Shown: positions 1 to 37,777 of the stretch, piece by piece
Position numbering within the stretch: position 1 is the first letter of the stretch
How the letters are laid out: the number at the start of each line of letters is the position of its first letter
DNA from: Protofrankia coriariae
GTDB lineage: Bacteria; Actinomycetota; Actinomycetes; Frankiales; Frankiaceae
DNA: 37,777 nt
NCBI RefSeq assembly: GCF_001017755.1
Contig: NZ_JWIO01000029.1
Span: forward strand, 11,289-49,065
Direction: 5' to 3'
The notes under the pieces: model-generated
Told to the model about the DNA's origin: nothing
Database searches by the model: none
What the model saw: only the letters and a program-made list of their open reading frames with translations
Program-made: the position numbers and the translations under genes

Positions 1-188
1 CGGCCGGCGGCGGCCAGCGTGACCAGCCCCCGCTGCGGGCTCAGCCCGAACCGTGCGCCCAGGTCACCACCCGCCGGATCCGCCTCCACCACCAGCGGCT
101 CACCACCCGCCGGCCAGCGGTCCGCCAGCGCGAGCGCCAGCGTGGTCGCGCCCGGCGACCCCTTCAACGAACCCACCGTGACGATCAT
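1..188 (-). CDS. MinD/ParA-like P-loop ATPase (partial, N-terminus only)
   Basis: Only the first 62 or so codons are inside the window; the gene runs off the left edge. The start is ATG at 186-188, 7 bp after the stop of the SAF-domain gene. The N-terminus MIVTVGSLKGSPGATT carries a deviant Walker A with the KG-x-P-G-A-T-T pattern typical of ParA/MinD ATPases, and a later V-E-A-D-P-x-G-G-D segment matches the switch region of that fold. In actinobacteria such ATPases often accompany SAF-domain (CpaB-like) proteins in Tad/type II secretion-like modules, which is the inferred role here. Family call is good; exact role is inference. Confidence 0.75.
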   Translation of the reverse strand, partial: MIVTVGSLKGSPGATTLALALADRWPAGGEPLVVEADPAGGDLGARFGLSPQRGLVTLAAAG

Positions 189-195
189 GCGGGGG

Positions 196-969
196 TCACC
201 GGCCCCCTCCGCTGACCACGACGATGCCGATCTGCCCGGCCGGGGCCGCCGCCAGCGCGCGGGCGTCATCCTCGGCGAGTTGCAGCGAGACCACCATCGT
301 CTGATCGGTGTCGCGGGCCGCCACCGCGACCACCGTCGCCTCCCACGAACGGGAAGCCGCCGCCGGGGCAGCCGCGACCGCACTGGTGCCGGGGGCGACG
401 ACCACCAGCACCCGGGAGCCGGCGCTCAGACCGGTGGGGAACTGGCCGGCCTTCAACGCCACCGCCGCAATCGCCGCGCCGGGCGGAGGAATCTGCGCGG
501 CACCGAGGACCGCCCGGCCGAGCACCGTGCCGGCCGGCAGGCTGTAGGCCACGGGACGGCCGAGCACACCGTCCTTGCCCCGGGCCGGGATCGTGTCCAC
601 CCCGTCCGCGGCGACCCGCACCTCCCGCAGATCCGCCGCCGCCAGGACCTGACCCACCATCACCGGCCGGGCCAGCACCAGCACCGGTTCCCGGGCACCC
701 ACCCGAGCCCCGGCGATCAGACCGGCGGTGGCACACCCCACCACCAGCACCACACCGAGCAGCAGATACGGAACACGGCGGCGCCGCGGCGCGCCCGTCA
801 CCCGGGCCGCAGACGGCCCGCCCGCCCGCCGACCGGCACGGTCCTGCCCGGTGGTACGCGGCGTCGCGGACGACGCGGTCACCACGACCCACCCCCCGCA
901 CGCGTCCCGCTGGGAGCGCATCCCGGCCTGCGCCGCCTCGCCGGACCGGTCACGGTCGTCATCAGCCAC
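196..969 (-). CDS. SAF-domain protein, CpaB/RcpC-like
   Basis: A 257-aa protein with a basic, disordered N-terminus (about 1-65), one membrane segment (about 66-88, VPYLLLGVVLVVGCATAG) and an extracytoplasmic SAF-type domain (about 95-160: PVLVLARPVMVGQVLAAADL, then LPAGTVLGRAVL). This is the architecture of CpaB/RcpC proteins, which act at the outer face of Tad pilus secretion machines. The first bases overlap the upstream gene by 8 bp and the MinD-like ATPase follows 7 bp downstream, so it is part of an operon. The start at 969 gives a long N-terminus; internal starts are possible. Confidence 0.75.
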   Translation of the reverse strand: MADDDRDRSGEAAQAGMRSQRDACGGWVVVTASSATPRTTGQDRAGRRAGGPSAARVTGAPRRRRVPYLLLGVVLVVGCATAGLIAGARVGAREPVLVLARPVMVGQVLAAADLREVRVAADGVDTIPARGKDGVLGRPVAYSLPAGTVLGRAVLGAAQIPPPGAAIAAVALKAGQFPTGLSAGSRVLVVVAPGTSAVAAAPAAASRSWEATVVAVAARDTDQTMVVSLQLAEDDARALAAAPAGQIGIVVVSGGGR

Positions 970-1978
970 CGCCTGTCGTCAGCACGGGAACGTCAATCAC
1001 CCGGACCGCCGCCGCGGACACCGTCGTCAACCCCGGGAACACCCCGGCCTGACCCGCGCCCGCCCACGACACGTCCCAGCGCACCGTCGCCGTCACCGGA
1101 AACGTCCCACCCGGCGCATCCAACGACCGGTCGCGATAGGTATAGCCACAGTCCGGCGACACACTCGCCGGATCGGCACCGGCCGGAAACGGTGTGCCCG
1201 GACCGGTACAGGTCACCGTCCCGCCGTCACCCAGAGCCCACGTGACCTCCACCGGCGTGGCGACTGCGGTCACCGCCACCCCACCCGCCGCCGCGGTCGC
1301 GGACAACGCGGCCCACCCGGCCGGGTCCAGCCACAGCCACGTCGGCAACCGGACAAGCTGATCACCCGTCGGACTCATCACGATCCGCGGACCCGCCAGC
1401 CGAAGCCGGTTACGCGCCTGCTCCGCCAGCCCCGCCGGGTCCGGCCCGGCCGCCCCCGGAGCCGCGTCCGGAATCCACACCGGTGGCCGATACAGCGCGT
1501 CCCGCACACCGTTCGCCGCGCACCGGTAGACATACCAGGCACCCGCCCCCTGCTCTGGCCCCGTTGCCACCGCCTGCACCGACAGCCGCGACGAGCGGAA
1601 CACCGCCGGCCGTACCATCAGCCCACCACTCACCGGCGGCCGGTAAAGGACCGGCTGAGGAGCATTCACAGGCACCTGGTAATCACTACGGACATACGAG
1701 CAGTCCGCCGTGTCCGGCTCGTCCAACGACCTGTCCCTTGGAGGAGTGGGACGTGCCTGCCCGCCACCTCCGCCAGCACCAGGGCCGGCGGGCGAAGGGC
1801 CTTCTCCCGGGGCCGGCGCAGGAGTCCCGTTGTTCCCGGCGAAAAGCTCGCACCCTGGATAGGGGTTCTGGGTACACCGCGTACTGCCGAACTTGTCGTC
1901 GGCGGTGGCTGGAGACACGAATACGCCGATCGCCGCTACTGCGAGCACAGCGAGGAAAATGCCTCTTCGCATCAGCAT
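962..1978 (-). CDS. Secreted protein with signal peptide, Pro/Gly-rich linker and possible PKD-like C-terminal domain
   Basis: A 338-aa protein. Residues 1-26 form a Sec signal peptide (MRRG, then hydrophobic IFLAVLAVAAIGVFV, ending near ATA). A low-complexity Pro/Gly linker follows (about 52-85). The C-terminal part contains V-T-W-x-L-G-D-G and Y-T-Y-x-x-R-S patterns reminiscent of PKD-like beta-sandwich domains. Similar secreted proteins accompany SAF and MinD-like genes in actinobacterial accessory secretion loci. It overlaps the lipoprotein gene by 7 bp; a second in-frame ATG at 1972 is an alternative start. Enzymatic function is not evident. Confidence 0.7.
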   Translation of the reverse strand: MLMRRGIFLAVLAVAAIGVFVSPATADDKFGSTRCTQNPYPGCELFAGNNGTPAPAPGEGPSPAGPGAGGGGGQARPTPPRDRSLDEPDTADCSYVRSDYQVPVNAPQPVLYRPPVSGGLMVRPAVFRSSRLSVQAVATGPEQGAGAWYVYRCAANGVRDALYRPPVWIPDAAPGAAGPDPAGLAEQARNRLRLAGPRIVMSPTGDQLVRLPTWLWLDPAGWAALSATAAAGGVAVTAVATPVEVTWALGDGGTVTCTGPGTPFPAGADPASVSPDCGYTYRDRSLDAPGGTFPVTATVRWDVSWAGAGQAGVFPGLTTVSAAAVRVIDVPVLTTGGG

Positions 1979-2580
1979 GATGCCAGATCACCGATCCCGA
2001 ACCGGGTGACACGCCACAGTCCGTCGGTGTGCAGCCGCACCTCGGCAAGAATCCGGTGCATTCCCCCCGGCGTGTTGTCCAGCAACGAACCGTCGGTCCT
2101 GTATCTCAACCAGTTCCGGGTATCGGCGCAGTCCTCAATCATCACCGAGGTTGGCGTGTCCTGCGGGCTCACCGACGTCACCCGCGGACTGTTTACCGGC
2201 TCGCCCTTCGCGACCAGCCCATTGAGATGGTCGGCGTAGAGGTCACCGGTCAGCACCTGCAAAGCGTCACCCGAGGCGTAACGCGACAGATAGGGCGCCC
2301 GCCAGTCCGAGGTGTGACTGGCCTGGGCGTCGGCCTGCCACATTCCCCGATAGGCGGCGACCGCCCGCTCCCGGGCAAGATCCGACGGCGACACGCTCGG
2401 TTGGGCGGAGGACGAACCGGCCCCTCCCGAGCCACCGGCTACAGGCGTGGAGCCGCCGCCGGAGCCACACGCTCCCAGAAGCATCGCGGCGACAACAGCC
2501 GCGAATACGCCCGGGAGTCCTGCCCGCGGAGAACGACGTCGGCGACCCGCCCACGCGCGACGAACTACCACAGCGCCCAC
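1972..2580 (-). CDS. Putative lipoprotein
   Basis: A 202-aa protein with a GTG start. A basic N-region (RRAWAGRRRRSPRAG) precedes a hydrophobic stretch and a lipobox L-G-A-C followed by Gly/Ser-rich sequence, so it is predicted to be lipidated and surface-anchored. The mature part (about 70-202) resembles small NTF2-like or Mce-associated secreted domains in layout (Y-R-x-M-W, Y-A-S-G-D-A), but I do not recognise a specific family. It is the first gene of the overlapping four-gene minus-strand block and probably works at the cell surface with the secreted and SAF proteins. Confidence 0.7.
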   Translation of the reverse strand: MGAVVVRRAWAGRRRRSPRAGLPGVFAAVVAAMLLGACGSGGGSTPVAGGSGGAGSSSAQPSVSPSDLARERAVAAYRGMWQADAQASHTSDWRAPYLSRYASGDALQVLTGDLYADHLNGLVAKGEPVNSPRVTSVSPQDTPTSVMIEDCADTRNWLRYRTDGSLLDNTPGGMHRILAEVRLHTDGLWRVTRFGIGDLASC

Positions 2581-3107
2581 CTCGCAGGTCCGTCACGACA
2601 GGCGGTGGACCACCCGTCTGGGTACGCCCCTCCCCTCCATGACTACCCCGATTGTCGCGGTCCGCGTCGCTCCAACTTCGCAGTGCGACCGTCAATCCAG
2701 TGCAAATTGACCCAGGAGAACTAGCTATTTCAGCACAGATAAGTACTCATACGGGCTATGCCAGCAAGATGCTGGCATAGCCCGATAGAGACATCCCCTC
2801 CTGGGCCGGCGGACCGACAGGTCGCCATCTTCGGATCAAGGCAGCATGACAGGAGATCGACGGGGCAGTTGCACGTGCCCAGCGACGCTGTTGCGATCTT
2901 TACCGTTCGGCTGTCCGCGCGCCGGAGCTCGCCGAAGACCTCGGGCTGGCCGGGAAACAGAAAGAGGCGCCGCCACTCCGCGCCGAGATCGCGGCAGCGA
3001 CACGATGAGCGCGAACGGGACAAGGAAACACGGTGGCCGTGGGCGCAGCATCCGGACCGCTCAAGAAGACCCGCGTCGGCGCCACGCAAGGGACGCGGCG
3101 TGTGGCG
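2581..3107. other. Gene-poor stretch with a strong inverted repeat
   Basis: No convincing complete gene. On the plus strand a short open stretch ends at a TGA at 3006-3008 with protein-like composition (E-L-A-E-D-L-G-L-A-G), possibly the tail of a decayed gene. The one clear structure is the perfect inverted repeat at 2752-2784, listed separately. Confidence 0.5.
2752..2784. repeat. Perfect 15-bp inverted repeat, 3-nt loop
   Basis: CGGGCTATGCCAGCA, loop AGA, TGCTGGCATAGCCCG. The arms are perfectly complementary. No U-tract follows on either strand, so a classical intrinsic terminator is not supported; it could still end or stabilise transcripts, or mark a decayed mobile-element end. Confidence 0.7.
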
Positions 3108-3359
3108 CTACTGGGTGGCCGCAGTCCAGGAGGCCGGCGGTGTGGCTGCGTGCAAGACGTCCTGCGCCGGGACGGGGGCCCGAAGCATGGCGATCGGGTA
3201 ACCCGTCAGGGCGGCCATGTGATCGTGGGTGTAGCCTTGGGCGAGCAGGTCCCGTGCGGCGGCCAGGGTCCATCCTGTTCCCGGGTCGAACTGCCGGACG
3301 GTCACCTCACCGTTGGCCTGCCGCTGGGCGGGCCAGTGCGGCCGGGTTCTGCGAGGCAT
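3108..3359 (-). CDS. Small HTH-like protein
   Basis: An 83-aa basic protein. The start is supported by a strong ribosome-binding site (GGAAGGAG) about 8 nt upstream of ATG 3359. Residues about 32-55 (A-A-R-D-L-L-A-Q-G-Y-T-H-D-H-M-A-A-L-T-G-Y) have the spacing of a helix-turn-helix, suggesting a small DNA-binding protein, but no family is recognised. It is the last gene of the minus-strand block that begins with the 48-aa ORF at 11200 and may belong to it or be a separate unit behind the NUDIX gene. Confidence 0.55.
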   Translation of the reverse strand: MPRRTRPHWPAQRQANGEVTVRQFDPGTGWTLAAARDLLAQGYTHDHMAALTGYPIAMLRAPVPAQDVLHAATPPASWTAATQ

Positions 3360-3458
3360 CGGTGCGTCTCCTTCCGCGAACTGAAAAAGGCGTATCGCCG
3401 TGATTTGTCGTCGCGGCCGAGTAGGCCGAGTGTGGTTGTATCCGACCGATGCCGGTGG

Positions 3459-3896
3459 TTACGTATTCCAGCCGTGGGCAGCGAAGTTCCGCCGCCTCTG
3501 GTAGAGATCAACACCGATACGAGTGTAGGGGTAGGTGTTGTCCGGCAGGGCGTCGAGGGGGAACCAGGCGATGCGGGCGCACTTGTGGGGTTCGGCGTTG
3601 ACCGGTTCGCCGTCCCACCATCGCGGTCGGAAGAACAAACCGAGTCGTCCTTCACCGTGTTCGTTGCGGAAGTGGACCATTGAGGAGAGCGTGAGCGACG
3701 CCCGGTCCAGAGTGAGGCCGATTTCCTCATGGGTCTCACGCAGCAGCGCGGAAGCCGCGTCCTCACCGGCCTCGAGCTTCCCGGAGGGCAGATTCCACTG
3801 ATTATCGGCGAATCCGGTGCCGTTCCGGAGGGCGAGCAGTACCGTGCTGTCGCGGATGAGCAGCAACAGCACGTCGATGGCGCTGGTATACGTCAT
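3459..3896 (-). CDS. NUDIX hydrolase
   Basis: A 145-aa single-domain protein of usual NUDIX length. The Nudix box G-x5-E-x7-R-E-x2-E-E-x-G is complete at residues 39-60, with the catalytic R-E-T-H-E-E segment at 53-58. The family hydrolyses nucleoside diphosphates linked to another moiety in a metal-dependent way; the substrate cannot be told from sequence. An AGGAGGA ribosome site lies just upstream of ATG 3896. It follows the P-loop kinase gene by 38 bp, so co-transcription is likely. Confidence 0.88.
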   Translation of the reverse strand: MTYTSAIDVLLLLIRDSTVLLALRNGTGFADNQWNLPSGKLEAGEDAASALLRETHEEIGLTLDRASLTLSSMVHFRNEHGEGRLGLFFRPRWWDGEPVNAEPHKCARIAWFPLDALPDNTYPYTRIGVDLYQRRRNFAAHGWNT

Positions 3897-3934
3897 GGGG
3901 GCGGTCCTCCTGCTGGCCGTGACGGGGCGGGTTG

Positions 3935-4549
3935 TTACCGGGCTGTGGGGTCGAGGCCGAGGGCGGTGAGCTGTTCGGCGATCCAGTCCACCCGCTGGGC
4001 GGTGGACATGTTCGGCGGGATATCGTAAATACGCTGCCCGACGCTGGCGCAGGTGCTGCGCACGACGCGGTCGGCGGCCGGCTGGATGTCGAGCACCTTC
4101 GACCGGTACGGGTCGCCGGCCTGCTGCTGGTCGAAGCGGTCGCAGCAGTAGAACACCGCGTCGTAGACGTGTGCCCAGGCCCGGCAGAACGTGTCCATCG
4201 CGCGCAGGACGGGGCCGTGCGGGCCGTCGGGGCCGCCGGGCAGGACCAGCCAGGCGTAGGCGAGGACGTTCGCGATCGTCTTGTCCGCGATGATCATCGT
4301 GTGGTGGCGGGCGGTGCGGAGCTGGCTGGACAGGTGGGCGGCGAACAGGTCGACCTCGGTCTCCAGGTCGAATGCACCGCGGCCGTGGACGACGATCTCC
4401 TCGATGAACGGGCTGTTGCGGGCGGGTTCGGGGACACAGGCGACGTGGATGCCGCGCTCCCGGTAGTAGGCGGCGAGCGCGTGGGTCAACGTCGTCTTCC
4501 CGGAGGCGTGGGTGCCCTCCACGGCCACGACCAGGCAGTCACGCAGCAT
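3935..4549 (-). CDS. P-loop kinase-like ATPase (AAA_28/NadR-Ttd14 type)
   Basis: A 204-aa protein with Walker A GTHASGKTT at residues 12-20, followed by the E-P-A-R-x-S-P-F segment characteristic of AAA_28 (NadR/Ttd14-like) P-loop kinases, and an M-I-I-A-D-K motif that is probably Walker B-like. Such proteins phosphorylate small molecules or nucleosides; the substrate is unknown. ATG 4549 has an AGGAG site 6-10 nt upstream. It lies between an unknown gene and the NUDIX hydrolase, a pairing that suggests nucleotide-type substrates or metabolite repair. Confidence 0.8.
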   Translation of the reverse strand: MLRDCLVVAVEGTHASGKTTLTHALAAYYRERGIHVACVPEPARNSPFIEEIVVHGRGAFDLETEVDLFAAHLSSQLRTARHHTMIIADKTIANVLAYAWLVLPGGPDGPHGPVLRAMDTFCRAWAHVYDAVFYCCDRFDQQQAGDPYRSKVLDIQPAADRVVRSTCASVGQRIYDIPPNMSTAQRVDWIAEQLTALGLDPTAR

Positions 4550-4669
4550 CGGCCAACTCCTGTCCCGCGCTCTTCTGTCCCGCCGACGTCGCCGGCCGCC
4601 ATCGGGGCGGAGGGTGGTGCTGTGCGGCGGTGTGCCGGCGACACCGGGCTGCCGCGGGACGGGTCATGG

Positions 4670-5404
4670 TCACGGCTCTGTCCCTGCGGTGGCGGGGGTC
4701 TGGTCCCAAGCGGCGGCCTCGACGATGGTGTCGAGGTGCAGGTCGTCGTCCCACTGGTAGTGGCCGCTGACCCTCGCGGCGATCAGGGCGATCGCCAGGG
4801 CCCGGACCAGCACCTGCCCCAGCGGGTCCGGAGCGGCGGCAGGCCCGGCGGATCCGGACCGGCCACGGCCGGGAGTGGCCGGATCGTGATCGGGAGGGAT
4901 GCCGGTGAGGCGGTAGCCGGCGCAGACGGCCGGCAGCGTCGCCGGTGTGGGATGCGGGCCGTGGGAGGTGTCCAGTAGCCGGGCGAGACCGCGTCCGCTG
5001 GCGCCGTCCTGCCAGGCGGCGGCGACAGCGGTGATCCCTCGCAGGGGCCGGCCGTCGGCGGCGGCGGCCAGGCGGGCCAGGTCGTCGGCGAGGCGGTGGC
5101 CGGCGAGAATCACGGCCCGGCGGCGGGCCTGGACGAGCAGCCCGTCAACCATCGCGACGACCGCCGGGATCTCCGCCGGATCGTCGACGGCGAGGGCGTG
5201 GAAACCGAACCGCAGCGCGGCGTCGCTGACCAGCAGCGGGCACGCCCGCGGCAGCCGCAGGTAGACGGCCCCCACGGCCATCGGCGGGTCGTCGGCGCCG
5301 CCGGCGACAGCGACGGCGGCCAGCAGAGGCATGCGCTCGGGGAAGGGGCGCCGCGACGCACCGAACGGGGTGTCCGCCCAGCCCAGGTTGCGCGCCTCAT
5401 GCAT
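4670..5404 (-). CDS. Unknown protein, faint RNase H-fold exonuclease resemblance
   Basis: A 244-aa protein. The start ATG at 5404 overlaps the stop of the radical SAM gene (ATGCATGA), so it is translationally coupled to it. Residues about 95-155 contain V-I-L-A-G-H-R-L-A-D-D-L and later L-L-D-T-S-H, which faintly recall the exo II and exo III motifs of DEDD 3'-5' exonucleases, but a clear exo I D-x-E is not visible. I therefore do not assign a function. Tight coupling to the radical SAM gene suggests it works with it, perhaps as a partner or substrate-binding protein. Confidence 0.65.
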   Translation of the reverse strand: MHEARNLGWADTPFGASRRPFPERMPLLAAVAVAGGADDPPMAVGAVYLRLPRACPLLVSDAALRFGFHALAVDDPAEIPAVVAMVDGLLVQARRRAVILAGHRLADDLARLAAAADGRPLRGITAVAAAWQDGASGRGLARLLDTSHGPHPTPATLPAVCAGYRLTGIPPDHDPATPGRGRSGSAGPAAAPDPLGQVLVRALAIALIAARVSGHYQWDDDLHLDTIVEAAAWDQTPATAGTEP

Positions 5405-6437
5405 GGACGCTCCCGGCCGGGACGGGCCGCGCGGGCGGCCGGTCGCTACGCGCCAGGGTGCGGATCGACTGGCCCAGGTACTTGGCGTAGTGATTGCGCT
5501 GGAACCGGTAGCGCTGCCAGAGCGCGGTAATCGGCTCGTCGAGGAGGCTGCCGAGCGGTTCCAGCAGGTCCGGGGCGGTGTAGACCGGCCAGGCGCTGGC
5601 CGTCCCACCCGGCCCGACGACGATCATGTGGCCTTCGGTGGCCGGGGTCCACGCGGTCAGCCGCAGCGCCGGCCGCCAGTCGTGCACGGTGCGCAGCTCG
5701 GTCAGCCGCTCGAACGCCGCGGTGGCCTCCTCGAGGCTGAGGAATTCGTGGCCGGCGAGGTCGAGCGCGTTGCCCTTGCGCAACGGCAGGATGAGTTTGA
5801 GTTTCCCGGCGTCGAGCACGTCGGCGATCTGGTAGGTGAACGGCAGCGCTGCCAGCGTCGAGCGGTAGACGACCGCGGACAGCGACAGCGGCAGGCCGGC
5901 GTCCTGGAACGCCCGCACCCCGGCCAGGACCGTGTCGTAGTCACCGCGGACCCGGTTCGTCGTCGCTCGTGGGCCTTCCAGCCCGACGTTCACGAACGCG
6001 ATCTTGCCGGTCAGGTGGTGGGCGTGTTGGATGCCGCGGGTCGCGTTCGTGGGGACACCGAGGACGGTGCCGGTGAACATGTCGACGATGTCGATGAAGT
6101 CCCGGCGCAGCAGCGGTTCCCCACCGGAAAGGAACACCCGGGGCACCCCGGCCAGGTTGTCTCGGACGCGTTCGAGCACGGCGAGGCTGGGATCGGGCTC
6201 CTGCAACGTCTCCGAGCAGAACGAGCAGTCGAAATTGCACCGTTTGGTGACCTGGAGAATGACCGAGAGCGGGCCGGCCGCGGCGTCGACCACCGCGTCC
6301 AGGTCCTGCGGGCCGGCGAGGCTGAAGTGATGCCCGTCGGTGAAGACCACGGGTGCGCCCGCACGCAGGCGTGTCTCGCCGGGGACCGGCGGCGCCGCTG
6401 CGGTTTCGATCACGGGTATGGGGGTAGAGGCGATCAT
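5397..6437 (-). CDS. Radical SAM enzyme without visible SPASM cluster
   Basis: A 346-aa protein. The 4Fe-4S motif CxxxCxxC is C67-N-F-D-C71-S-F-C74, preceded by L-Q-V-T-K-R; the SAM-binding G-G-E-P is at 105-108. No cysteine cluster follows in the C-terminal half, so auxiliary clusters are not supported. The fold resembles peptide-modifying enzymes of the MoaA/PqqE group. ATG 6437 was chosen because AAGGAA lies 4-10 nt upstream; the frame is open further upstream. It is followed by an overlapping gene of unknown function. An IS256 remnant separates it from the MFS gene, so it was probably once contiguous with the 7267-11200 operon. Confidence 0.88.
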   Translation of the reverse strand: MIASTPIPVIETAAAPPVPGETRLRAGAPVVFTDGHHFSLAGPQDLDAVVDAAAGPLSVILQVTKRCNFDCSFCSETLQEPDPSLAVLERVRDNLAGVPRVFLSGGEPLLRRDFIDIVDMFTGTVLGVPTNATRGIQHAHHLTGKIAFVNVGLEGPRATTNRVRGDYDTVLAGVRAFQDAGLPLSLSAVVYRSTLAALPFTYQIADVLDAGKLKLILPLRKGNALDLAGHEFLSLEEATAAFERLTELRTVHDWRPALRLTAWTPATEGHMIVVGPGGTASAWPVYTAPDLLEPLGSLLDEPITALWQRYRFQRNHYAKYLGQSIRTLARSDRPPARPVPAGSVHA

Positions 6438-6684
6438 CGGTTCCTTCTTGACGTGGTCGCGTGCGGTGAAGCAGCAGCCAACCGGCCAGCCCTGTCCTGA
6501 CGGCGTGCTGCCATCGGACGCTGAACACCCGTCAGCCTCCCAAGTGGGCGTACGGGCAGTCATTCCCCGTAGAGGGAAGATGTGCTTCGTACCTGTGCAC
6601 CCCCGCTGACCTGCCCAAACAGGCACCGGGGAGCCTGCATGTTCCACGCGGGAGCAGAGAATCGTTCGGCTGCTTCCCCGTCGC

Positions 6685-7233
6685 CACGGCAAGCACCGGG
6701 GCGGCCATGCCGCGGCGCTTGCCGTCGCACAGCAGGTCGACCCACGACTCGGTGGACTCGCGGTAGCCGTCAGCCAGCGCGACGAGTTTCTTGCGGCCGT
6801 CGGCGCGGACGCCGATCATCACCAGCAGGCACAGCCTGTGTTCGGCGAGGCGGATGTTGACGTGGATGCCGTCGACCCACAGGTAGACGAAGTCCACATC
6901 GGACAGATCACGCTCGGCGAACGCGCGCTGTTCAGCCTTCTACGTCTCGGTGAACCTGGTGATCACTACCGACGGTAGGTCCTTCGCCGAGCCGAGGAAT
7001 TGGCCCAGCGCGGGCACGAAGTCACCCGAGGATAGCCCGTGCAGGTACAGCGGCGGCAGCACCTTTGTGATCTTCGGGGTCTTGCGCGCCAACGGCGGCG
7101 GAGTCGCCGAGGAGAACCTCATCCGCTCGCCGGTGGCGGGATCGACGCGCTTGTCGTTCACCCGCGGCGCGGTGACCTTGACCGCCCCGGCACTGGTCAG
7201 CACCTCCCGCGACCGACGCGCGGTGTGGTGTAT
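6685..7233 (-). pseudogene. IS256-family (Mutator) transposase fragment
   Basis: An internal piece of an IS256-type transposase read right to left. Upstream part: R-E-V-L-T-S-A-G-A-V-K-V-T-A-P-R-V-N-D-K, then L-Y-L-H-G-L-S-S-G-D-F. Downstream part: D-F-V-Y-L-W-V-D-G-I-H-V and A-D-G-Y-R-E-S-T-E-S-W. The two parts are in the same frame but separated by an in-frame TAG after T-R-F-T-E-T. Both ends of the usual roughly 400-aa protein are missing. It is therefore a decayed insertion lying between the MFS and radical SAM genes. Confidence 0.85.
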
Positions 7234-7266
7234 CGCCGTTGGGGTCGCCGCCAGGGGTTGTGCGGG

Positions 7267-8568
7267 TTATCCGGTCTGGCTGGCGATGGCGGGTTGTCGT
7301 GTCGGGTCGGGGGGTGGGGTGATGGTGTCGGGTGGCTGGCCGGGGGTGAGCGCGATGGTGGTTGTGGTCACGGTTGCGGTGAGGCCGCAGACGGCGAGGA
7401 GGAGGGTGGGGCCGATCGGGCCGGCGAGTGCTCCGGCGAGGGGGAGCGCGAGGGGTCGCGGTGCTCCGGAGGCGAGGATGTCGGCGGCTACGACGCGGGA
7501 GAGCAGCCGTTCGGGGACGTGGGTTTGGAGGAGCATGGCGTGCAGGGTGTAGCCGGCCATGGCGATCCCGGTTGTGGTCATGGCGGCGGTCATGGCCATG
7601 CTGCGGGCCGGGTTGGGGAGGTGGGCGGTGAGCGCGACGGTGAGGGTCGCGGCTGCGCCGAGGGCGAGGAGTGTGTAGTAGAGCCGGAGCCGGGCGGCGG
7701 GGGAGTGTGGTCGGCGGTGCGGGAGGAACAGGATGCTGCCGGTGACCGCGCCCGCGCCTTGGGCGGCACCGAGCCAGCCGATCGTGGCCGGGGACATGCC
7801 GCCGGTGAGCACGATCAGCGGCATGAGTGCGTCCAGGGGGGCCAGCGCGAGCCCGGAGACGGCGGCGGAGGTGAGGAAGGAGCGGCGTAGCCAGGGGGTG
7901 CGGGCGACCGTGATGGCACCTTCGCGGATGTCGTGCAGGAGCCCGTTCCCGCGGGTGGGGGGGACGGGCGGGGTGGGGATGCGGGCGGCGGTCAGGGTGG
8001 TGGCGGCGACCGCGAACGTTGCGGCGTCGATGAGGAGGCCGGCCGCGGCGTTGCCGAGCAGGAGCACGAGTCCGGCGAGCGCGGGCCCGCCCAGGCGGAT
8101 CATGTTGTTCGTCAGGGTTGTCAGCGCGACGGCGGCGTCGTGGGCGTTGTCGGGCACCGTTGCTTTGATCAGCGCCTTGTAGGAGGGCTGGTGGTAGGCC
8201 GATAGTGCGCCGACCAGTGCGGCGGCACCGTAGACCGCGGGCAGGGGGAGGTGGTCGGTGAGGAGACCGACGCCGAGTGCGAGGCTGACCGTTCCGGAGA
8301 TGATGTCGGCGGCGAGAACGATCCGGACGCGGGAGCCGCGGTCCCCGGCGGCCCCGGCGAACGGGAGGAACAGCAGGCTGGTGGCGACCAGGACGCCGAG
8401 GACCGCGCCGACGTGGACCCCGGAGTGCGTGAGCTGGTAGACGGCGACGGTGATGACCGTGTCGAAGATGTAGTTACCGGCGCGGGAGACGCTTTGTCCG
8501 GTCCATAGCAGTGCGTACGGCCGGTGGGCCAGCGGGGTCAGCATCCTGCCGCGCGGGGTCGGGTTCAC
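7267..8568 (-). CDS. MFS transporter
   Basis: About 433 aa of alternating hydrophobic segments consistent with 12 membrane helices, and an N-terminal pattern typical of MFS exporters (L-W-T-G-Q-S-V-S-R-A-G-N near the first helix; D-R-G-S-R-V-R after the second, matching the loop 2-3 motif). The GTG at 8568 forms a GTGA overlap with the stop of the kinase gene; an alternative ATG is at 8544. As the last coupled gene after a small ORF, MBL enzyme and kinase, it most likely exports the product or gives self-resistance (inference). Confidence 0.85.
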   Translation of the reverse strand: MNPTPRGRMLTPLAHRPYALLWTGQSVSRAGNYIFDTVITVAVYQLTHSGVHVGAVLGVLVATSLLFLPFAGAAGDRGSRVRIVLAADIISGTVSLALGVGLLTDHLPLPAVYGAAALVGALSAYHQPSYKALIKATVPDNAHDAAVALTTLTNNMIRLGGPALAGLVLLLGNAAAGLLIDAATFAVAATTLTAARIPTPPVPPTRGNGLLHDIREGAITVARTPWLRRSFLTSAAVSGLALAPLDALMPLIVLTGGMSPATIGWLGAAQGAGAVTGSILFLPHRRPHSPAARLRLYYTLLALGAAATLTVALTAHLPNPARSMAMTAAMTTTGIAMAGYTLHAMLLQTHVPERLLSRVVAADILASGAPRPLALPLAGALAGPIGPTLLLAVCGLTATVTTTTIALTPGQPPDTITPPPDPTRQPAIASQTG

Positions 8569-9440
8569 GGGGCGGTCAGGCCGTGCAGGGAGGACAGTCC
8601 GGTGGCGGTCGCGAACGCGGTCAGCGCACGGATCAGGGACTGGTCGTTCCAGCGGGCACCGCGGTCGGTGGTGGCGGCGAGGTAGGCGCGGCGGATCCAG
8701 CGCGGGTCGAGGTCGAGCCCGGCGGCGTGCGCCACCGACGGCAGGGTGATCAGGTCGGGCATGCCGGTGAGGTCCGGGCGCAGGGTCTCCACATCGATGA
8801 TCCGTACCGTGGTGTCGTCGTCGGCGCGGAGGTGTGCGGGTTTCAGGTCGAGGTGTCCCAGTGGTATGTGGGCGGGTCCGTGAGCGTCGGCGGTCACGTG
8901 CAGGAGCATGCACCACGCGTCCGGATTACTGATCCATCTGGGGGGTGGTGCGGTCAGCGCGGTGTCCAGCTGCCAGCAGGCGGTGGCCGTGACGAGGGAG
9001 GGAGGCCAGCGGGCGGAGGCGGTGTGCACGGTCGCGATCGCGGTGACGAGGGCGTCGAAGGTGGTGGGCCGTGACCAGTTGGCGGGGCGGGCCACATGGT
9101 CGACCAGCAGGGTGTGGGAGGTGTCGCAGGCGCTGCGCAGGCCGGGGAGGACGTTCTGCCCGGCCAGCAGTTCGTAGGCGAGGGTTTCACCGGTGTAGGC
9201 GTCGGGGTCCCCGTGGCGTTTGAGGACGGCGACCGGTGGATCCCCGAGGGTGAACACGGCTGTGCGGTAGCCGGCACGCAGGCAGCGCAGCGGGCCGCGG
9301 GCGTGGGGATGAAACCGGCTGATCAGATCCTGGGCTTGGGCTGCGGCGGTGGTGGGGTCGGTGTCGAGGGGGGTGGCCAGCCAGCCGTCCGGTCGGATGC
9401 GGGTCGCGCCTGCCAGCGGCCCGGCCGGGTCGGGGTTCAT
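8565..9440 (-). CDS. APH-fold phosphotransferase with altered catalytic loop
   Basis: A 291-aa protein of aminoglycoside-phosphotransferase/choline-kinase type. It has a V-A-V-L-K-R nucleotide-binding lysine segment, the catalytic loop H-L-D-L-K-P-A-H and an I-I-D-V-E-T metal-binding segment. In the family the loop is H-x-D-x4-N; here the last position is His, so the usual metal-binding Asn is replaced. It overlaps its neighbours by 4 bp on both sides (ATGA at the MBL stop, GTGA into the MFS gene), so it is translated with them. Substrate unknown; it may modify the locus product or act as a self-protection kinase. Confidence 0.8.
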   Translation of the reverse strand: MNPDPAGPLAGATRIRPDGWLATPLDTDPTTAAAQAQDLISRFHPHARGPLRCLRAGYRTAVFTLGDPPVAVLKRHGDPDAYTGETLAYELLAGQNVLPGLRSACDTSHTLLVDHVARPANWSRPTTFDALVTAIATVHTASARWPPSLVTATACWQLDTALTAPPPRWISNPDAWCMLLHVTADAHGPAHIPLGHLDLKPAHLRADDDTTVRIIDVETLRPDLTGMPDLITLPSVAHAAGLDLDPRWIRRAYLAATTDRGARWNDQSLIRALTAFATATGLSSLHGLTAP

Positions 9441-10942
9441 GGGTGGCGGGCCGGGGAACCGCGCAGCGCGGCGACGGCCCGCGTGTAGCAGGTGTGGGCG
9501 AGGTCGGGGCGCTGGTGCTCCCCGTAGATGGCGAACAGGGCGTAGACGAGGGAGTCCAGGGGTTCGCCGAGGTGCCAGCCCTGAAACGAGCCGCCGATGA
9601 TGTCCCAGATCTGGACCTGGCCGCGGAGCAGGCCGACGAGGTCCTGGTAGTAGATTTCCGCGCCGAACGGGTAGGTGGCCATGGCCGCCTCGCGTCCGGT
9701 GGTGGGCACCGGCACGAACGCGGGTCCGGTGATGTCCCAGGCGTAGCTGTCCGTCGTGCCGGGGCTGCCGGGCGGGTCGAGCAGGCGGAGGACCGCCCGC
9801 TGCGGCCCGAGCGGGCCGGACAGGTAGTCGTGGATGCCGCCGGCCAGCGCGCCGGTCCGGGTCGCGATCAGATGCCGGGCGAGTCGGGGGAGTTCGGCGG
9901 CGAGAAGCGTCCGGGCGTCGCTGATGTCGTCGGCGTGGATCAGCGGTGGGGCGATCGGGGTGGGTTCCACCGGGCGGGGGTCAGCGAGGAAGGCGCGTTG
10001 GCGGGCGTAGGCGGCCTGCTCGGCGTCGGTGTCGATATGCACCCAGCGGACCCGGTCACAGCGCGCGGGCCCGCCGGCGGCGGGCAGGGTCAGACGGTCA
10101 CCGGGCCGCGGGCCATACACGGTGAACAGGTGTTGGAGGGCGTTGGCGGCGTCGGCGAGCCTGGCATGGTCGGCGTAGAGAAACGGGCCGTGCGGGCTGC
10201 GCGGGGCGGTGAAACCGTTGCCGCACAGCGCGACCTCGCTGACACCGTCGAGCGGTTCCACATAGCTGATCAGCAGGCTGTGGAGGATCTCGATGCCGGT
10301 CGTGCGGCGGCGGGGCCCGTCCAGGCCGGGGAGCAGGTTCGTGTCCGCGCCGAGTGCCCCGTAGGGGACGGTCTGGGCGTTGTTCGACACCACCGCCAAC
10401 CGGGGCGGCAGCAGAGCACCGTCGGTGAGCTGCTCGACGTACAGGTCACTGACGTCGGCGTCGACACCGATGAACACGTCAGCGCCGGTGGTGTCTACCA
10501 GCCGGATCAGCGGCTGGGCGACCCGGGACTCCCAGAACAGTGTCCGGGCAGCCGCCGGATACAGGAAGATCTCCATCTCGCCGACCCGCAGCGGCTGTGT
10601 GTGGTCCAGCCGCCGCACCGTGAAACCCACCATGCGGATCGCGTCGACCACCGCGGTGGGGGTGGTGACGCCGGTGTAGACCGGTACCCGCCGGTCGAGC
10701 AGGTCAAGGGACGGCAGGTGGAAGTGGTCGAGATGCTCGTGGCTGAGGACCACCGCGTCCGGGCGGGGCATCGCGGCGACGTCCACCGTGCGAGGCGGCC
10801 ATAGCGCGAACTCCAGCTGCGGGCAGGCCCCGAACGCCGGGGTGAGGATCGGATCGAGCAGCACCACAGCGGTGCCGTCACTGATGTGCCAGCTTTGATG
10901 GCCCAGGAACGTCAGTTCCAGGCCGGTGGACCGCGGGGCCAT
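9437..10942 (-). CDS. Metallo-beta-lactamase-fold hydrolase/oxidoreductase
   Basis: A 501-aa protein. The N-terminal half is an MBL-fold domain with the metal motif H68-E-H70-L-D72-H73 in the L-S-H-E-H-L-D-H-F-H context and L-T-F-L-G-H-Q-S-W at its start, close to the UlaG/PqqB-like branch. The C-terminal 200 residues or so form an extra domain I do not recognise (ends near L-V-Y-A-L-F-A-I-Y-G-E-H-Q-R). ATG 10942 has an AGGA about 10 nt upstream. The gene follows a 48-aa ORF and a 17-bp hairpin. MBL-fold proteins occur in RiPP pathways (PqqB in PQQ), but the reaction here is unknown. Confidence 0.8.
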   Translation of the reverse strand: MAPRSTGLELTFLGHQSWHISDGTAVVLLDPILTPAFGACPQLEFALWPPRTVDVAAMPRPDAVVLSHEHLDHFHLPSLDLLDRRVPVYTGVTTPTAVVDAIRMVGFTVRRLDHTQPLRVGEMEIFLYPAAARTLFWESRVAQPLIRLVDTTGADVFIGVDADVSDLYVEQLTDGALLPPRLAVVSNNAQTVPYGALGADTNLLPGLDGPRRRTTGIEILHSLLISYVEPLDGVSEVALCGNGFTAPRSPHGPFLYADHARLADAANALQHLFTVYGPRPGDRLTLPAAGGPARCDRVRWVHIDTDAEQAAYARQRAFLADPRPVEPTPIAPPLIHADDISDARTLLAAELPRLARHLIATRTGALAGGIHDYLSGPLGPQRAVLRLLDPPGSPGTTDSYAWDITGPAFVPVPTTGREAAMATYPFGAEIYYQDLVGLLRGQVQIWDIIGGSFQGWHLGEPLDSLVYALFAIYGEHQRPDLAHTCYTRAVAALRGSPARHP

Positions 10943-10977
10943 GCCAGAGTCGTCCTTTCTGCTCTGCCGCGAGGGGC

Positions 10978-11024
10978 CGGCGGGCAGGGATCCCACGAAG
11001 GGGGAACGGGACCCCTGCCCGCCG
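10978..11024 (-). promoter_or_regulatory. Long hairpin between small ORF and MBL gene
   Basis: Arms 10978-10994 and 11008-11024 pair over 17 bp with a single mismatch, closing a 13-nt loop. The hairpin sits 29 bp after the stop of the 48-aa ORF and 35 bp before the next start. No U-tract follows on the minus strand, so it is more likely a partial terminator or mRNA-stabilising element that raises small-ORF transcript over the enzyme genes. Confidence 0.7.
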
Positions 11025-11053
11025 ACCCGGACAGAGCCAGGCGTTGACGGGTT

Positions 11054-11200
11054 CTACCGGTGGTAGGCCGTCGGGGCGGTGTCGGTGACACGGGTCGCGG
11101 TAAACGCCCGCACCCGGCGCTGCACGCGGGCCACGTCCTGGACGGTGACCTGCGCGGGTGTCGGAGCCGTACCGGTGGGCTGCCCGATGGTGCTACTCAT
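11054..11200 (-). CDS. 48-aa small protein, candidate precursor peptide
   Basis: A 48-aa ORF, MSSTIGQPTG at the N-terminus and a tail ending D-T-A-P-T-A-Y-H-R. It has one of the best ribosome sites in the window: AGGAGG six nt upstream of ATG 11200. It is the first gene of the minus-strand operon and is separated from the MBL gene by a long hairpin, as is usual for RiPP precursors. Residues 16-37 are amphipathic (A-Q-V-T-V-Q-D-V-A-R-V-Q-R-R-V), a plausible leader; the Tyr/His-containing tail would be the core. There is no Cys. The radical SAM enzyme 4.6 kb downstream could modify it. The precursor role is inference. Confidence 0.65.
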   Translation of the reverse strand: MSSTIGQPTGTAPTPAQVTVQDVARVQRRVRAFTATRVTDTAPTAYHR

Positions 11201-11521
11201 CGCCTTCCTCCTTCCTGGGGCTTCGGGGCCGCGCGGACATGGCGGTTACCGGCACGCCGAAGGGCGAGCCGTGCTCTGGCCGCCTTGTCCACCGCCCCTC
11301 GTTGGGGCTGGCATGCCGCCGCCGGGGCCGGTCTGCTGCTCATCGCCCCGGCGGCGACCGCTCCCAGCACACCGCAGGACGACGCCCACAGGAAGGCCGT
11401 GGCAATGGCCTAATCAGTGGCCGTTTCAGTTGCCGTTTCCGGAAGCCGTCCGGGGAGCGACGTCGAGACGGCTAGTGTTACCGCGTTCAGTCACTCAAGC
11501 GACACGCAGGACGTGGCCGTC
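11201..11521. promoter_or_regulatory. Divergent intergenic region
   Basis: About 320 bp between the small-ORF operon (-) and the HTH-TPR regulator (+). It must hold both promoters. No ORF in it looks coding. A TAGTGT at 11472-11477 is a possible -10 box for the regulator, without a convincing -35. Confidence 0.4.
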
Positions 11522-12940
11522 ATGTCGGGAGACACCCCCGTACTGATGTTGCGGGCCTACCGGGAGTGGTACGGCCTCGAGCAGCACGAAGTTGCCTCAC
11601 GACTGGTGACCCTTGCCCACGCCATCGACGGCACGCACCCCGGGGTCAACGACGAGATGATCTCCCGGTGGGAACGCGGACTGGTCCGACCACGACGACG
11701 CTACCGGCAGCTGCTGTGCACGCTGTACCAGGCGACAGAAACGCAGCTGGGATTCTGCCGGCCCCTCCCCGGGGAGACCGTCATCCACCCGTGGCCGCCG
11801 GTACCCGCCGGCGACAGCGCATCCGCAGACACCACCATGGCGCTGCCCTGGAACGCGGAGGGCGGTTTGCAGGCGGCCCGGGGCATCCTCGACGCTGAAG
11901 GCATGGATCGTCGACTGTTCCTCACCGCCATGGGCACGGCGATCACCGAACCCGCCCACGGGTGGCTGTTTGCCCCACCCGTGGACTCCGTGACCCGGAA
12001 CAGCGGCAGCCGTCTGCCCGCCACGGTCGTCGACCACCTTGACCAGATCATCGACCAGCTCCGCCGGATGGACGACCAGCTCGGTGGGGGCGCGCTACTC
12101 GGCCTGGTCCGCCAGCACCTCGCCTACGTCATCGGCCTCATCGAGCATCGGCGTTACACCGACAGCGTCGGACGCCGCCTCCACGCCACCGCGGCCGAAC
12201 TCCTCCGGCTGGCGGGCTGGCTTTCCTTCGACGCCGGTCAGCACGCCCCCGCGCAACGTTTCTTCGTCGCCGCGCTCCACGCCGCGCACACCGCCGGTGA
12301 CCGCGCGCTCGGCGCCAACATCCTCGGTTTCGCTTCCTGCCAGGCCAAGGACCTCGGTCATGTCCGTGCCGCGGTGTCACTCGCTGAAACCGCCCTGGCC
12401 GGCTATCCCGGTGGAACACCCCGGGTGAGCGCGATCCTGCACCTGCGGGCGGCCGAGGCGTACGCCAACGACCAGCAGACCACCGGCTGCCGCACGGCGA
12501 TCGACACCGCGTTCGACCGGCTGACAGACGCTGTTCCCGAGCACGGCGAACCCGGATGGTGCTATTGGATCAACGAGGCGCAGGTGCACGCCCAAGCCGG
12601 GTACTGCTATCTGAAACTCCACGACTGGCCCCGGGCGCAAGAACATCTCCACGCCGCCCTGTCCTTGCAGGACACGGCGTTCTCCCGCGAAGCAGCCCTC
12701 CGCCAGACACTGCTCGCCACCGCCTACGCCCGGCAGGATCCCCCCGACCTCGACCGGGTAACAGCACTCGGCAATGCCGCCGTCAACACCCTCACCGGGG
12801 AAGTCGACTCAGCCCGATGCATCGGCCATATGAGCCGCCTGGCCACCCACCTGGCGCCCCACCGCCGGACACCAGCAGTCCGCGAACTCCTCGACCGCGC
12901 TGATATGCTCACCGCTTCACCGTCCTCAAGATCTGTATAA
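11522..12940 (+). CDS. HTH-TPR transcriptional regulator
   Basis: A 472-aa protein with an N-terminal XRE-like HTH (about 1-75: L-R-A-Y-R-E-W-Y-G-L, then M-I-S-R-W-E-R-G) and a long alpha-helical C-terminus (about 170-470) rich in repeated A-A-x-x-L-x-x-A patterns typical of TPR/Spr1654-like ligand or peptide sensors. ATG 11522 was chosen because the HTH begins immediately; the frame is open back to 11417. Divergent orientation from the 48-aa ORF operon suggests local regulation, possibly by the mature peptide. The intact ISL3 element begins 43 bp after its stop without damaging it. Confidence 0.8.
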   Translation: MSGDTPVLMLRAYREWYGLEQHEVASRLVTLAHAIDGTHPGVNDEMISRWERGLVRPRRRYRQLLCTLYQATETQLGFCRPLPGETVIHPWPPVPAGDSASADTTMALPWNAEGGLQAARGILDAEGMDRRLFLTAMGTAITEPAHGWLFAPPVDSVTRNSGSRLPATVVDHLDQIIDQLRRMDDQLGGGALLGLVRQHLAYVIGLIEHRRYTDSVGRRLHATAAELLRLAGWLSFDAGQHAPAQRFFVAALHAAHTAGDRALGANILGFASCQAKDLGHVRAAVSLAETALAGYPGGTPRVSAILHLRAAEAYANDQQTTGCRTAIDTAFDRLTDAVPEHGEPGWCYWINEAQVHAQAGYCYLKLHDWPRAQEHLHAALSLQDTAFSREAALRQTLLATAYARQDPPDLDRVTALGNAAVNTLTGEVDSARCIGHMSRLATHLAPHRRTPAVRELLDRADMLTASPSSRSV

Positions 12941-12975
12941 AAACAAACTCCAGGCAGACCCGAGAAGGGAGTGTC

Positions 12976-14605
12976 AAGTTAACGGCTCTGCCAAGATTCC
13001 GGTGGTGACAGGCCGTCGTCGCGGTGACAAGCTGGCAACTGTGTGACGCCGAGCTGCTGAAGACTGTCTTTCCTCAGCTGGCCGCGGTGCTGGTCCAGCG
13101 CGTTGTCGATGAGGGGCAGAGGGTGCGGGTCGTTGCCCGGACCCGGGCGGATCCGGTGGCCTGTCCGCGCTGCGGGACGCTCACCGCGCGGGTGCACGGC
13201 TATCACCGGCGCTGGCTCGCCGATCTTCCGGTCGGGGGCAGGCCGGTGGTGATCGAGCTGACCCTGCGGCGGCTGGTGTGCCCGAGCCCGGACTGTTCCC
13301 AGCAGACGTTTCGGGAGCAGGTACCCGGACTGGCCGAGCGATACGCCCGGCGCACTCCTCACCTGGGGGCGCTCATCAGCGCGGTCGGCGTGGTCCTGGC
13401 CGGGCGGGCGGGGGCACGGCTGCTGTCGGTGTTCGCGGTGGCGGTCAGCTGCTCCACCGTGCTGCGGCTGGTGATGGCACTGCCTCTGCGCATGTCGGCG
13501 GTGCCCAGGGTGCTCAGCGTGGACGACGTCGCCCTGCGGCGACACCGCCGGTATGCGACCTTGCTGATCGATGCCGTCACCCACCGTCGCATCGATGTGC
13601 TCCCGAACCGGAAGGCGGACAGCCTGGCGGCGTGGCTGCGTGAGCATCCTGGGGTTCGGGTGGTGTGCCGTGATGGGTCGTTGTCCTATGCGGAGGCGAT
13701 CCGCCAAGGCGCCCCCGACGCCGTGCAGGTCAGCGACCGCTGGCACCTGTGGAAGAACCTCGGCGAGGCCGTGGAGAAGACCGTGGTCGCGCACAGCCGC
13801 TGCTGGCATGCCGGACCGCCCCGCACGATCACTGCCCGTGAGGAACACACGCGCAGCCGGCACGCCGCCGTCCACACCCTGCTCGACGAGGGCGTCGGGC
13901 TGCTGGAGTGCGCCCGCCGCCTGGGCTGGGCGCTGAACACCGTCAAACGCTATGCCCGGGCCGACTCGGCCGAGGCTCTGCTGCGTCCCCCGCAATACCG
14001 CCGCACGCTGGTCGATCCCTACCGCGACCATCTGCGCCGCCGCCTCGCCGACGAGTCCGGCGTGGCAGTCACCCGGCTCCTGGCCGAGATCCGCGAGCAG
14101 GGCTATCCGGGCAGCGCCACCCTGCTCGTGCGCTACCTCAACCAGGGACGCGCCGACCCCGAACGCATCCCGCCGTCCCCGCGCCGTCTGGCCGCCTGGC
14201 TCATGAGCAGGCCCGAGCACCTGCCCGATCATCGGCGGCGGCACCGGGACGACCTGGTCGCCAGCTGCCCGCAGATGACCGCCCTGGCCGCCCGGATACG
14301 CGCGTTCGCCGCCCTGCTCACCCACCACTGCGGCCAGGACCTCGACATGTGGATGAAAACCGTACGCGACGACGACCTGCCCTTCCTGCACGCCTTCGTC
14401 ACCGGGCTCGACACCGACCACGACGCCGTCGTCGCCGGACTGACCCTGCCTTACAGCAACGGCCCCATGGAGGGCGCAAACACCAAGGTCAAGCTGATCA
14501 AGCGGCAGATGTACGGCCGCGCCGAGTTCCCTCTGCTCCGCCAGCGCATCCTGCTCTCATGACCACGCTCCGTTACCACCGGAATCTTGGCAGGGCCAAG
14601 TTAAC
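12976..14605 (+). mobile_element. Intact ISL3-family insertion sequence with 8-bp target duplication
   Basis: The element proper is 12984-14597 (1614 bp). Terminal inverted repeats start GGCTCTGCCAAGATTCC on the left and GGCCCTGCCAAGATTCC on the right; they match over 23 bp with one mismatch. Both ends are flanked by the direct repeat AAGTTAAC (12976-12983 and 14598-14605), the 8-bp target duplication expected for ISL3. One transposase gene occupies nearly all of it. Intact ends and ORF indicate recent insertion. Confidence 0.93.
13024..14562 (+). CDS. ISL3-family transposase
   Basis: A 512-aa protein with a GTG start. The N-terminal zinc-binding region is C-P-R-C-G (about 40-44) with a later C-P-S-P-D-C-S. 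The DDE domain follows: V-L-S-V-D-D-V-A-L (first Asp), V-V-C-R-D-G-S (second Asp) and S-N-G-P-M-E-G-A-N-T-K-V-K (Glu), the ISL3 C-terminal signature. Length is at the upper end of the family, with an extra region around 280-400. It is complete and in frame, so the element may be active. Confidence 0.93.
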   Translation: MTSWQLCDAELLKTVFPQLAAVLVQRVVDEGQRVRVVARTRADPVACPRCGTLTARVHGYHRRWLADLPVGGRPVVIELTLRRLVCPSPDCSQQTFREQVPGLAERYARRTPHLGALISAVGVVLAGRAGARLLSVFAVAVSCSTVLRLVMALPLRMSAVPRVLSVDDVALRRHRRYATLLIDAVTHRRIDVLPNRKADSLAAWLREHPGVRVVCRDGSLSYAEAIRQGAPDAVQVSDRWHLWKNLGEAVEKTVVAHSRCWHAGPPRTITAREEHTRSRHAAVHTLLDEGVGLLECARRLGWALNTVKRYARADSAEALLRPPQYRRTLVDPYRDHLRRRLADESGVAVTRLLAEIREQGYPGSATLLVRYLNQGRADPERIPPSPRRLAAWLMSRPEHLPDHRRRHRDDLVASCPQMTALAARIRAFAALLTHHCGQDLDMWMKTVRDDDLPFLHAFVTGLDTDHDAVVAGLTLPYSNGPMEGANTKVKLIKRQMYGRAEFPLLRQRILLS

Positions 14606-14657
14606 GGTGTAACGGTGGGTTTTCAGTCTGTTACTTGCGGCCGGCGGACAGGCGTCC

Positions 14658-14801
14658 GTCGAAGGCGAGGTCGAAAGGACGATGGCCTGGCTCGGCGGCT
14701 ACCGCCGCCTCACCGTCCGCTACGAACGCAACGGCCATAACTTCCTCGGATTCCTCACCCTGGCAGCGACGCTGACCTGCTGGAAGAAACTGGCCACGTG
14801 A
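14658..14801 (+). pseudogene. IS5-family transposase C-terminal remnant
   Basis: About 47 codons in frame encode V-E-R-T-M-A-W-L-G-G-Y-R-R-L-T-V-R-Y-E-R and then F-L-T-L-A-A-T-L-T-C-W-K-K-L, the usual end of an IS5-type transposase including the catalytic Glu region. Everything upstream is missing. It lies 52 bp right of the ISL3 target duplication and 21 bp from the stop of the JAB-E1 gene, marking the left edge of the ubiquitin-like island. Confidence 0.8.
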
Positions 14802-14822
14802 GACACGTTCTTAGTAGTAGCG

Positions 14823-16277
14823 TTAAGCCCCCCGTGAGAGCGCCCGTCGGAGCCGAGTGACGGGGCGGGCCTGTCGCGCGCGGCGTTCGGCTTGGATATG
14901 CCGGGCGGCAGTGTGTTCGCCCGTCAGAACGAGGCGGTCGTCGCCAGCTGCGACGGCGGCCTCGAAGGCGCAGTCCTTCTTCGTCGGAAAATGGAGGTGG
15001 TCGAGTGTGTGGGTGGATAGGGAGTAGCTGAGTGGGCCGGGGACACCGAAGCCGCTAGGGGTCACGGTCAGGCTGACGAACTGGGCCAGGATGCTCGCGC
15101 TGACGCCCGCGGCGAGGACGGCGACGTTCTGCCGCTTGGGTAGTGCCTCGGGGTCTGCACCGTTGATGTAGGCGGGATCGTCGAGGAGGCCCAGCTTGTC
15201 TGTCTGGATCTCGCCTGCGTCCAATTGTTTGTTGCAGCAGAGACAGGGTTGTCCTGGTAGCAGGACGTGGGTACGCCACGTCGCGTTCCTCATGGTGCCG
15301 TCGTCGAAGGTGTCGATACCGATGCCGCCGTCGATGACGGGTATCAGGTCGGCGTACGCGAGGGTGTTGAGCACACCGCGAGGCCAGGGCCGGTCGACGC
15401 AGCTGATCACGATGTCGTAGTCCAAGGCCGCAGCCAGTCCGGCCGGGTCACAGATGCTCGCATCGAGCTCGACGATCTTGGGGTTCGCGGCGGTGGCTGC
15501 TCGGACCATCAACCGTCCGGCGACCTCGACCTTGCTTCGGGCCAGCCGAACGTCTGTGGCGGTCGCGCCTACCAGCCGGTCGAGGTTGACGATCTCCACG
15601 CTGTCGAAGTCCATCACGCCGACCTGTATGAGGCCGGTGGCGGCGAGCCTCAGCCCAACATCCAGCCCTACGCTGCCGGCCCCGACCACGAGTACCCGGG
15701 TGCGGGCGAGGCTGGCGTGGATCTCCTCGCCCCAGGCTGAGACGGTGCGGTCCTGCCTGTCGTTGCTCTTCGGTGCCGGCCGGAGCTGGTCGTTCCAGGT
15801 GACCCGGAAATGGTCACCCACGACCCGGACCGACTCACCGTGCGTCGGGACTCCCACGGCATCCCACACACGGCACGACCAATCCCCGTTCCCGGCAAGA
15901 GTCATTCCGACCAGCGGCTTGCCGGTCACCTGCTGAACGAGGTGGGCGTAGGACCGCTCGGCGTCATGGTCCGGACGGGACATCAGCTGCCATCCCCGGC
16001 TCCCGGGGTGGGAGTGCAGCGCTACGACACCTCGACCGAGCGAAGCAGCCTGGGCTGCCGCCCGGACGAAGTAGTCGCCGGTGAACGACGCGTTGCCATG
16101 GACAGCCCGCTCGCCGCGCTCCGGTAGCAGCGCGGCGTTTACCAAGGCGGTAGTTCTGGTCGAGCCGGTGGAGGTCGCGTACGTCGCCAGGCACACGTCT
16201 TCCTGGCCGTCGGCTCGGAGCAGATGCCGGCTGAGCTCGTTGTCGATCGTGCCGGGCATCGCTGCGGAGAAGGTCAT
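14823..16277 (-). CDS. JAB deubiquitinase-ThiF/E1 fusion
   Basis: A 484-aa two-domain protein. N-terminal JAB/MPN metallopeptidase: H88-S-H90-P, then S100-R-P-D103 (the JAMM H-x-H-P-x-S-x2-D motif). C-terminal ThiF/E1 adenylation domain: G-A-G-S-V-G at 199-204, N-L-D-R at 231-234, C293 in S-C-V-D-R-P-W as a candidate active-site cysteine, and C345/C347/C348 as part of a metal site. E1 adenylates and thioesterifies a ubiquitin-like C-terminus; JAB trims or removes it. The start overlaps the E2-like stop (ATGA). It is the last gene of the operon; the IS5 remnant follows at once, so a further gene may have been lost. Confidence 0.9.
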   Translation of the reverse strand: MTFSAAMPGTIDNELSRHLLRADGQEDVCLATYATSTGSTRTTALVNAALLPERGERAVHGNASFTGDYFVRAAAQAASLGRGVVALHSHPGSRGWQLMSRPDHDAERSYAHLVQQVTGKPLVGMTLAGNGDWSCRVWDAVGVPTHGESVRVVGDHFRVTWNDQLRPAPKSNDRQDRTVSAWGEEIHASLARTRVLVVGAGSVGLDVGLRLAATGLIQVGVMDFDSVEIVNLDRLVGATATDVRLARSKVEVAGRLMVRAATAANPKIVELDASICDPAGLAAALDYDIVISCVDRPWPRGVLNTLAYADLIPVIDGGIGIDTFDDGTMRNATWRTHVLLPGQPCLCCNKQLDAGEIQTDKLGLLDDPAYINGADPEALPKRQNVAVLAAGVSASILAQFVSLTVTPSGFGVPGPLSYSLSTHTLDHLHFPTKKDCAFEAAVAAGDDRLVLTGEHTAARHIQAERRARQARPVTRLRRALSRGA

Positions 16278-16636
16278 GCCGCTTCCTGAAGAACGCTCCG
16301 GACGTGCGCCAGCCATGCCTGCGCCGGCTCCTCGGCGTCACCCCAACCGGCGACCTGGCGGGAGTGCCGCACCCACCCGGGCAACGTCTCATCCATGTTG
16401 ATGTTGGTGTTCGTCAGCGCCACCGTCGCGGGGAGGTGGATCCAGTGAGGCGGCACGGCAGGCCATGCTCCGAGTTCGGACATAGCTACTCCGGTCTCCA
16501 CGTCGGTTGCCCCTGACTGGGTCGCCGCCGCGACTGTGAAGACGACGACCGAGGCTGTCACCGTCGTCTGGATGTCGCACCGGAGTAGACCGGCTATGAA
16601 GGCGTCGGCGCCCACGGTCGCGACGGCGGAGGTCAT
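16274..16636 (-). CDS. E2/UBC-like protein (prokaryotic E2 family E type)
   Basis: A 120-aa protein. The C-terminal half has the order P-x-V-P-P-H-W-I-H-L-P, then G-W-V-R-H-S-R-Q, then G-W-G-D and a final W-L-A-H-V-R-S-V-L helix. This matches the pattern of prokaryotic E2-like family E proteins found beside ubiquitin-like and ThiF genes. The only cysteine is C20, N-terminal to that core, so whether a classical thioester cysteine exists is unclear. The start overlaps the ubiquitin-like stop by 1 bp (TGATG) and the end overlaps the JAB-E1 start. Role inferred: accepting the activated ubiquitin-like protein from E1. Confidence 0.75.
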   Translation of the reverse strand: MTSAVATVGADAFIAGLLRCDIQTTVTASVVVFTVAAATQSGATDVETGVAMSELGAWPAVPPHWIHLPATVALTNTNINMDETLPGWVRHSRQVAGWGDAEEPAQAWLAHVRSVLQEAA

Positions 16637-16893
16637 CAGGCGACCTCTGCTCGCTGCCGGATCGACACGAACTTCTCCCGCGGGTGCACCTCGACAGGGT
16701 CCGTGTCCTTGAACCGGTGGACGTCGCCGTGCCCGCGGACGACGGCGAGGTCGTACCCGTTCGGGTTCAGGCCGGCAAGGCGGAGCAGGTCCCCTGCCGT
16801 TCTGTGTCGATCGGGATCGACGTCGAACGGGCGGCCGTCAATCGTGATCTGCACGGTCCGGTGCCGCCCGTCTCGTGCTGCGTCGCTCGTCAT
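16636..16893 (-). CDS. Single-domain ubiquitin-like protein (multiubiquitin family)
   Basis: An 85-aa beta-grasp protein. V-Q-I-T-I-D-G-R-P-F-D-V-D forms the first hairpin, then T-A-G-D-L-L-R-L-A-G the helix, then Y-D-L-A-V-V-R-G and F-V-S-I-R-Q. This matches the multiubiquitin domain (Multi_ubiq), but only one copy is present. It ends R-A-E-V-A with no Gly-Gly, so either a non-glycine terminus is used or processing exposes an internal residue. ATG 16893 was chosen over GTG 16899 because AAGGAGG lies 5 nt upstream. It is the first gene of the conjugation operon, divergent from the XRE gene. Confidence 0.85.
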   Translation of the reverse strand: MTSDAARDGRHRTVQITIDGRPFDVDPDRHRTAGDLLRLAGLNPNGYDLAVVRGHGDVHRFKDTDPVEVHPREKFVSIRQRAEVA

Positions 16894-16914
16894 GAGCACC
16901 TCCTTGTCTCAGCA

Positions 16915-16928
16915 AAGCGACATCGCTT
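16915..16928. promoter_or_regulatory. Palindromic operator candidate AAGCGACATCGCTT
   Basis: Perfect 6-2-6 inverted repeat, 22 bp upstream of the ubiquitin-like ATG. A half-site (ATCGCTT) recurs at 17014-17020, just before the XRE start codon. Position and symmetry fit binding by the divergent XRE repressor at both promoters. Inference from sequence only. Confidence 0.55.
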
Positions 16929-17022
16929 CACTGTGGACGTGATCCTGGCACACCGATGCGGCGCTGCGCAACATCGGGGTGACGGGGCAGCAGAGCGCCG
17001 TTCGTCGGCTACCATCGCTTGT

Positions 17023-17565
17023 ATGGGACAGCCCGGATCTCCTGTGGCCTCGGGCGCCATGCCTGAGGAGGAGGCTGGACGGACACGCCCGGCGGAGCGG
17101 CTCGACGCCGCGAAGCTCGGTGCGCTCATTCGCGATCACCGTGGTCGAAGATCGCTGAGGCAGGCTGCGGCCGAGGCCGGTGTCAGCGTCAGCACCATGT
17201 CGCGTGTGGAGGCGGGTGCACAGCCAGATCTCGCGTCGTTCACGGCCCTCTGTGCCTGGGTGGGCGTCTCACCGAGCCGCTTCTTCACCCCGATCGCCGA
17301 GCGATTGGATACCCCGGTGGAAGTCGCGATCGCGCACCTCAGCGCCGATCCACGGCTGGCACCGGAGCACGCCTCGAGCATTGCATCGGTAATTCGCCAG
17401 ATGTACGATGCCCTGGCTGCCCAGGTCGAACCAAATCGAAGTCTTGTGGCATGCCACCTCCGTGCCGCGTCGACAATGCGGCCAGGAGTCCCCGAAAGGC
17501 TTGGATCCATACTCGTCGACATCCACCGCGAGCTAGAGAAGCGAGTCGAAAGCGGCCAGCTATGA
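17023..17565 (+). CDS. XRE-family repressor
   Basis: A 180-aa protein. The HTH spans about 30-85 (L-G-A-L-I-R-D-H-R-G-R-R-S-L-R-Q-A-A, then V-S-V-S-T-M-S-R-V-E-A-G). The C-terminus (about 100-175) is helical and probably dimerises. Its stop overlaps the ImmA/IrrE start (ATGA), so the two are made together. By analogy with DdrO-IrrE and phage ImmR-ImmA pairs, this would be the repressor cleaved by the protease. ATG 17023 places the HTH near the N-terminus; the frame stays open upstream into the ubiquitin-like gene, which is not meaningful. Confidence 0.85.
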   Translation: MGQPGSPVASGAMPEEEAGRTRPAERLDAAKLGALIRDHRGRRSLRQAAAEAGVSVSTMSRVEAGAQPDLASFTALCAWVGVSPSRFFTPIAERLDTPVEVAIAHLSADPRLAPEHASSIASVIRQMYDALAAQVEPNRSLVACHLRAASTMRPGVPERLGSILVDIHRELEKRVESGQL

Positions 17566-18128
17566 GCCTACCGCGCGGATTCAAAGCCAACGCCGAACGT
17601 GAAGCGCTTCGCCTCCGAGCGGAAATGGGGCTGCGGCAGACCGACGCCCTTGACGTCAGCACTCTCGCTACCCATCTCGGCGTCAAGATTGTAAGCGCTG
17701 GCGACCTAATAGAGATGTCGCGGCTAGAAGAGATCGAACGTATTCAGGCCTACTCGTTCTCCGGGGCCACGTTCGAGATCGGCGGTCGTCAATTCGTGAT
17801 CACTAGCCCGCTGCGGACGCCTGGCCGACGTGCCAGTGATATCGCGCACGAGCTCTCACACATCCTTCTCAAGCATGAACTTTCTGAGATGCGCGAGATT
17901 GACGGAATCCCGTTTCGTACGTGCAGGCCAGAGGAAGAGGAGCAGGCCACGAACTTCGGCGGCACGCTCCTGCTCCCAAGACCGCTGCTAGTTTCGGCGG
18001 CCCGGCAAGGCCTGACACACGCCGAGATCGCCGATCGGTACCAGGTGACCATCGAGATGGCACGGTTCCGGTACAATTCGACCGGCGTAGGACGTCAGGT
18101 CGGCCAGTTTCAAAGAGCGGTTGGTTAG
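17562..18128 (+). CDS. ImmA/IrrE-family metallo-endopeptidase
   Basis: A 188-aa protein with zinc motif H96-E-L-S-H100 in the I-A-H-E-L-S-H-I-L-L context, followed by the family's E-x-x-A-x-x-F segment (E-E-Q-A-T-N-F-G-G-T-L-L-L-P), which holds the third ligand. A C-terminal Y-Q-V-T-I-E-M-A-R-F-R segment resembles the helical region that touches the repressor. Proteins of this family cleave XRE-type repressors after DNA damage or phage-related signals. Coupling to the XRE gene and divergence from the ubiquitin-like operon imply control of that operon. Base composition is clearly AT-richer than the surroundings. Confidence 0.9.
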   Translation: MSLPRGFKANAEREALRLRAEMGLRQTDALDVSTLATHLGVKIVSAGDLIEMSRLEEIERIQAYSFSGATFEIGGRQFVITSPLRTPGRRASDIAHELSHILLKHELSEMREIDGIPFRTCRPEEEEQATNFGGTLLLPRPLLVSAARQGLTHAEIADRYQVTIEMARFRYNSTGVGRQVGQFQRAVG

Positions 18129-18505
18129 CCCCCGCTTCCGAATGCTCGTCGGCAACCTTGGGATTTGGAATGAAATAACCTGTGCACCTTGGACCTTCCC
18201 CAAGCCTGTGACCTGCGAAGATGCCTCCGAGCGTGCAAATGTTAATTCATGACGGATCCTTGACCCCATCGCTGCGTAGCTGAATCACCAGGCTTCGCGC
18301 GATGACCGCCCGATTTGCGGCGCTCGCGCTGCGAGTCCCGGTATTTCTTGAAGTTCTCAATGGACACTTTCTCAGCGACCCCGATGGTCGGCAGCGGTTG
18401 ACGTTCGCACGAGCGGGAACCCCGCCTGCTGCGCTATTATTTCCCACCTCTGGACTGCTTTGTTGTCGCACCGAGGAAGATTCATTACCCAAGCGGCTAT
18501 CCCTG
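18129..18505. other. Convergent intergenic region, no gene seen
   Basis: Lies between the ends of the protease gene (+) and the HEPN-like gene (-). It is AT-richer than the window average. Open frames here lack ribosome sites and protein-like composition. No clear terminator hairpin was found. Confidence 0.4.
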
Positions 18506-19213
18506 TCATTCCTCTGGGCCTGAGGCAACATCTTCCTTGCTGTCTGCACTCAAGGAGTGAAATAGGCGCACGGCCGCTATGATTGCTTCATGTTGCAGCG
18601 CTAGATCGCGGCGGAGATTTCCCTCATCGTAGATATCATCGCCGATGAAGCTAAGAACTGGAACCCAGTCGCCATCCCCAATTCTATCTGAAGCGATCGT
18701 TGCCGGCGAGTGGATCACGTGGTTTCTTCGCCTTATCGCGCCATCGATAGCGGTCAACTCTGTCGCCCATTTTTCCTTGGCTTCGCCCAATAGTCGACGA
18801 ACCTCATGCAGCAATTGTCCCGCAGTCCTGCGTTCGACATTTAAGGACTTATCGAAGTGGAGGGCGATCTTTCCTAGAACGGCTTCGGTCTCTGCGCACT
18901 GGGTCGCCACCAAACCGCGCAAGCGATGCATATCCGAAGCCGCGCCGTCGTCGTGGGGCGCATATAGATCAAACTCATCATATTCTGGATACAAGTGATC
19001 CCACACGGTTTGCCACGACACGGTCTTCTCGCCAAATTTTGGCTCGACCCAGAGCTCCTCGTCTTCCCATATATTCGATTCGAAAACTTCTACTTCACTG
19101 AAGGCGTTCGCCTCTCGTCGCGATATCTCGACTTTGTCGCCACCGTCGCTATAGTTGTCCATGTTCGCTTTTATCATTTCCTCTATGGGGTCGAAATTAA
19201 GAGGGTGTCTCAT
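18506..19213 (-). CDS. HEPN-like protein (putative RNase/toxin-type domain)
   Basis: A 235-aa acidic protein. The N-terminus (1-90) is rich in Asp/Glu and aromatic residues. The C-terminal half is helical and contains A-I-R-R-R163-N-H-V-I-H168-S, matching the R-x4-H motif (often R-N-x3-H) of HEPN domains, many of which are RNases in defence and toxin systems. Codon use is AT-richer than neighbours, as in the ImmA/IrrE gene, suggesting shared acquisition. No good ribosome site is seen at ATG 19213; ATG 19237 is an alternative, and the IS5 remnant abuts the 5' end, so the promoter may be damaged. HEPN assignment rests on one motif. Confidence 0.55.
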   Translation of the reverse strand: MRHPLNFDPIEEMIKANMDNYSDGGDKVEISRREANAFSEVEVFESNIWEDEELWVEPKFGEKTVSWQTVWDHLYPEYDEFDLYAPHDDGAASDMHRLRGLVATQCAETEAVLGKIALHFDKSLNVERRTAGQLLHEVRRLLGEAKEKWATELTAIDGAIRRRNHVIHSPATIASDRIGDGDWVPVLSFIGDDIYDEGNLRRDLALQHEAIIAAVRLFHSLSADSKEDVASGPEE

Positions 19214-19247
19214 GTGGTGTTGTGAATCTTCTTGCATGATCTGAGGG

Positions 19248-19478
19248 GTGGATGACCGCCTTGCTCTGCGGCTGGTACCGGATGAGCTCTGGGAGCTCGT
19301 GGAGCCCTTGCTGCCTGTTTTCCCTGCGGCGTGGTCAGGGTAGCGGGACACGGCGCCGGTGTCGGATCGGGCGGTGTTCACCGCGGTGGTCTACGTGTTG
19401 ACGTCGGGCTGTGCGTGGCGGTTGTTGCCGCCGTCGTTCGGGGTGATGGTCCCGACGGCGCATCGCCGGTTCAGAGCC
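19248..19478 (+). pseudogene. IS5-family transposase N-terminal remnant
   Basis: From GTG 19248 the frame encodes L-V-P-D-E-L-W-E-L-V-E-P-L-L-P, then an in-frame TAG, then T-A-P-V-S-D-R-A-V-F-T-A-V-V-Y-V-L-T-S-G-C-A-W-R, the typical N-terminal domain of IS5-type transposases. It breaks off near H-R-R-F, where IS30 sequence begins. Dead by stop codon and truncation. Confidence 0.85.
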
Positions 19479-20191
19479 AATTCTCCGACGACCCGGCCAT
19501 GCAGGCCGCGACCGAGACCATCTACCAGGCCCTCTACCGGCCCGAACGCGGCGGCCTGGAGCGCGACACCGCCACGAACCTCCGCACCCGCCGACGGTCC
19601 CGCCGCCCGCGACGCCGTCCTGACCAGCGCGCCACCCGCTTCGCCGCCCCCGGCACCCTGATCACCCAGCGGCCCGCCGAAGTCCAGGACCGGATCCAGC
19701 CCGGTCACTGGGAAGGGGACCTCATCGTCGGCCAGGGCAACCGGTCCGCCATCGCCACTCTGGTCGAACGCTCCACCCGCTACCTGATGCTGCTGCACCT
19801 GCCCGGCGGGCGCGGAGCCGACCAGGTGCTCGACGCGCTCGTGCGCGAGGTCTCCGGCCTGCCCATCCCACTGGCGCGTTCACTCACCTGGGATCAGGGC
19901 AGCGAGATGAGCCGCCACGACGAGTTCACCGCGGCCACCGGTGTCCCGGTCTACTTCTGTGAGCCTGCCAAGCCCTGGCAACGCGGCTCGAACGAGAACA
20001 CGAACGGGCTGCTGCGCCAGTACTTCCCCAAGGGCACCGACCTGTCCGTCCACACCGCGTCCGATCTGGCGGCCGTCGCTGCCGAACTCAACGCGCGGCC
20101 CCGCAAGATCCTCGGCTGGACGACTCCGGCGAGTCAGCTCGATAAGCTCGTCGCAGCACTCGACCTCCCGGATGTTGCAATCATCGGCTGA
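19479..20191 (+). pseudogene. IS30-family transposase, 5'-truncated
   Basis: About 237 codons open with F-S-D-D-P-A-M-Q-A-A-T-E-T-I-Y-Q-A-L-Y and continue through the DDE domain: G-H-W-E-G-D-L-I-V-G (first Asp), T-W-D-Q-G-S-E-M (second Asp) and R-G-S-N-E-N-T-N-G-L-L-R-Q (Glu). The C-terminus is intact, but the N-terminal HTH region is missing and replaced by the IS5 remnant. The right end of the element probably lies near 20251, where the regulator remnant becomes recognisable. Confidence 0.85.
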
Positions 20192-20219
20192 ATCCGCCCC
20201 TGCCCTCCCTCCGACGCAC

Positions 20220-20405
20220 TCACTCGAACCATGCGACCTCGTGTCGCACCTGCTGGGTCCAACCGTGCGCGACCCGGTGCGCGGTGCGGGGACGCAGTTT
20301 GTAGCGGCGGGCGAACTCGATCGCGATCTCGTCGTGGGACATGCCGACCGCGCGCATCCGCGCACGCAGCTCGTCCTGCTCGACCCGCTGGCTGCGCTTG
20401 CTCAT
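20220..20405 (-). pseudogene. Truncated HTH-TPR regulator, paralogue of the gene at 27476
   Basis: From ATG 20405 the first 52 codons match the start of the regulator at 27476 (44 of 52 residues identical by eye, including A-R-M-R-A-V-G-M-x-H-D-E-I-A and T-A-H-R-V-A-H-G-W-T-Q-Q). After Q-Q the sequence diverges and stops nine codons later, at the IS30 end. The helical sensor part is gone. It is a remnant of a second regulator of the same family, broken by the IS30 insertion or an associated deletion. Confidence 0.8.
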
Positions 20406-20629
20406 GACGCCGCCGCACATCCTCTCCGGACGCGAATGCTGATCGCTGAGCCTTCTATCCCGTAGCATGAACCATTCCACCGTAGTCAAACAGTCACGGG
20501 TAGAGCAGCCGGGTGTCCAAGGCGGTGGAGACTCTTCGTGCTCATACCTCTGCTGCCTGGTACGCCGGGCGAACACGTGCTGCGGACCGGCCGACGGGGT
20601 CGCCCCGGGTCCTCGTCGATGCCCCGGTG

Positions 20630-21412
20630 TCATCCGGGCATATTGCCGAAGACGGCTTCCTGCGCGGCCCGCGCGAGTGTGGCCTGGGTGGTCGCTGCGA
20701 GCCCGATCCGGTTCCAATGGAAGATCACATGTAGTGCGATGACCGCGCGTATTCCCCGCGTGAGATTGCCGTTTTCCCGCAGGCTCCGGAGTGATCTTCC
20801 TGCCTCGTGGAACGACGCGAGCCAGTCGCCGCCGATGAGGTCTGCGCGGGCGTGACCGAGGAGGAGGTGGCGCACGTCGCTGGTGAAGGATGCCCATATC
20901 CGCGGGTCGGGTGGTACTTCGGCGAGGCCGGAGCGCTGCTCGGCCACTCGTGCCCACACGTCGCCCTGCTCGTTGATGTCCAGTCCCGCGGCCCGCATGA
21001 GCGCGGTGCACAGCACGAGGGAGCGTTCCCGCCGGTCGGTGCGGCCGTCGCCGAGGGCGGAGAGCAGGTGGCGGCTGTCGGCGTGGAACAGCGTGTGGGC
21101 CAGGTCCATACCGGCCGGTCCGCCGAAGGCGTGGGTCTCCGGTTCGTAGATGTCGCGGGTCCAGGTGACGCCGTTCGTGAGCAGGGGATGGAGCGGGTCG
21201 GCGGCGTTGCTGCCGTGGCCGTCCGCCGGGTCAGCGAGCAGGTAGCGCACGCGCCACGGGCCCTTGCGGATGAACCACCAGGAGGTGATGAGACCGTTGG
21301 CCTCGGCCGACGGAAGGATTCCGGCCAGGTGGGCGATGGCTTGGCGTTCCCGCTTAGCGGGGTCCTGGGCAGGGTAGGTGATGTTCACCTGCTTCCACGG
21401 GGTTTCTTCCAT
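20630..21412 (-). CDS. Stand-alone thiopeptide-type bacteriocin biosynthesis (SpaB_C-like) protein
   Basis: A 260-aa protein. The start W-K-Q-V-N-I-T-Y, then S-W-W-F-I-R-K-G-P-W-R-V-R-Y-L-L and later F-H-A-D-S-R-H-L-L-S, parallel the C-terminal elimination domain of LanB enzymes (compare W-W-F-I-R-Y in the LanB of this cluster). Such stand-alone domains occur in FxLD and thiopeptide clusters. It lies 15 bp after lanC, so it is the last gene of the operon. It could assist glutamate elimination or catalyse a further step; the cluster's LanB already has its own domain. Confidence 0.82.
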   Translation of the reverse strand: MEETPWKQVNITYPAQDPAKRERQAIAHLAGILPSAEANGLITSWWFIRKGPWRVRYLLADPADGHGSNAADPLHPLLTNGVTWTRDIYEPETHAFGGPAGMDLAHTLFHADSRHLLSALGDGRTDRRERSLVLCTALMRAAGLDINEQGDVWARVAEQRSGLAEVPPDPRIWASFTSDVRHLLLGHARADLIGGDWLASFHEAGRSLRSLRENGNLTRGIRAVIALHVIFHWNRIGLAATTQATLARAAQEAVFGNMPG

Positions 21413-21427
21413 GGTGGGGCCTTTCCG

Positions 21428-22525
21428 TCAGCGGAGCAGGAGGCCGGCGTCCCACGAGGTCGTCCTGGTTCCGGCGGCGGCCAGGGCGGCACCGGCCGAT
21501 CCCACCAGGAAACCCGAGGGCTCGTCGGCTTGGGCGGGGGCGTTCTGGTGCAGGAGCAGCGGCTGGGTGAGAGGGATCGGGATGAGGGCGTCGGCGGCGA
21601 TGCTGCGGGCGGTTGCGAGCAGGCCGCCGGTCCCGTGACACAGGCTCCGGTCGATGAGACGGCCGAGCTGCTCCGGATCGTTCAGGCAGTCGAGGAAGGC
21701 GGTCTCGGCGTGCTGTTGACGGGCGGGGTCGTGCAGGGCGCGGGCTGCGAGTTGCAGGGCACGGGTGATGCCTGGAATTCCGTAACACCAGGAAGGTCTG
21801 AGCGGGCCCGGTTGGCTGGTGGTACCGCGGTCGATGTCGGCGAGCGTGACGATCTGTGGCCACCACGAGCCGCCACCGGCCTTCTGCTGCTCCCAGGCGT
21901 CCAGCCACCGGCAGATGCGTGTGATCGCATCCGTTTGTCCGTCGACCTCGATGCCATCACGGAAAGCGATGGCCAGGAGGGCGAGCGGGCCGACGATTCC
22001 GTGGGCGATCGAGTGGTTGCTGTGACCTCCGATGGGCCCTTTCTGACTGCGATTGGGGCCGGTTGGGCACCACCAGCCGGGAAGGCCGTCGACGGGCTCG
22101 GTGAGCCGTACCAGGTAGCCGAGGACGTCGCGGAGCAGATCATGATCGCCGCTGCGGCGCAGCGCCACGGCCAGGCCGGTCAGGCCGCCGATGAGGTCGT
22201 ATTCGGCCATCAGCGGCCGGCGGCGCTGGTCGATCCTGGCATGCGCGGCTTCGAGACGATGCCGGGTGACCATGGCGGTGCCCGCGTCCGCGGTGGCCAT
22301 GGCCGTGGCGAGGCCGGGCCGGTCGGCGACACCGTGCAGGACGAAGGACAAAGCCGGAGCGCCGTAGTAAAGGCTGGCTGTGGCCGCGATGCTGACGCCG
22401 TCGGCGACGGCCTGTATCAGGGTCGCGTTCGCTTGGTCCCAGGTGGCCGCGCCGCCTCGGGCCTGCTCGATGTGAAGGAGGGCGATGCCGGCCGCGCCGC
22501 CGCTGAGGGACTGCCCCGGCTTCAT
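21428..22525 (-). CDS. lanC: Lanthionine synthetase C-like cyclase (LanC)
   Basis: A 365-aa LanC-type protein. The conserved zinc-site motifs are present: S-W-C-Y-G (first Cys) and S-L-C-H-G-T-G-G (second Cys and His). The preceding H-S-I-A-H-G-I-V-G-P segment matches the family's catalytic His region. LanC adds Cys thiols to dehydroalanine/dehydrobutyrine to form lanthionine rings. The start overlaps the lanB stop (ATGA). Length is near the usual 400 aa. It should cyclise the 48-aa FxLD-type precursor encoded at 25554. Confidence 0.92.
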   Translation of the reverse strand: MKPGQSLSGGAAGIALLHIEQARGGAATWDQANATLIQAVADGVSIAATASLYYGAPALSFVLHGVADRPGLATAMATADAGTAMVTRHRLEAAHARIDQRRRPLMAEYDLIGGLTGLAVALRRSGDHDLLRDVLGYLVRLTEPVDGLPGWWCPTGPNRSQKGPIGGHSNHSIAHGIVGPLALLAIAFRDGIEVDGQTDAITRICRWLDAWEQQKAGGGSWWPQIVTLADIDRGTTSQPGPLRPSWCYGIPGITRALQLAARALHDPARQQHAETAFLDCLNDPEQLGRLIDRSLCHGTGGLLATARSIAADALIPIPLTQPLLLHQNAPAQADEPSGFLVGSAGAALAAAGTRTTSWDAGLLLR

Positions 22526-25335
22526 GACACGCCCCGGGCAAGCAGGGTGTGAGCGGTAGCGCGGGCCAGCCGCAGGCAGTGACGCTCGGAGACCAGGTCA
22601 ACTCCGATCATCCGGGCGTGGTGCAGGTGCAGCAGGTCGGCCAGGACCCGGTCGGGGTCGAGGCCGTCCTGGTCGACACGGGCCCGGTAGTCCACCAGGG
22701 CCCGGCGGAGCCGGTCGTTCTCGTACAGGGGGACTGTCCGCATCACCTGCTCACGGCCACCGCTCACCGGTCGGCCGGCGGTTGTTGTCGCCGGGTCGCC
22801 CCGGTGCTCGACGTGATCGATGAGCCAGGCATGTCCGTTTCCGGTGAAGCCGTCGGCGATGCCGATCAGTCCGGCGGCGGTTGCGACTGTCCGGTCGCCG
22901 GACAGGCGCTGGACGGCCGCGTGGGAGTCGGCGGCGAACACCGCTTCGGCCGCCGCCAGGGTCGGACCTGTGCCGAACCGGGTCTCAGGCCGGTAGGTGT
23001 GGATCGTGTAGTCGCGCAGCAGCGCGTGAGCGCGCAGACGGTCCGCCCACCGTCCGAACTGCCGGACGGCTGCCCCGAAACGGTCCGCGCCGCGCAGCGG
23101 GACGCGTAGCCGGAGATGGGGTTCAGGTTGGTGATAGCGGATGAACCACCAGCGGTCCTGACTGTTCTGGTTGTCGCCGACCAGTTCGGCGAGCCGGGCA
23201 AGGATCTCATCGTCGCGGCCGTAGACCTTCACATACAGCCATGGCGATAGGCCCGGCCGGTGCTCCACGGTGCTGGCGGCCCGCACCGGGCGCGGGTGTC
23301 TCGGCTCGATCGGGTTCGCGGCTCGGGCGAGCGTGACGACGAGCTCGTGGGGTCTGCCTCCGAACCACCCGGGCCGGTCGCCGGCCTCGGTGAGGACCGC
23401 GTACGGCTGCCGGTCAAGCTGGCCGCGAAGGAGCGCGAGGTGGGCGGGCTCGTCGAGGTCGATGCGGATCCGGACATCGTCGGCGCCGAGCAGGACCTCG
23501 GACGGGATCCGGTAGGTCTTCCGCAGCCGCTCCCAGGCATCCCGCCAGTCAGGAAAGAGCGCGGCGCGGGCCGGGAGGCTCCTGGCCGTGATGATCCATC
23601 GGGCGGGATGAAGGATCGACCGGCCGTACCGGATGCGCGGGAGGAACGGGAGTTCGCGGGCGACGGGTCCCCAGGTGAACGGGCAGCAGGGCGCTGAGAA
23701 GGCCGTCCAGATCTCTGTGAGGAACCGCGCGAGCGGTTGCTGGCCGCCAGGGAGGTCGACCGCGTTGAACAGCATCGGCTCGACCGGGCAGCCGCGGGAC
23801 AGTGACACCAGCCAGAGCCGCCGCGCGTCGCCCGTGACCGCCAGGTCGTCGAGATCGAGGCCGGGGTTTTCCTGGTATTCCCCGAGGGGCAGGACCGGCA
23901 GGATCTCGGGAACCCTGGCCAGGGCCGTCATCTTCCGAGCCAGCGGTGGCCCGGAGATCTGCGTCATGATCGCTTCGGGCATGGCGGTTGGCAGCGCGGC
24001 GTACGCGCGGCGGAAGCGCTCCCGCTCGGTGTCGTCGAGCAGGTGCAGGAACCGGCCGACGGTCACCCCGGCGTGCCGGGCCCCGCTGATGACGGTCAGC
24101 GTGAACGCTCCCCGTTCCAGATGACCCAGGGTCTGCGCCGCCAGGCTGAAACGTAGCTCGGTGTGCGGGACCGGCGGCCGATGCCCGACGGTCAGCCTGG
24201 CGATCAGATCGTCGTCCAGGACCACGTCGGCACGGCCGTCGAGGGCGGCCTGCTGGGCGATCTTCGCCAGCATCACGTCGCGAGCGGTGAGCAGCTGCGG
24301 CTCGCGCCGATGGGACCCTCGGTATCCAGCCGGCAGGCCCAGCCCGGACGCCGCTGCCAGTTCTCGGACGGGCACCGCCGCGCCCGGCCCGTACCGTTCG
24401 AGGAACGCCTGGTGATAGGCCCGCCACCCCGGCATCTCCGGCGCGACCAAGGTAAGGATCGATGCGGCGTGCTCGGCCTCGCGCAGCACCGCCGCAGGTA
24501 AGGCCACCGAGCAGCCGACTCCCACATCGGCCACGGTCTGTCCGGACGAGTCCGGAAGGTCGGCGTAGCGGGCGAGGTGCGTCGCCGGGTCGGTCACCGT
24601 CATCGGGGGGCGCACAGCCGAGAGCAGCACGCGGTGGGCCACCAGGTCAGCCAGCATTTCCTCGATGACCGCCAGGTCGACGGTGGGTGCCTCGACGGCC
24701 AGCTTGGCGGTCAGGTCGCTGAACCTGATCGGCCGTCGCGCCGCTTCCACGGCCAGCCGCAGCGGGCGGGTCAGGTCCACCTCGGCATCCCGCAGGTGGC
24801 CCTCGGCGCTCACACCCGGAACGATCCACGAACGGCCGCGGGCGAACCCGAGGCCGTTCGTCACGACCGGGACCGTCCGCAGGGTGGCCAGCCGCTGCTC
24901 GATCCGCTCCGCCTGCTCGTCCAGGAACAGCCCGTCCGGCCGGATCACGACCCGGTGGTCACCGCCCCACGCGGCATGCGCGCGGGTGCTGAACTCCACC
25001 GGGGCGATGCCCGCGAACAGCCCGAACGGCGTCGCTCTGCTCGTCCAGCGCAGCAGATACCGCGTCAGCGTCTCTACCAGCCGCCGCACCGGCCGCGTCG
25101 CGCTTCGGGCAGCGGGCGCAGGCGAGGCGAGCTGCCGCTCCACCTGGGCGGCCAGCTCCGGTGACGCGGTCCGCACCGCGTCGGCGAACCCGCGCAACGC
25201 CCATACCCGTCGGAGCCACACCTGCCAGCCAGGGACGTCGTCGCCGGTCAGGTCCGGCCACGGCGGTAGTTCCAGATCCGCGGGGATCGTCGTGGTCCTG
25301 ATCAGTGCCGCGTCCACGGCCTCATACGCGCGCAC
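22522..25335 (-). CDS. lanB: Full-length lantibiotic dehydratase (LanB)
   Basis: About 937 aa. The N-terminal glutamylation domain (first two thirds) includes R-W-T-S-R-A-T-P-F-G-L-F-A-G and Y-G-R-S-I-L-H-P-A-R-W; the C-terminal SpaB_C elimination domain includes W-L-Y-V-K-V-Y-G and W-W-F-I-R-Y-H-Q-P-E-P-H-L-R-L-R. It dehydrates Ser/Thr using glutamyl-tRNA. I chose GTG 25335 because GGAGG lies 5 nt upstream; the frame is open to ATG 25398, but that start would place the intergenic hairpin inside the coding region. It overlaps lanC by 4 bp. Confidence 0.93.
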   Translation of the reverse strand: MRAYEAVDAALIRTTTIPADLELPPWPDLTGDDVPGWQVWLRRVWALRGFADAVRTASPELAAQVERQLASPAPAARSATRPVRRLVETLTRYLLRWTSRATPFGLFAGIAPVEFSTRAHAAWGGDHRVVIRPDGLFLDEQAERIEQRLATLRTVPVVTNGLGFARGRSWIVPGVSAEGHLRDAEVDLTRPLRLAVEAARRPIRFSDLTAKLAVEAPTVDLAVIEEMLADLVAHRVLLSAVRPPMTVTDPATHLARYADLPDSSGQTVADVGVGCSVALPAAVLREAEHAASILTLVAPEMPGWRAYHQAFLERYGPGAAVPVRELAAASGLGLPAGYRGSHRREPQLLTARDVMLAKIAQQAALDGRADVVLDDDLIARLTVGHRPPVPHTELRFSLAAQTLGHLERGAFTLTVISGARHAGVTVGRFLHLLDDTERERFRRAYAALPTAMPEAIMTQISGPPLARKMTALARVPEILPVLPLGEYQENPGLDLDDLAVTGDARRLWLVSLSRGCPVEPMLFNAVDLPGGQQPLARFLTEIWTAFSAPCCPFTWGPVARELPFLPRIRYGRSILHPARWIITARSLPARAALFPDWRDAWERLRKTYRIPSEVLLGADDVRIRIDLDEPAHLALLRGQLDRQPYAVLTEAGDRPGWFGGRPHELVVTLARAANPIEPRHPRPVRAASTVEHRPGLSPWLYVKVYGRDDEILARLAELVGDNQNSQDRWWFIRYHQPEPHLRLRVPLRGADRFGAAVRQFGRWADRLRAHALLRDYTIHTYRPETRFGTGPTLAAAEAVFAADSHAAVQRLSGDRTVATAAGLIGIADGFTGNGHAWLIDHVEHRGDPATTTAGRPVSGGREQVMRTVPLYENDRLRRALVDYRARVDQDGLDPDRVLADLLHLHHARMIGVDLVSERHCLRLARATAHTLLARGVS

Positions 25336-25362
25336 CCGCACCTCCACCCATGAGCTGTGGGT

Positions 25363-25400
25363 GTGTGGCCCGGCCCCCTGCGCAGGGGGCCGGGCCACAC
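25363..25400 (-). promoter_or_regulatory. 18-bp perfect hairpin between precursor gene and lanB
   Basis: GTGTGGCCCGGCCCCCTG at 25363-25380 pairs perfectly with 25383-25400, leaving a nominal 2-nt loop. It begins 7 bp after the precursor stop. There is no U-tract, so it probably acts as a partial terminator or 3' stabiliser that makes precursor mRNA exceed lanBC mRNA. Confidence 0.8.
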
Positions 25401-25407
25401 ATCAGCG

Positions 25408-25554
25408 TCAGCCGTTGGTGGTGCAGGCGTCGCTGCCGGTTTCTCCGGATCCGCACTTGTCGGAGGTGCAGTCATCCGAACCGGTCGCGGGCGCGGGCCC
25501 GGCGTCGACGAGCTGGATATTGAGACGGAACTCCGAGGTGTCCATGGTGTCCAT
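25408..25554 (-). CDS. FxLD-type class I lanthipeptide precursor peptide
   Basis: A 48-aa peptide. Residues 1-28 form the leader with F9-R-L-N-I-Q-L-V-D, an FxLD-type box in which Asn replaces the usual Asp. The predicted core begins at C29 (CTSDKC, then GSGETGSDAC, then TTNG) with cysteines at 29, 34 and 44 and Ser/Thr at 30, 31, 36, 39, 41, 45, 46. Up to three lanthionine-type rings are possible; those from Cys29 and Cys34 would have to join to neighbouring Ser/Thr. AGGA lies 9 nt upstream of ATG 25554, favouring it over the second Met. The flanking genes are the methyltransferase, lanB and lanC. Confidence 0.92.
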   Translation of the reverse strand: MDTMDTSEFRLNIQLVDAGPAPATGSDDCTSDKCGSGETGSDACTTNG

Positions 25555-25582
25555 CAGAGGGCATCCTTTCTGAGATGGATCT

Positions 25583-25626
25583 CGGAAACCATTTCCCCTT
25601 CCGCGGAGAAGAGGGGTTCGTTTCCG
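25583..25626 (-). promoter_or_regulatory. Hairpin between methyltransferase and precursor genes
   Basis: The outer arms CGGAAAC/GTTTCCG (25583-25589 and 25620-25626) enclose an inner CCCC/GGGG pairing. It occupies the 81-bp gap between the methyltransferase stop and the precursor start and could be a terminator, a processing site or part of an internal promoter region. Confidence 0.5.
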
Positions 25627-25635
25627 GAAGGGTTG

Positions 25636-26856
25636 CTATTTCGAGAGCGGCCAGGTGAATACGACGCGGCTGTGTCTCTTGTTCAGCACCAGCCCTTCCG
25701 GAAGGTCGGCGTCGGGCGTGTCGATCGGAAAAACGCACAGTGTCGGAGCCGGACGGTCGACCTCATCCCATGCGCGGATCTGGTCGGCCATCCGCTCGGC
25801 GGCCCCGGCCGCGCCGGGTCCATGGGCGTAGGCGACGTACTCGAACTCGGTCCCGGCCTCGTCGACCTGGCGCAGCTTCCCCCGGTAAGCCAGGGTCGTA
25901 CCGTCGACGAACGCCGGGGTGCCCCAGCGCCACGACGGAACGACGAGACCGCTGTCGATCGCCTCCTGCGGAACGATCATCGAGCCGAAGTCAGGTAGGT
26001 GGGTGGCCAGCCACAGGTCAAGGTTGGCGGAAAGACGCCCGCCAGGGACGGTCACTCCCGACCGCGCCTCATGACGTTCCTGGGAAAACACGCCGGTGAC
26101 AGCGCCGCCGTCGATGTCCTGCTGGGGTTCGGTGAGCCACAGGGTCACGCCGTCGCCGAGGGCGACGTTCCAGCTATCGCTGGCGCCGGCGCCCTGCATC
26201 GGAACGAATCCACACATCAGGTTGCTGCGGCTGACAAGGTGATTCCCGGAACGCTGGAGCGCCCAGGACCGGGTCATACCCAAGGTGCGAAGCGGGACGA
26301 CGAGGGTGCCGCCGTCGGCGAGTTGGCTGATCCAAGCCGGAGGAATGTCCCACGCGCCCACGGTGATTATGATCATGTCGTAGGTGCGGCCGGGCTCGAT
26401 CCCGAACTCGGCGTCGGCGCATACCACCTTGACGTCGGTGTAGCCCGCCGCGTCCAGGCAGGCGCGGGCCCTGTCAGTGACGTCCGGGTCGATGTCGACG
26501 GTCGTCACCGACCCGTCCGGCCCGGCGATCTCCCGCAGCAGCGCGGCGTTATACCCACCACTGCCCACCTCAAGAACGTGTCGGCCGCTGGCCTGACCCA
26601 GCATCTCCGCGATCAAATACGGCGCGGACACCGAACTGATGCCCACACCGTCCTCGCGGCGCTTGGTGACGATCGCGGTGTCCTCGTATGCCTCCTCCAG
26701 AGAGACCCCCGGAGTGAACAACTCCCGCGGAACCGTCCTTAGCGCCCGCTCCACGTCGGCGCGCATCGTGAGACCCTGCCGCACATGCCCTTTGATGATC
26801 TTGTCGACGAGGGCGTCGCGGAGCTCCTCGGCCCGGGTGGTGATGTCGACGCTCAT
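25636..26856 (-). CDS. PIMT-like methyltransferase, FxLD system
   Basis: A 406-aa protein. The N-terminal 220 residues are a protein-L-isoaspartate O-methyltransferase-like domain (V-L-E-V-G-S-G-G-Y-N-A-A motif I; V-D-I-D-P-D after it; D-M-I-I-I-T-V-G-A-W), and the C-terminus is an extension usual in the FxLD-system methyltransferases. In related lanthipeptide clusters such enzymes methylate Asp, giving succinimide and isoaspartate; the core has Asp32 and Asp42 as candidates. ATG 26856 follows a GAGAGGA site by 8 nt. It is the first gene of the operon. Confidence 0.9.
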   Translation of the reverse strand: MSVDITTRAEELRDALVDKIIKGHVRQGLTMRADVERALRTVPRELFTPGVSLEEAYEDTAIVTKRREDGVGISSVSAPYLIAEMLGQASGRHVLEVGSGGYNAALLREIAGPDGSVTTVDIDPDVTDRARACLDAAGYTDVKVVCADAEFGIEPGRTYDMIIITVGAWDIPPAWISQLADGGTLVVPLRTLGMTRSWALQRSGNHLVSRSNLMCGFVPMQGAGASDSWNVALGDGVTLWLTEPQQDIDGGAVTGVFSQERHEARSGVTVPGGRLSANLDLWLATHLPDFGSMIVPQEAIDSGLVVPSWRWGTPAFVDGTTLAYRGKLRQVDEAGTEFEYVAYAHGPGAAGAAERMADQIRAWDEVDRPAPTLCVFPIDTPDADLPEGLVLNKRHSRVVFTWPLSK

Positions 26857-27475
26857 AGCGACGTCCTCTCTCGATGCGTGTGGACCGCCACGGTTCGGGC
26901 GACCTCCTGACTTTGACGATCTTTCTAGCGTGAGTGGATCGGTATGGAGACCTCCGTGTCGCCCTTGCTCCCGCGCAGGCGAAGCCGGCCGACACAAGAA
27001 CATGATCATCATGTTTCCCTCGGGCGCCACGCCGCGCGCAACGAACAAGATCGAATTGATGCCGTGCGTGACGCACCACCACGATGGCCGATGCCAGGAG
27101 GTGGGTCATTCCCCCCACCACGAACGTTTCCTTCGGCCCTCACAAGGCCGTTGACCTGCGAGAACGCCGCCGCCTGCTCCGCTTTGTCCGGAGCGATGAC
27201 GCCGATTCGTTCGGCGGGGCCCGCAAGGACGCGATCTCGCTCGTCGCCTGGAGGGCGCCGCGGACAAGCAGCGACCCGCGCTCGGTTCACCCCACGAACG
27301 CCGCGGCCGGCGGTATTCCACATCCTGTCCACCATCACCGGCGATGCGGCCGCTTCGATCTACCCGACCCCTCTGTTCTGGCCGTGAGCGGACAGCTACG
27401 GTTGCGACAGTTCGGTCGGTGACCGAGAGCCCCGAGGCCGATCGCCATCCAGACTCAGGGAGGAAGCACCGCGGC
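26857..27475. promoter_or_regulatory. Divergent intergenic region of the lanthipeptide cluster
   Basis: About 620 bp between the methyltransferase (-) and the regulator (+), with no convincing gene. It contains a perfect palindrome GTGCGTGACGCAC at 27064-27076 and a GGTGGG/CCCACC inverted repeat at 27100-27119, both possible regulator sites. Promoters for both directions are expected here. Confidence 0.45.
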
Positions 27476-29164
27476 ATGGACAGGAGCAGCCAGCGCGTCG
27501 AGCAGGAGGAGTTGCGCGCCCGGATGCGCGCGGTGGGCATGGCGCACGACGAGATCGCCGTCGAGTTCGCCCGCCGCTACCGGCTACGGCCTCGTGCCGC
27601 CCACCGCGTGGCGCACGGCTGGACCCAGCAGCAGGCAGCCGGCCACATCAACGCCGCGGTCGCCCGCCTCGGCTCTGACCCGGATGGCACCGCCTCGATG
27701 AGCGCTCCCTGGCTGTCCGAGCTGGAGAACTGGCCGTTCCCGGCCCGCCGACGCCTCACCCCACAGGTCCTCGCCGTGCTCGCCACGATCTACGGCACCG
27801 ACATCCACACCCTGCTCGATCTCGACGACCGGGAACACCTCGCACCCACCGACATGCTCCTGATCAACGGCATGCGCCAATCCGTACCATCGTCACCCAT
27901 ACCAGCCGGCAGAGGAATCATCCCAGCCAGACTGGGTCTCATAGGAAACGACGACGTGGGCTCACCAGAATCGTCCGCTTCTATAGGGATGGACTCCCGA
28001 CAGAATGATCGTCACGGAGGATTCCGGCCTGTCACCGAGGGTGTCGCGGCACGGCGGATCGCCGTCGGACACAGCAGGCCGTCCCTGGACACGCCACTGG
28101 CAGGATGGCTTGTGGAGAGGATGGTCGTCATGGCAGCTCGTGAGTCCGCCGATTTCGGCCGGGCATCTGGTCGCAGCAACGTGGGCCCGCTGACAGTCGA
28201 ACAGTTCCACGCGGATCTGACCTGGCTGGCCACACGCTACCCCTATCGTCCCGTCGCGCCGTCGTTCGCCGAGATCGTCGATCTGCGCAACCACGCGTTC
28301 AGCCTGCTGGAAGAGCGACAGCGTCCGGACGAGACCCGAGAGCTGTATGTGATCGCGGGCATGTTGTGCGGCATGCTGGCCAACGCCTCCTTCGACCTCG
28401 GCTACCTCCATGCCGCGGCGACCCAGGCACGGACAGCCTTCCTGTGCGGGGAGCTGGCCGGGCACAACGGCCTGCGCTGCTGGGTCCGTGGCATGCAAAG
28501 CCTGATCGCCTACTGGCAGGGCAGTCTGCCCGAGGCCGTCTCGCTGGCCCGCCACGGCTGGGAATTCGTTCCGGAACACGGCACCGCACGCGTCCGGGCG
28601 GCAGCCCTGGAGGCACGCGCCGCGGGCCGGTTGGGCGACGAGGCAACGGTGCGGGACGCGCTGCGGCGTGCCGGCCAGGCCCGCGACGAGATCACCGACG
28701 ATGACGCGCCCGGCGGGATGCTGGCCTTTCCCGAGCCCAAACAGTTCTTCTACACCGCATCCTCCTACCTGGGACTACACGGCCAGGCCCTGCCCGCGGC
28801 CAACTGGGCGACTCGCGCCGAACAGGTCGCCAGAGCCGCGATCGGTCTGTACGAGGCCGCGCCCACCAGCGAACAGCGGCTCGGGGAACTGTCGCTGGCC
28901 CGGCTCGACCTGGCCGCCGCCCACCTGGAGCGCTCCGAACTCGACGGCGCGGCGCAGACGATCCGGACCGTCCTGGACGCCACGGCGCACCGGCCCACCG
29001 ACAGCGTCCTGCGCCGACTTCGCCAGCTCGCCACCGTCGCGGACCGGCCCCGGTATCGGGATCTGCTCCCCGCCCAGCACCTGCGTGAGGAGATCCTGGA
29101 TACCTGCACGACCGCTACGCAGACCACGAACCGCTTCCACGACACCCGCGCCGACGCCGAATGA
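27476..29164 (+). CDS. HTH-TPR transcriptional regulator
   Basis: A 562-aa protein. The N-terminus (about 1-130) carries an HTH region (M-A-H-D-E-I-A-V-E-F-A-R-R-Y, then W-L-S-E-L-E-N-W-P); a variable linker follows (about 140-220) and then a helical TPR-type sensor (about 240-550, with D-L-G-Y-L-H-A-A-A-T-Q-A-R). ATG 27476 has GGGAGGA about 11 nt upstream. Divergent from the lanthipeptide operon and overlapping the oxidoreductase gene (ATGA). A likely local regulator; a close paralogue is broken at 20220-20405. Confidence 0.82.
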   Translation: MDRSSQRVEQEELRARMRAVGMAHDEIAVEFARRYRLRPRAAHRVAHGWTQQQAAGHINAAVARLGSDPDGTASMSAPWLSELENWPFPARRRLTPQVLAVLATIYGTDIHTLLDLDDREHLAPTDMLLINGMRQSVPSSPIPAGRGIIPARLGLIGNDDVGSPESSASIGMDSRQNDRHGGFRPVTEGVAARRIAVGHSRPSLDTPLAGWLVERMVVMAARESADFGRASGRSNVGPLTVEQFHADLTWLATRYPYRPVAPSFAEIVDLRNHAFSLLEERQRPDETRELYVIAGMLCGMLANASFDLGYLHAAATQARTAFLCGELAGHNGLRCWVRGMQSLIAYWQGSLPEAVSLARHGWEFVPEHGTARVRAAALEARAAGRLGDEATVRDALRRAGQARDEITDDDAPGGMLAFPEPKQFFYTASSYLGLHGQALPAANWATRAEQVARAAIGLYEAAPTSEQRLGELSLARLDLAAAHLERSELDGAAQTIRTVLDATAHRPTDSVLRRLRQLATVADRPRYRDLLPAQHLREEILDTCTTATQTTNRFHDTRADAE

Positions 29165-30021
29165 GTTGCCCGGCGCGGCCGGTGGTGGCGCTGCTGCACC
29201 CCGGGGCGATGGGCGCGGCGGTAGGCCGGCAGGCCACCGGCAGGGCGCGGGTGCGGTGGCTGCCGGAAGGGCGCAGCGCCGCGACCGCGTCCCGCGCCAG
29301 CGCCGCCGGGTTGCGGCCCGCACCGGACATGACCGCCCTCGTCCACGACGCGGACGTGGTGATCTCCCTGTGTCCCCCGCAGGTCGCCGACCGGATCGCC
29401 GCGGCGGTGCTGGCGGCCGGCTTCCGCCACGGGCTCTTCCTCGACGCGAACGCGCTCACCCCCGAACGGATGGCAGCGATCGGTGACCTGTTCGCGGACA
29501 CCACGGTCCGGGTCGTCGACGGCGCGATCATCGGCCCGCCGCCCACCGGGCCGGGGACCACCCGGCTCTACCTCGCCGGCACACCCGAGGACACCACCGC
29601 CGTGGCGGACCTGTTCACCGGCTCCGACCTGGACGTCCTACCGATCTCCGACCAAATCGGCGCCGCGTCGGCGCTGAAGACCGCGCAGGCGGTGTTCCAG
29701 AAGGCCAGCCGCGCCCTCGCCGGACTCGCCCACGCGCTCGCCGAGCACTACGGCGTCGGGGACGTCCTGACCGCGGAGGGGCAGCGCTACCACCGCCCGA
29801 TCCTCGCCGAACCCGACTATCTTCCCTCCGTCGCCGCTCGTGCGTGGCGGTGGTCACCGGAGATGGCCGAAGCCGCCGCTGCCCTGCGTGCCGCATGCCT
29901 GCCGGACACCATGATCCGTGGCGCGGAAGAAATCTTCGATGCCTGGACGACCTACCGCGACTCCCCGCCCGGCGAGGTCGACACGCTCTTCACCCACCTG
30001 CGCCGAGAACCCGGACGGTAG
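29161..30021 (+). CDS. NAD(P)-binding oxidoreductase, 3-hydroxyisobutyrate dehydrogenase-like
   Basis: A 286-aa protein with an N-terminal Rossmann motif V-V-A-L-L-H-P-G-A-M-G-A-A-V-G and D-V-V-I-S-L-C-P-P, as in beta-hydroxyacid dehydrogenases; the C-terminal helical part (about 165-285, with the D-x-I-G-A-A-S-A-L-K-T segment) fits a DUF1932-type domain. The start overlaps the regulator stop (ATGA). It may tailor a metabolite or be a regulator-linked sensor; no substrate can be named. Confidence 0.8.
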   Translation: MSCPARPVVALLHPGAMGAAVGRQATGRARVRWLPEGRSAATASRASAAGLRPAPDMTALVHDADVVISLCPPQVADRIAAAVLAAGFRHGLFLDANALTPERMAAIGDLFADTTVRVVDGAIIGPPPTGPGTTRLYLAGTPEDTTAVADLFTGSDLDVLPISDQIGAASALKTAQAVFQKASRALAGLAHALAEHYGVGDVLTAEGQRYHRPILAEPDYLPSVAARAWRWSPEMAEAAAALRAACLPDTMIRGAEEIFDAWTTYRDSPPGEVDTLFTHLRREPGR

Positions 30022-30502
30022 ACGGGCGGTTCCGGTCTGTCAACGGCCAGAAGATCACGATGTGGGTGTGCCGTTAGCAGCTGCCCCAGCAGATCGCCGC
30101 GGTCCGCCTGAAGGTCAACGAGGGCTCGCCATCCTCGTCCTCCCGCGCTGGAAGGTCACGGGTACGAAAAAATCGGTTCGCGGTCGTTGACCCCGGCAGA
30201 ACCGTGGAAACAGGCGGAAACGCCGATCGCCCGTTTCCGGGACCATCGCTCGTCCTGTCCGACTCGCCGGCTGGGCATAGCCATGAGGATGGGGCGTCCC
30301 TCTGCGCACGGGGGTTGTCCTGTGCTCCCGCATGGCGTGTCCACGGTGGTGAACGATTGCTCCTCGGGGAGTGAAGGCGGGCACCGTCCCGAATCGACAG
30401 ACGTGGTCCAGGACGTTTCTCCAGGTCAAAAGGGGTGGGACGCAACGAACAGCTTCTTCGTGACGGGGGGAATGACTGTCTGACGCCATCGGGGCGATGG
30501 TG

Positions 30503-30516
30503 TAACGGTTCCGTTA
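30503..30516. promoter_or_regulatory. Palindrome TAACGGTTCCGTTA
   Basis: Perfect 6-2-6 inverted repeat. Its last base is the A of the start codon of the 30-codon ORF, a position suited to an operator or a translational block. Confidence 0.45.
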
Positions 30517-30608
30517 TGACTACTCTCGGCGAGGATTGCTCGGATGATGAGGACCGCGTGCGCGACGCGCCCTGGCAGCGCCCTTGGCACCAGGCCCAGG
30601 CCAGCTGA
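30516..30608 (+). CDS. Possible 30-aa peptide
   Basis: ATG 30516 opens 30 codons, MTTLGEDCSDD at the start and W-Q-R-P-W-H-Q-A-Q-A-S at the end. Composition is peptide-like (one Cys, acidic first half, two Trp) but there is no clear ribosome site. Could be a leader peptide for the downstream ATPase gene or chance. Confidence 0.25.
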   Translation: MTTLGEDCSDDEDRVRDAPWQRPWHQAQAS

Positions 30609-30830
30609 TCGGAGGCCCTACACGGGCGAAGAGTTCGCGGTGGCGGGCCGGCCGTCGCAGGGGGGTTCCTGATGGAGCCCGACGGGTTCGCTCCGGACAC
30701 CCAGTCACGGCATCCCGCTTCCTCCGGCATTCTCGCCCCACGGCCCACAGCGTCACGCGTTCTTGCTGTCAGGCCACATGCCCACAGCCCGGCGAGCAGG
30801 CACGCGCCTCGTGGCCAGGAGAGCCGCTTC

Positions 30831-31589
30831 GTGCCAGATCCTCCAGCCGAGAAAGCCGTCATGACCGCCGCTCTCGCCCCCGCCACGTTCCCCGAGCCCA
30901 CGCGTTTCGTCCTCATGTCGCTACAGCACGTCTGGCACTACCCCGCACACGTTCGTTCCGTCGGCACCGCCCGCCAGAACGTCATGGCGCAACTCCAGCG
31001 CTGGGGGCTCGACGGGCTAACCGACGTGGCCATCGTGGTGTCGGAACTGGTCACCAACGCGACGCGCGCCGGCCATCGAGCACACCAGCACAACGACAGC
31101 CACTCGGTTGCCAGAGTCGCCGTGCGCCTCACCTACAGCCACCACGACGTGATCGTCGAGGTGTGGGACGGGGACACCGGGCAGCCGACCCGCCGGGACG
31201 CCGATCCCAACGCCGAGGACGGCCGCGGCCTGCACCTGGTCAGCGCCCTGACCCGAGACACCGGCTACTACTGGGTCCGGGTCCGCACCGCCGACGGCGG
31301 CTACCGGACGAACGGCAAGGTCGTCTGGGCAGTCATAGCGCACGACACACCACCGATTTCCGCCGTCGTCACCGATGTGCCGGGATCGGCGGGCCTGCCT
31401 CGCCGAAGCCCGCAGGCCGACGGGGATGTGAGCAGCGCCGATCCGATCGTCCACGACCACACGCTGCTCCAACGCGTCATCGACGGCCTGCGCGCGCTCG
31501 ACGACTGGATGCAACGACCGGCAGCCGACCGCACCGACACCCATACCCGACCGGCCGCACCGACCGAGACTCAGGCGACGCCAGCATGA
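30831..31589 (+). CDS. Anti-sigma-type ATP-binding protein (HATPase_c, RsbW/SpoIIAB-like)
   Basis: About 252 aa. The GHKL ATPase signature is present: V-S-E-L-V-T-N-A (N-box), V-E-V-W-D-G-D and R-G-L-H-L-V (G-box). Such proteins in actinobacteria act as anti-sigma factors or orphan regulators. GTG 30831 was chosen for AGGAGA 8 nt upstream; ATG 30672 (with AGGGGGG upstream) and ATG 30861 are alternatives. It is followed by an overlapping small gene (ATGA). C-terminal 70 residues are low-complexity. Confidence 0.85.
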   Translation: MPDPPAEKAVMTAALAPATFPEPTRFVLMSLQHVWHYPAHVRSVGTARQNVMAQLQRWGLDGLTDVAIVVSELVTNATRAGHRAHQHNDSHSVARVAVRLTYSHHDVIVEVWDGDTGQPTRRDADPNAEDGRGLHLVSALTRDTGYYWVRVRTADGGYRTNGKVVWAVIAHDTPPISAVVTDVPGSAGLPRRSPQADGDVSSADPIVHDHTLLQRVIDGLRALDDWMQRPAADRTDTHTRPAAPTETQATPA

Positions 31590-31960
31590 CCGACGACGAT
31601 CACGACCGTTCCTGCCCGCCGTGGTGCCAGGAGCCCGCCGGCCACCTGCACGTGGAGACGGACGGCCCTGGCGACTACCACACCACCGAGCTCGCCCTGA
31701 TCGACCTTCCGGAGATCCCCGGGCTGCGTGGGGAGGCAGCAGTCCGGGTGACGATCGAACAGTACGTTACCGCCTCGACAACCCACCCACCGATGATCGT
31801 CATCGATGCCGGTGACGGTGGTGAACTCGACGGCTACGGACGCCTCACCCCCGAGGAAGCCCACACGACCGCCGCGGCGCTGCGCCGCGCTGTCACCGTC
31901 GTACAGACCTTTGGCAACCAGACAACTGGCCCCAGCGACGGCGACGATGGTCACGGATAG
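31586..31960 (+). CDS. Small CPPWC-type protein (DUF6907-like)
   Basis: A 124-aa protein starting with a C-P-P-W-C motif followed by H residues (G-H-L-H-V), the pattern of DUF6907-like small proteins that often sit behind anti-sigma-type ATPase or HTH genes in filamentous actinobacteria. The rest is a short beta-rich domain (V-R-V-T-I-E-Q-Y). Translationally coupled to the ATPase by a 4-bp overlap. Function unknown; possibly a metal-binding partner. Confidence 0.7.
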   Translation: MTDDDHDRSCPPWCQEPAGHLHVETDGPGDYHTTELALIDLPEIPGLRGEAAVRVTIEQYVTASTTHPPMIVIDAGDGGELDGYGRLTPEEAHTTAAALRRAVTVVQTFGNQTTGPSDGDDGHG

Positions 31961-32211
31961 CGCCGCCGACCAGGTCCTCCCGCGATCCGCCCGCCGCCGA
32001 GCTGTCTGCCGGCCAGACCATGCGTGTCAGGATCAACGCTGGCCGGCCCCACCGGGCTGATTGCGCGCAGGCAGATCCGACCGGGGACCCGCGGCACCCA
32101 TCGGGGAGCGGTTGGGCAGCGGAGACGTCTACCGCTTGCCATTTCCGACCGCCTGGGAGCGCTCCGTCGCCGTGGCAGCCACGCGCACACCTTGACAACG
32201 GGAAGGCGGAC

Positions 32212-32631
32212 ATGACGGCCGATGGCCAGCAGACAGATGCTCCCAGCCGTGAGGGCTCGGCTGGGATGGCACAGCCGGCCGCCTGCCAGGATGAGGCGGG
32301 GACGCTGGAGGCGTTCGTCGCCGCTGCGGCACCCTGCCCGTTCGCCTTGGTCGAGGAGCACGGCGACCGGTCGAATGCCCGCATACTCGCCTGGGGACTC
32401 CAATTCGACGATCATGTTTGTGTTGTCGGGTGCGACGGTGGGCTACGCGGGTCATTCTCCTCAGCTGACCAGGCACGCTGGCTGTTCGCGCACCTGGGTA
32501 CGTGTATCCAGATCGTCTGGTACACCCAGTCCGACAAGAATCGTCACCACCAATCCTGGCCGGTGTCGGCAGGATCAGAGCGACCCCTTCATCAGGAGAA
32601 AATCGTTGACGGGAAACTGGAAACATGCTGA
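32212..32631 (+). CDS. Hypothetical protein
   Basis: A 139-aa protein. GGAAGGCGG precedes ATG 32212. The central part (about 45-115) is protein-like with F-A-L-V-E-E-H-G-D and H-V-C-V-V-G-C-D-G-G and ends before an unstructured tail. No family recognised. It follows a 250-bp gap after the CPPWC gene. Confidence 0.5.
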   Translation: MTADGQQTDAPSREGSAGMAQPAACQDEAGTLEAFVAAAAPCPFALVEEHGDRSNARILAWGLQFDDHVCVVGCDGGLRGSFSSADQARWLFAHLGTCIQIVWYTQSDKNRHHQSWPVSAGSERPLHQEKIVDGKLETC

Positions 32632-32691
32632 CGGTTATGAGCTCCAATATTAAGGACGGCGCCGGGGACGGTCGCTGGTCTGATATCTCTA

Positions 32692-32858
32692 AGAACCTGT
32701 TTTGAATCTTCTGTCCGGGCGATCCACGCCCAGCCGGCCCCTGGCTTCGTTGTTGGCCGAACCGATACAACTCATCCGGTATCGGCTCGGCCTTCCGCCT
32801 TGCCAGGAACCACCTGGACGCGGCTCGCTGTCCGAACCCAAGATTCAAAACAGGTTCT
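32692..32858. mobile_element. MITE-like element, 167 bp
   Basis: Perfect 19-bp terminal inverted repeats, AGAACCTGTTTTGAATCTT at 32692-32710 and its complement at 32840-32858, enclose about 130 bp without a meaningful ORF. The end sequence resembles IS5-type termini, suggesting a non-autonomous derivative. No target duplication is obvious. Confidence 0.75.
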
Positions 32859-32995
32859 AATAGGACTTTGTTAGGTGACTCCGGGATGTGGAGGTGTTCC
32901 TCCTGGTAACGGTTCGTAGGGGCGGTGGCAGGTGCGGCAGGCGCCGGTCCAGACGTTGAGCAGGGTCTGGAGCATGCGGAGGACTCCGTAGAGGG

Positions 32996-34279
32996 TCAGG
33001 CCGGCGCAGGGGCTTTTGGGCTGCGTCTGAGCTGGGTGCACAACGCCTGGGCGACGCAGACGAGGGTGACGTGGCGGTGCCAGCCGAGGAAGGAGCGTCC
33101 TTCGTGGTGGTCGAGGCCGAGGCCGTCCTTGAGCTCGCGGTAGTCGTGTTCGATCCGCCAGCGGATCTTCGCGAGGCGTACGAGTTGGCGCAGGGGGATG
33201 TCGGCGGGCAGGGTCGACAGCCAGTAGTCGGTGGGTTCGGCCTTGCCGGGGGGCCATTCGGCCAGCAGCCAGCATTCCGGCAGGCTGCGGTCGTCGGCGC
33301 GGGTGAGGGCTTTGGCGGTGGGGCGGATCCGCAGGGCCATGAACCGGGAGCGCATCGCCGCGTCGGGGTTGGCTGGGCTTCGGTGGGTGCCGTGTCGCCA
33401 GGTCACGGTGCGCAGCGCGCTGCGGCCGGCGGCCAGCGCGAGGGCTTTCAACGTGGACGGCGGGTCGGGGTAGGCCGGGACGGGGCGGCGTCCGTTCCCG
33501 GAGTAGGGCGCGGTGACCGGTACGGCGTCGGCGGGGTGGGCGGTGGCGGTGGGGGTCACCCCGAGCACGTAGACCAGGCGCCGGTCGGTGAGAGCCTGAC
33601 GGAACTCGGCGGCGTCGCCGTAGCCGGCGTCCGCGACGACCGGCCGGGGCGGCACGCCCCAGCCGGCGAGCTCGTCGAACATGTCCAACGCCAGGCGCCA
33701 CTTCTCCCGGTGCCGGACCTCGGTGGGGATCCCGGCCCGTGTCCGGCGGTCGCGGACTGCCGCGGCCTCGGCCGGATCGCAGGCGGTGTCGTCCCAGGAC
33801 GCAGGCAGGAACAGCCGCCAGTCCAGCGCCGCCGACGCCCAGTCGGTCACCGCGTGCACGGACACCCCGATCTGGCAGTTGCCGACCTTCCCCAGCGTGC
33901 CGGAGTACATCCGGGCCACCCCCGGCGAGGCCGGACCGTCCTTCGGGAACCCGGTGTCATCGACGACCAGCGCCTCCGGGGCCACGAACTCCACCGCCCA
34001 GCCCGCCAGCCGCCGGCGGACCTCGCCGTGCTCCCACGTCGAGTTCCGCAGGAACTGCTGCAGGCCCTGATGGTCCACCCCGAGCCGGGCGGCCATCGGC
34101 ACCAGGCTCTTGCGCTTCCCGTCCAGCATCAGCCCACGCAGGTAGAGCTCGCCCTTGGCCCGTTGGTCCTTGCGTGGCAGGTCCGCCAGCATCCGCGCCG
34201 CGAACTCCTCCACGACCGGACGCACCTGTTCCATCTCCTCCGGCGTCACAACAGGCAGCGAACCAGGCGAAGATCCCAA
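32996..34279 (-). CDS. IS701-family transposase
   Basis: A 427-aa complete transposase. Motifs: A-L-V-V-D-D-T-G-F-P-K-D-G (first Asp), R-P-V-V-A-D-A-G-Y-G-D (second Asp) and I-R-W-R-I-E-H-D-Y-R-E-L-K (Glu). Length and motif order fit IS701. The left end of the element is probably near 32870, just beyond the MITE; the right end is close to or truncated by the IS5 element starting at 34308. Terminal repeats could not be identified. Confidence 0.9.
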   Translation of the reverse strand: MGSSPGSLPVVTPEEMEQVRPVVEEFAARMLADLPRKDQRAKGELYLRGLMLDGKRKSLVPMAARLGVDHQGLQQFLRNSTWEHGEVRRRLAGWAVEFVAPEALVVDDTGFPKDGPASPGVARMYSGTLGKVGNCQIGVSVHAVTDWASAALDWRLFLPASWDDTACDPAEAAAVRDRRTRAGIPTEVRHREKWRLALDMFDELAGWGVPPRPVVADAGYGDAAEFRQALTDRRLVYVLGVTPTATAHPADAVPVTAPYSGNGRRPVPAYPDPPSTLKALALAAGRSALRTVTWRHGTHRSPANPDAAMRSRFMALRIRPTAKALTRADDRSLPECWLLAEWPPGKAEPTDYWLSTLPADIPLRQLVRLAKIRWRIEHDYRELKDGLGLDHHEGRSFLGWHRHVTLVCVAQALCTQLRRSPKAPAPA

Positions 34280-34336
34280 CAGCCAAACCAGACGATCAAA
34301 AACCTAAGTGGGTGTTCTGTGAGTCTTCGTCGGGTC

Positions 34337-34747
34337 TCAGCTTGAGCTGATCTCTGGGGTGGGCCGGGGCAGGACGAACAGGCCGGGGTCGGGTTCGGTG
34401 AGCACGCCGCGGTCGACGAGGCGTTTCAGTTTGGCGCGCATGCTTTCGATGTGGCGGGGTTCGGTGCCGGTGCCCAGTGCCTGGCAGGCGTCCTTGGCGC
34501 GTAGCCCGTTCCCGTCGTGCTCGAACAGGGCGACCACCTCGCGATAGCCTGGCGGCATCTCGACCGGTGTGGCGTTGTCCTCGGCGGACAGGTCCAGCAC
34601 CGTCTCGCGGGTGATTTCCAGCCGTTCCAGGTCGTGTTCGGCGGCGGCGAGCTGCTCGGTGAGCCCGGCTATCTCGGCCTGGAGCCGTTCCACGGTCCGC
34701 GCGGCCCGGACACGCCGGGCCTCGATCCGTTCCAACAGGTCCTTCAT
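34337..34747 (-). CDS. IS5 passenger protein: coiled coil plus winged-helix-like domain
   Basis: A 136-aa protein. Residues 1-50 form a coiled coil (L-L-E-R-I-E-A-R-R-V-R-A-A-R-T-V-E-R-L); residues about 68-125 look like a winged helix (Y-R-E-V-V-A-L-F, then A-K-D-A-C-Q-A-L-G, then L-K-R-L-V-D-R-G-V-L). ATG 34747 has a GGGAG site upstream and lies 36 bp after the transposase stop, inside the element ends. It may regulate transposition or help target it; function unknown. Confidence 0.75.
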   Translation of the reverse strand: MKDLLERIEARRVRAARTVERLQAEIAGLTEQLAAAEHDLERLEITRETVLDLSAEDNATPVEMPPGYREVVALFEHDGNGLRAKDACQALGTGTEPRHIESMRAKLKRLVDRGVLTEPDPGLFVLPRPTPEISSS

Positions 34748-34782
34748 CACCGCTCCCGCCTCTCGCACCCGTCGTTTGTTGG

Positions 34783-35619
34783 TCAGGTCGGCGGGTCGCG
34801 CCAGGTCGGGGTGGCCGCGCGGGTCAGCCGGCGGGTCATCACGTCGACCATCGACCAGTGGATCCTCGCGACCGCGCTGGCCGGTCTCGCTTCGTAGTCC
34901 CGGGCCAGGCGGCGGTGCAGCATCAACGTGCCGAAGGTCTGCTCGACTCGCCACCGCTTGGGCAGCGGGGTGAACCCCCGCCCCCGAGGCCCGTGGCCGA
35001 CGACCTCGACGTCGATGCCCAGAGCGGCGCCGTGTTCGGCGACGGTGTTCTTGAACCCGGCGTCCACCCACGCCGTACGCACCGACGGCGCGGCGAGCGC
35101 GACCGCGTCCAACAGGGCGGTGCCGATGAGGTTGTCGTGCACGGACGCGGCGACGACCGTGACGGCGATGAGCAGGCCAAGGGTGTCGGTCGCGATCCCG
35201 CGTTTTCGGCCCCGGCTTTTCTTTCCCGGATCCAGCCCCGTGGTGTCGGCCGGGGCGTTGGTGGAGGACCGGACCGTCTGGGAGTCCAGCACGACCGCGC
35301 TCGGATCAGCCGGGCGGCGGTGATGCTCCCGGACCTGCCAGCGCAGTAGGTCGTGGATCGTCTCGGTGGTCCCGTCATCCCGCCAGGCGCCGAAGTAGTA
35401 GTACACCGCGGACACCGGTGGCAGGTCGTGGGGAAGATAGCGCCACTGGCAGCCGGTCCGGGTCTGGTACAGGACCGCGTTCACGATCTCCCGCATGTCG
35501 TAACGACCCGCATGCCCGGACACCGATGGGTGCGCCGCCTTCCACGCGGTGAGGACCGGGCGGATCAGCTCCCACGCTTCGTCCGACAGATCACTCGGGT
35601 ACGGTTTGCGTTCGCTCAC
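34783..35619 (-). CDS. IS5-family transposase
   Basis: A 278-aa protein with P-S-D-L-S-D-E-A-W-E-L-I at its start (the DUF4096-type N-terminus), then V-V-L-D-S-Q-T-V-R-S-S (first Asp), A-W-V-D-A-G-F-K-N (second Asp) and W-R-V-E-Q-T-F-G (Glu). Complete. The GTG 35619 start is a choice by homology; a longer N-terminus is open. Confidence 0.9.
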   Translation of the reverse strand: MSERKPYPSDLSDEAWELIRPVLTAWKAAHPSVSGHAGRYDMREIVNAVLYQTRTGCQWRYLPHDLPPVSAVYYYFGAWRDDGTTETIHDLLRWQVREHHRRPADPSAVVLDSQTVRSSTNAPADTTGLDPGKKSRGRKRGIATDTLGLLIAVTVVAASVHDNLIGTALLDAVALAAPSVRTAWVDAGFKNTVAEHGAALGIDVEVVGHGPRGRGFTPLPKRWRVEQTFGTLMLHRRLARDYEARPASAVARIHWSMVDVMTRRLTRAATPTWRDPPT

Positions 35620-35741
35620 GCCTTCCAGCAGAACGCACCCACCACCAGGCGCAACCCGACCAGCCCCGAAACCGCCACCAGGCACGCAAACCAGACATCA
35701 ACTCAGACCCAGACCCGGCAAGAGCTCACAGAACACCCACT

Positions 35742-36103
35742 CAGAAGATCGCGTCTCGCCCGTAGCGCGGGCCGCGATCCTCCGATGACGACGGGTCAGC
35801 GTGTCTGCGCGCCCCCTGGCCGCGCGCACCGCCAGCCTCCGCCACCGGCTTCCCGGCAGCCCCGTGTGCCCGAGTCCCTGCGAGACCTGGCCTTCACAAC
35901 CCTTCAGGCCGTCTTCGGTGACCCCCTCGCCAAGCCGGCCGAGGGTACACAGTGCCCCCGCGATCCTGCTCTTGCTTGACAGCCGATTCCGGCATTGGCG
36001 AGACGCCGGAGCCGTGACGGCGAGCGTCTATTCCGAGCTGCCCGGGCCAGGTTCTGCCATGGTCGAGTCGCCCGGCCTGAGCATGGCCGGCAGCACTCCC
36101 GCC
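35742..36103. other. Gene-poor stretch
   Basis: Between the IS5 end and the AAA kinase gene. Plus-strand frames show short protein-like pieces (S-L-R-D-L-A-F-T-T-L-Q-A-V-F-G-D-P-L; R-F-R-H-W-R-D-A-G) that may be transposase debris, but none is convincing. Confidence 0.35.
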
Positions 36104-36658
36104 CTACAGCGAGAACTGGCCCTCCTGCCGGAGCACTTCCAGCACCTCGTCCGCCAGCGCCGCCACCGGTAACTTGCCGTCGAGGATGACCGTGTCACTG
36201 GGCAGGGTGTCCTCGGCGGCGGCACACCGATCGACCTGGGCGAGGCGCCATCGCCGGACCTCGGCATCCCGCTGCGGGTCGCCGGGGTGGATGACCTGCC
36301 CGGTGATCCGCTCCCGCAGCCGTGCGGGCGGCACCTTGAGGAAGAAGTGCCGCACCGCGATCCCGTATGCGGCCAGCCCGCCGAAGATCTCCCGCGCGTA
36401 TCCCGGATCGACCACGGTCATCGGCGCGAGGACGAGCCCGTCGTGCTGCTAAACCAGCACCCGCCCGGTCTCCACGACCAGAAGCCTCCACGCGGGCAGG
36501 TCCTGGAAGTCACCCGACGGGGCCGGGGGGAGCATGTCGCGCAGCATGAACCCGACCTCCTCCGGGTCGAACACCACCGCGTCCGGGCACCGCCGTCTCA
36601 GCTCCTCGGTGAACGTCGTCTTACCCGCCCCGAACGATCCGTTGATCCAGCAGATCAT
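36104..36658 (-). pseudogene. AAA-type kinase gene with in-frame amber codon
   Basis: From ATG 36658 the frame gives M-I-C-W-I-N-G-S-F-G-A-G-K-T-T (Walker A) and continues to V-L-V, then TAG at about 36449-36451, then Q-H-D-G-L-V-L-A-P-M-T-V-V-D-P in the same frame to the TAG at 36104. Both halves align with one roughly 184-aa tunicamycin-resistance/cytidylate-kinase-like ATPase. A single CAG-to-TAG change would explain it, so it is probably a recent pseudogene; readthrough or a sequencing error are alternatives. Confidence 0.75.
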
Positions 36659-36939
36659 GCGTGCTCCCTGCACCCGATGAAGAGCCTGGGGAGAGACCAT
36701 AGGTGACCATAGCGTGACCGCAGCGACCTAACCGTCGCAATGCCAGGAGACTGGCCCAGCGAATCAGACAGCGCGGCGACGCTGGCTGTCCCCGCTGCTC
36801 AGCGCAGAAAGACTGCCGCCGATCGCTACCGCCTGCCCCGCCTGCGCGTTTCGCTGCTCCCGATCGTGAAGGCCGGCCTCCCAGCGACTGCCGCGCCTCC
36901 AGTCACGCGATGCCGCCCTGCGAAGCGGACCGGCGACCG

Positions 36940-37777
36940 CTACCGGGGACGACGACGCCCGAGAACGGTCAACCTCGTCATCGCGCTGACGAACGCGACG
37001 AGGAGCAGCAGACTCCCGCCGAGAGCCGCCTGCATCCCCAGACGGGCCCGCAAGTCCAGTGCACCGGCGGCGCTCGATCTCCCGGCAAGAATCACCAAGA
37101 CGACTTCGAGGATGACAACGAGTACCACCATGCCCATCAGCGCGCTGGGGTCCCGGAGCCGACGCTGGAGCTGGCGCGCTGCGGCCCTGTCCTGGTCTGC
37201 TGCGGCCTGCTGGGCAGCGTCTTCCCGGCCATGGCGCCGCAGGTAGCAGATGAAGTCATGTTCTTGCAGGTAGCGCGGCCTGGCGGCGGAGTCCCATTCG
37301 CCCGCGGCGGACAGGAGCCGCAGCGCGGTCCCGATCGTATCGAGTGCCTCCGAGAGCAGGCCGCACATCCGCTGCCCCTGCGCCAGGCAGTACCGGATTT
37401 TATGATCATCGGGATAGATGCTGGCCGCCTCGGCAGCATGGCGGCGCAGCAATTCCCCCCGCCCCTCGAACGGCGGTGCCACACGCAGCCCGTCCAGGCA
37501 GACGTCCACGACCTGCCGTGATCGCAGGGCAGCGTCCCACGCCTGGGTGAACAGACCGGTGGCGTACTCGACGGTCCGCCGACGGCTGCCGAACGCGGCG
37601 AACGCACGGAACGCCGCGAGCAGAGGACCGTGTGCCTGGTCCCGGCCGGTGGCGATCAGCGGCGAGGATTCCAGGAAGAGGTCCAGCTCATCGAACCAGT
37701 AGTTCGCCCGCAACTTGGCGGCGTGGTAAAGCACGACAAAGCTGCGGACGTCGGCGGGCTCGTCGGCGAGCCTGCCC
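36940..37777 (-). CDS. C-terminal part of a protein with two membrane segments (partial)
   Basis: The frame is open to the window edge, so only the last 279 or so codons are visible. The first 170 residues are helical and TPR-like (Y-H-A-A-K-L-R-A-N-Y-W-F-D-E-L-D, then A-A-E-A-A-S-I-Y-P-D-D-H-K-I-R-Y); the end has two hydrophobic segments (M-G-M-V-V-L-V-V-I-L-E-V-V and G-G-S-L-L-L-L-V-A-F-V). It may be the C-terminus of a membrane-anchored TPR or signalling protein. No family recognised. Confidence 0.6.
   Translation of the reverse strand, partial: GRLADEPADVRSFVVLYHAAKLRANYWFDELDLFLESSPLIATGRDQAHGPLLAAFRAFAAFGSRRRTVEYATGLFTQAWDAALRSRQVVDVCLDGLRVAPPFEGRGELLRRHAAEAASIYPDDHKIRYCLAQGQRMCGLLSEALDTIGTALRLLSAAGEWDSAARPRYLQEHDFICYLRRHGREDAAQQAAADQDRAAARQLQRRLRDPSALMGMVVLVVILEVVLVILAGRSSAAGALDLRARLGMQAALGGSLLLLVAFVSAMTRLTVLGRRRPR

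What the first reader, a model, noticed from the sequence alone, without database searches (positions are those of the whole stretch)
5397..11200. Candidate new peptide-modification locus: small ORF, hairpin, MBL enzyme, APH-fold kinase, MFS, radical SAM
A 48-aa ORF with an excellent ribosome site and a long following hairpin heads a coupled operon of an MBL-fold enzyme, a kinase and an exporter; a radical SAM enzyme follows beyond an IS256 scar. Precursor plus MBL plus radical SAM recalls the PQQ layout, but the peptide has no Cys and ends T-A-Y-H-R, and no PqqD-like domain is seen. I do not recognise a described class.
Basis: partly seen in the sequence, partly recalled or inferred. Interest (0 to 1): 0.78.

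Follow-up and report, generated by a model that had tools for sequence, protein, structure and literature searches.

The report
Conserved Tyr-His peptide-modification gene cassette
A tiny gene for a peptide ending in tyrosine-histidine-arginine sits in front of an unusual metalloenzyme and a kinase, and the same trio recurs in scattered bacteria of three phyla, so it looks like an undescribed kind of peptide natural product; the nearby radical SAM gene appears to be an unrelated neighbour.

Summary
The 48-aa ORF (11054-11200, -) is a conserved gene. All 27 intact loci compared that carry a homologue of the MBL enzyme have a related small ORF: 24 end exactly in Y-H-[R/H/Y], the only such tails among 5,130 six-frame ORFs there; one has a GG-leader with core LTYHY and a C39-peptidase transporter; two end HHY-x-R. 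An APH-type kinase relative is present in 25 of 27, and a hairpin separates peptide from MBL in 26 of 26 adjacent pairs. Carriers are actinomycetes (also linear plasmids), a betaproteobacterium and a Chlamydiales MAG. The anatomy is that of a RiPP; ten searches of an open-licence library found no description. The radical SAM gene is not part: a relative lies near the MBL in 1 of 27 loci (this one), and its module stands alone in another genome, joined here at an IS256 scar. The MBL enzyme is an MBL domain plus an SCP2-like domain with a non-canonical metal site. Best mechanism: metal-dependent modification of the core Tyr-His with phosphorylation; the chemistry is inferred, not shown.

The parts
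11054..11200 (-). Precursor peptide, 48 aa, MSSTIGQPTGTAPTPAQVTVQDVARVQRRVRAFTATRVTDTAPTAYHR; leader helix V-x-x-x-Q-R-R-V-x-A-F and C-terminal core ...A-P-T-A-Y-H-R
10962..11036 (-). Long hairpin between peptide and MBL gene; position kept in 26 of 26 loci where the peptide adjoins the MBL gene; probable attenuator or mRNA-processing/stability element
9437..10942 (-). MBL-fold enzyme, 501 aa: MBL domain (about 1-300, H67-E-H69-L-D71-H72-F-H74, numbered as in P0001, without the start Met) plus C-terminal SCP2-like domain (about 304-495)
8565..9440 (-). APH/DIPK-like kinase, 291 aa: K74, E85, D198, H203 (in place of the usual Asn), D216, E218 invariant in 13 rows
7267..8568 (-). MFS exporter, 433 aa; probable product export or self-protection in this locus; not a constant part
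11417..12940 (+). Divergent NsdA-family HTH-TPR regulator (NCBIfam NF053720, 318 bits against cut-off 75); relatives of this family stand in the same place in other loci
6682..6891 (-). IS256-family transposase fragment (not part of the system); marks the junction to the radical SAM module
3935..6437 (-). Separate module, judged NOT part of the system: radical SAM (5397-6437), 243-aa unknown (4670-5404), P-loop NMP-kinase-like (3935-4549)

Best explanation
It is a RiPP-type biosynthetic cassette of an undescribed class. The 48-aa precursor has an N-terminal leader with a conserved helix (V-x-x-x-Q-R-R-V-x-A-F) and a short C-terminal core ending in Tyr-His-Arg. The hairpin after the precursor gene keeps precursor transcripts in excess over enzyme transcripts. 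The two-domain MBL/SCP2-like enzyme and the kinase bind the leader and act on the core; the invariant Tyr-His pair is the most likely target. My preferred order is metal-dependent (most likely iron, CmlA- or PqqB-like) oxidation of Tyr or His by the MBL enzyme, with phosphorylation by the kinase as activation for elimination or cross-linking, or as protection of the producer. The core is then released and exported (MFS here, ABC transporters elsewhere). The divergent NsdA-family regulator controls the unit; in other loci VOC and GNAT proteins probably give self-protection. Shown: conservation, co-occurrence, hairpin position, domain make-up (predicted), kinase motifs. Inferred: leader/core division, targets, chemistry, product role.
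For: Tail Y-H-[RHY] upstream of the MBL gene in 24 of 27 loci and nowhere else in their 5,130 ORFs. Peptides from three phyla align over leader and tail: Streptomycetaceae, Actinomadura and the window's family, Chlamydiales MAG L015 (...SPFSYHY), Caenimonas L016 (...ENVGGG/LTYHYQQGPN). In Caenimonas the peptide has a GG site and is followed by HlyD and a C39-peptidase ABC transporter, the usual arrangement for exported, leader-cleaved peptides (recalled). Peptide coding shows amino-acid constraint: summed pN/pS 0.42 over 10 chosen pairs, 26 codons each. APH-type kinase relative in 25 of 27 loci; the other two have two MBL genes, peptides ending HHYTR and HHYVR, and in one of them (L045) a P-loop kinase gene follows. 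Hairpin in 26 of 26, 19 of 26 at z -2 or below against mononucleotide shuffles. A broken locus, L017, has a truncated MBL match and an interrupted peptide. RefSeq calls the peptide ORF a gene in 4 of 4 intact plasmid loci. MBL domain: structural matches include the diiron hydroxylases CmlA and FrsH (Z 17.9 and 16.8), and a profile comparison with CmlA-like proteins gives 97.4% probability.
Against: No product, mass or activity is known. The core is short, and the residue before Tyr varies (T, S, A, Y). Hydrolases and nucleases score as well as or better than CmlA/FrsH in the fold comparison (RNase J Z 19.4, SaxA 18.8, NAPE-PLD 18.3), so the fold does not prove an oxygenase. The residue aligned to the CmlA Glu ligand is not conserved, although E137 nearby is invariant. 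No RiPP recognition element was identified. The pN/pS figure is mild: in 1 of the 10 pairs pN exceeds pS and in 1 they are equal to two decimals. Many of the 27 loci are close relatives, so they are fewer than 27 independent events. 7 of 26 hairpins have z above -2.
Confidence: 0.68

Rival explanations
1. The peptide is a pheromone: after modification and export it is the ligand of the divergent NsdA-family TPR regulator, so the cassette is a cell-cell signalling unit rather than an antibiotic pathway.
For: HTH-TPR regulators of the NsdA family stand divergently about 1.8 kb upstream in the window and other loci; TPR regulators in Firmicutes bind short peptides (recalled).
Against: Chlamydiales and Caenimonas loci show no relative of the window's NsdA protein within 9 kb. 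NsdA-family regulators also stand beside many other pathways (recalled). VOC and GNAT proteins nearby suggest protection against a bioactive product.
Confidence: 0.14
2. The 48-aa ORF plus hairpin is only a leader-peptide attenuator that senses translation (for example of the Y-H-R codons) and controls the MBL-kinase-exporter operon.
For: A short ORF directly followed by a strong hairpin before the first enzyme gene is the layout of an attenuator; the hairpin is conserved in position in 26 of 26.
Against: In Caenimonas the peptide gene is separated from the MBL gene by HlyD and ABC genes, has a GG site, and keeps T-Y-H-Y. Amino-acid conservation extends over the whole leader helix. No alternative antiterminator fold was looked for.
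Confidence: 0.08
3. The MBL enzyme and kinase are resistance or detoxification enzymes (MBL, APH, VOC, GNAT and MFS are all resistance superfamilies, recalled) and the small peptide is a toxin or unrelated small protein.
For: All five superfamilies are typical of self-resistance; five plasmid records carry the MBL gene; VOC lies on the opposite strand in 5 of its 19 loci.
Against: Peptide and MBL are the constant pair, with an APH-type kinase in 25 of 27, whereas VOC (19 of 27), GNAT (7 of 27) and MFS (3 of 27) vary. A resistance enzyme need not keep a peptide of fixed tail over three phyla.
Confidence: 0.07
4. A PQQ-like pathway: the radical SAM enzyme cross-links the peptide and the MBL enzyme hydroxylates it, giving a peptide-derived redox cofactor.
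For: Precursor, MBL and radical SAM genes lie within 6 kb in the window on one strand.
Against: A radical SAM relative lies near the MBL in 1 of 27 loci. In G011 the radical SAM module is self-contained, and 3.2 kb of homology with the window ends at 6677, next to the IS256 fragment. The window's peptide has no Glu. The PqqE model scores 43 bits against a cut-off of 381.
Confidence: 0.03

Closest known systems
PQQ biosynthesis (PqqA/PqqB/PqqE)
   Same: Small precursor with a Tyr in the modified part; an MBL-fold enzyme (PqqB, an iron-dependent hydroxylase; recalled).
   Different: No linked radical SAM relative in 26 of 27 loci, no Glu in the window's peptide, no PqqD match in the 8 window proteins scanned, a kinase instead, and a C-terminal SCP2-like domain on the MBL enzyme.
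CmlA/FrsH diiron beta-hydroxylases
   Same: MBL fold with H-x-H-x-D-H and a conserved bridging-Asp position (D160); profile match 97.4%; FrsH acts on an aminoacyl residue carried by an NRPS (PMC7794379, passages read).
   Different: The CmlA N-terminal domain (PF18456) is missing, the MBL domain is N-terminal here, the Glu ligand is not aligned, and the carrier would be a ribosomal peptide, not an NRPS.
Class V lanthipeptides (CaoK/CaoY) and thioamitides
   Same: APH-like kinase acting on a small precursor in actinomycetes (PMC9486802, abstract and outline read).
   Different: No HopA1-type lyase in the 8 window proteins scanned, no Cys in the window's peptide, the residue before Tyr is not always Ser/Thr, and an MBL enzyme is the constant partner.
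SdsA1/YjcS alkyl sulfatases
   Same: MBL domain with an SCP2-like C-terminal domain (SdsA1 Z 7.2).
   Different: Shorter, without the middle dimerisation domain (recalled for SdsA1); incomplete aligned Zn2 ligand set, no sequence match, linked to a peptide gene.

Membership tests
RiPP biosynthetic locus (general) | Short precursor gene with conserved leader and core next to modifying enzymes | tested here: met
   27 of 27 loci carry a related small ORF (24 exact tails, 3 variants); alignment of leader and tail
RiPP biosynthetic locus (general) | Post-translational modification of the core shown | not testable with these tools
   needs expression and mass spectrometry
RiPP biosynthetic locus (general) | Leader cleavage or export machinery | tested here: inconclusive
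   C39-peptidase ABC transporter and GG site in Caenimonas, ABC-transporter-like protein in the Chlamydiales locus, MFS in the window; no protease identified in the actinomycete loci
PQQ pathway | Glu-x3-Tyr in the precursor (motif recalled) | tested here: not met
   the window's peptide has no Glu
PQQ pathway | PqqE-type radical SAM with the precursor | tested here: not met
   43 bits against a cut-off of 381; radical SAM relative near the MBL in 1 of 27 loci
CmlA/FrsH diiron hydroxylases | CmlA_N domain before the MBL domain | tested here: not met
   the MBL match starts at residue 8; no PF18456 match in the protein nor in G000
CmlA/FrsH diiron hydroxylases | H-x-H, D-H and bridging Asp ligands | tested here: met
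   present in the window's protein; over 10 rows H69, D71, H72 and D160 are invariant and H67 is in 8 of 10, the two second MBLs of the tandem loci having Asn
CmlA/FrsH diiron hydroxylases | Glu ligand in place of the third His (recalled) | tested here: inconclusive
   aligned columns variable (A/N/P/K; R/T/G/D), but E137 nearby invariant in 10 of 10; model coordinates could not be inspected
Canonical dinuclear Zn MBL hydrolases | Third and last His ligands | tested here: inconclusive
   no His at the aligned third-ligand columns; H250 in 6 of 10 rows; alignment over this half is weak
SCP2-like domain | SCP2 fold | tested here: inconclusive
   best Z 9.1, rmsd 3.0 over 105 residues; Foldseek best E 4.9e-3, top rows mostly SCP2; no sequence match
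APH/protein-kinase-like kinases | Lys, Glu, catalytic Asp, metal Asp | tested here: met
   K74, E85, D198, D216 invariant in 13 rows; the usual Asn is His203
Class V lanthipeptides | HopA1-type lyase, and Cys for rings | tested here: not met
   no Cys in the window's peptide; no HopA1 match in the 8 window proteins scanned; neighbours in other loci not scanned for it
SPASM radical SAM peptide maturases (for the adjacent gene) | Extra C-terminal Cys motif | tested here: not met
   only the three Cys of C-x3-C-x2-C in the protein

The most novel reading that the evidence does not exclude
A RiPP class of its own, spread over Actinomycetota, Pseudomonadota and Chlamydiota, in which an MBL/SCP2-like metalloenzyme oxidises a Tyr-His pair on a ribosomal peptide and a dedicated kinase phosphorylates the product. 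For example, beta-hydroxylation followed by phosphate elimination would give a dehydro-Tyr or dehydro-His, or a Tyr-His cross-link would form: chemistry that my searches did not find described for any RiPP.
Probability: 0.3. Interest if true: 0.85.

Novelty: new variant of a known kind. Interest (0 to 1): 0.72.

Why it matters
A new RiPP class is found most reliably through a conserved precursor, and this one has a recognisable tail (Y-H-R/H/Y), a fixed enzyme pair and hosts that can be cultured, some with the locus on linear plasmids. It offers a simple test of whether MBL-fold enzymes are general peptide-modifying oxygenases (as PqqB and CmlA suggest) and what a kinase does beside them.

Tried and rejected
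Radical SAM as partner: rejected. The one other radical SAM seen beside a cassette (L012) is HpnH of hopanoid synthesis (504.7 bits, cut-off 225). A MoaA/viperin-like reading of the radical SAM module was only noted.

Rfam gave no match in the window. Viral contigs gave only two 27-28% matches over 107 residues, not followed. PDB sequence search gave nothing for the kinase profile or the C-terminal domain. Pfam gave no family for the C-terminal domain beyond single-member hits. PqqD- or RRE-like folds are not among the 50 listed rows of the C-terminal comparison; this does not exclude them.

Loci dropped before the 27-locus counts: L001 (the window itself), L002 (33% paralogue in G000), L017, L047, L048 and L061 (broken or partial MBL genes), L018 (42% over 69 residues), L055 and L056 (viral, short), and short or second copies of the same places (L019-L022, L031-L043, L051-L054). 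The broken L047 and L048 show no intact tail in the stretch searched. The 27 are not independent: for example L010 and L059 share an identical spacer, and L003, L004, L011, L044 and L057 have nearly the same peptide. The anchor list was made from MBL matches; one search then counted the tails.

Paper searches found no description; one search looked for six tail strings inside words and found 0 papers. Only open-licence papers are held. Of PMC7794033 I saw four passages, of PMC9486802 the abstract and outline, of PMC7794379 passages; others only as search listings. Statements on PqqA, PqqB, CmlA ligands, Firmicutes TPR regulators, SdsA1's middle domain and resistance superfamilies are recalled.
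Full report
What was checked. The window holds, on the minus strand, a 48-aa ORF (11054-11200), a long hairpin (about 10962-11036), an MBL-fold gene (9437-10942), a kinase gene (8565-9440), an MFS gene (7267-8568), an IS256-family fragment and, beyond it, a radical SAM gene (5397-6437), a 243-aa gene and a P-loop kinase-like gene. The three enzyme and transporter genes overlap by 4 nt at each junction. A divergent NsdA-family regulator lies at 11417-12940. The window is part of a 5.8-Mb draft genome of 116 contigs, 88% complete.

Is the small ORF a gene? I fetched homologues of the MBL enzyme: 16 named loci from genome contigs, 5 of 35 genomes of the window's own order including itself, 5 of 393 of its class, the same five, 10 of 394 of the family of a Streptomyces carrier, 1 of 300 and 1 of 151 around the Caenimonas and Chlamydiales carriers, the carriers themselves, 2 of 297 around Actinomadura, and 5 of 72,556 plasmid records. 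Of these, 27 distinct loci with intact MBL genes were compared. In 24 of 27 an ORF ending in Tyr-His-Arg/His/Tyr lies within 400 bp upstream on the same strand; among all 5,130 six-frame ORFs of at least 25 aa in these loci (521 kb), exactly 24 end so, one per locus at that place. The three exceptions are variants, not absences. Caenimonas koreensis has ...ENVGGG-LTYHYQQGPN, followed by HlyD and a C39-peptidase ABC transporter and then the MBL gene. Two loci with tandem MBL genes have peptides ending MFHHYTR and AHHHYVR. The peptides align over a leader helix and the tail. In four intact plasmid loci RefSeq calls the same ORF a gene. Synonymous change exceeds replacement change overall (pN/pS 0.42 summed over 10 chosen pairs), but not in every pair.

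The hairpin. In 26 of 26 loci where the peptide adjoins the MBL gene the spacer (66-166 nt) folds into a long helix (uninterrupted run of 11 to 30 paired bases on one side); 19 of 26 have z of -2 or lower against mononucleotide shuffles, the weakest is -0.5. The sequence varies while position and form stay, including in the AT-rich Chlamydiales locus. A role as attenuator or processing element is inferred.

The constant partners. An APH-type kinase relative lies in the same locus in 25 of 27; the other two are the tandem-MBL loci, where a P-loop kinase gene was seen in L045. In 13 aligned kinases the Lys, Glu, catalytic Asp and metal Asp are invariant, and the usual Asn is His. A VOC protein is near in 19 of 27 (5 of them on the opposite strand), a GNAT in 7 of 27, an MFS related to the window's in 3 of 27 including the window, and a regulator similar to the window's NsdA protein by direct comparison in 12 of 27; two further loci tested by NCBIfam (L057, L058) also have NsdA-family regulators. 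The window's genome has no close VOC relative. The window's MBL is nearer to Streptomyces and Streptantibioticus enzymes (about 71%) than to those of its own family (65-67%), and five plasmid records carry the gene, so transfer between lineages is likely.

The radical SAM gene. A relative lies within 9 kb of the MBL in 1 of 27 loci, the window. Of 20 genomes searched only G000, G011 and G019 have one, in the latter two on other contigs than the MBL. In G011 the module radical SAM - 243 aa - P-loop kinase matches the window at 77% DNA identity over 3.2 kb, ending at window 6677, next to the IS256 fragment. The match includes about 235 bp of apparently non-coding leader. The module is therefore most likely a separate unit placed next to the cassette. 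G011's contigs are short (18 and 7.7 kb), so distant linkage there is not excluded.

The MBL enzyme. The predicted model (mean pLDDT 84, pTM 0.86) has an MBL domain over residues 1-300. VIA-align gives Z 19.4 (rmsd 4.8, 251 aligned) to RNase J, 18.8 (3.4, 239) to SaxA, 18.3 to NAPE-PLD, 17.9 (3.7, 232) to CmlA and 16.8 (4.0, 237) to FrsH; the fold alone does not choose between hydrolase and oxygenase. The C-terminal 198 residues, predicted alone (pLDDT 88.8), resemble SCP2 domains (best Z 9.1, rmsd 3.0, 105 residues; SdsA1, itself an MBL-SCP2 protein, Z 7.2). Over 10 divergent rows H69, D71, H72, H74, E137, R139, D160 and N187 are invariant; H67 is Asn in the second MBL of the tandem pairs; no His is conserved at the aligned third-ligand columns, and the last-His candidate H250 is kept in 6 of 10. 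This does not look like a plain Zn2 hydrolase site, and an iron oxygenase in the manner of CmlA, FrsH or PqqB is my preferred but unproven reading.

How it most likely works. Precursor made in excess thanks to the hairpin; leader helix bound by the MBL/SCP2-like enzyme and kinase; core Tyr-His modified (oxidation likely, phosphorylation likely); leader removed; product exported by MFS or ABC transporter; regulation by the NsdA-family protein; VOC and GNAT proteins as protection. Shown by sequence: parts, order, conservation. Inferred: everything about binding, chemistry and product.

Known or not. Ten full-text searches of the open-licence library found no description of this peptide, tail or cassette; the library lacks most subscription papers. 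The decRiPPter paper (PMC7794033), on candidate RiPP families in Streptomyces, has no 'lactamase', 'MBL' or 'metallo' at a word start in its main text; its supplements could not be searched. The locus fits the broad kind 'RiPP' by its anatomy but no named class tested here.

Noticed in passing
window 3935-6677; L049; L050: Self-contained module of a small radical SAM protein (only three Cys; weak pVip and MoaA-like matches), a 243-aa protein without family, and a P-loop NMP-kinase-like protein; a truncated radical SAM copy with similar upstream DNA in G019. It could be a separate nucleotide-modifying or defence-like unit.
   Followed up: partly
window about 6440-6677; L049 2583-2815; L050 10030-10266: About 235 bp of conserved, apparently non-coding leader upstream of the radical SAM gene in three genomes; RNAalifold predicts 96 pairs, 17 with a two-sided change in at least one sequence, but with only 3 sequences and a positive (unfavourable) covariation term. 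No Rfam match.
   Followed up: partly
L045 8900-12664; L046 8877-11801 and upstream: Variant cassettes: peptides ending HHYTR or HHYVR, two adjacent MBL genes of which the second has Asn for the first metal His, a P-loop kinase gene (in L045) and an MFS gene nearby.
   Followed up: partly
L016 6315-12917: Caenimonas koreensis version with GG-leader peptide, HlyD, C39-peptidase ABC transporter, MBL, kinase and a histidine-phosphatase-superfamily protein in one row; the phosphatase beside the kinase hints at a phosphorylated intermediate.
   Followed up: no
G019 contig C43, 10593-15946: Two further VOC genes 81-84% identical to the cassette VOC, away from the cassette of that genome.
   Followed up: no

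What the first reader, a model, noticed from the sequence alone, without database searches (positions are those of the whole stretch)
14823..18128. Ubiquitin-like conjugation operon under a divergent XRE-ImmA/IrrE switch
Seen: three overlapping genes encode a single-copy ubiquitin-like protein, an E2-like protein and a JAB-E1 fusion; the divergent neighbour is an XRE repressor coupled to an ImmA/IrrE protease. Known: multiubiquitin-E2-ThiF operons are established bacterial conjugation modules, some antiphage; ImmA/IrrE proteases cleave XRE repressors on stress. Inferred: the protease releases repression so the conjugation system is switched on by DNA damage or phage. This pairing of a conjugation operon with a protease-inducible repressor is the most system-like arrangement in the window.
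Basis: partly seen in the sequence, partly recalled or inferred. Interest (0 to 1): 0.88.

Follow-up and report, generated by a model that had tools for sequence, protein, structure and literature searches.

The report
Bub ubiquitin-like operon with protease switch
An actinobacterium carries a compact bacterial protein-tagging operon related to eukaryotic ubiquitin, next to a repressor and a protease that probably switch it on; both the operon type (Bub) and this kind of pairing are already published, but this copy's protease lacks the known DNA-damage sensor domain.

Summary
Window 14823-16893 (-) encodes a single-domain ubiquitin-like protein, an E2-like protein and a JAB-E1 fusion with overlapping ends. 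17023-18128 (+) encodes a divergent XRE repressor and a short ImmA/IrrE protease. The operon belongs to the Bub (bacterial ubiquitination-like) kind: the E1 matches Citrobacter BubCD along its length (1.8e-31) and the Ubl model matches bacterial multi-ubiquitin and BubA structures. JAMM and adenylation residues are intact. The E2 has no conserved cysteine but an invariant Ser92; the Ubl ends in -VA instead of diglycine. The regulatory pairing is not new: PMC13373217 reports 219 of 544 Bub operons beside CapW or CapH+CapP. Here, 49 of 67 relatives with enough upstream sequence have an ImmA protease within 2.5 kb of the Ubl gene, and the regulator class changes about 30 times on the E1 tree, so the switch was recruited repeatedly. 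One inference needs weakening: this ImmA ends before the C-terminal domain that gives PprI its ssDNA sensing, and its repressor does not match the CapH model. Induction by DNA damage or phage is possible, not shown, and Bub has no demonstrated antiphage activity. New member of a known kind.

The parts
14823..16277 (-). BubCD-like protein, 484 aa: N-terminal JAB/JAMM isopeptidase domain fused to E1-like adenylating domain
   Evidence: Citrobacter BubCD 8.9e-16 by phmmer, 1.8e-31 by profile over about 400 residues; JAMM E26/H88/H90/D103, GxGxxG 199-204, D223, D225, R234, K249, D295 and C345/C348/C436 kept in the window and in 77-79 of 79 aligned sequences
16274..16636 (-). BubB-like E2 fold protein, 120 aa, no conserved cysteine; invariant Ser92-Arg93 and nearly invariant His67
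   Evidence: alignment of 84 sequences; AlphaFold2 pLDDT 93.2; best Foldseek matches TSG101 UEV and UFC1, weak (E 0.27 or more)
16636..16893 (-). BubA-like ubiquitin-like protein, 85 aa, one beta-grasp domain, C-terminus -EVA (no diglycine)
   Evidence: Multi_ubiq PF14452 1.4e-4; model pLDDT 87 matches bacterial multi-ubiquitin domains (E 6.6e-5) and Citrobacter BubA in complex with BubCD (TM 0.70/0.78); C-terminal -V[A/S] conserved
16894..17022 (.). shared intergenic region between Ubl and XRE, 129 bp (length depends on the uncertain XRE start)
   Evidence: sequence read
16905..16919 (-). conserved cis element CGCTTTGCTGAGACA in the Bub leader/promoter region, candidate repressor operator
   Evidence: CGCTTTGCTGA[GT]ACA occurs in 1.24 Mb of loci only in the window, L025 and L051 (=L005, same contig), always on the Bub strand upstream of Ubl; once in the 5.8 Mb genome
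16915..16928 (.). palindrome AAGCGATGTCGCTT overlapping the conserved element
   Evidence: perfect 6+2+6 dyad; alone not significant (about 0.25 such dyads expected in the region, my estimate)
17023..17565 (+). XRE-family repressor, up to 180 aa, HTH near residues 32-85 plus C-terminal region shared with L051, L057, L065 and L101; alternative starts 17044 (GTG), 17059 (ATG)
   Evidence: HTH_31 6e-8; no match to PADLOC CapH; alignment
17562..18128 (+). short ImmA/IrrE (M78) metalloprotease, 188 aa, HELSH; ends about 93 residues after HExxH, no GAF-like domain
   Evidence: Peptidase_M78 1.1e-14; PADLOC capP 1.3e-11 over profile positions 23-152 of 242 only; domain lengths

Best explanation
This is a Bub operon (BubA, BubB and a fused JAB-E1, BubCD). 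The E1 domain of BubCD adenylates the C-terminal Val-Ala tail of the Ubl. The Ubl is then passed to the cysteine-less E2-like protein, most likely as an ester on the invariant Ser92, and from there to a target protein. The JAB domain trims Ubl precursors and/or removes the tag. At rest the divergent XRE protein represses the Ubl promoter and its own. On stress the ImmA protease, whose gene overlaps the repressor gene, cleaves the repressor and the operon is expressed. Shown here: gene content and order, intact catalytic residues, homology to BubCD and BubA, recurrent linkage to ImmA proteases, and a conserved cis element. Inferred: conjugation, repression, cleavage and the inducing signal. The signal is open, because the domain that senses ssDNA in PprI is absent. 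Activation through another factor, as RecA is reported to do for ICEBs1 ImmA, is the likeliest substitute.
For: BubCD homology over about 400 residues with JAMM and adenylation residues invariant or nearly so in 79 sequences. Ubl model matches bacterial multi-ubiquitin structures and BubA bound to BubCD. E2 Ser92 84/84, Arg93 83/84, no conserved Cys. In Ubl-E2 fusions and C-terminally extended Ubls the V-[A/S] tail is kept and followed by extra residues (D or E in the seven fusions; HFHG, QLAG, GR in extended ones), as expected of a precursor cut after that site. ImmA within 2.5 kb upstream of Ubl in 49 of 67 loci (52 loci with hits in 176 kb) against 3 hits in 776 kb of other flank. The regulator class changes about 30 times on the BubCD tree and the split short form alone about 14 times, so linkage is not mere descent. 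The cis element is shared only with loci carrying a close XRE relative and is unique in the genome. Literature: Bub operons pair with CapW or CapH+CapP (PMC13373217).
Against: The XRE does not match the CapH model and ImmA matches CapP only in its protease core. No sigma-70-like promoter was found in the intergenic region. The palindrome alone is not significant, and the cis element is shared by only three independent loci, with L057 partly similar. The E2 structural match is weak. About a quarter of relatives with enough upstream sequence have no ImmA hit (L094 was separately found to have a divergent one).
Confidence: 0.75

Rival explanations
1. A true CapH+CapP-controlled antiphage operon: phage or damage makes ssDNA, ssDNA activates the protease, the repressor is cut, and the conjugation system protects against phage.
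For: CapP-like protease core; full-length CapP matches sit beside BubCD relatives L059 and L073, with a CapH match in L073; many Bub operons are reported with CapW or CapH+CapP; relatives on plasmids and beside defence-like genes.
Against: Window ImmA and its nearest relatives L051, L057, L065, L101 end 89-93 aa after HExxH, without the C-terminal domain; GAF-less PprI loses ssDNA binding and stimulation (PMC10904395); XRE has no CapH match; Bub not shown to be antiphage.
Confidence: 0.25
2. The XRE-ImmA pair is an independent module (a mobile-element or toxin-antitoxin-like pair) that merely neighbours the Bub operon and does not control it.
For: IS transposases lie on both sides; XRE-ImmA pairs are known in ICEs (PMC10233336).
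Against: About 75-fold enrichment of ImmA just upstream of Ubl and repeated independent recruitment; the cis element in the Bub leader tracks the XRE subtype.
Confidence: 0.1
3. The Ubl/E1/JAB set is a sulfur-carrier or small-molecule pathway, not protein conjugation.
For: Single-domain Ubl, no diglycine, no E3, no catalytic cysteine at a conserved E2 site; ThiF/MoeB are the best NCBIfam relatives of the E1.
Against: Dedicated E2-like gene in nearly every relative, full-length BubCD match, BubA-like Ubl fold.
Confidence: 0.07
4. The operon is a decaying remnant between insertion sequences.
For: Transposase gene and a further fragment end close to the BubCD stop codon (14562-14823).
Against: All five frames intact, every catalytic residue kept, Shine-Dalgarno and overlapping stops/starts kept.
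Confidence: 0.05

Closest known systems
Bub (bacterial ubiquitination-like) operons, e.g. Citrobacter BubA and BubCD
   Same: JAB-E1 fusion homologous along about 400 residues, BubA-like beta-grasp Ubl, E2-like protein without conserved Cys, switch genes next to the operon (PMC13373217)
   Different: One Ubl domain instead of several in the solved multi-ubiquitin proteins; this branch has the C345/C348 pair, which the aligned Citrobacter stretch lacks; actinobacterial branch
CapH+CapP (CBASS and Bub controllers)
   Same: XRE + M78 protease pair placed to control an adjacent operon
   Different: Protease lacks the C-terminal third of the CapP profile; repressor does not match CapH
ImmR/ImmA of ICEBs1 and TnSmu1
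   Same: two-gene XRE repressor + HExxH protease module (PMC10233336)
   Different: neighbours a conjugation-type enzyme operon instead of an integrative element; no sequence comparison made here
PprI(IrrE)-DdrO of Deinococcus
   Same: M78 protease with a repressor as the presumed substrate
   Different: PprI has a GAF-like domain required for ssDNA activation (PMC10904395); absent here
Bil (bacterial ISG15-like) antiphage systems
   Same: Ubl, E1, E2 and JAB in one operon
   Different: E1 and JAB are one protein here, E2 lacks a conserved Cys; PADLOC E1-E2 models match only the E1 core

Membership tests
Bub | E1 (and here JAB) homologous to BubC/BubCD with intact active sites | tested here: met
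Bub | BubA-type beta-grasp ubiquitin-like protein | tested here: met
Bub | E2-like protein without a conserved catalytic cysteine | tested here: met
   E2 fold itself only weakly supported
Bub | oxyester intermediates and protein conjugation (from my memory of Ye et al. 2026, not held in the library) | not testable with these tools
   needs biochemistry; invariant Ser92 is compatible
CapH+CapP | M78 protease with HExxH | tested here: met
CapH+CapP | CapP C-terminal GAF-like part | tested here: not met
   profile positions 23-152 of 242 only, about 93 aa after HExxH; L059/L073 match to position 240-241
CapH+CapP | repressor matches the CapH model | tested here: not met
   no CapH hit at E 0.1; L050 and L073 repressors do match
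CapH+CapP | ssDNA-stimulated repressor cleavage | not testable with these tools
   needs protein assay
ImmR/ImmA-like switch | adjacent XRE repressor and short ImmA protease | tested here: met
ImmR/ImmA-like switch | protease-dependent cleavage of the repressor | not testable with these tools
   needs protein assay
Bil | separate E1, E2 with catalytic Cys, JAB DUB (from my own knowledge) | tested here: not met
   E1 and JAB are fused; no conserved Cys in E2
antiphage system | protects against phage | not testable with these tools
   not shown for any Bub operon according to PMC13373217

The most novel reading that the evidence does not exclude
The split, GAF-less ImmA + non-CapH XRE pair is a separate, repeatedly recruited class of controller for Bub operons that responds to something other than free ssDNA (for example RecA filaments or a phage protein), so Bub operons are wired to several different alarms through interchangeable protease switches.
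Probability: 0.35. Interest if true: 0.6.

Novelty: new member of a known kind. Interest (0 to 1): 0.42.

Why it matters
It adds an actinobacterial branch of Bub operons in which the switch beside the same conjugation operon has changed about 30 times among ImmA-type architectures and other neighbours. That makes a clean comparative test of which signals Bub responds to. The conserved -V[A/S] tail, kept at the junction of Ubl-E2 fusions, gives a testable proposal for what the JAB domain cuts and how a diglycine-free tag is matured.

Tried and rejected
Bil membership was rejected: no conserved E2 Cys, and E1 and JAB are fused. CapH+CapP membership in the strict sense was rejected after positive controls (L059, L073) matched the PADLOC models fully and the window pair did not. 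ImmA truncation by frameshift was rejected, because relatives L051, L057 and L065 end at the same point. The palindrome as sole operator evidence was rejected as not significant. The sigma-70 scan found no promoter. No BubCD relative was found in phage genomes. The E2 profile finds no solved structure by sequence. Papers on Bub biochemistry (Ye 2026), BubA structures (Gong 2025) and CapH/CapP (Lau 2022) are not held, so they could not be read. First versions of some calls failed on input or script errors.
Full report
What is there. Between an ISL3-type transposase (13024-14562) and another transposase region on the right (about 19300-20190) lies a five-gene unit. On the minus strand: a ubiquitin-like gene (16636-16893), an E2-like gene (16274-16636) and a JAB-E1 fusion (14823-16277), each overlapping the next by 1 to 4 bases. 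On the plus strand: an XRE gene (about 17023-17565) overlapping an ImmA/IrrE gene (17562-18128). The exact XRE start is uncertain.

What the operon is. The JAB-E1 protein matches Citrobacter BubCD along its length: phmmer 8.9e-16, profile 1.8e-31 over about 400 positions. In 79 aligned sequences the JAMM residues E26, H88, H90 and D103, the nucleotide-binding GxGxxG, D223/D225, R234, K249, D295 and the cysteines C345/C348/C436 are invariant or nearly so, and all are present in the window. The Ubl is one beta-grasp domain. Pfam Multi_ubiq matches just below its cut-off (1.4e-4). The AlphaFold2 model (pLDDT 87) matches bacterial multi-ubiquitin domain structures (E 6.6e-5) and Citrobacter BubA bound to BubCD (TM 0.70/0.78). 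The E2-like protein has no family hit and no solved relative by sequence. A model from 42 sequences has pLDDT 93, and its best, weak, structural matches include TSG101 UEV and UFC1, both E2 folds. It has no conserved cysteine. Ser92 is present in 84 of 84 sequences, Arg93 in 83 and His67 in 77. This is what a Bub operon looks like. From memory, Ye et al. 2026 (cited in PMC13373217; not held here) report oxyester instead of thioester intermediates in Bub, which fits Ser92, but I could not check the paper.

The Ubl tail. Of 75 non-fused Ubl genes none ends in Gly-Gly; 39 end in VA, 16 in VS, 8 in TA. In seven loci the Ubl and E2 are one open frame. At the junctions the same tail is kept and followed directly by D or E (for example GPTPVS|ELP, APVS|DGT, TTVA|DGP), and three Ubls carry short extensions after it (VS|HFHG, VS|QLAG, VS|GR). 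I infer that the mature tag ends in Val/Thr-Ala/Ser and that the JAB domain trims the forms that are made longer.

Linkage to the protease switch. Eighty BubCD relatives were fetched from a collection of one genome per species. After removing near copies, 67 loci had at least 2 kb upstream of the Ubl; 49 of them have an ImmA-family protease within 2.5 kb, and a Pfam scan adds L094. Counted as density, 52 loci have a hit in 176 kb of this upstream zone against 3 hits in 776 kb of other flank. Three architectures occur: split XRE + short ImmA (the window's form), one-protein HTH-ImmA fusions, and ImmA with a long C-terminal part. L059 and L073 match the CapP model nearly end to end, and the L050 and L073 repressors match CapH. 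On the BubCD tree the regulator class changes about 30 times and the split short class about 14 times, with at least 10 forced by well-supported branches. The class labels rest on simple length rules, so these numbers are approximate. Linkage by descent alone does not explain this; repeated recruitment does. It agrees with the published count of 219 of 544 Bub operons beside CapW or CapH+CapP (PMC13373217), so the pairing as such is known.

The cis element. The element CGCTTTGCTGA[GT]ACA occurs in 1.24 Mb of loci only in the window (16905-16919), L025 and L051, always on the Bub strand upstream of Ubl. These loci carry close relatives of the window XRE. It occurs once in the 5.8 Mb genome, which points to a local, not a global, regulator. 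In the window it overlaps a perfect palindrome, AAGCGATGTCGCTT (16915-16928), which alone would not be significant. In L025 and L051 the element abuts a -10-like TACAAT/TACACT, so part of it could be promoter instead of operator.

What signal. [quoted passage not shown] The window ImmA stops about 93 residues after HExxH, matches only positions 23-152 of the 242-position CapP profile, and its nearest relatives stop at the same place, so this is not a local truncation. Its XRE has no CapH match. DNA damage can still be the signal through another route: ICEBs1 ImmA is reported to act after RecA-dependent damage signals (PMC10233336). The inducing signal therefore remains open.

Function. [quoted passage not shown] The relatives on actinobacterial plasmids (10 records), the IS elements beside the window copy, and defence-like neighbours in some relatives suggest mobility and a defence-island lifestyle, but no more. 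None of the other sampled genomes of the same genus or family reached 1e-20 with this BubCD, in keeping with horizontal acquisition.

Verdict. What is added here is the assignment to Bub, the repeated recruitment of ImmA switches within this branch, the GAF-less protease, the cis element and the V-[A/S] tail.

Noticed in passing
L071, L082, L091, L092, L097, L099, L102: Ubl and E2 encoded as one open frame upstream of BubCD; the -V[A/S] tail is kept at the junction and followed by D/E.
   Followed up: partly
L037 and L045, about 4000-7050: Instead of ImmA, the divergent XRE is followed in L037 by a Ser/Thr kinase that, with the next gene, matches PADLOC candidate PDC-M71A/B; L045 has genes of the same sizes. 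Possibly another kind of Bub controller.
   Followed up: partly
L111 831-3066, L110 5684-9203, L034 5199-7057: Some relatives have an annotated sigma factor with an ImmA gene (L111, upstream) or with an AAA ATPase gene (L110, downstream) next to Bub, so a protease acting on an anti-sigma factor is conceivable; L034 has a similar co-directional ImmA.
   Followed up: no
L022/L023 (G112:C1:952202-956274): A BubCD gene matched in two pieces about 2.6 kb apart, apparently interrupted by an insertion.
   Followed up: no
20630-25398 (window): Lanthipeptide-type biosynthetic genes: LanC-like 21428-22525, lantibiotic dehydratase 22522-25398, Lant_dehydr_C protein 20630-21412.
   Followed up: no
18506-19213 (window): A 235-aa protein in a stretch of lower GC with no family hit and no relative in the other Bub loci.
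   Followed up: partly
L008 and L012 (same family as the window genome): Much more distant BubCD relatives (27-29% identity) whose Ubl ends in -NS; L008 also has an XRE + short ImmA pair beside it.
   Followed up: no
E2 alignment column at window Thr84: 19 relatives carry a Cys at one E2 column near invariant Ser92; the window has Thr84 there.
   Followed up: no

Follow-up and report, generated by a model that had tools for sequence, protein, structure and literature searches.

Five intact genes run head to tail from 26856 to 20630 on the minus strand of the window (the whole 37,777-nucleotide stretch of DNA that was analysed), as read from its open reading frames. A PIMT-type methyltransferase comes first, followed by the 48-aa precursor, full-length LanB, LanC and finally a stand-alone glutamyl lyase, an arrangement also present in more than 50 actinobacterial loci. 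An earlier, sequence-only reading of this DNA had placed the cluster at 20630-26856, in agreement with a methyltransferase start at 26856 and a final stop at 20630. By its gene content, the locus is a class I "lanthimiditide" cluster of a known kind, such as olv and coi, and belongs to a large known family. The features are given below in the direction of reading, together with the evidence used to assign each.

25636..26856, minus strand: lanS(A), PIMT-like O-methyltransferase with a C-terminal extension, 406 aa (TIGR04364, PF01135)
25408..25554, minus strand: lanA, 48-aa precursor (TIGR04363 at 29.0 bits, homologues, Shine-Dalgarno, dN/dS)
25459..25461, minus strand: codon of Asp32, predicted methylation/isoAsp site in T30-S31-D32-K33-C34 (conserved Asp column, 84 precursors)
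25362..25401, minus strand: perfect inverted repeat in the lanA-lanB gap, each arm 20 bp, predicted to fold as a hairpin in the transcript (inverted-repeat search, folding)
22522..25335, minus strand: lanB, full-length dehydratase with a Glu-tRNA-dependent glutamylation domain and a canonical anti-glutamyl-lyase domain (PF04738 and PF14028; start inferred)
21428..22525, minus strand: lanC, zinc-dependent lanthionine cyclase, 365 aa (PF05147; NisC alignment)
20630..21412, minus strand: stand-alone glutamyl lyase, 260 aa, predicted syn-lyase giving (E)-Dhb from glutamyl-Thr (PF14028/TIGR03891, 198.6 bits)

The cluster had been described as complete, and this is upheld by five intact reading frames with no stop or frameshift relative to the nearest relative found (locus L001 of Frankia nepalensis CN7) and by the retention of catalytic residues. 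The gene set was named correctly as to the methyltransferase, precursor, LanB and LanC, but the gene called "SpaB_C-like" encodes a second, divergent glutamyl lyase. The earlier interpretation is also incomplete, as it gave no role to the methyltransferase or the second lyase and did not mention the FRLN leader motif, an absent cysteine or the hairpin. Three points are unusual about the locus, namely its Asp-Lys site, a syn-lyase kept although its known ring is missing from the clade, and a strong intergenic hairpin.

The lanA product, MDTMDTSEFRLNIQLVDAGPAPATGSDDCTSDKCGSGETGSDACTTNG, has the leader motif FRLN at residues 9-12 and core residues Ser26, Cys29, Thr30, Asp32, Lys33, Cys34, Thr39, Cys44 and Thr46; the previously listed cysteines at 29, 34 and 44 are all found in the 48-aa ORF. 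In a profile search, TIGR04363 aligned to lanA over model positions 2-37 of 37 with 29.0 bits (E 7.9e-7), a near miss of 1 bit against the curated cut-off of 30 bits. Automatic annotation would therefore tend to overlook the precursor, which had rightly been called easily missed. The FxLD leader motif reads FRLN in this peptide, and its Asn is shared by several members of the same precursor clade in the form FxLN or YxLN. The FxLD type proposed earlier is supported for the cluster, and its methyltransferase passes TIGR04364; the precursor itself is classed as FxLD-like from its homologues and gene neighbours, and not as a model-certified member of TIGR04363. Another member of the Frankiaceae (genome G029) encodes a 73%-identical peptide at the equivalent position (E 2.3e-18), and so does L001; the Shine-Dalgarno sequence AGAAAGGA is conserved at an unchanged distance from the lanA start. 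Judged by its homologues, conserved ribosome-binding site and purifying selection, the 48-aa ORF is not a chance ORF.

LanB carries PF04738 (570 bits) and PF14028, and aligns to MibB (E 3.5e-66) and NisB. Its lyase domain keeps the equivalents of Tyr, Arg784, Arg786, Glu823, Arg826 and His961. The start of lanB is probably the GTG at 25335 instead of the longest-ORF start at 25398, since the latter falls within the palindrome and relatives begin just before 'Y.A.DAALIR'. LanC retains the equivalents of NisC Asp141, His212, Arg280, Cys284, Tyr285, Cys330 and His331, and its Cys-Cys-His zinc ligands are present in WCYG and LCHG as aligned to NisC. With both LanB domains and the LanC zinc ligands in place, the genes are those of a class I lanthipeptide and thioether rings are predicted. 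The earlier reading had named a disabling mutation in lanB or lanC as a finding that would count against it; none was found, and the catalytic residues are conserved in both.

The stand-alone lyase is a second glutamyl lyase beside the one fused in LanB. Its sequence gave no meaningful match against the PDB, and its relatives came from fold comparison. An AlphaFold model (pLDDT 93.7) matched MadB, NisB and MibB in their elimination domains, with Z 16.9-17.7 across 212-241 residues, and also the thiopeptide [4+2] cyclases PbtD, TbtD and TsrL, with Z 15-16. Since fold alone matches both elimination domains and thiopeptide cyclases, the reaction was assigned from residues. The syn-lyases SptBb and CoiSA(ED) are set apart from anti-lyases by Lys in place of Tyr and by the loss of Arg826 and the catalytic His (PMC9486935, PMC9011353), and syn-elimination by SptBb has been demonstrated by NMR (PMC9890492). 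The alignment used for the assignment compared 74 stand-alone or methyltransferase-fused lyases with 80 LanB C-terminal stretches, NisB and MibB. All 74 have Lys at the column where NisB, MibB and the window LanB have Tyr; the Arg826 column is Ala in 73 of the 74, and the His961 column is occupied in every one by Ala, Ser, Thr or Gly, all of them small. The window enzyme, with Lys50, Arg54, Arg56, Glu92 and Ala95 and with Ala opposite the His of the LanB lyase, carries all three changes (Tyr to Lys, Arg826 to the hydrophobic Ala, His961 to Ala) and keeps the equivalents of Arg784 and Arg786, the residue pattern of a syn-lyase. On this pattern the enzyme should be a syn-lyase, and at least one methyllanthionine should derive from (E)-dehydrobutyrine.

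The fold matches to PbtD, TbtD and TsrL could also mean that the protein catalyzes another PF14028-type reaction, for example a thiopeptide-like cycloaddition, or that it is a mere helper of LanB; a different reaction has been raised for stand-alone elimination-domain proteins by Walker et al. 2020 (PMC7268733). Such a role is quite improbable here, given that all three diagnostic positions fit the demonstrated syn-lyases CoiSA(ED) and SptBb and not the anti-lyases (PMC9486935), and that cycloaddition requires two dehydroalanines and thiopeptide partners, which the cluster does not have. Syn-elimination is thus the preferred assignment.

The methyltransferase matches TIGR04364 with 455.2 bits over 394 of 394 positions, passing the cut-off of 320 bits, and aligns to the solved PIMTs 2yxe and 1dl5. 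Its short SAM motif, GSGGYNA, was considered as a disabling feature and rejected, as this form is common to many family members in intact clusters. The core motif of the family is TxDGC (PMC10787088). In the window precursor it reads TSDKC, with Lys at the Gly position and the Asp in the conserved column, beside a C-terminally extended PIMT homologue as in lanthimiditides. OlvSA makes isoAsp from the Asp of the TxD(G)C motif within a MeLan ring and modifies only the cyclised peptide (PMC13001092). By homology to OlvSA, lanS(A) should turn Asp32 into an aspartimide or isoAsp. In a non-redundant set of 84 precursors adjoining these methyltransferases, the Asp column is conserved (Asn in 1), partly by construction because the search pattern demanded Asp or Asn there. 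The following position was free, and it holds Gly in 47 precursors, Asn in 28, Glu in 5, and Thr, Asp, Ser and Lys in 1 each, the single Lys being that of the window precursor. Since Lys33 lies outside the residues reported to follow the target Asp, which are Gly, Thr, Asn and Asp (PMC13001092), imide closure at Asp32 may be slowed, or the site may stay a methyl ester or unmodified.

The window precursor groups with cores of the form TxDxCGSGxTxSxAC. Up to three rings through Cys29, Cys34 and Cys44 had been claimed, and residue spacing supports them as predicted features. The most likely rings are Ser26-Cys29 (Lan), Thr30-Cys34 (MeLan, around Asp32) and Thr39-Cys44 (MeLan). The mapped rings of CoiA1 are Thr43-Cys47, Thr50-Cys55 and Cys51-Thr57 (PMC9486935), and the first two have the same spacing as Thr30-Cys34 and Thr39-Cys44. 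Most clade members carry only the equivalents of Cys34 and Cys44, which marks those as the core rings and lends something to the idea that the product has just two thioethers, Thr30-Cys34 and Thr39-Cys44, with Cys29 free or in a disulphide. This two-thioether product is nevertheless the unlikely one, because wherever a clade precursor has a cysteine matching Cys29, Ser or Thr stands at -3, as a Ser26-Cys29 ring requires, and because mOlvA bears an extra N-terminal Lan besides the rings it shares with mCoiA1 (PMC9486935). The three-ring pattern is therefore retained in what follows. For the 48-aa peptide the calculated MH+ is 4842.006 without modification, 4787.975 once three dehydrations have occurred and 4769.964 if an aspartimide forms as well through loss of one further water, while isoAsp has the mass of Asp.

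Precursors of this clade have no equivalent of CoiA1 Cys51, so the Cys51-Thr57 ring, the only mapped syn-lyase ring of this cluster type, is impossible here. Several members, with cores ending in ACSGG, are also without Thr57, and the lyase is still kept. With Cys51 and sometimes Thr57 gone and the lyase retained, the enzyme is predicted to have a different target, Thr39 or Thr30 being the simplest candidates. The lyase itself differs as well: between its catalytic Lys and first substrate Arg there are three residues in all CGSG-type clusters with both parts readable, versus four in the TC-type clusters with the motif readable. In the lyase tree, the CGSG-type rows group together with strong support (18 rows at 100/96; 19 rows at 100/99), so the shorter loop is probably one inherited event and not many. 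It is tentatively suggested, at rather less than even odds, that the CGSGxTxSxAC clade is a distinct lanthimiditide subtype in which the Cys51-Thr57 ring was lost and the syn-lyase, with its remodelled loop, moved to Thr39 or Thr30, giving a MeLan stereochemistry unlike that of olv, coi or SapT. The window cluster would add an aspartimide at Asp-Lys to these traits.

The inverted repeat between lanA and lanB folds with -62.4 kcal/mol (z -3.94), and 0 of 200 shuffles were equally stable. In 83 loci of the family, the 80 nt that follow lanA hold a best stem with a mean score of 10.5, compared with 5.4 in dinucleotide shuffles, and strong stems (a score of 10 or more) are found downstream of lanA in 61% of the loci and upstream in 5%. 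The stem sequences vary between loci. No Rfam family matched anywhere in the window at gathering thresholds, so the hairpin does not belong to a catalogued RNA family. A sigma-70 and terminator scan found no promoter-like site and two terminator-like matches at chance level. There is also no U-tract behind the hairpin, and these results give no support to a classical intrinsic terminator. Stem-loops downstream of lantibiotic structural genes are known; a literature search on lanA hairpins found nothing relevant. We infer that the hairpin is an attenuator, processing or stability element that sets the precursor-to-enzyme ratio, and its recurrence suggests a simple regulatory element common to operons of the family.

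In the comparison with L001, lanA has a dN/dS of about 0.37 and the remaining four genes have values of 0.23-0.37, and the reading frames hold no stops or frameshifts. All five genes are under purifying selection and the cluster is evolutionarily maintained. A precursor search of four other genomes of the same genus gave no match, nor did a whole-cluster megablast against a plasmid collection. The window contains an IS30 remnant (19331-20191) and a further three transposases, and transposases flank the cluster on both sides. Given the lack of a precursor match in the four same-genus genomes and these flanking transposases, the cluster is patchy in distribution and was probably acquired by transfer. 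The same transposases and unmatched precursor could instead point to a silent or decaying remnant that has stayed intact by chance in IS-rich DNA and no longer yields a product. Five intact reading frames, dN/dS values in the above range and the retention of every catalytic residue make this very improbable, and acquisition by transfer accounts equally well for the patchy distribution. A maintained cluster is the preferred reading.

The intact genes, family membership, catalytic residues, syn-lyase signature, purifying selection and hairpin observed at the locus can be brought together in one explanation, that it would produce a PIMT-associated class I lanthipeptide ("lanthimiditide") made by LanB, the syn-lyase, LanC and lanS(A). 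The probability of this explanation is put at roughly 0.85. Characterised homologues are the model for all of its chemical steps, for which rings form, for isoAsp as the end state and for what the hairpin does. LanB would bind the leader via FRLN, a variant of FxLD, and glutamylate core Ser and Thr residues. Some of the glutamyl residues would undergo anti-elimination in the LanB lyase domain to give Dha or (Z)-Dhb, and at least one glutamyl-Thr would undergo syn-elimination by the stand-alone lyase to give (E)-Dhb. LanC would then add the cysteines to close Ser26-Cys29, Thr30-Cys34 and Thr39-Cys44. After cyclisation, lanS(A) would methylate Asp32, leading through an aspartimide mainly to isoAsp, and thereby to a beta-amino acid in ring B. 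The lanA-lanB hairpin would raise precursor output relative to the enzymes. Leader removal and export would fall to enzymes encoded elsewhere; no protease or obvious dedicated exporter was seen in the neighbourhood of the cluster, and in a survey of the flanks of 20 clade loci for a conserved protease, exporter or regulator, no family occurred in more than 4 loci.

Among the class I lanthipeptide families of actinobacteria that are still uncharacterised, the largest are those whose clusters contain a PIMT (PMC7268733), and no native olv or coi product had been reported as of PMC9486935. The present locus may serve as a compact test case, for the Thr used by the syn-lyase would reveal how the core is divided between two lyases. 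Its unique Asp-Lys site would test the n+1 limits on aspartimide formation.

Among known systems, coi of Streptomyces coelicolor (CoiA1/B/C/SA; PMC9486935) resembles the window in having a class I LanB and LanC with a PIMT-type methyltransferase, a further lyase of the syn type that has Lys but neither Arg826 nor His961, a TxDxC ring holding the target Asp, and no protease in the cluster. However, the window lyase is a separate gene with a Lys-Arg spacing one residue shorter, whereas the coi lyase is fused to the methyltransferase. The window precursor is without Cys51 and thus without the Cys51-Thr57 ring that bears D-allo-L-MeLan in CoiA1, and it has the extra Cys29, a much shorter leader and Lys after the target Asp. 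Turning to olv of Streptomyces olivaceus NRRL B-3009 (OlvA/B/C/SA; PMC13001092), the OlvSA-type conversion of Asp to isoAsp is the chemistry predicted for the window, and the predicted Ser26-Cys29 ring would mirror the extra N-terminal Lan of olv. Unlike the window, olv has no second lyase, and its target-Asp context and C-terminal rings differ. The SapT system (spt, SptBb; PMC9011353, PMC9890492) shares with the window lyase the active-site constellation of a demonstrated syn-lyase, but has it as the sole lyase with a split LanB, and no PIMT is described for it (PMC9011353, PMC9890492). Closest of all is L001, and likewise G029, in which the five genes stand in unchanged order, the precursor is 73-75% identical and a hairpin follows lanA; L001 has Glu after the Asp where the window has Lys, and hairpin arms of 13 bp where the window has 20.

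The region around the lanthipeptide operon is an IS-rich island, since the window contains four transposase genes. The operon itself is flanked on both sides by an inverted repeat (161 nt, 83%), and an NsdA-like regulator gene lies directly upstream of it in divergent orientation. The features of the window considered here are as follows.

3935-4549, minus strand, AAA/kinase
4670-5608, minus strand, protein of no assigned family
5397-6692, minus strand, radical SAM protein
7267-8916, minus strand, MFS exporter
11417-12940, NsdA-family TPR regulator, 318 bits
13024-14562, ISL3 transposase
14823-16316, minus strand, ThiF-domain protein, 497 aa
19331-20191, IS30 transposase fragment
20250-20410, inverted-repeat copy 1, adjoining the IS30 transposase
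27344-29164, plus strand, NsdA-like regulator, 102 bits
27471-27631, inverted-repeat copy 2 (outer), in the stretch of the NsdA-like regulator gene that encodes the protein's N-terminal part
32996-34279, DDE_5 transposase
34783-35685, IS4/5-like transposase

The two NsdA-family TPR regulators both fall in a stretch of 18 kb, and copy 1 of the repeat appears to be left over from the regulator gene that contains copy 2. Elsewhere in the window, the genes at 3935-8916, together with the ThiF-domain gene, possibly form a second peptide or natural-product cluster.

Including the one in the window, five FxLD-type methyltransferases of the host genome (G000) score above the family cut-off. Two are in tandem on contig C2, and locus L117 on that contig has a complete canonical cluster whose core reads STSDNCGKTCSSACTSCKQN. 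At the remaining host loci, L118 (contig C105) and L119 (C37), lanB and lanC are absent from the stretch read. Within up to 9 kb on each side, neither gene was detected at FxLD-type methyltransferase loci L013, L014, L018, L032, L055, L057, L059, L063, L064 and L065, which may represent pamtide/graspetide-type or orphan systems.
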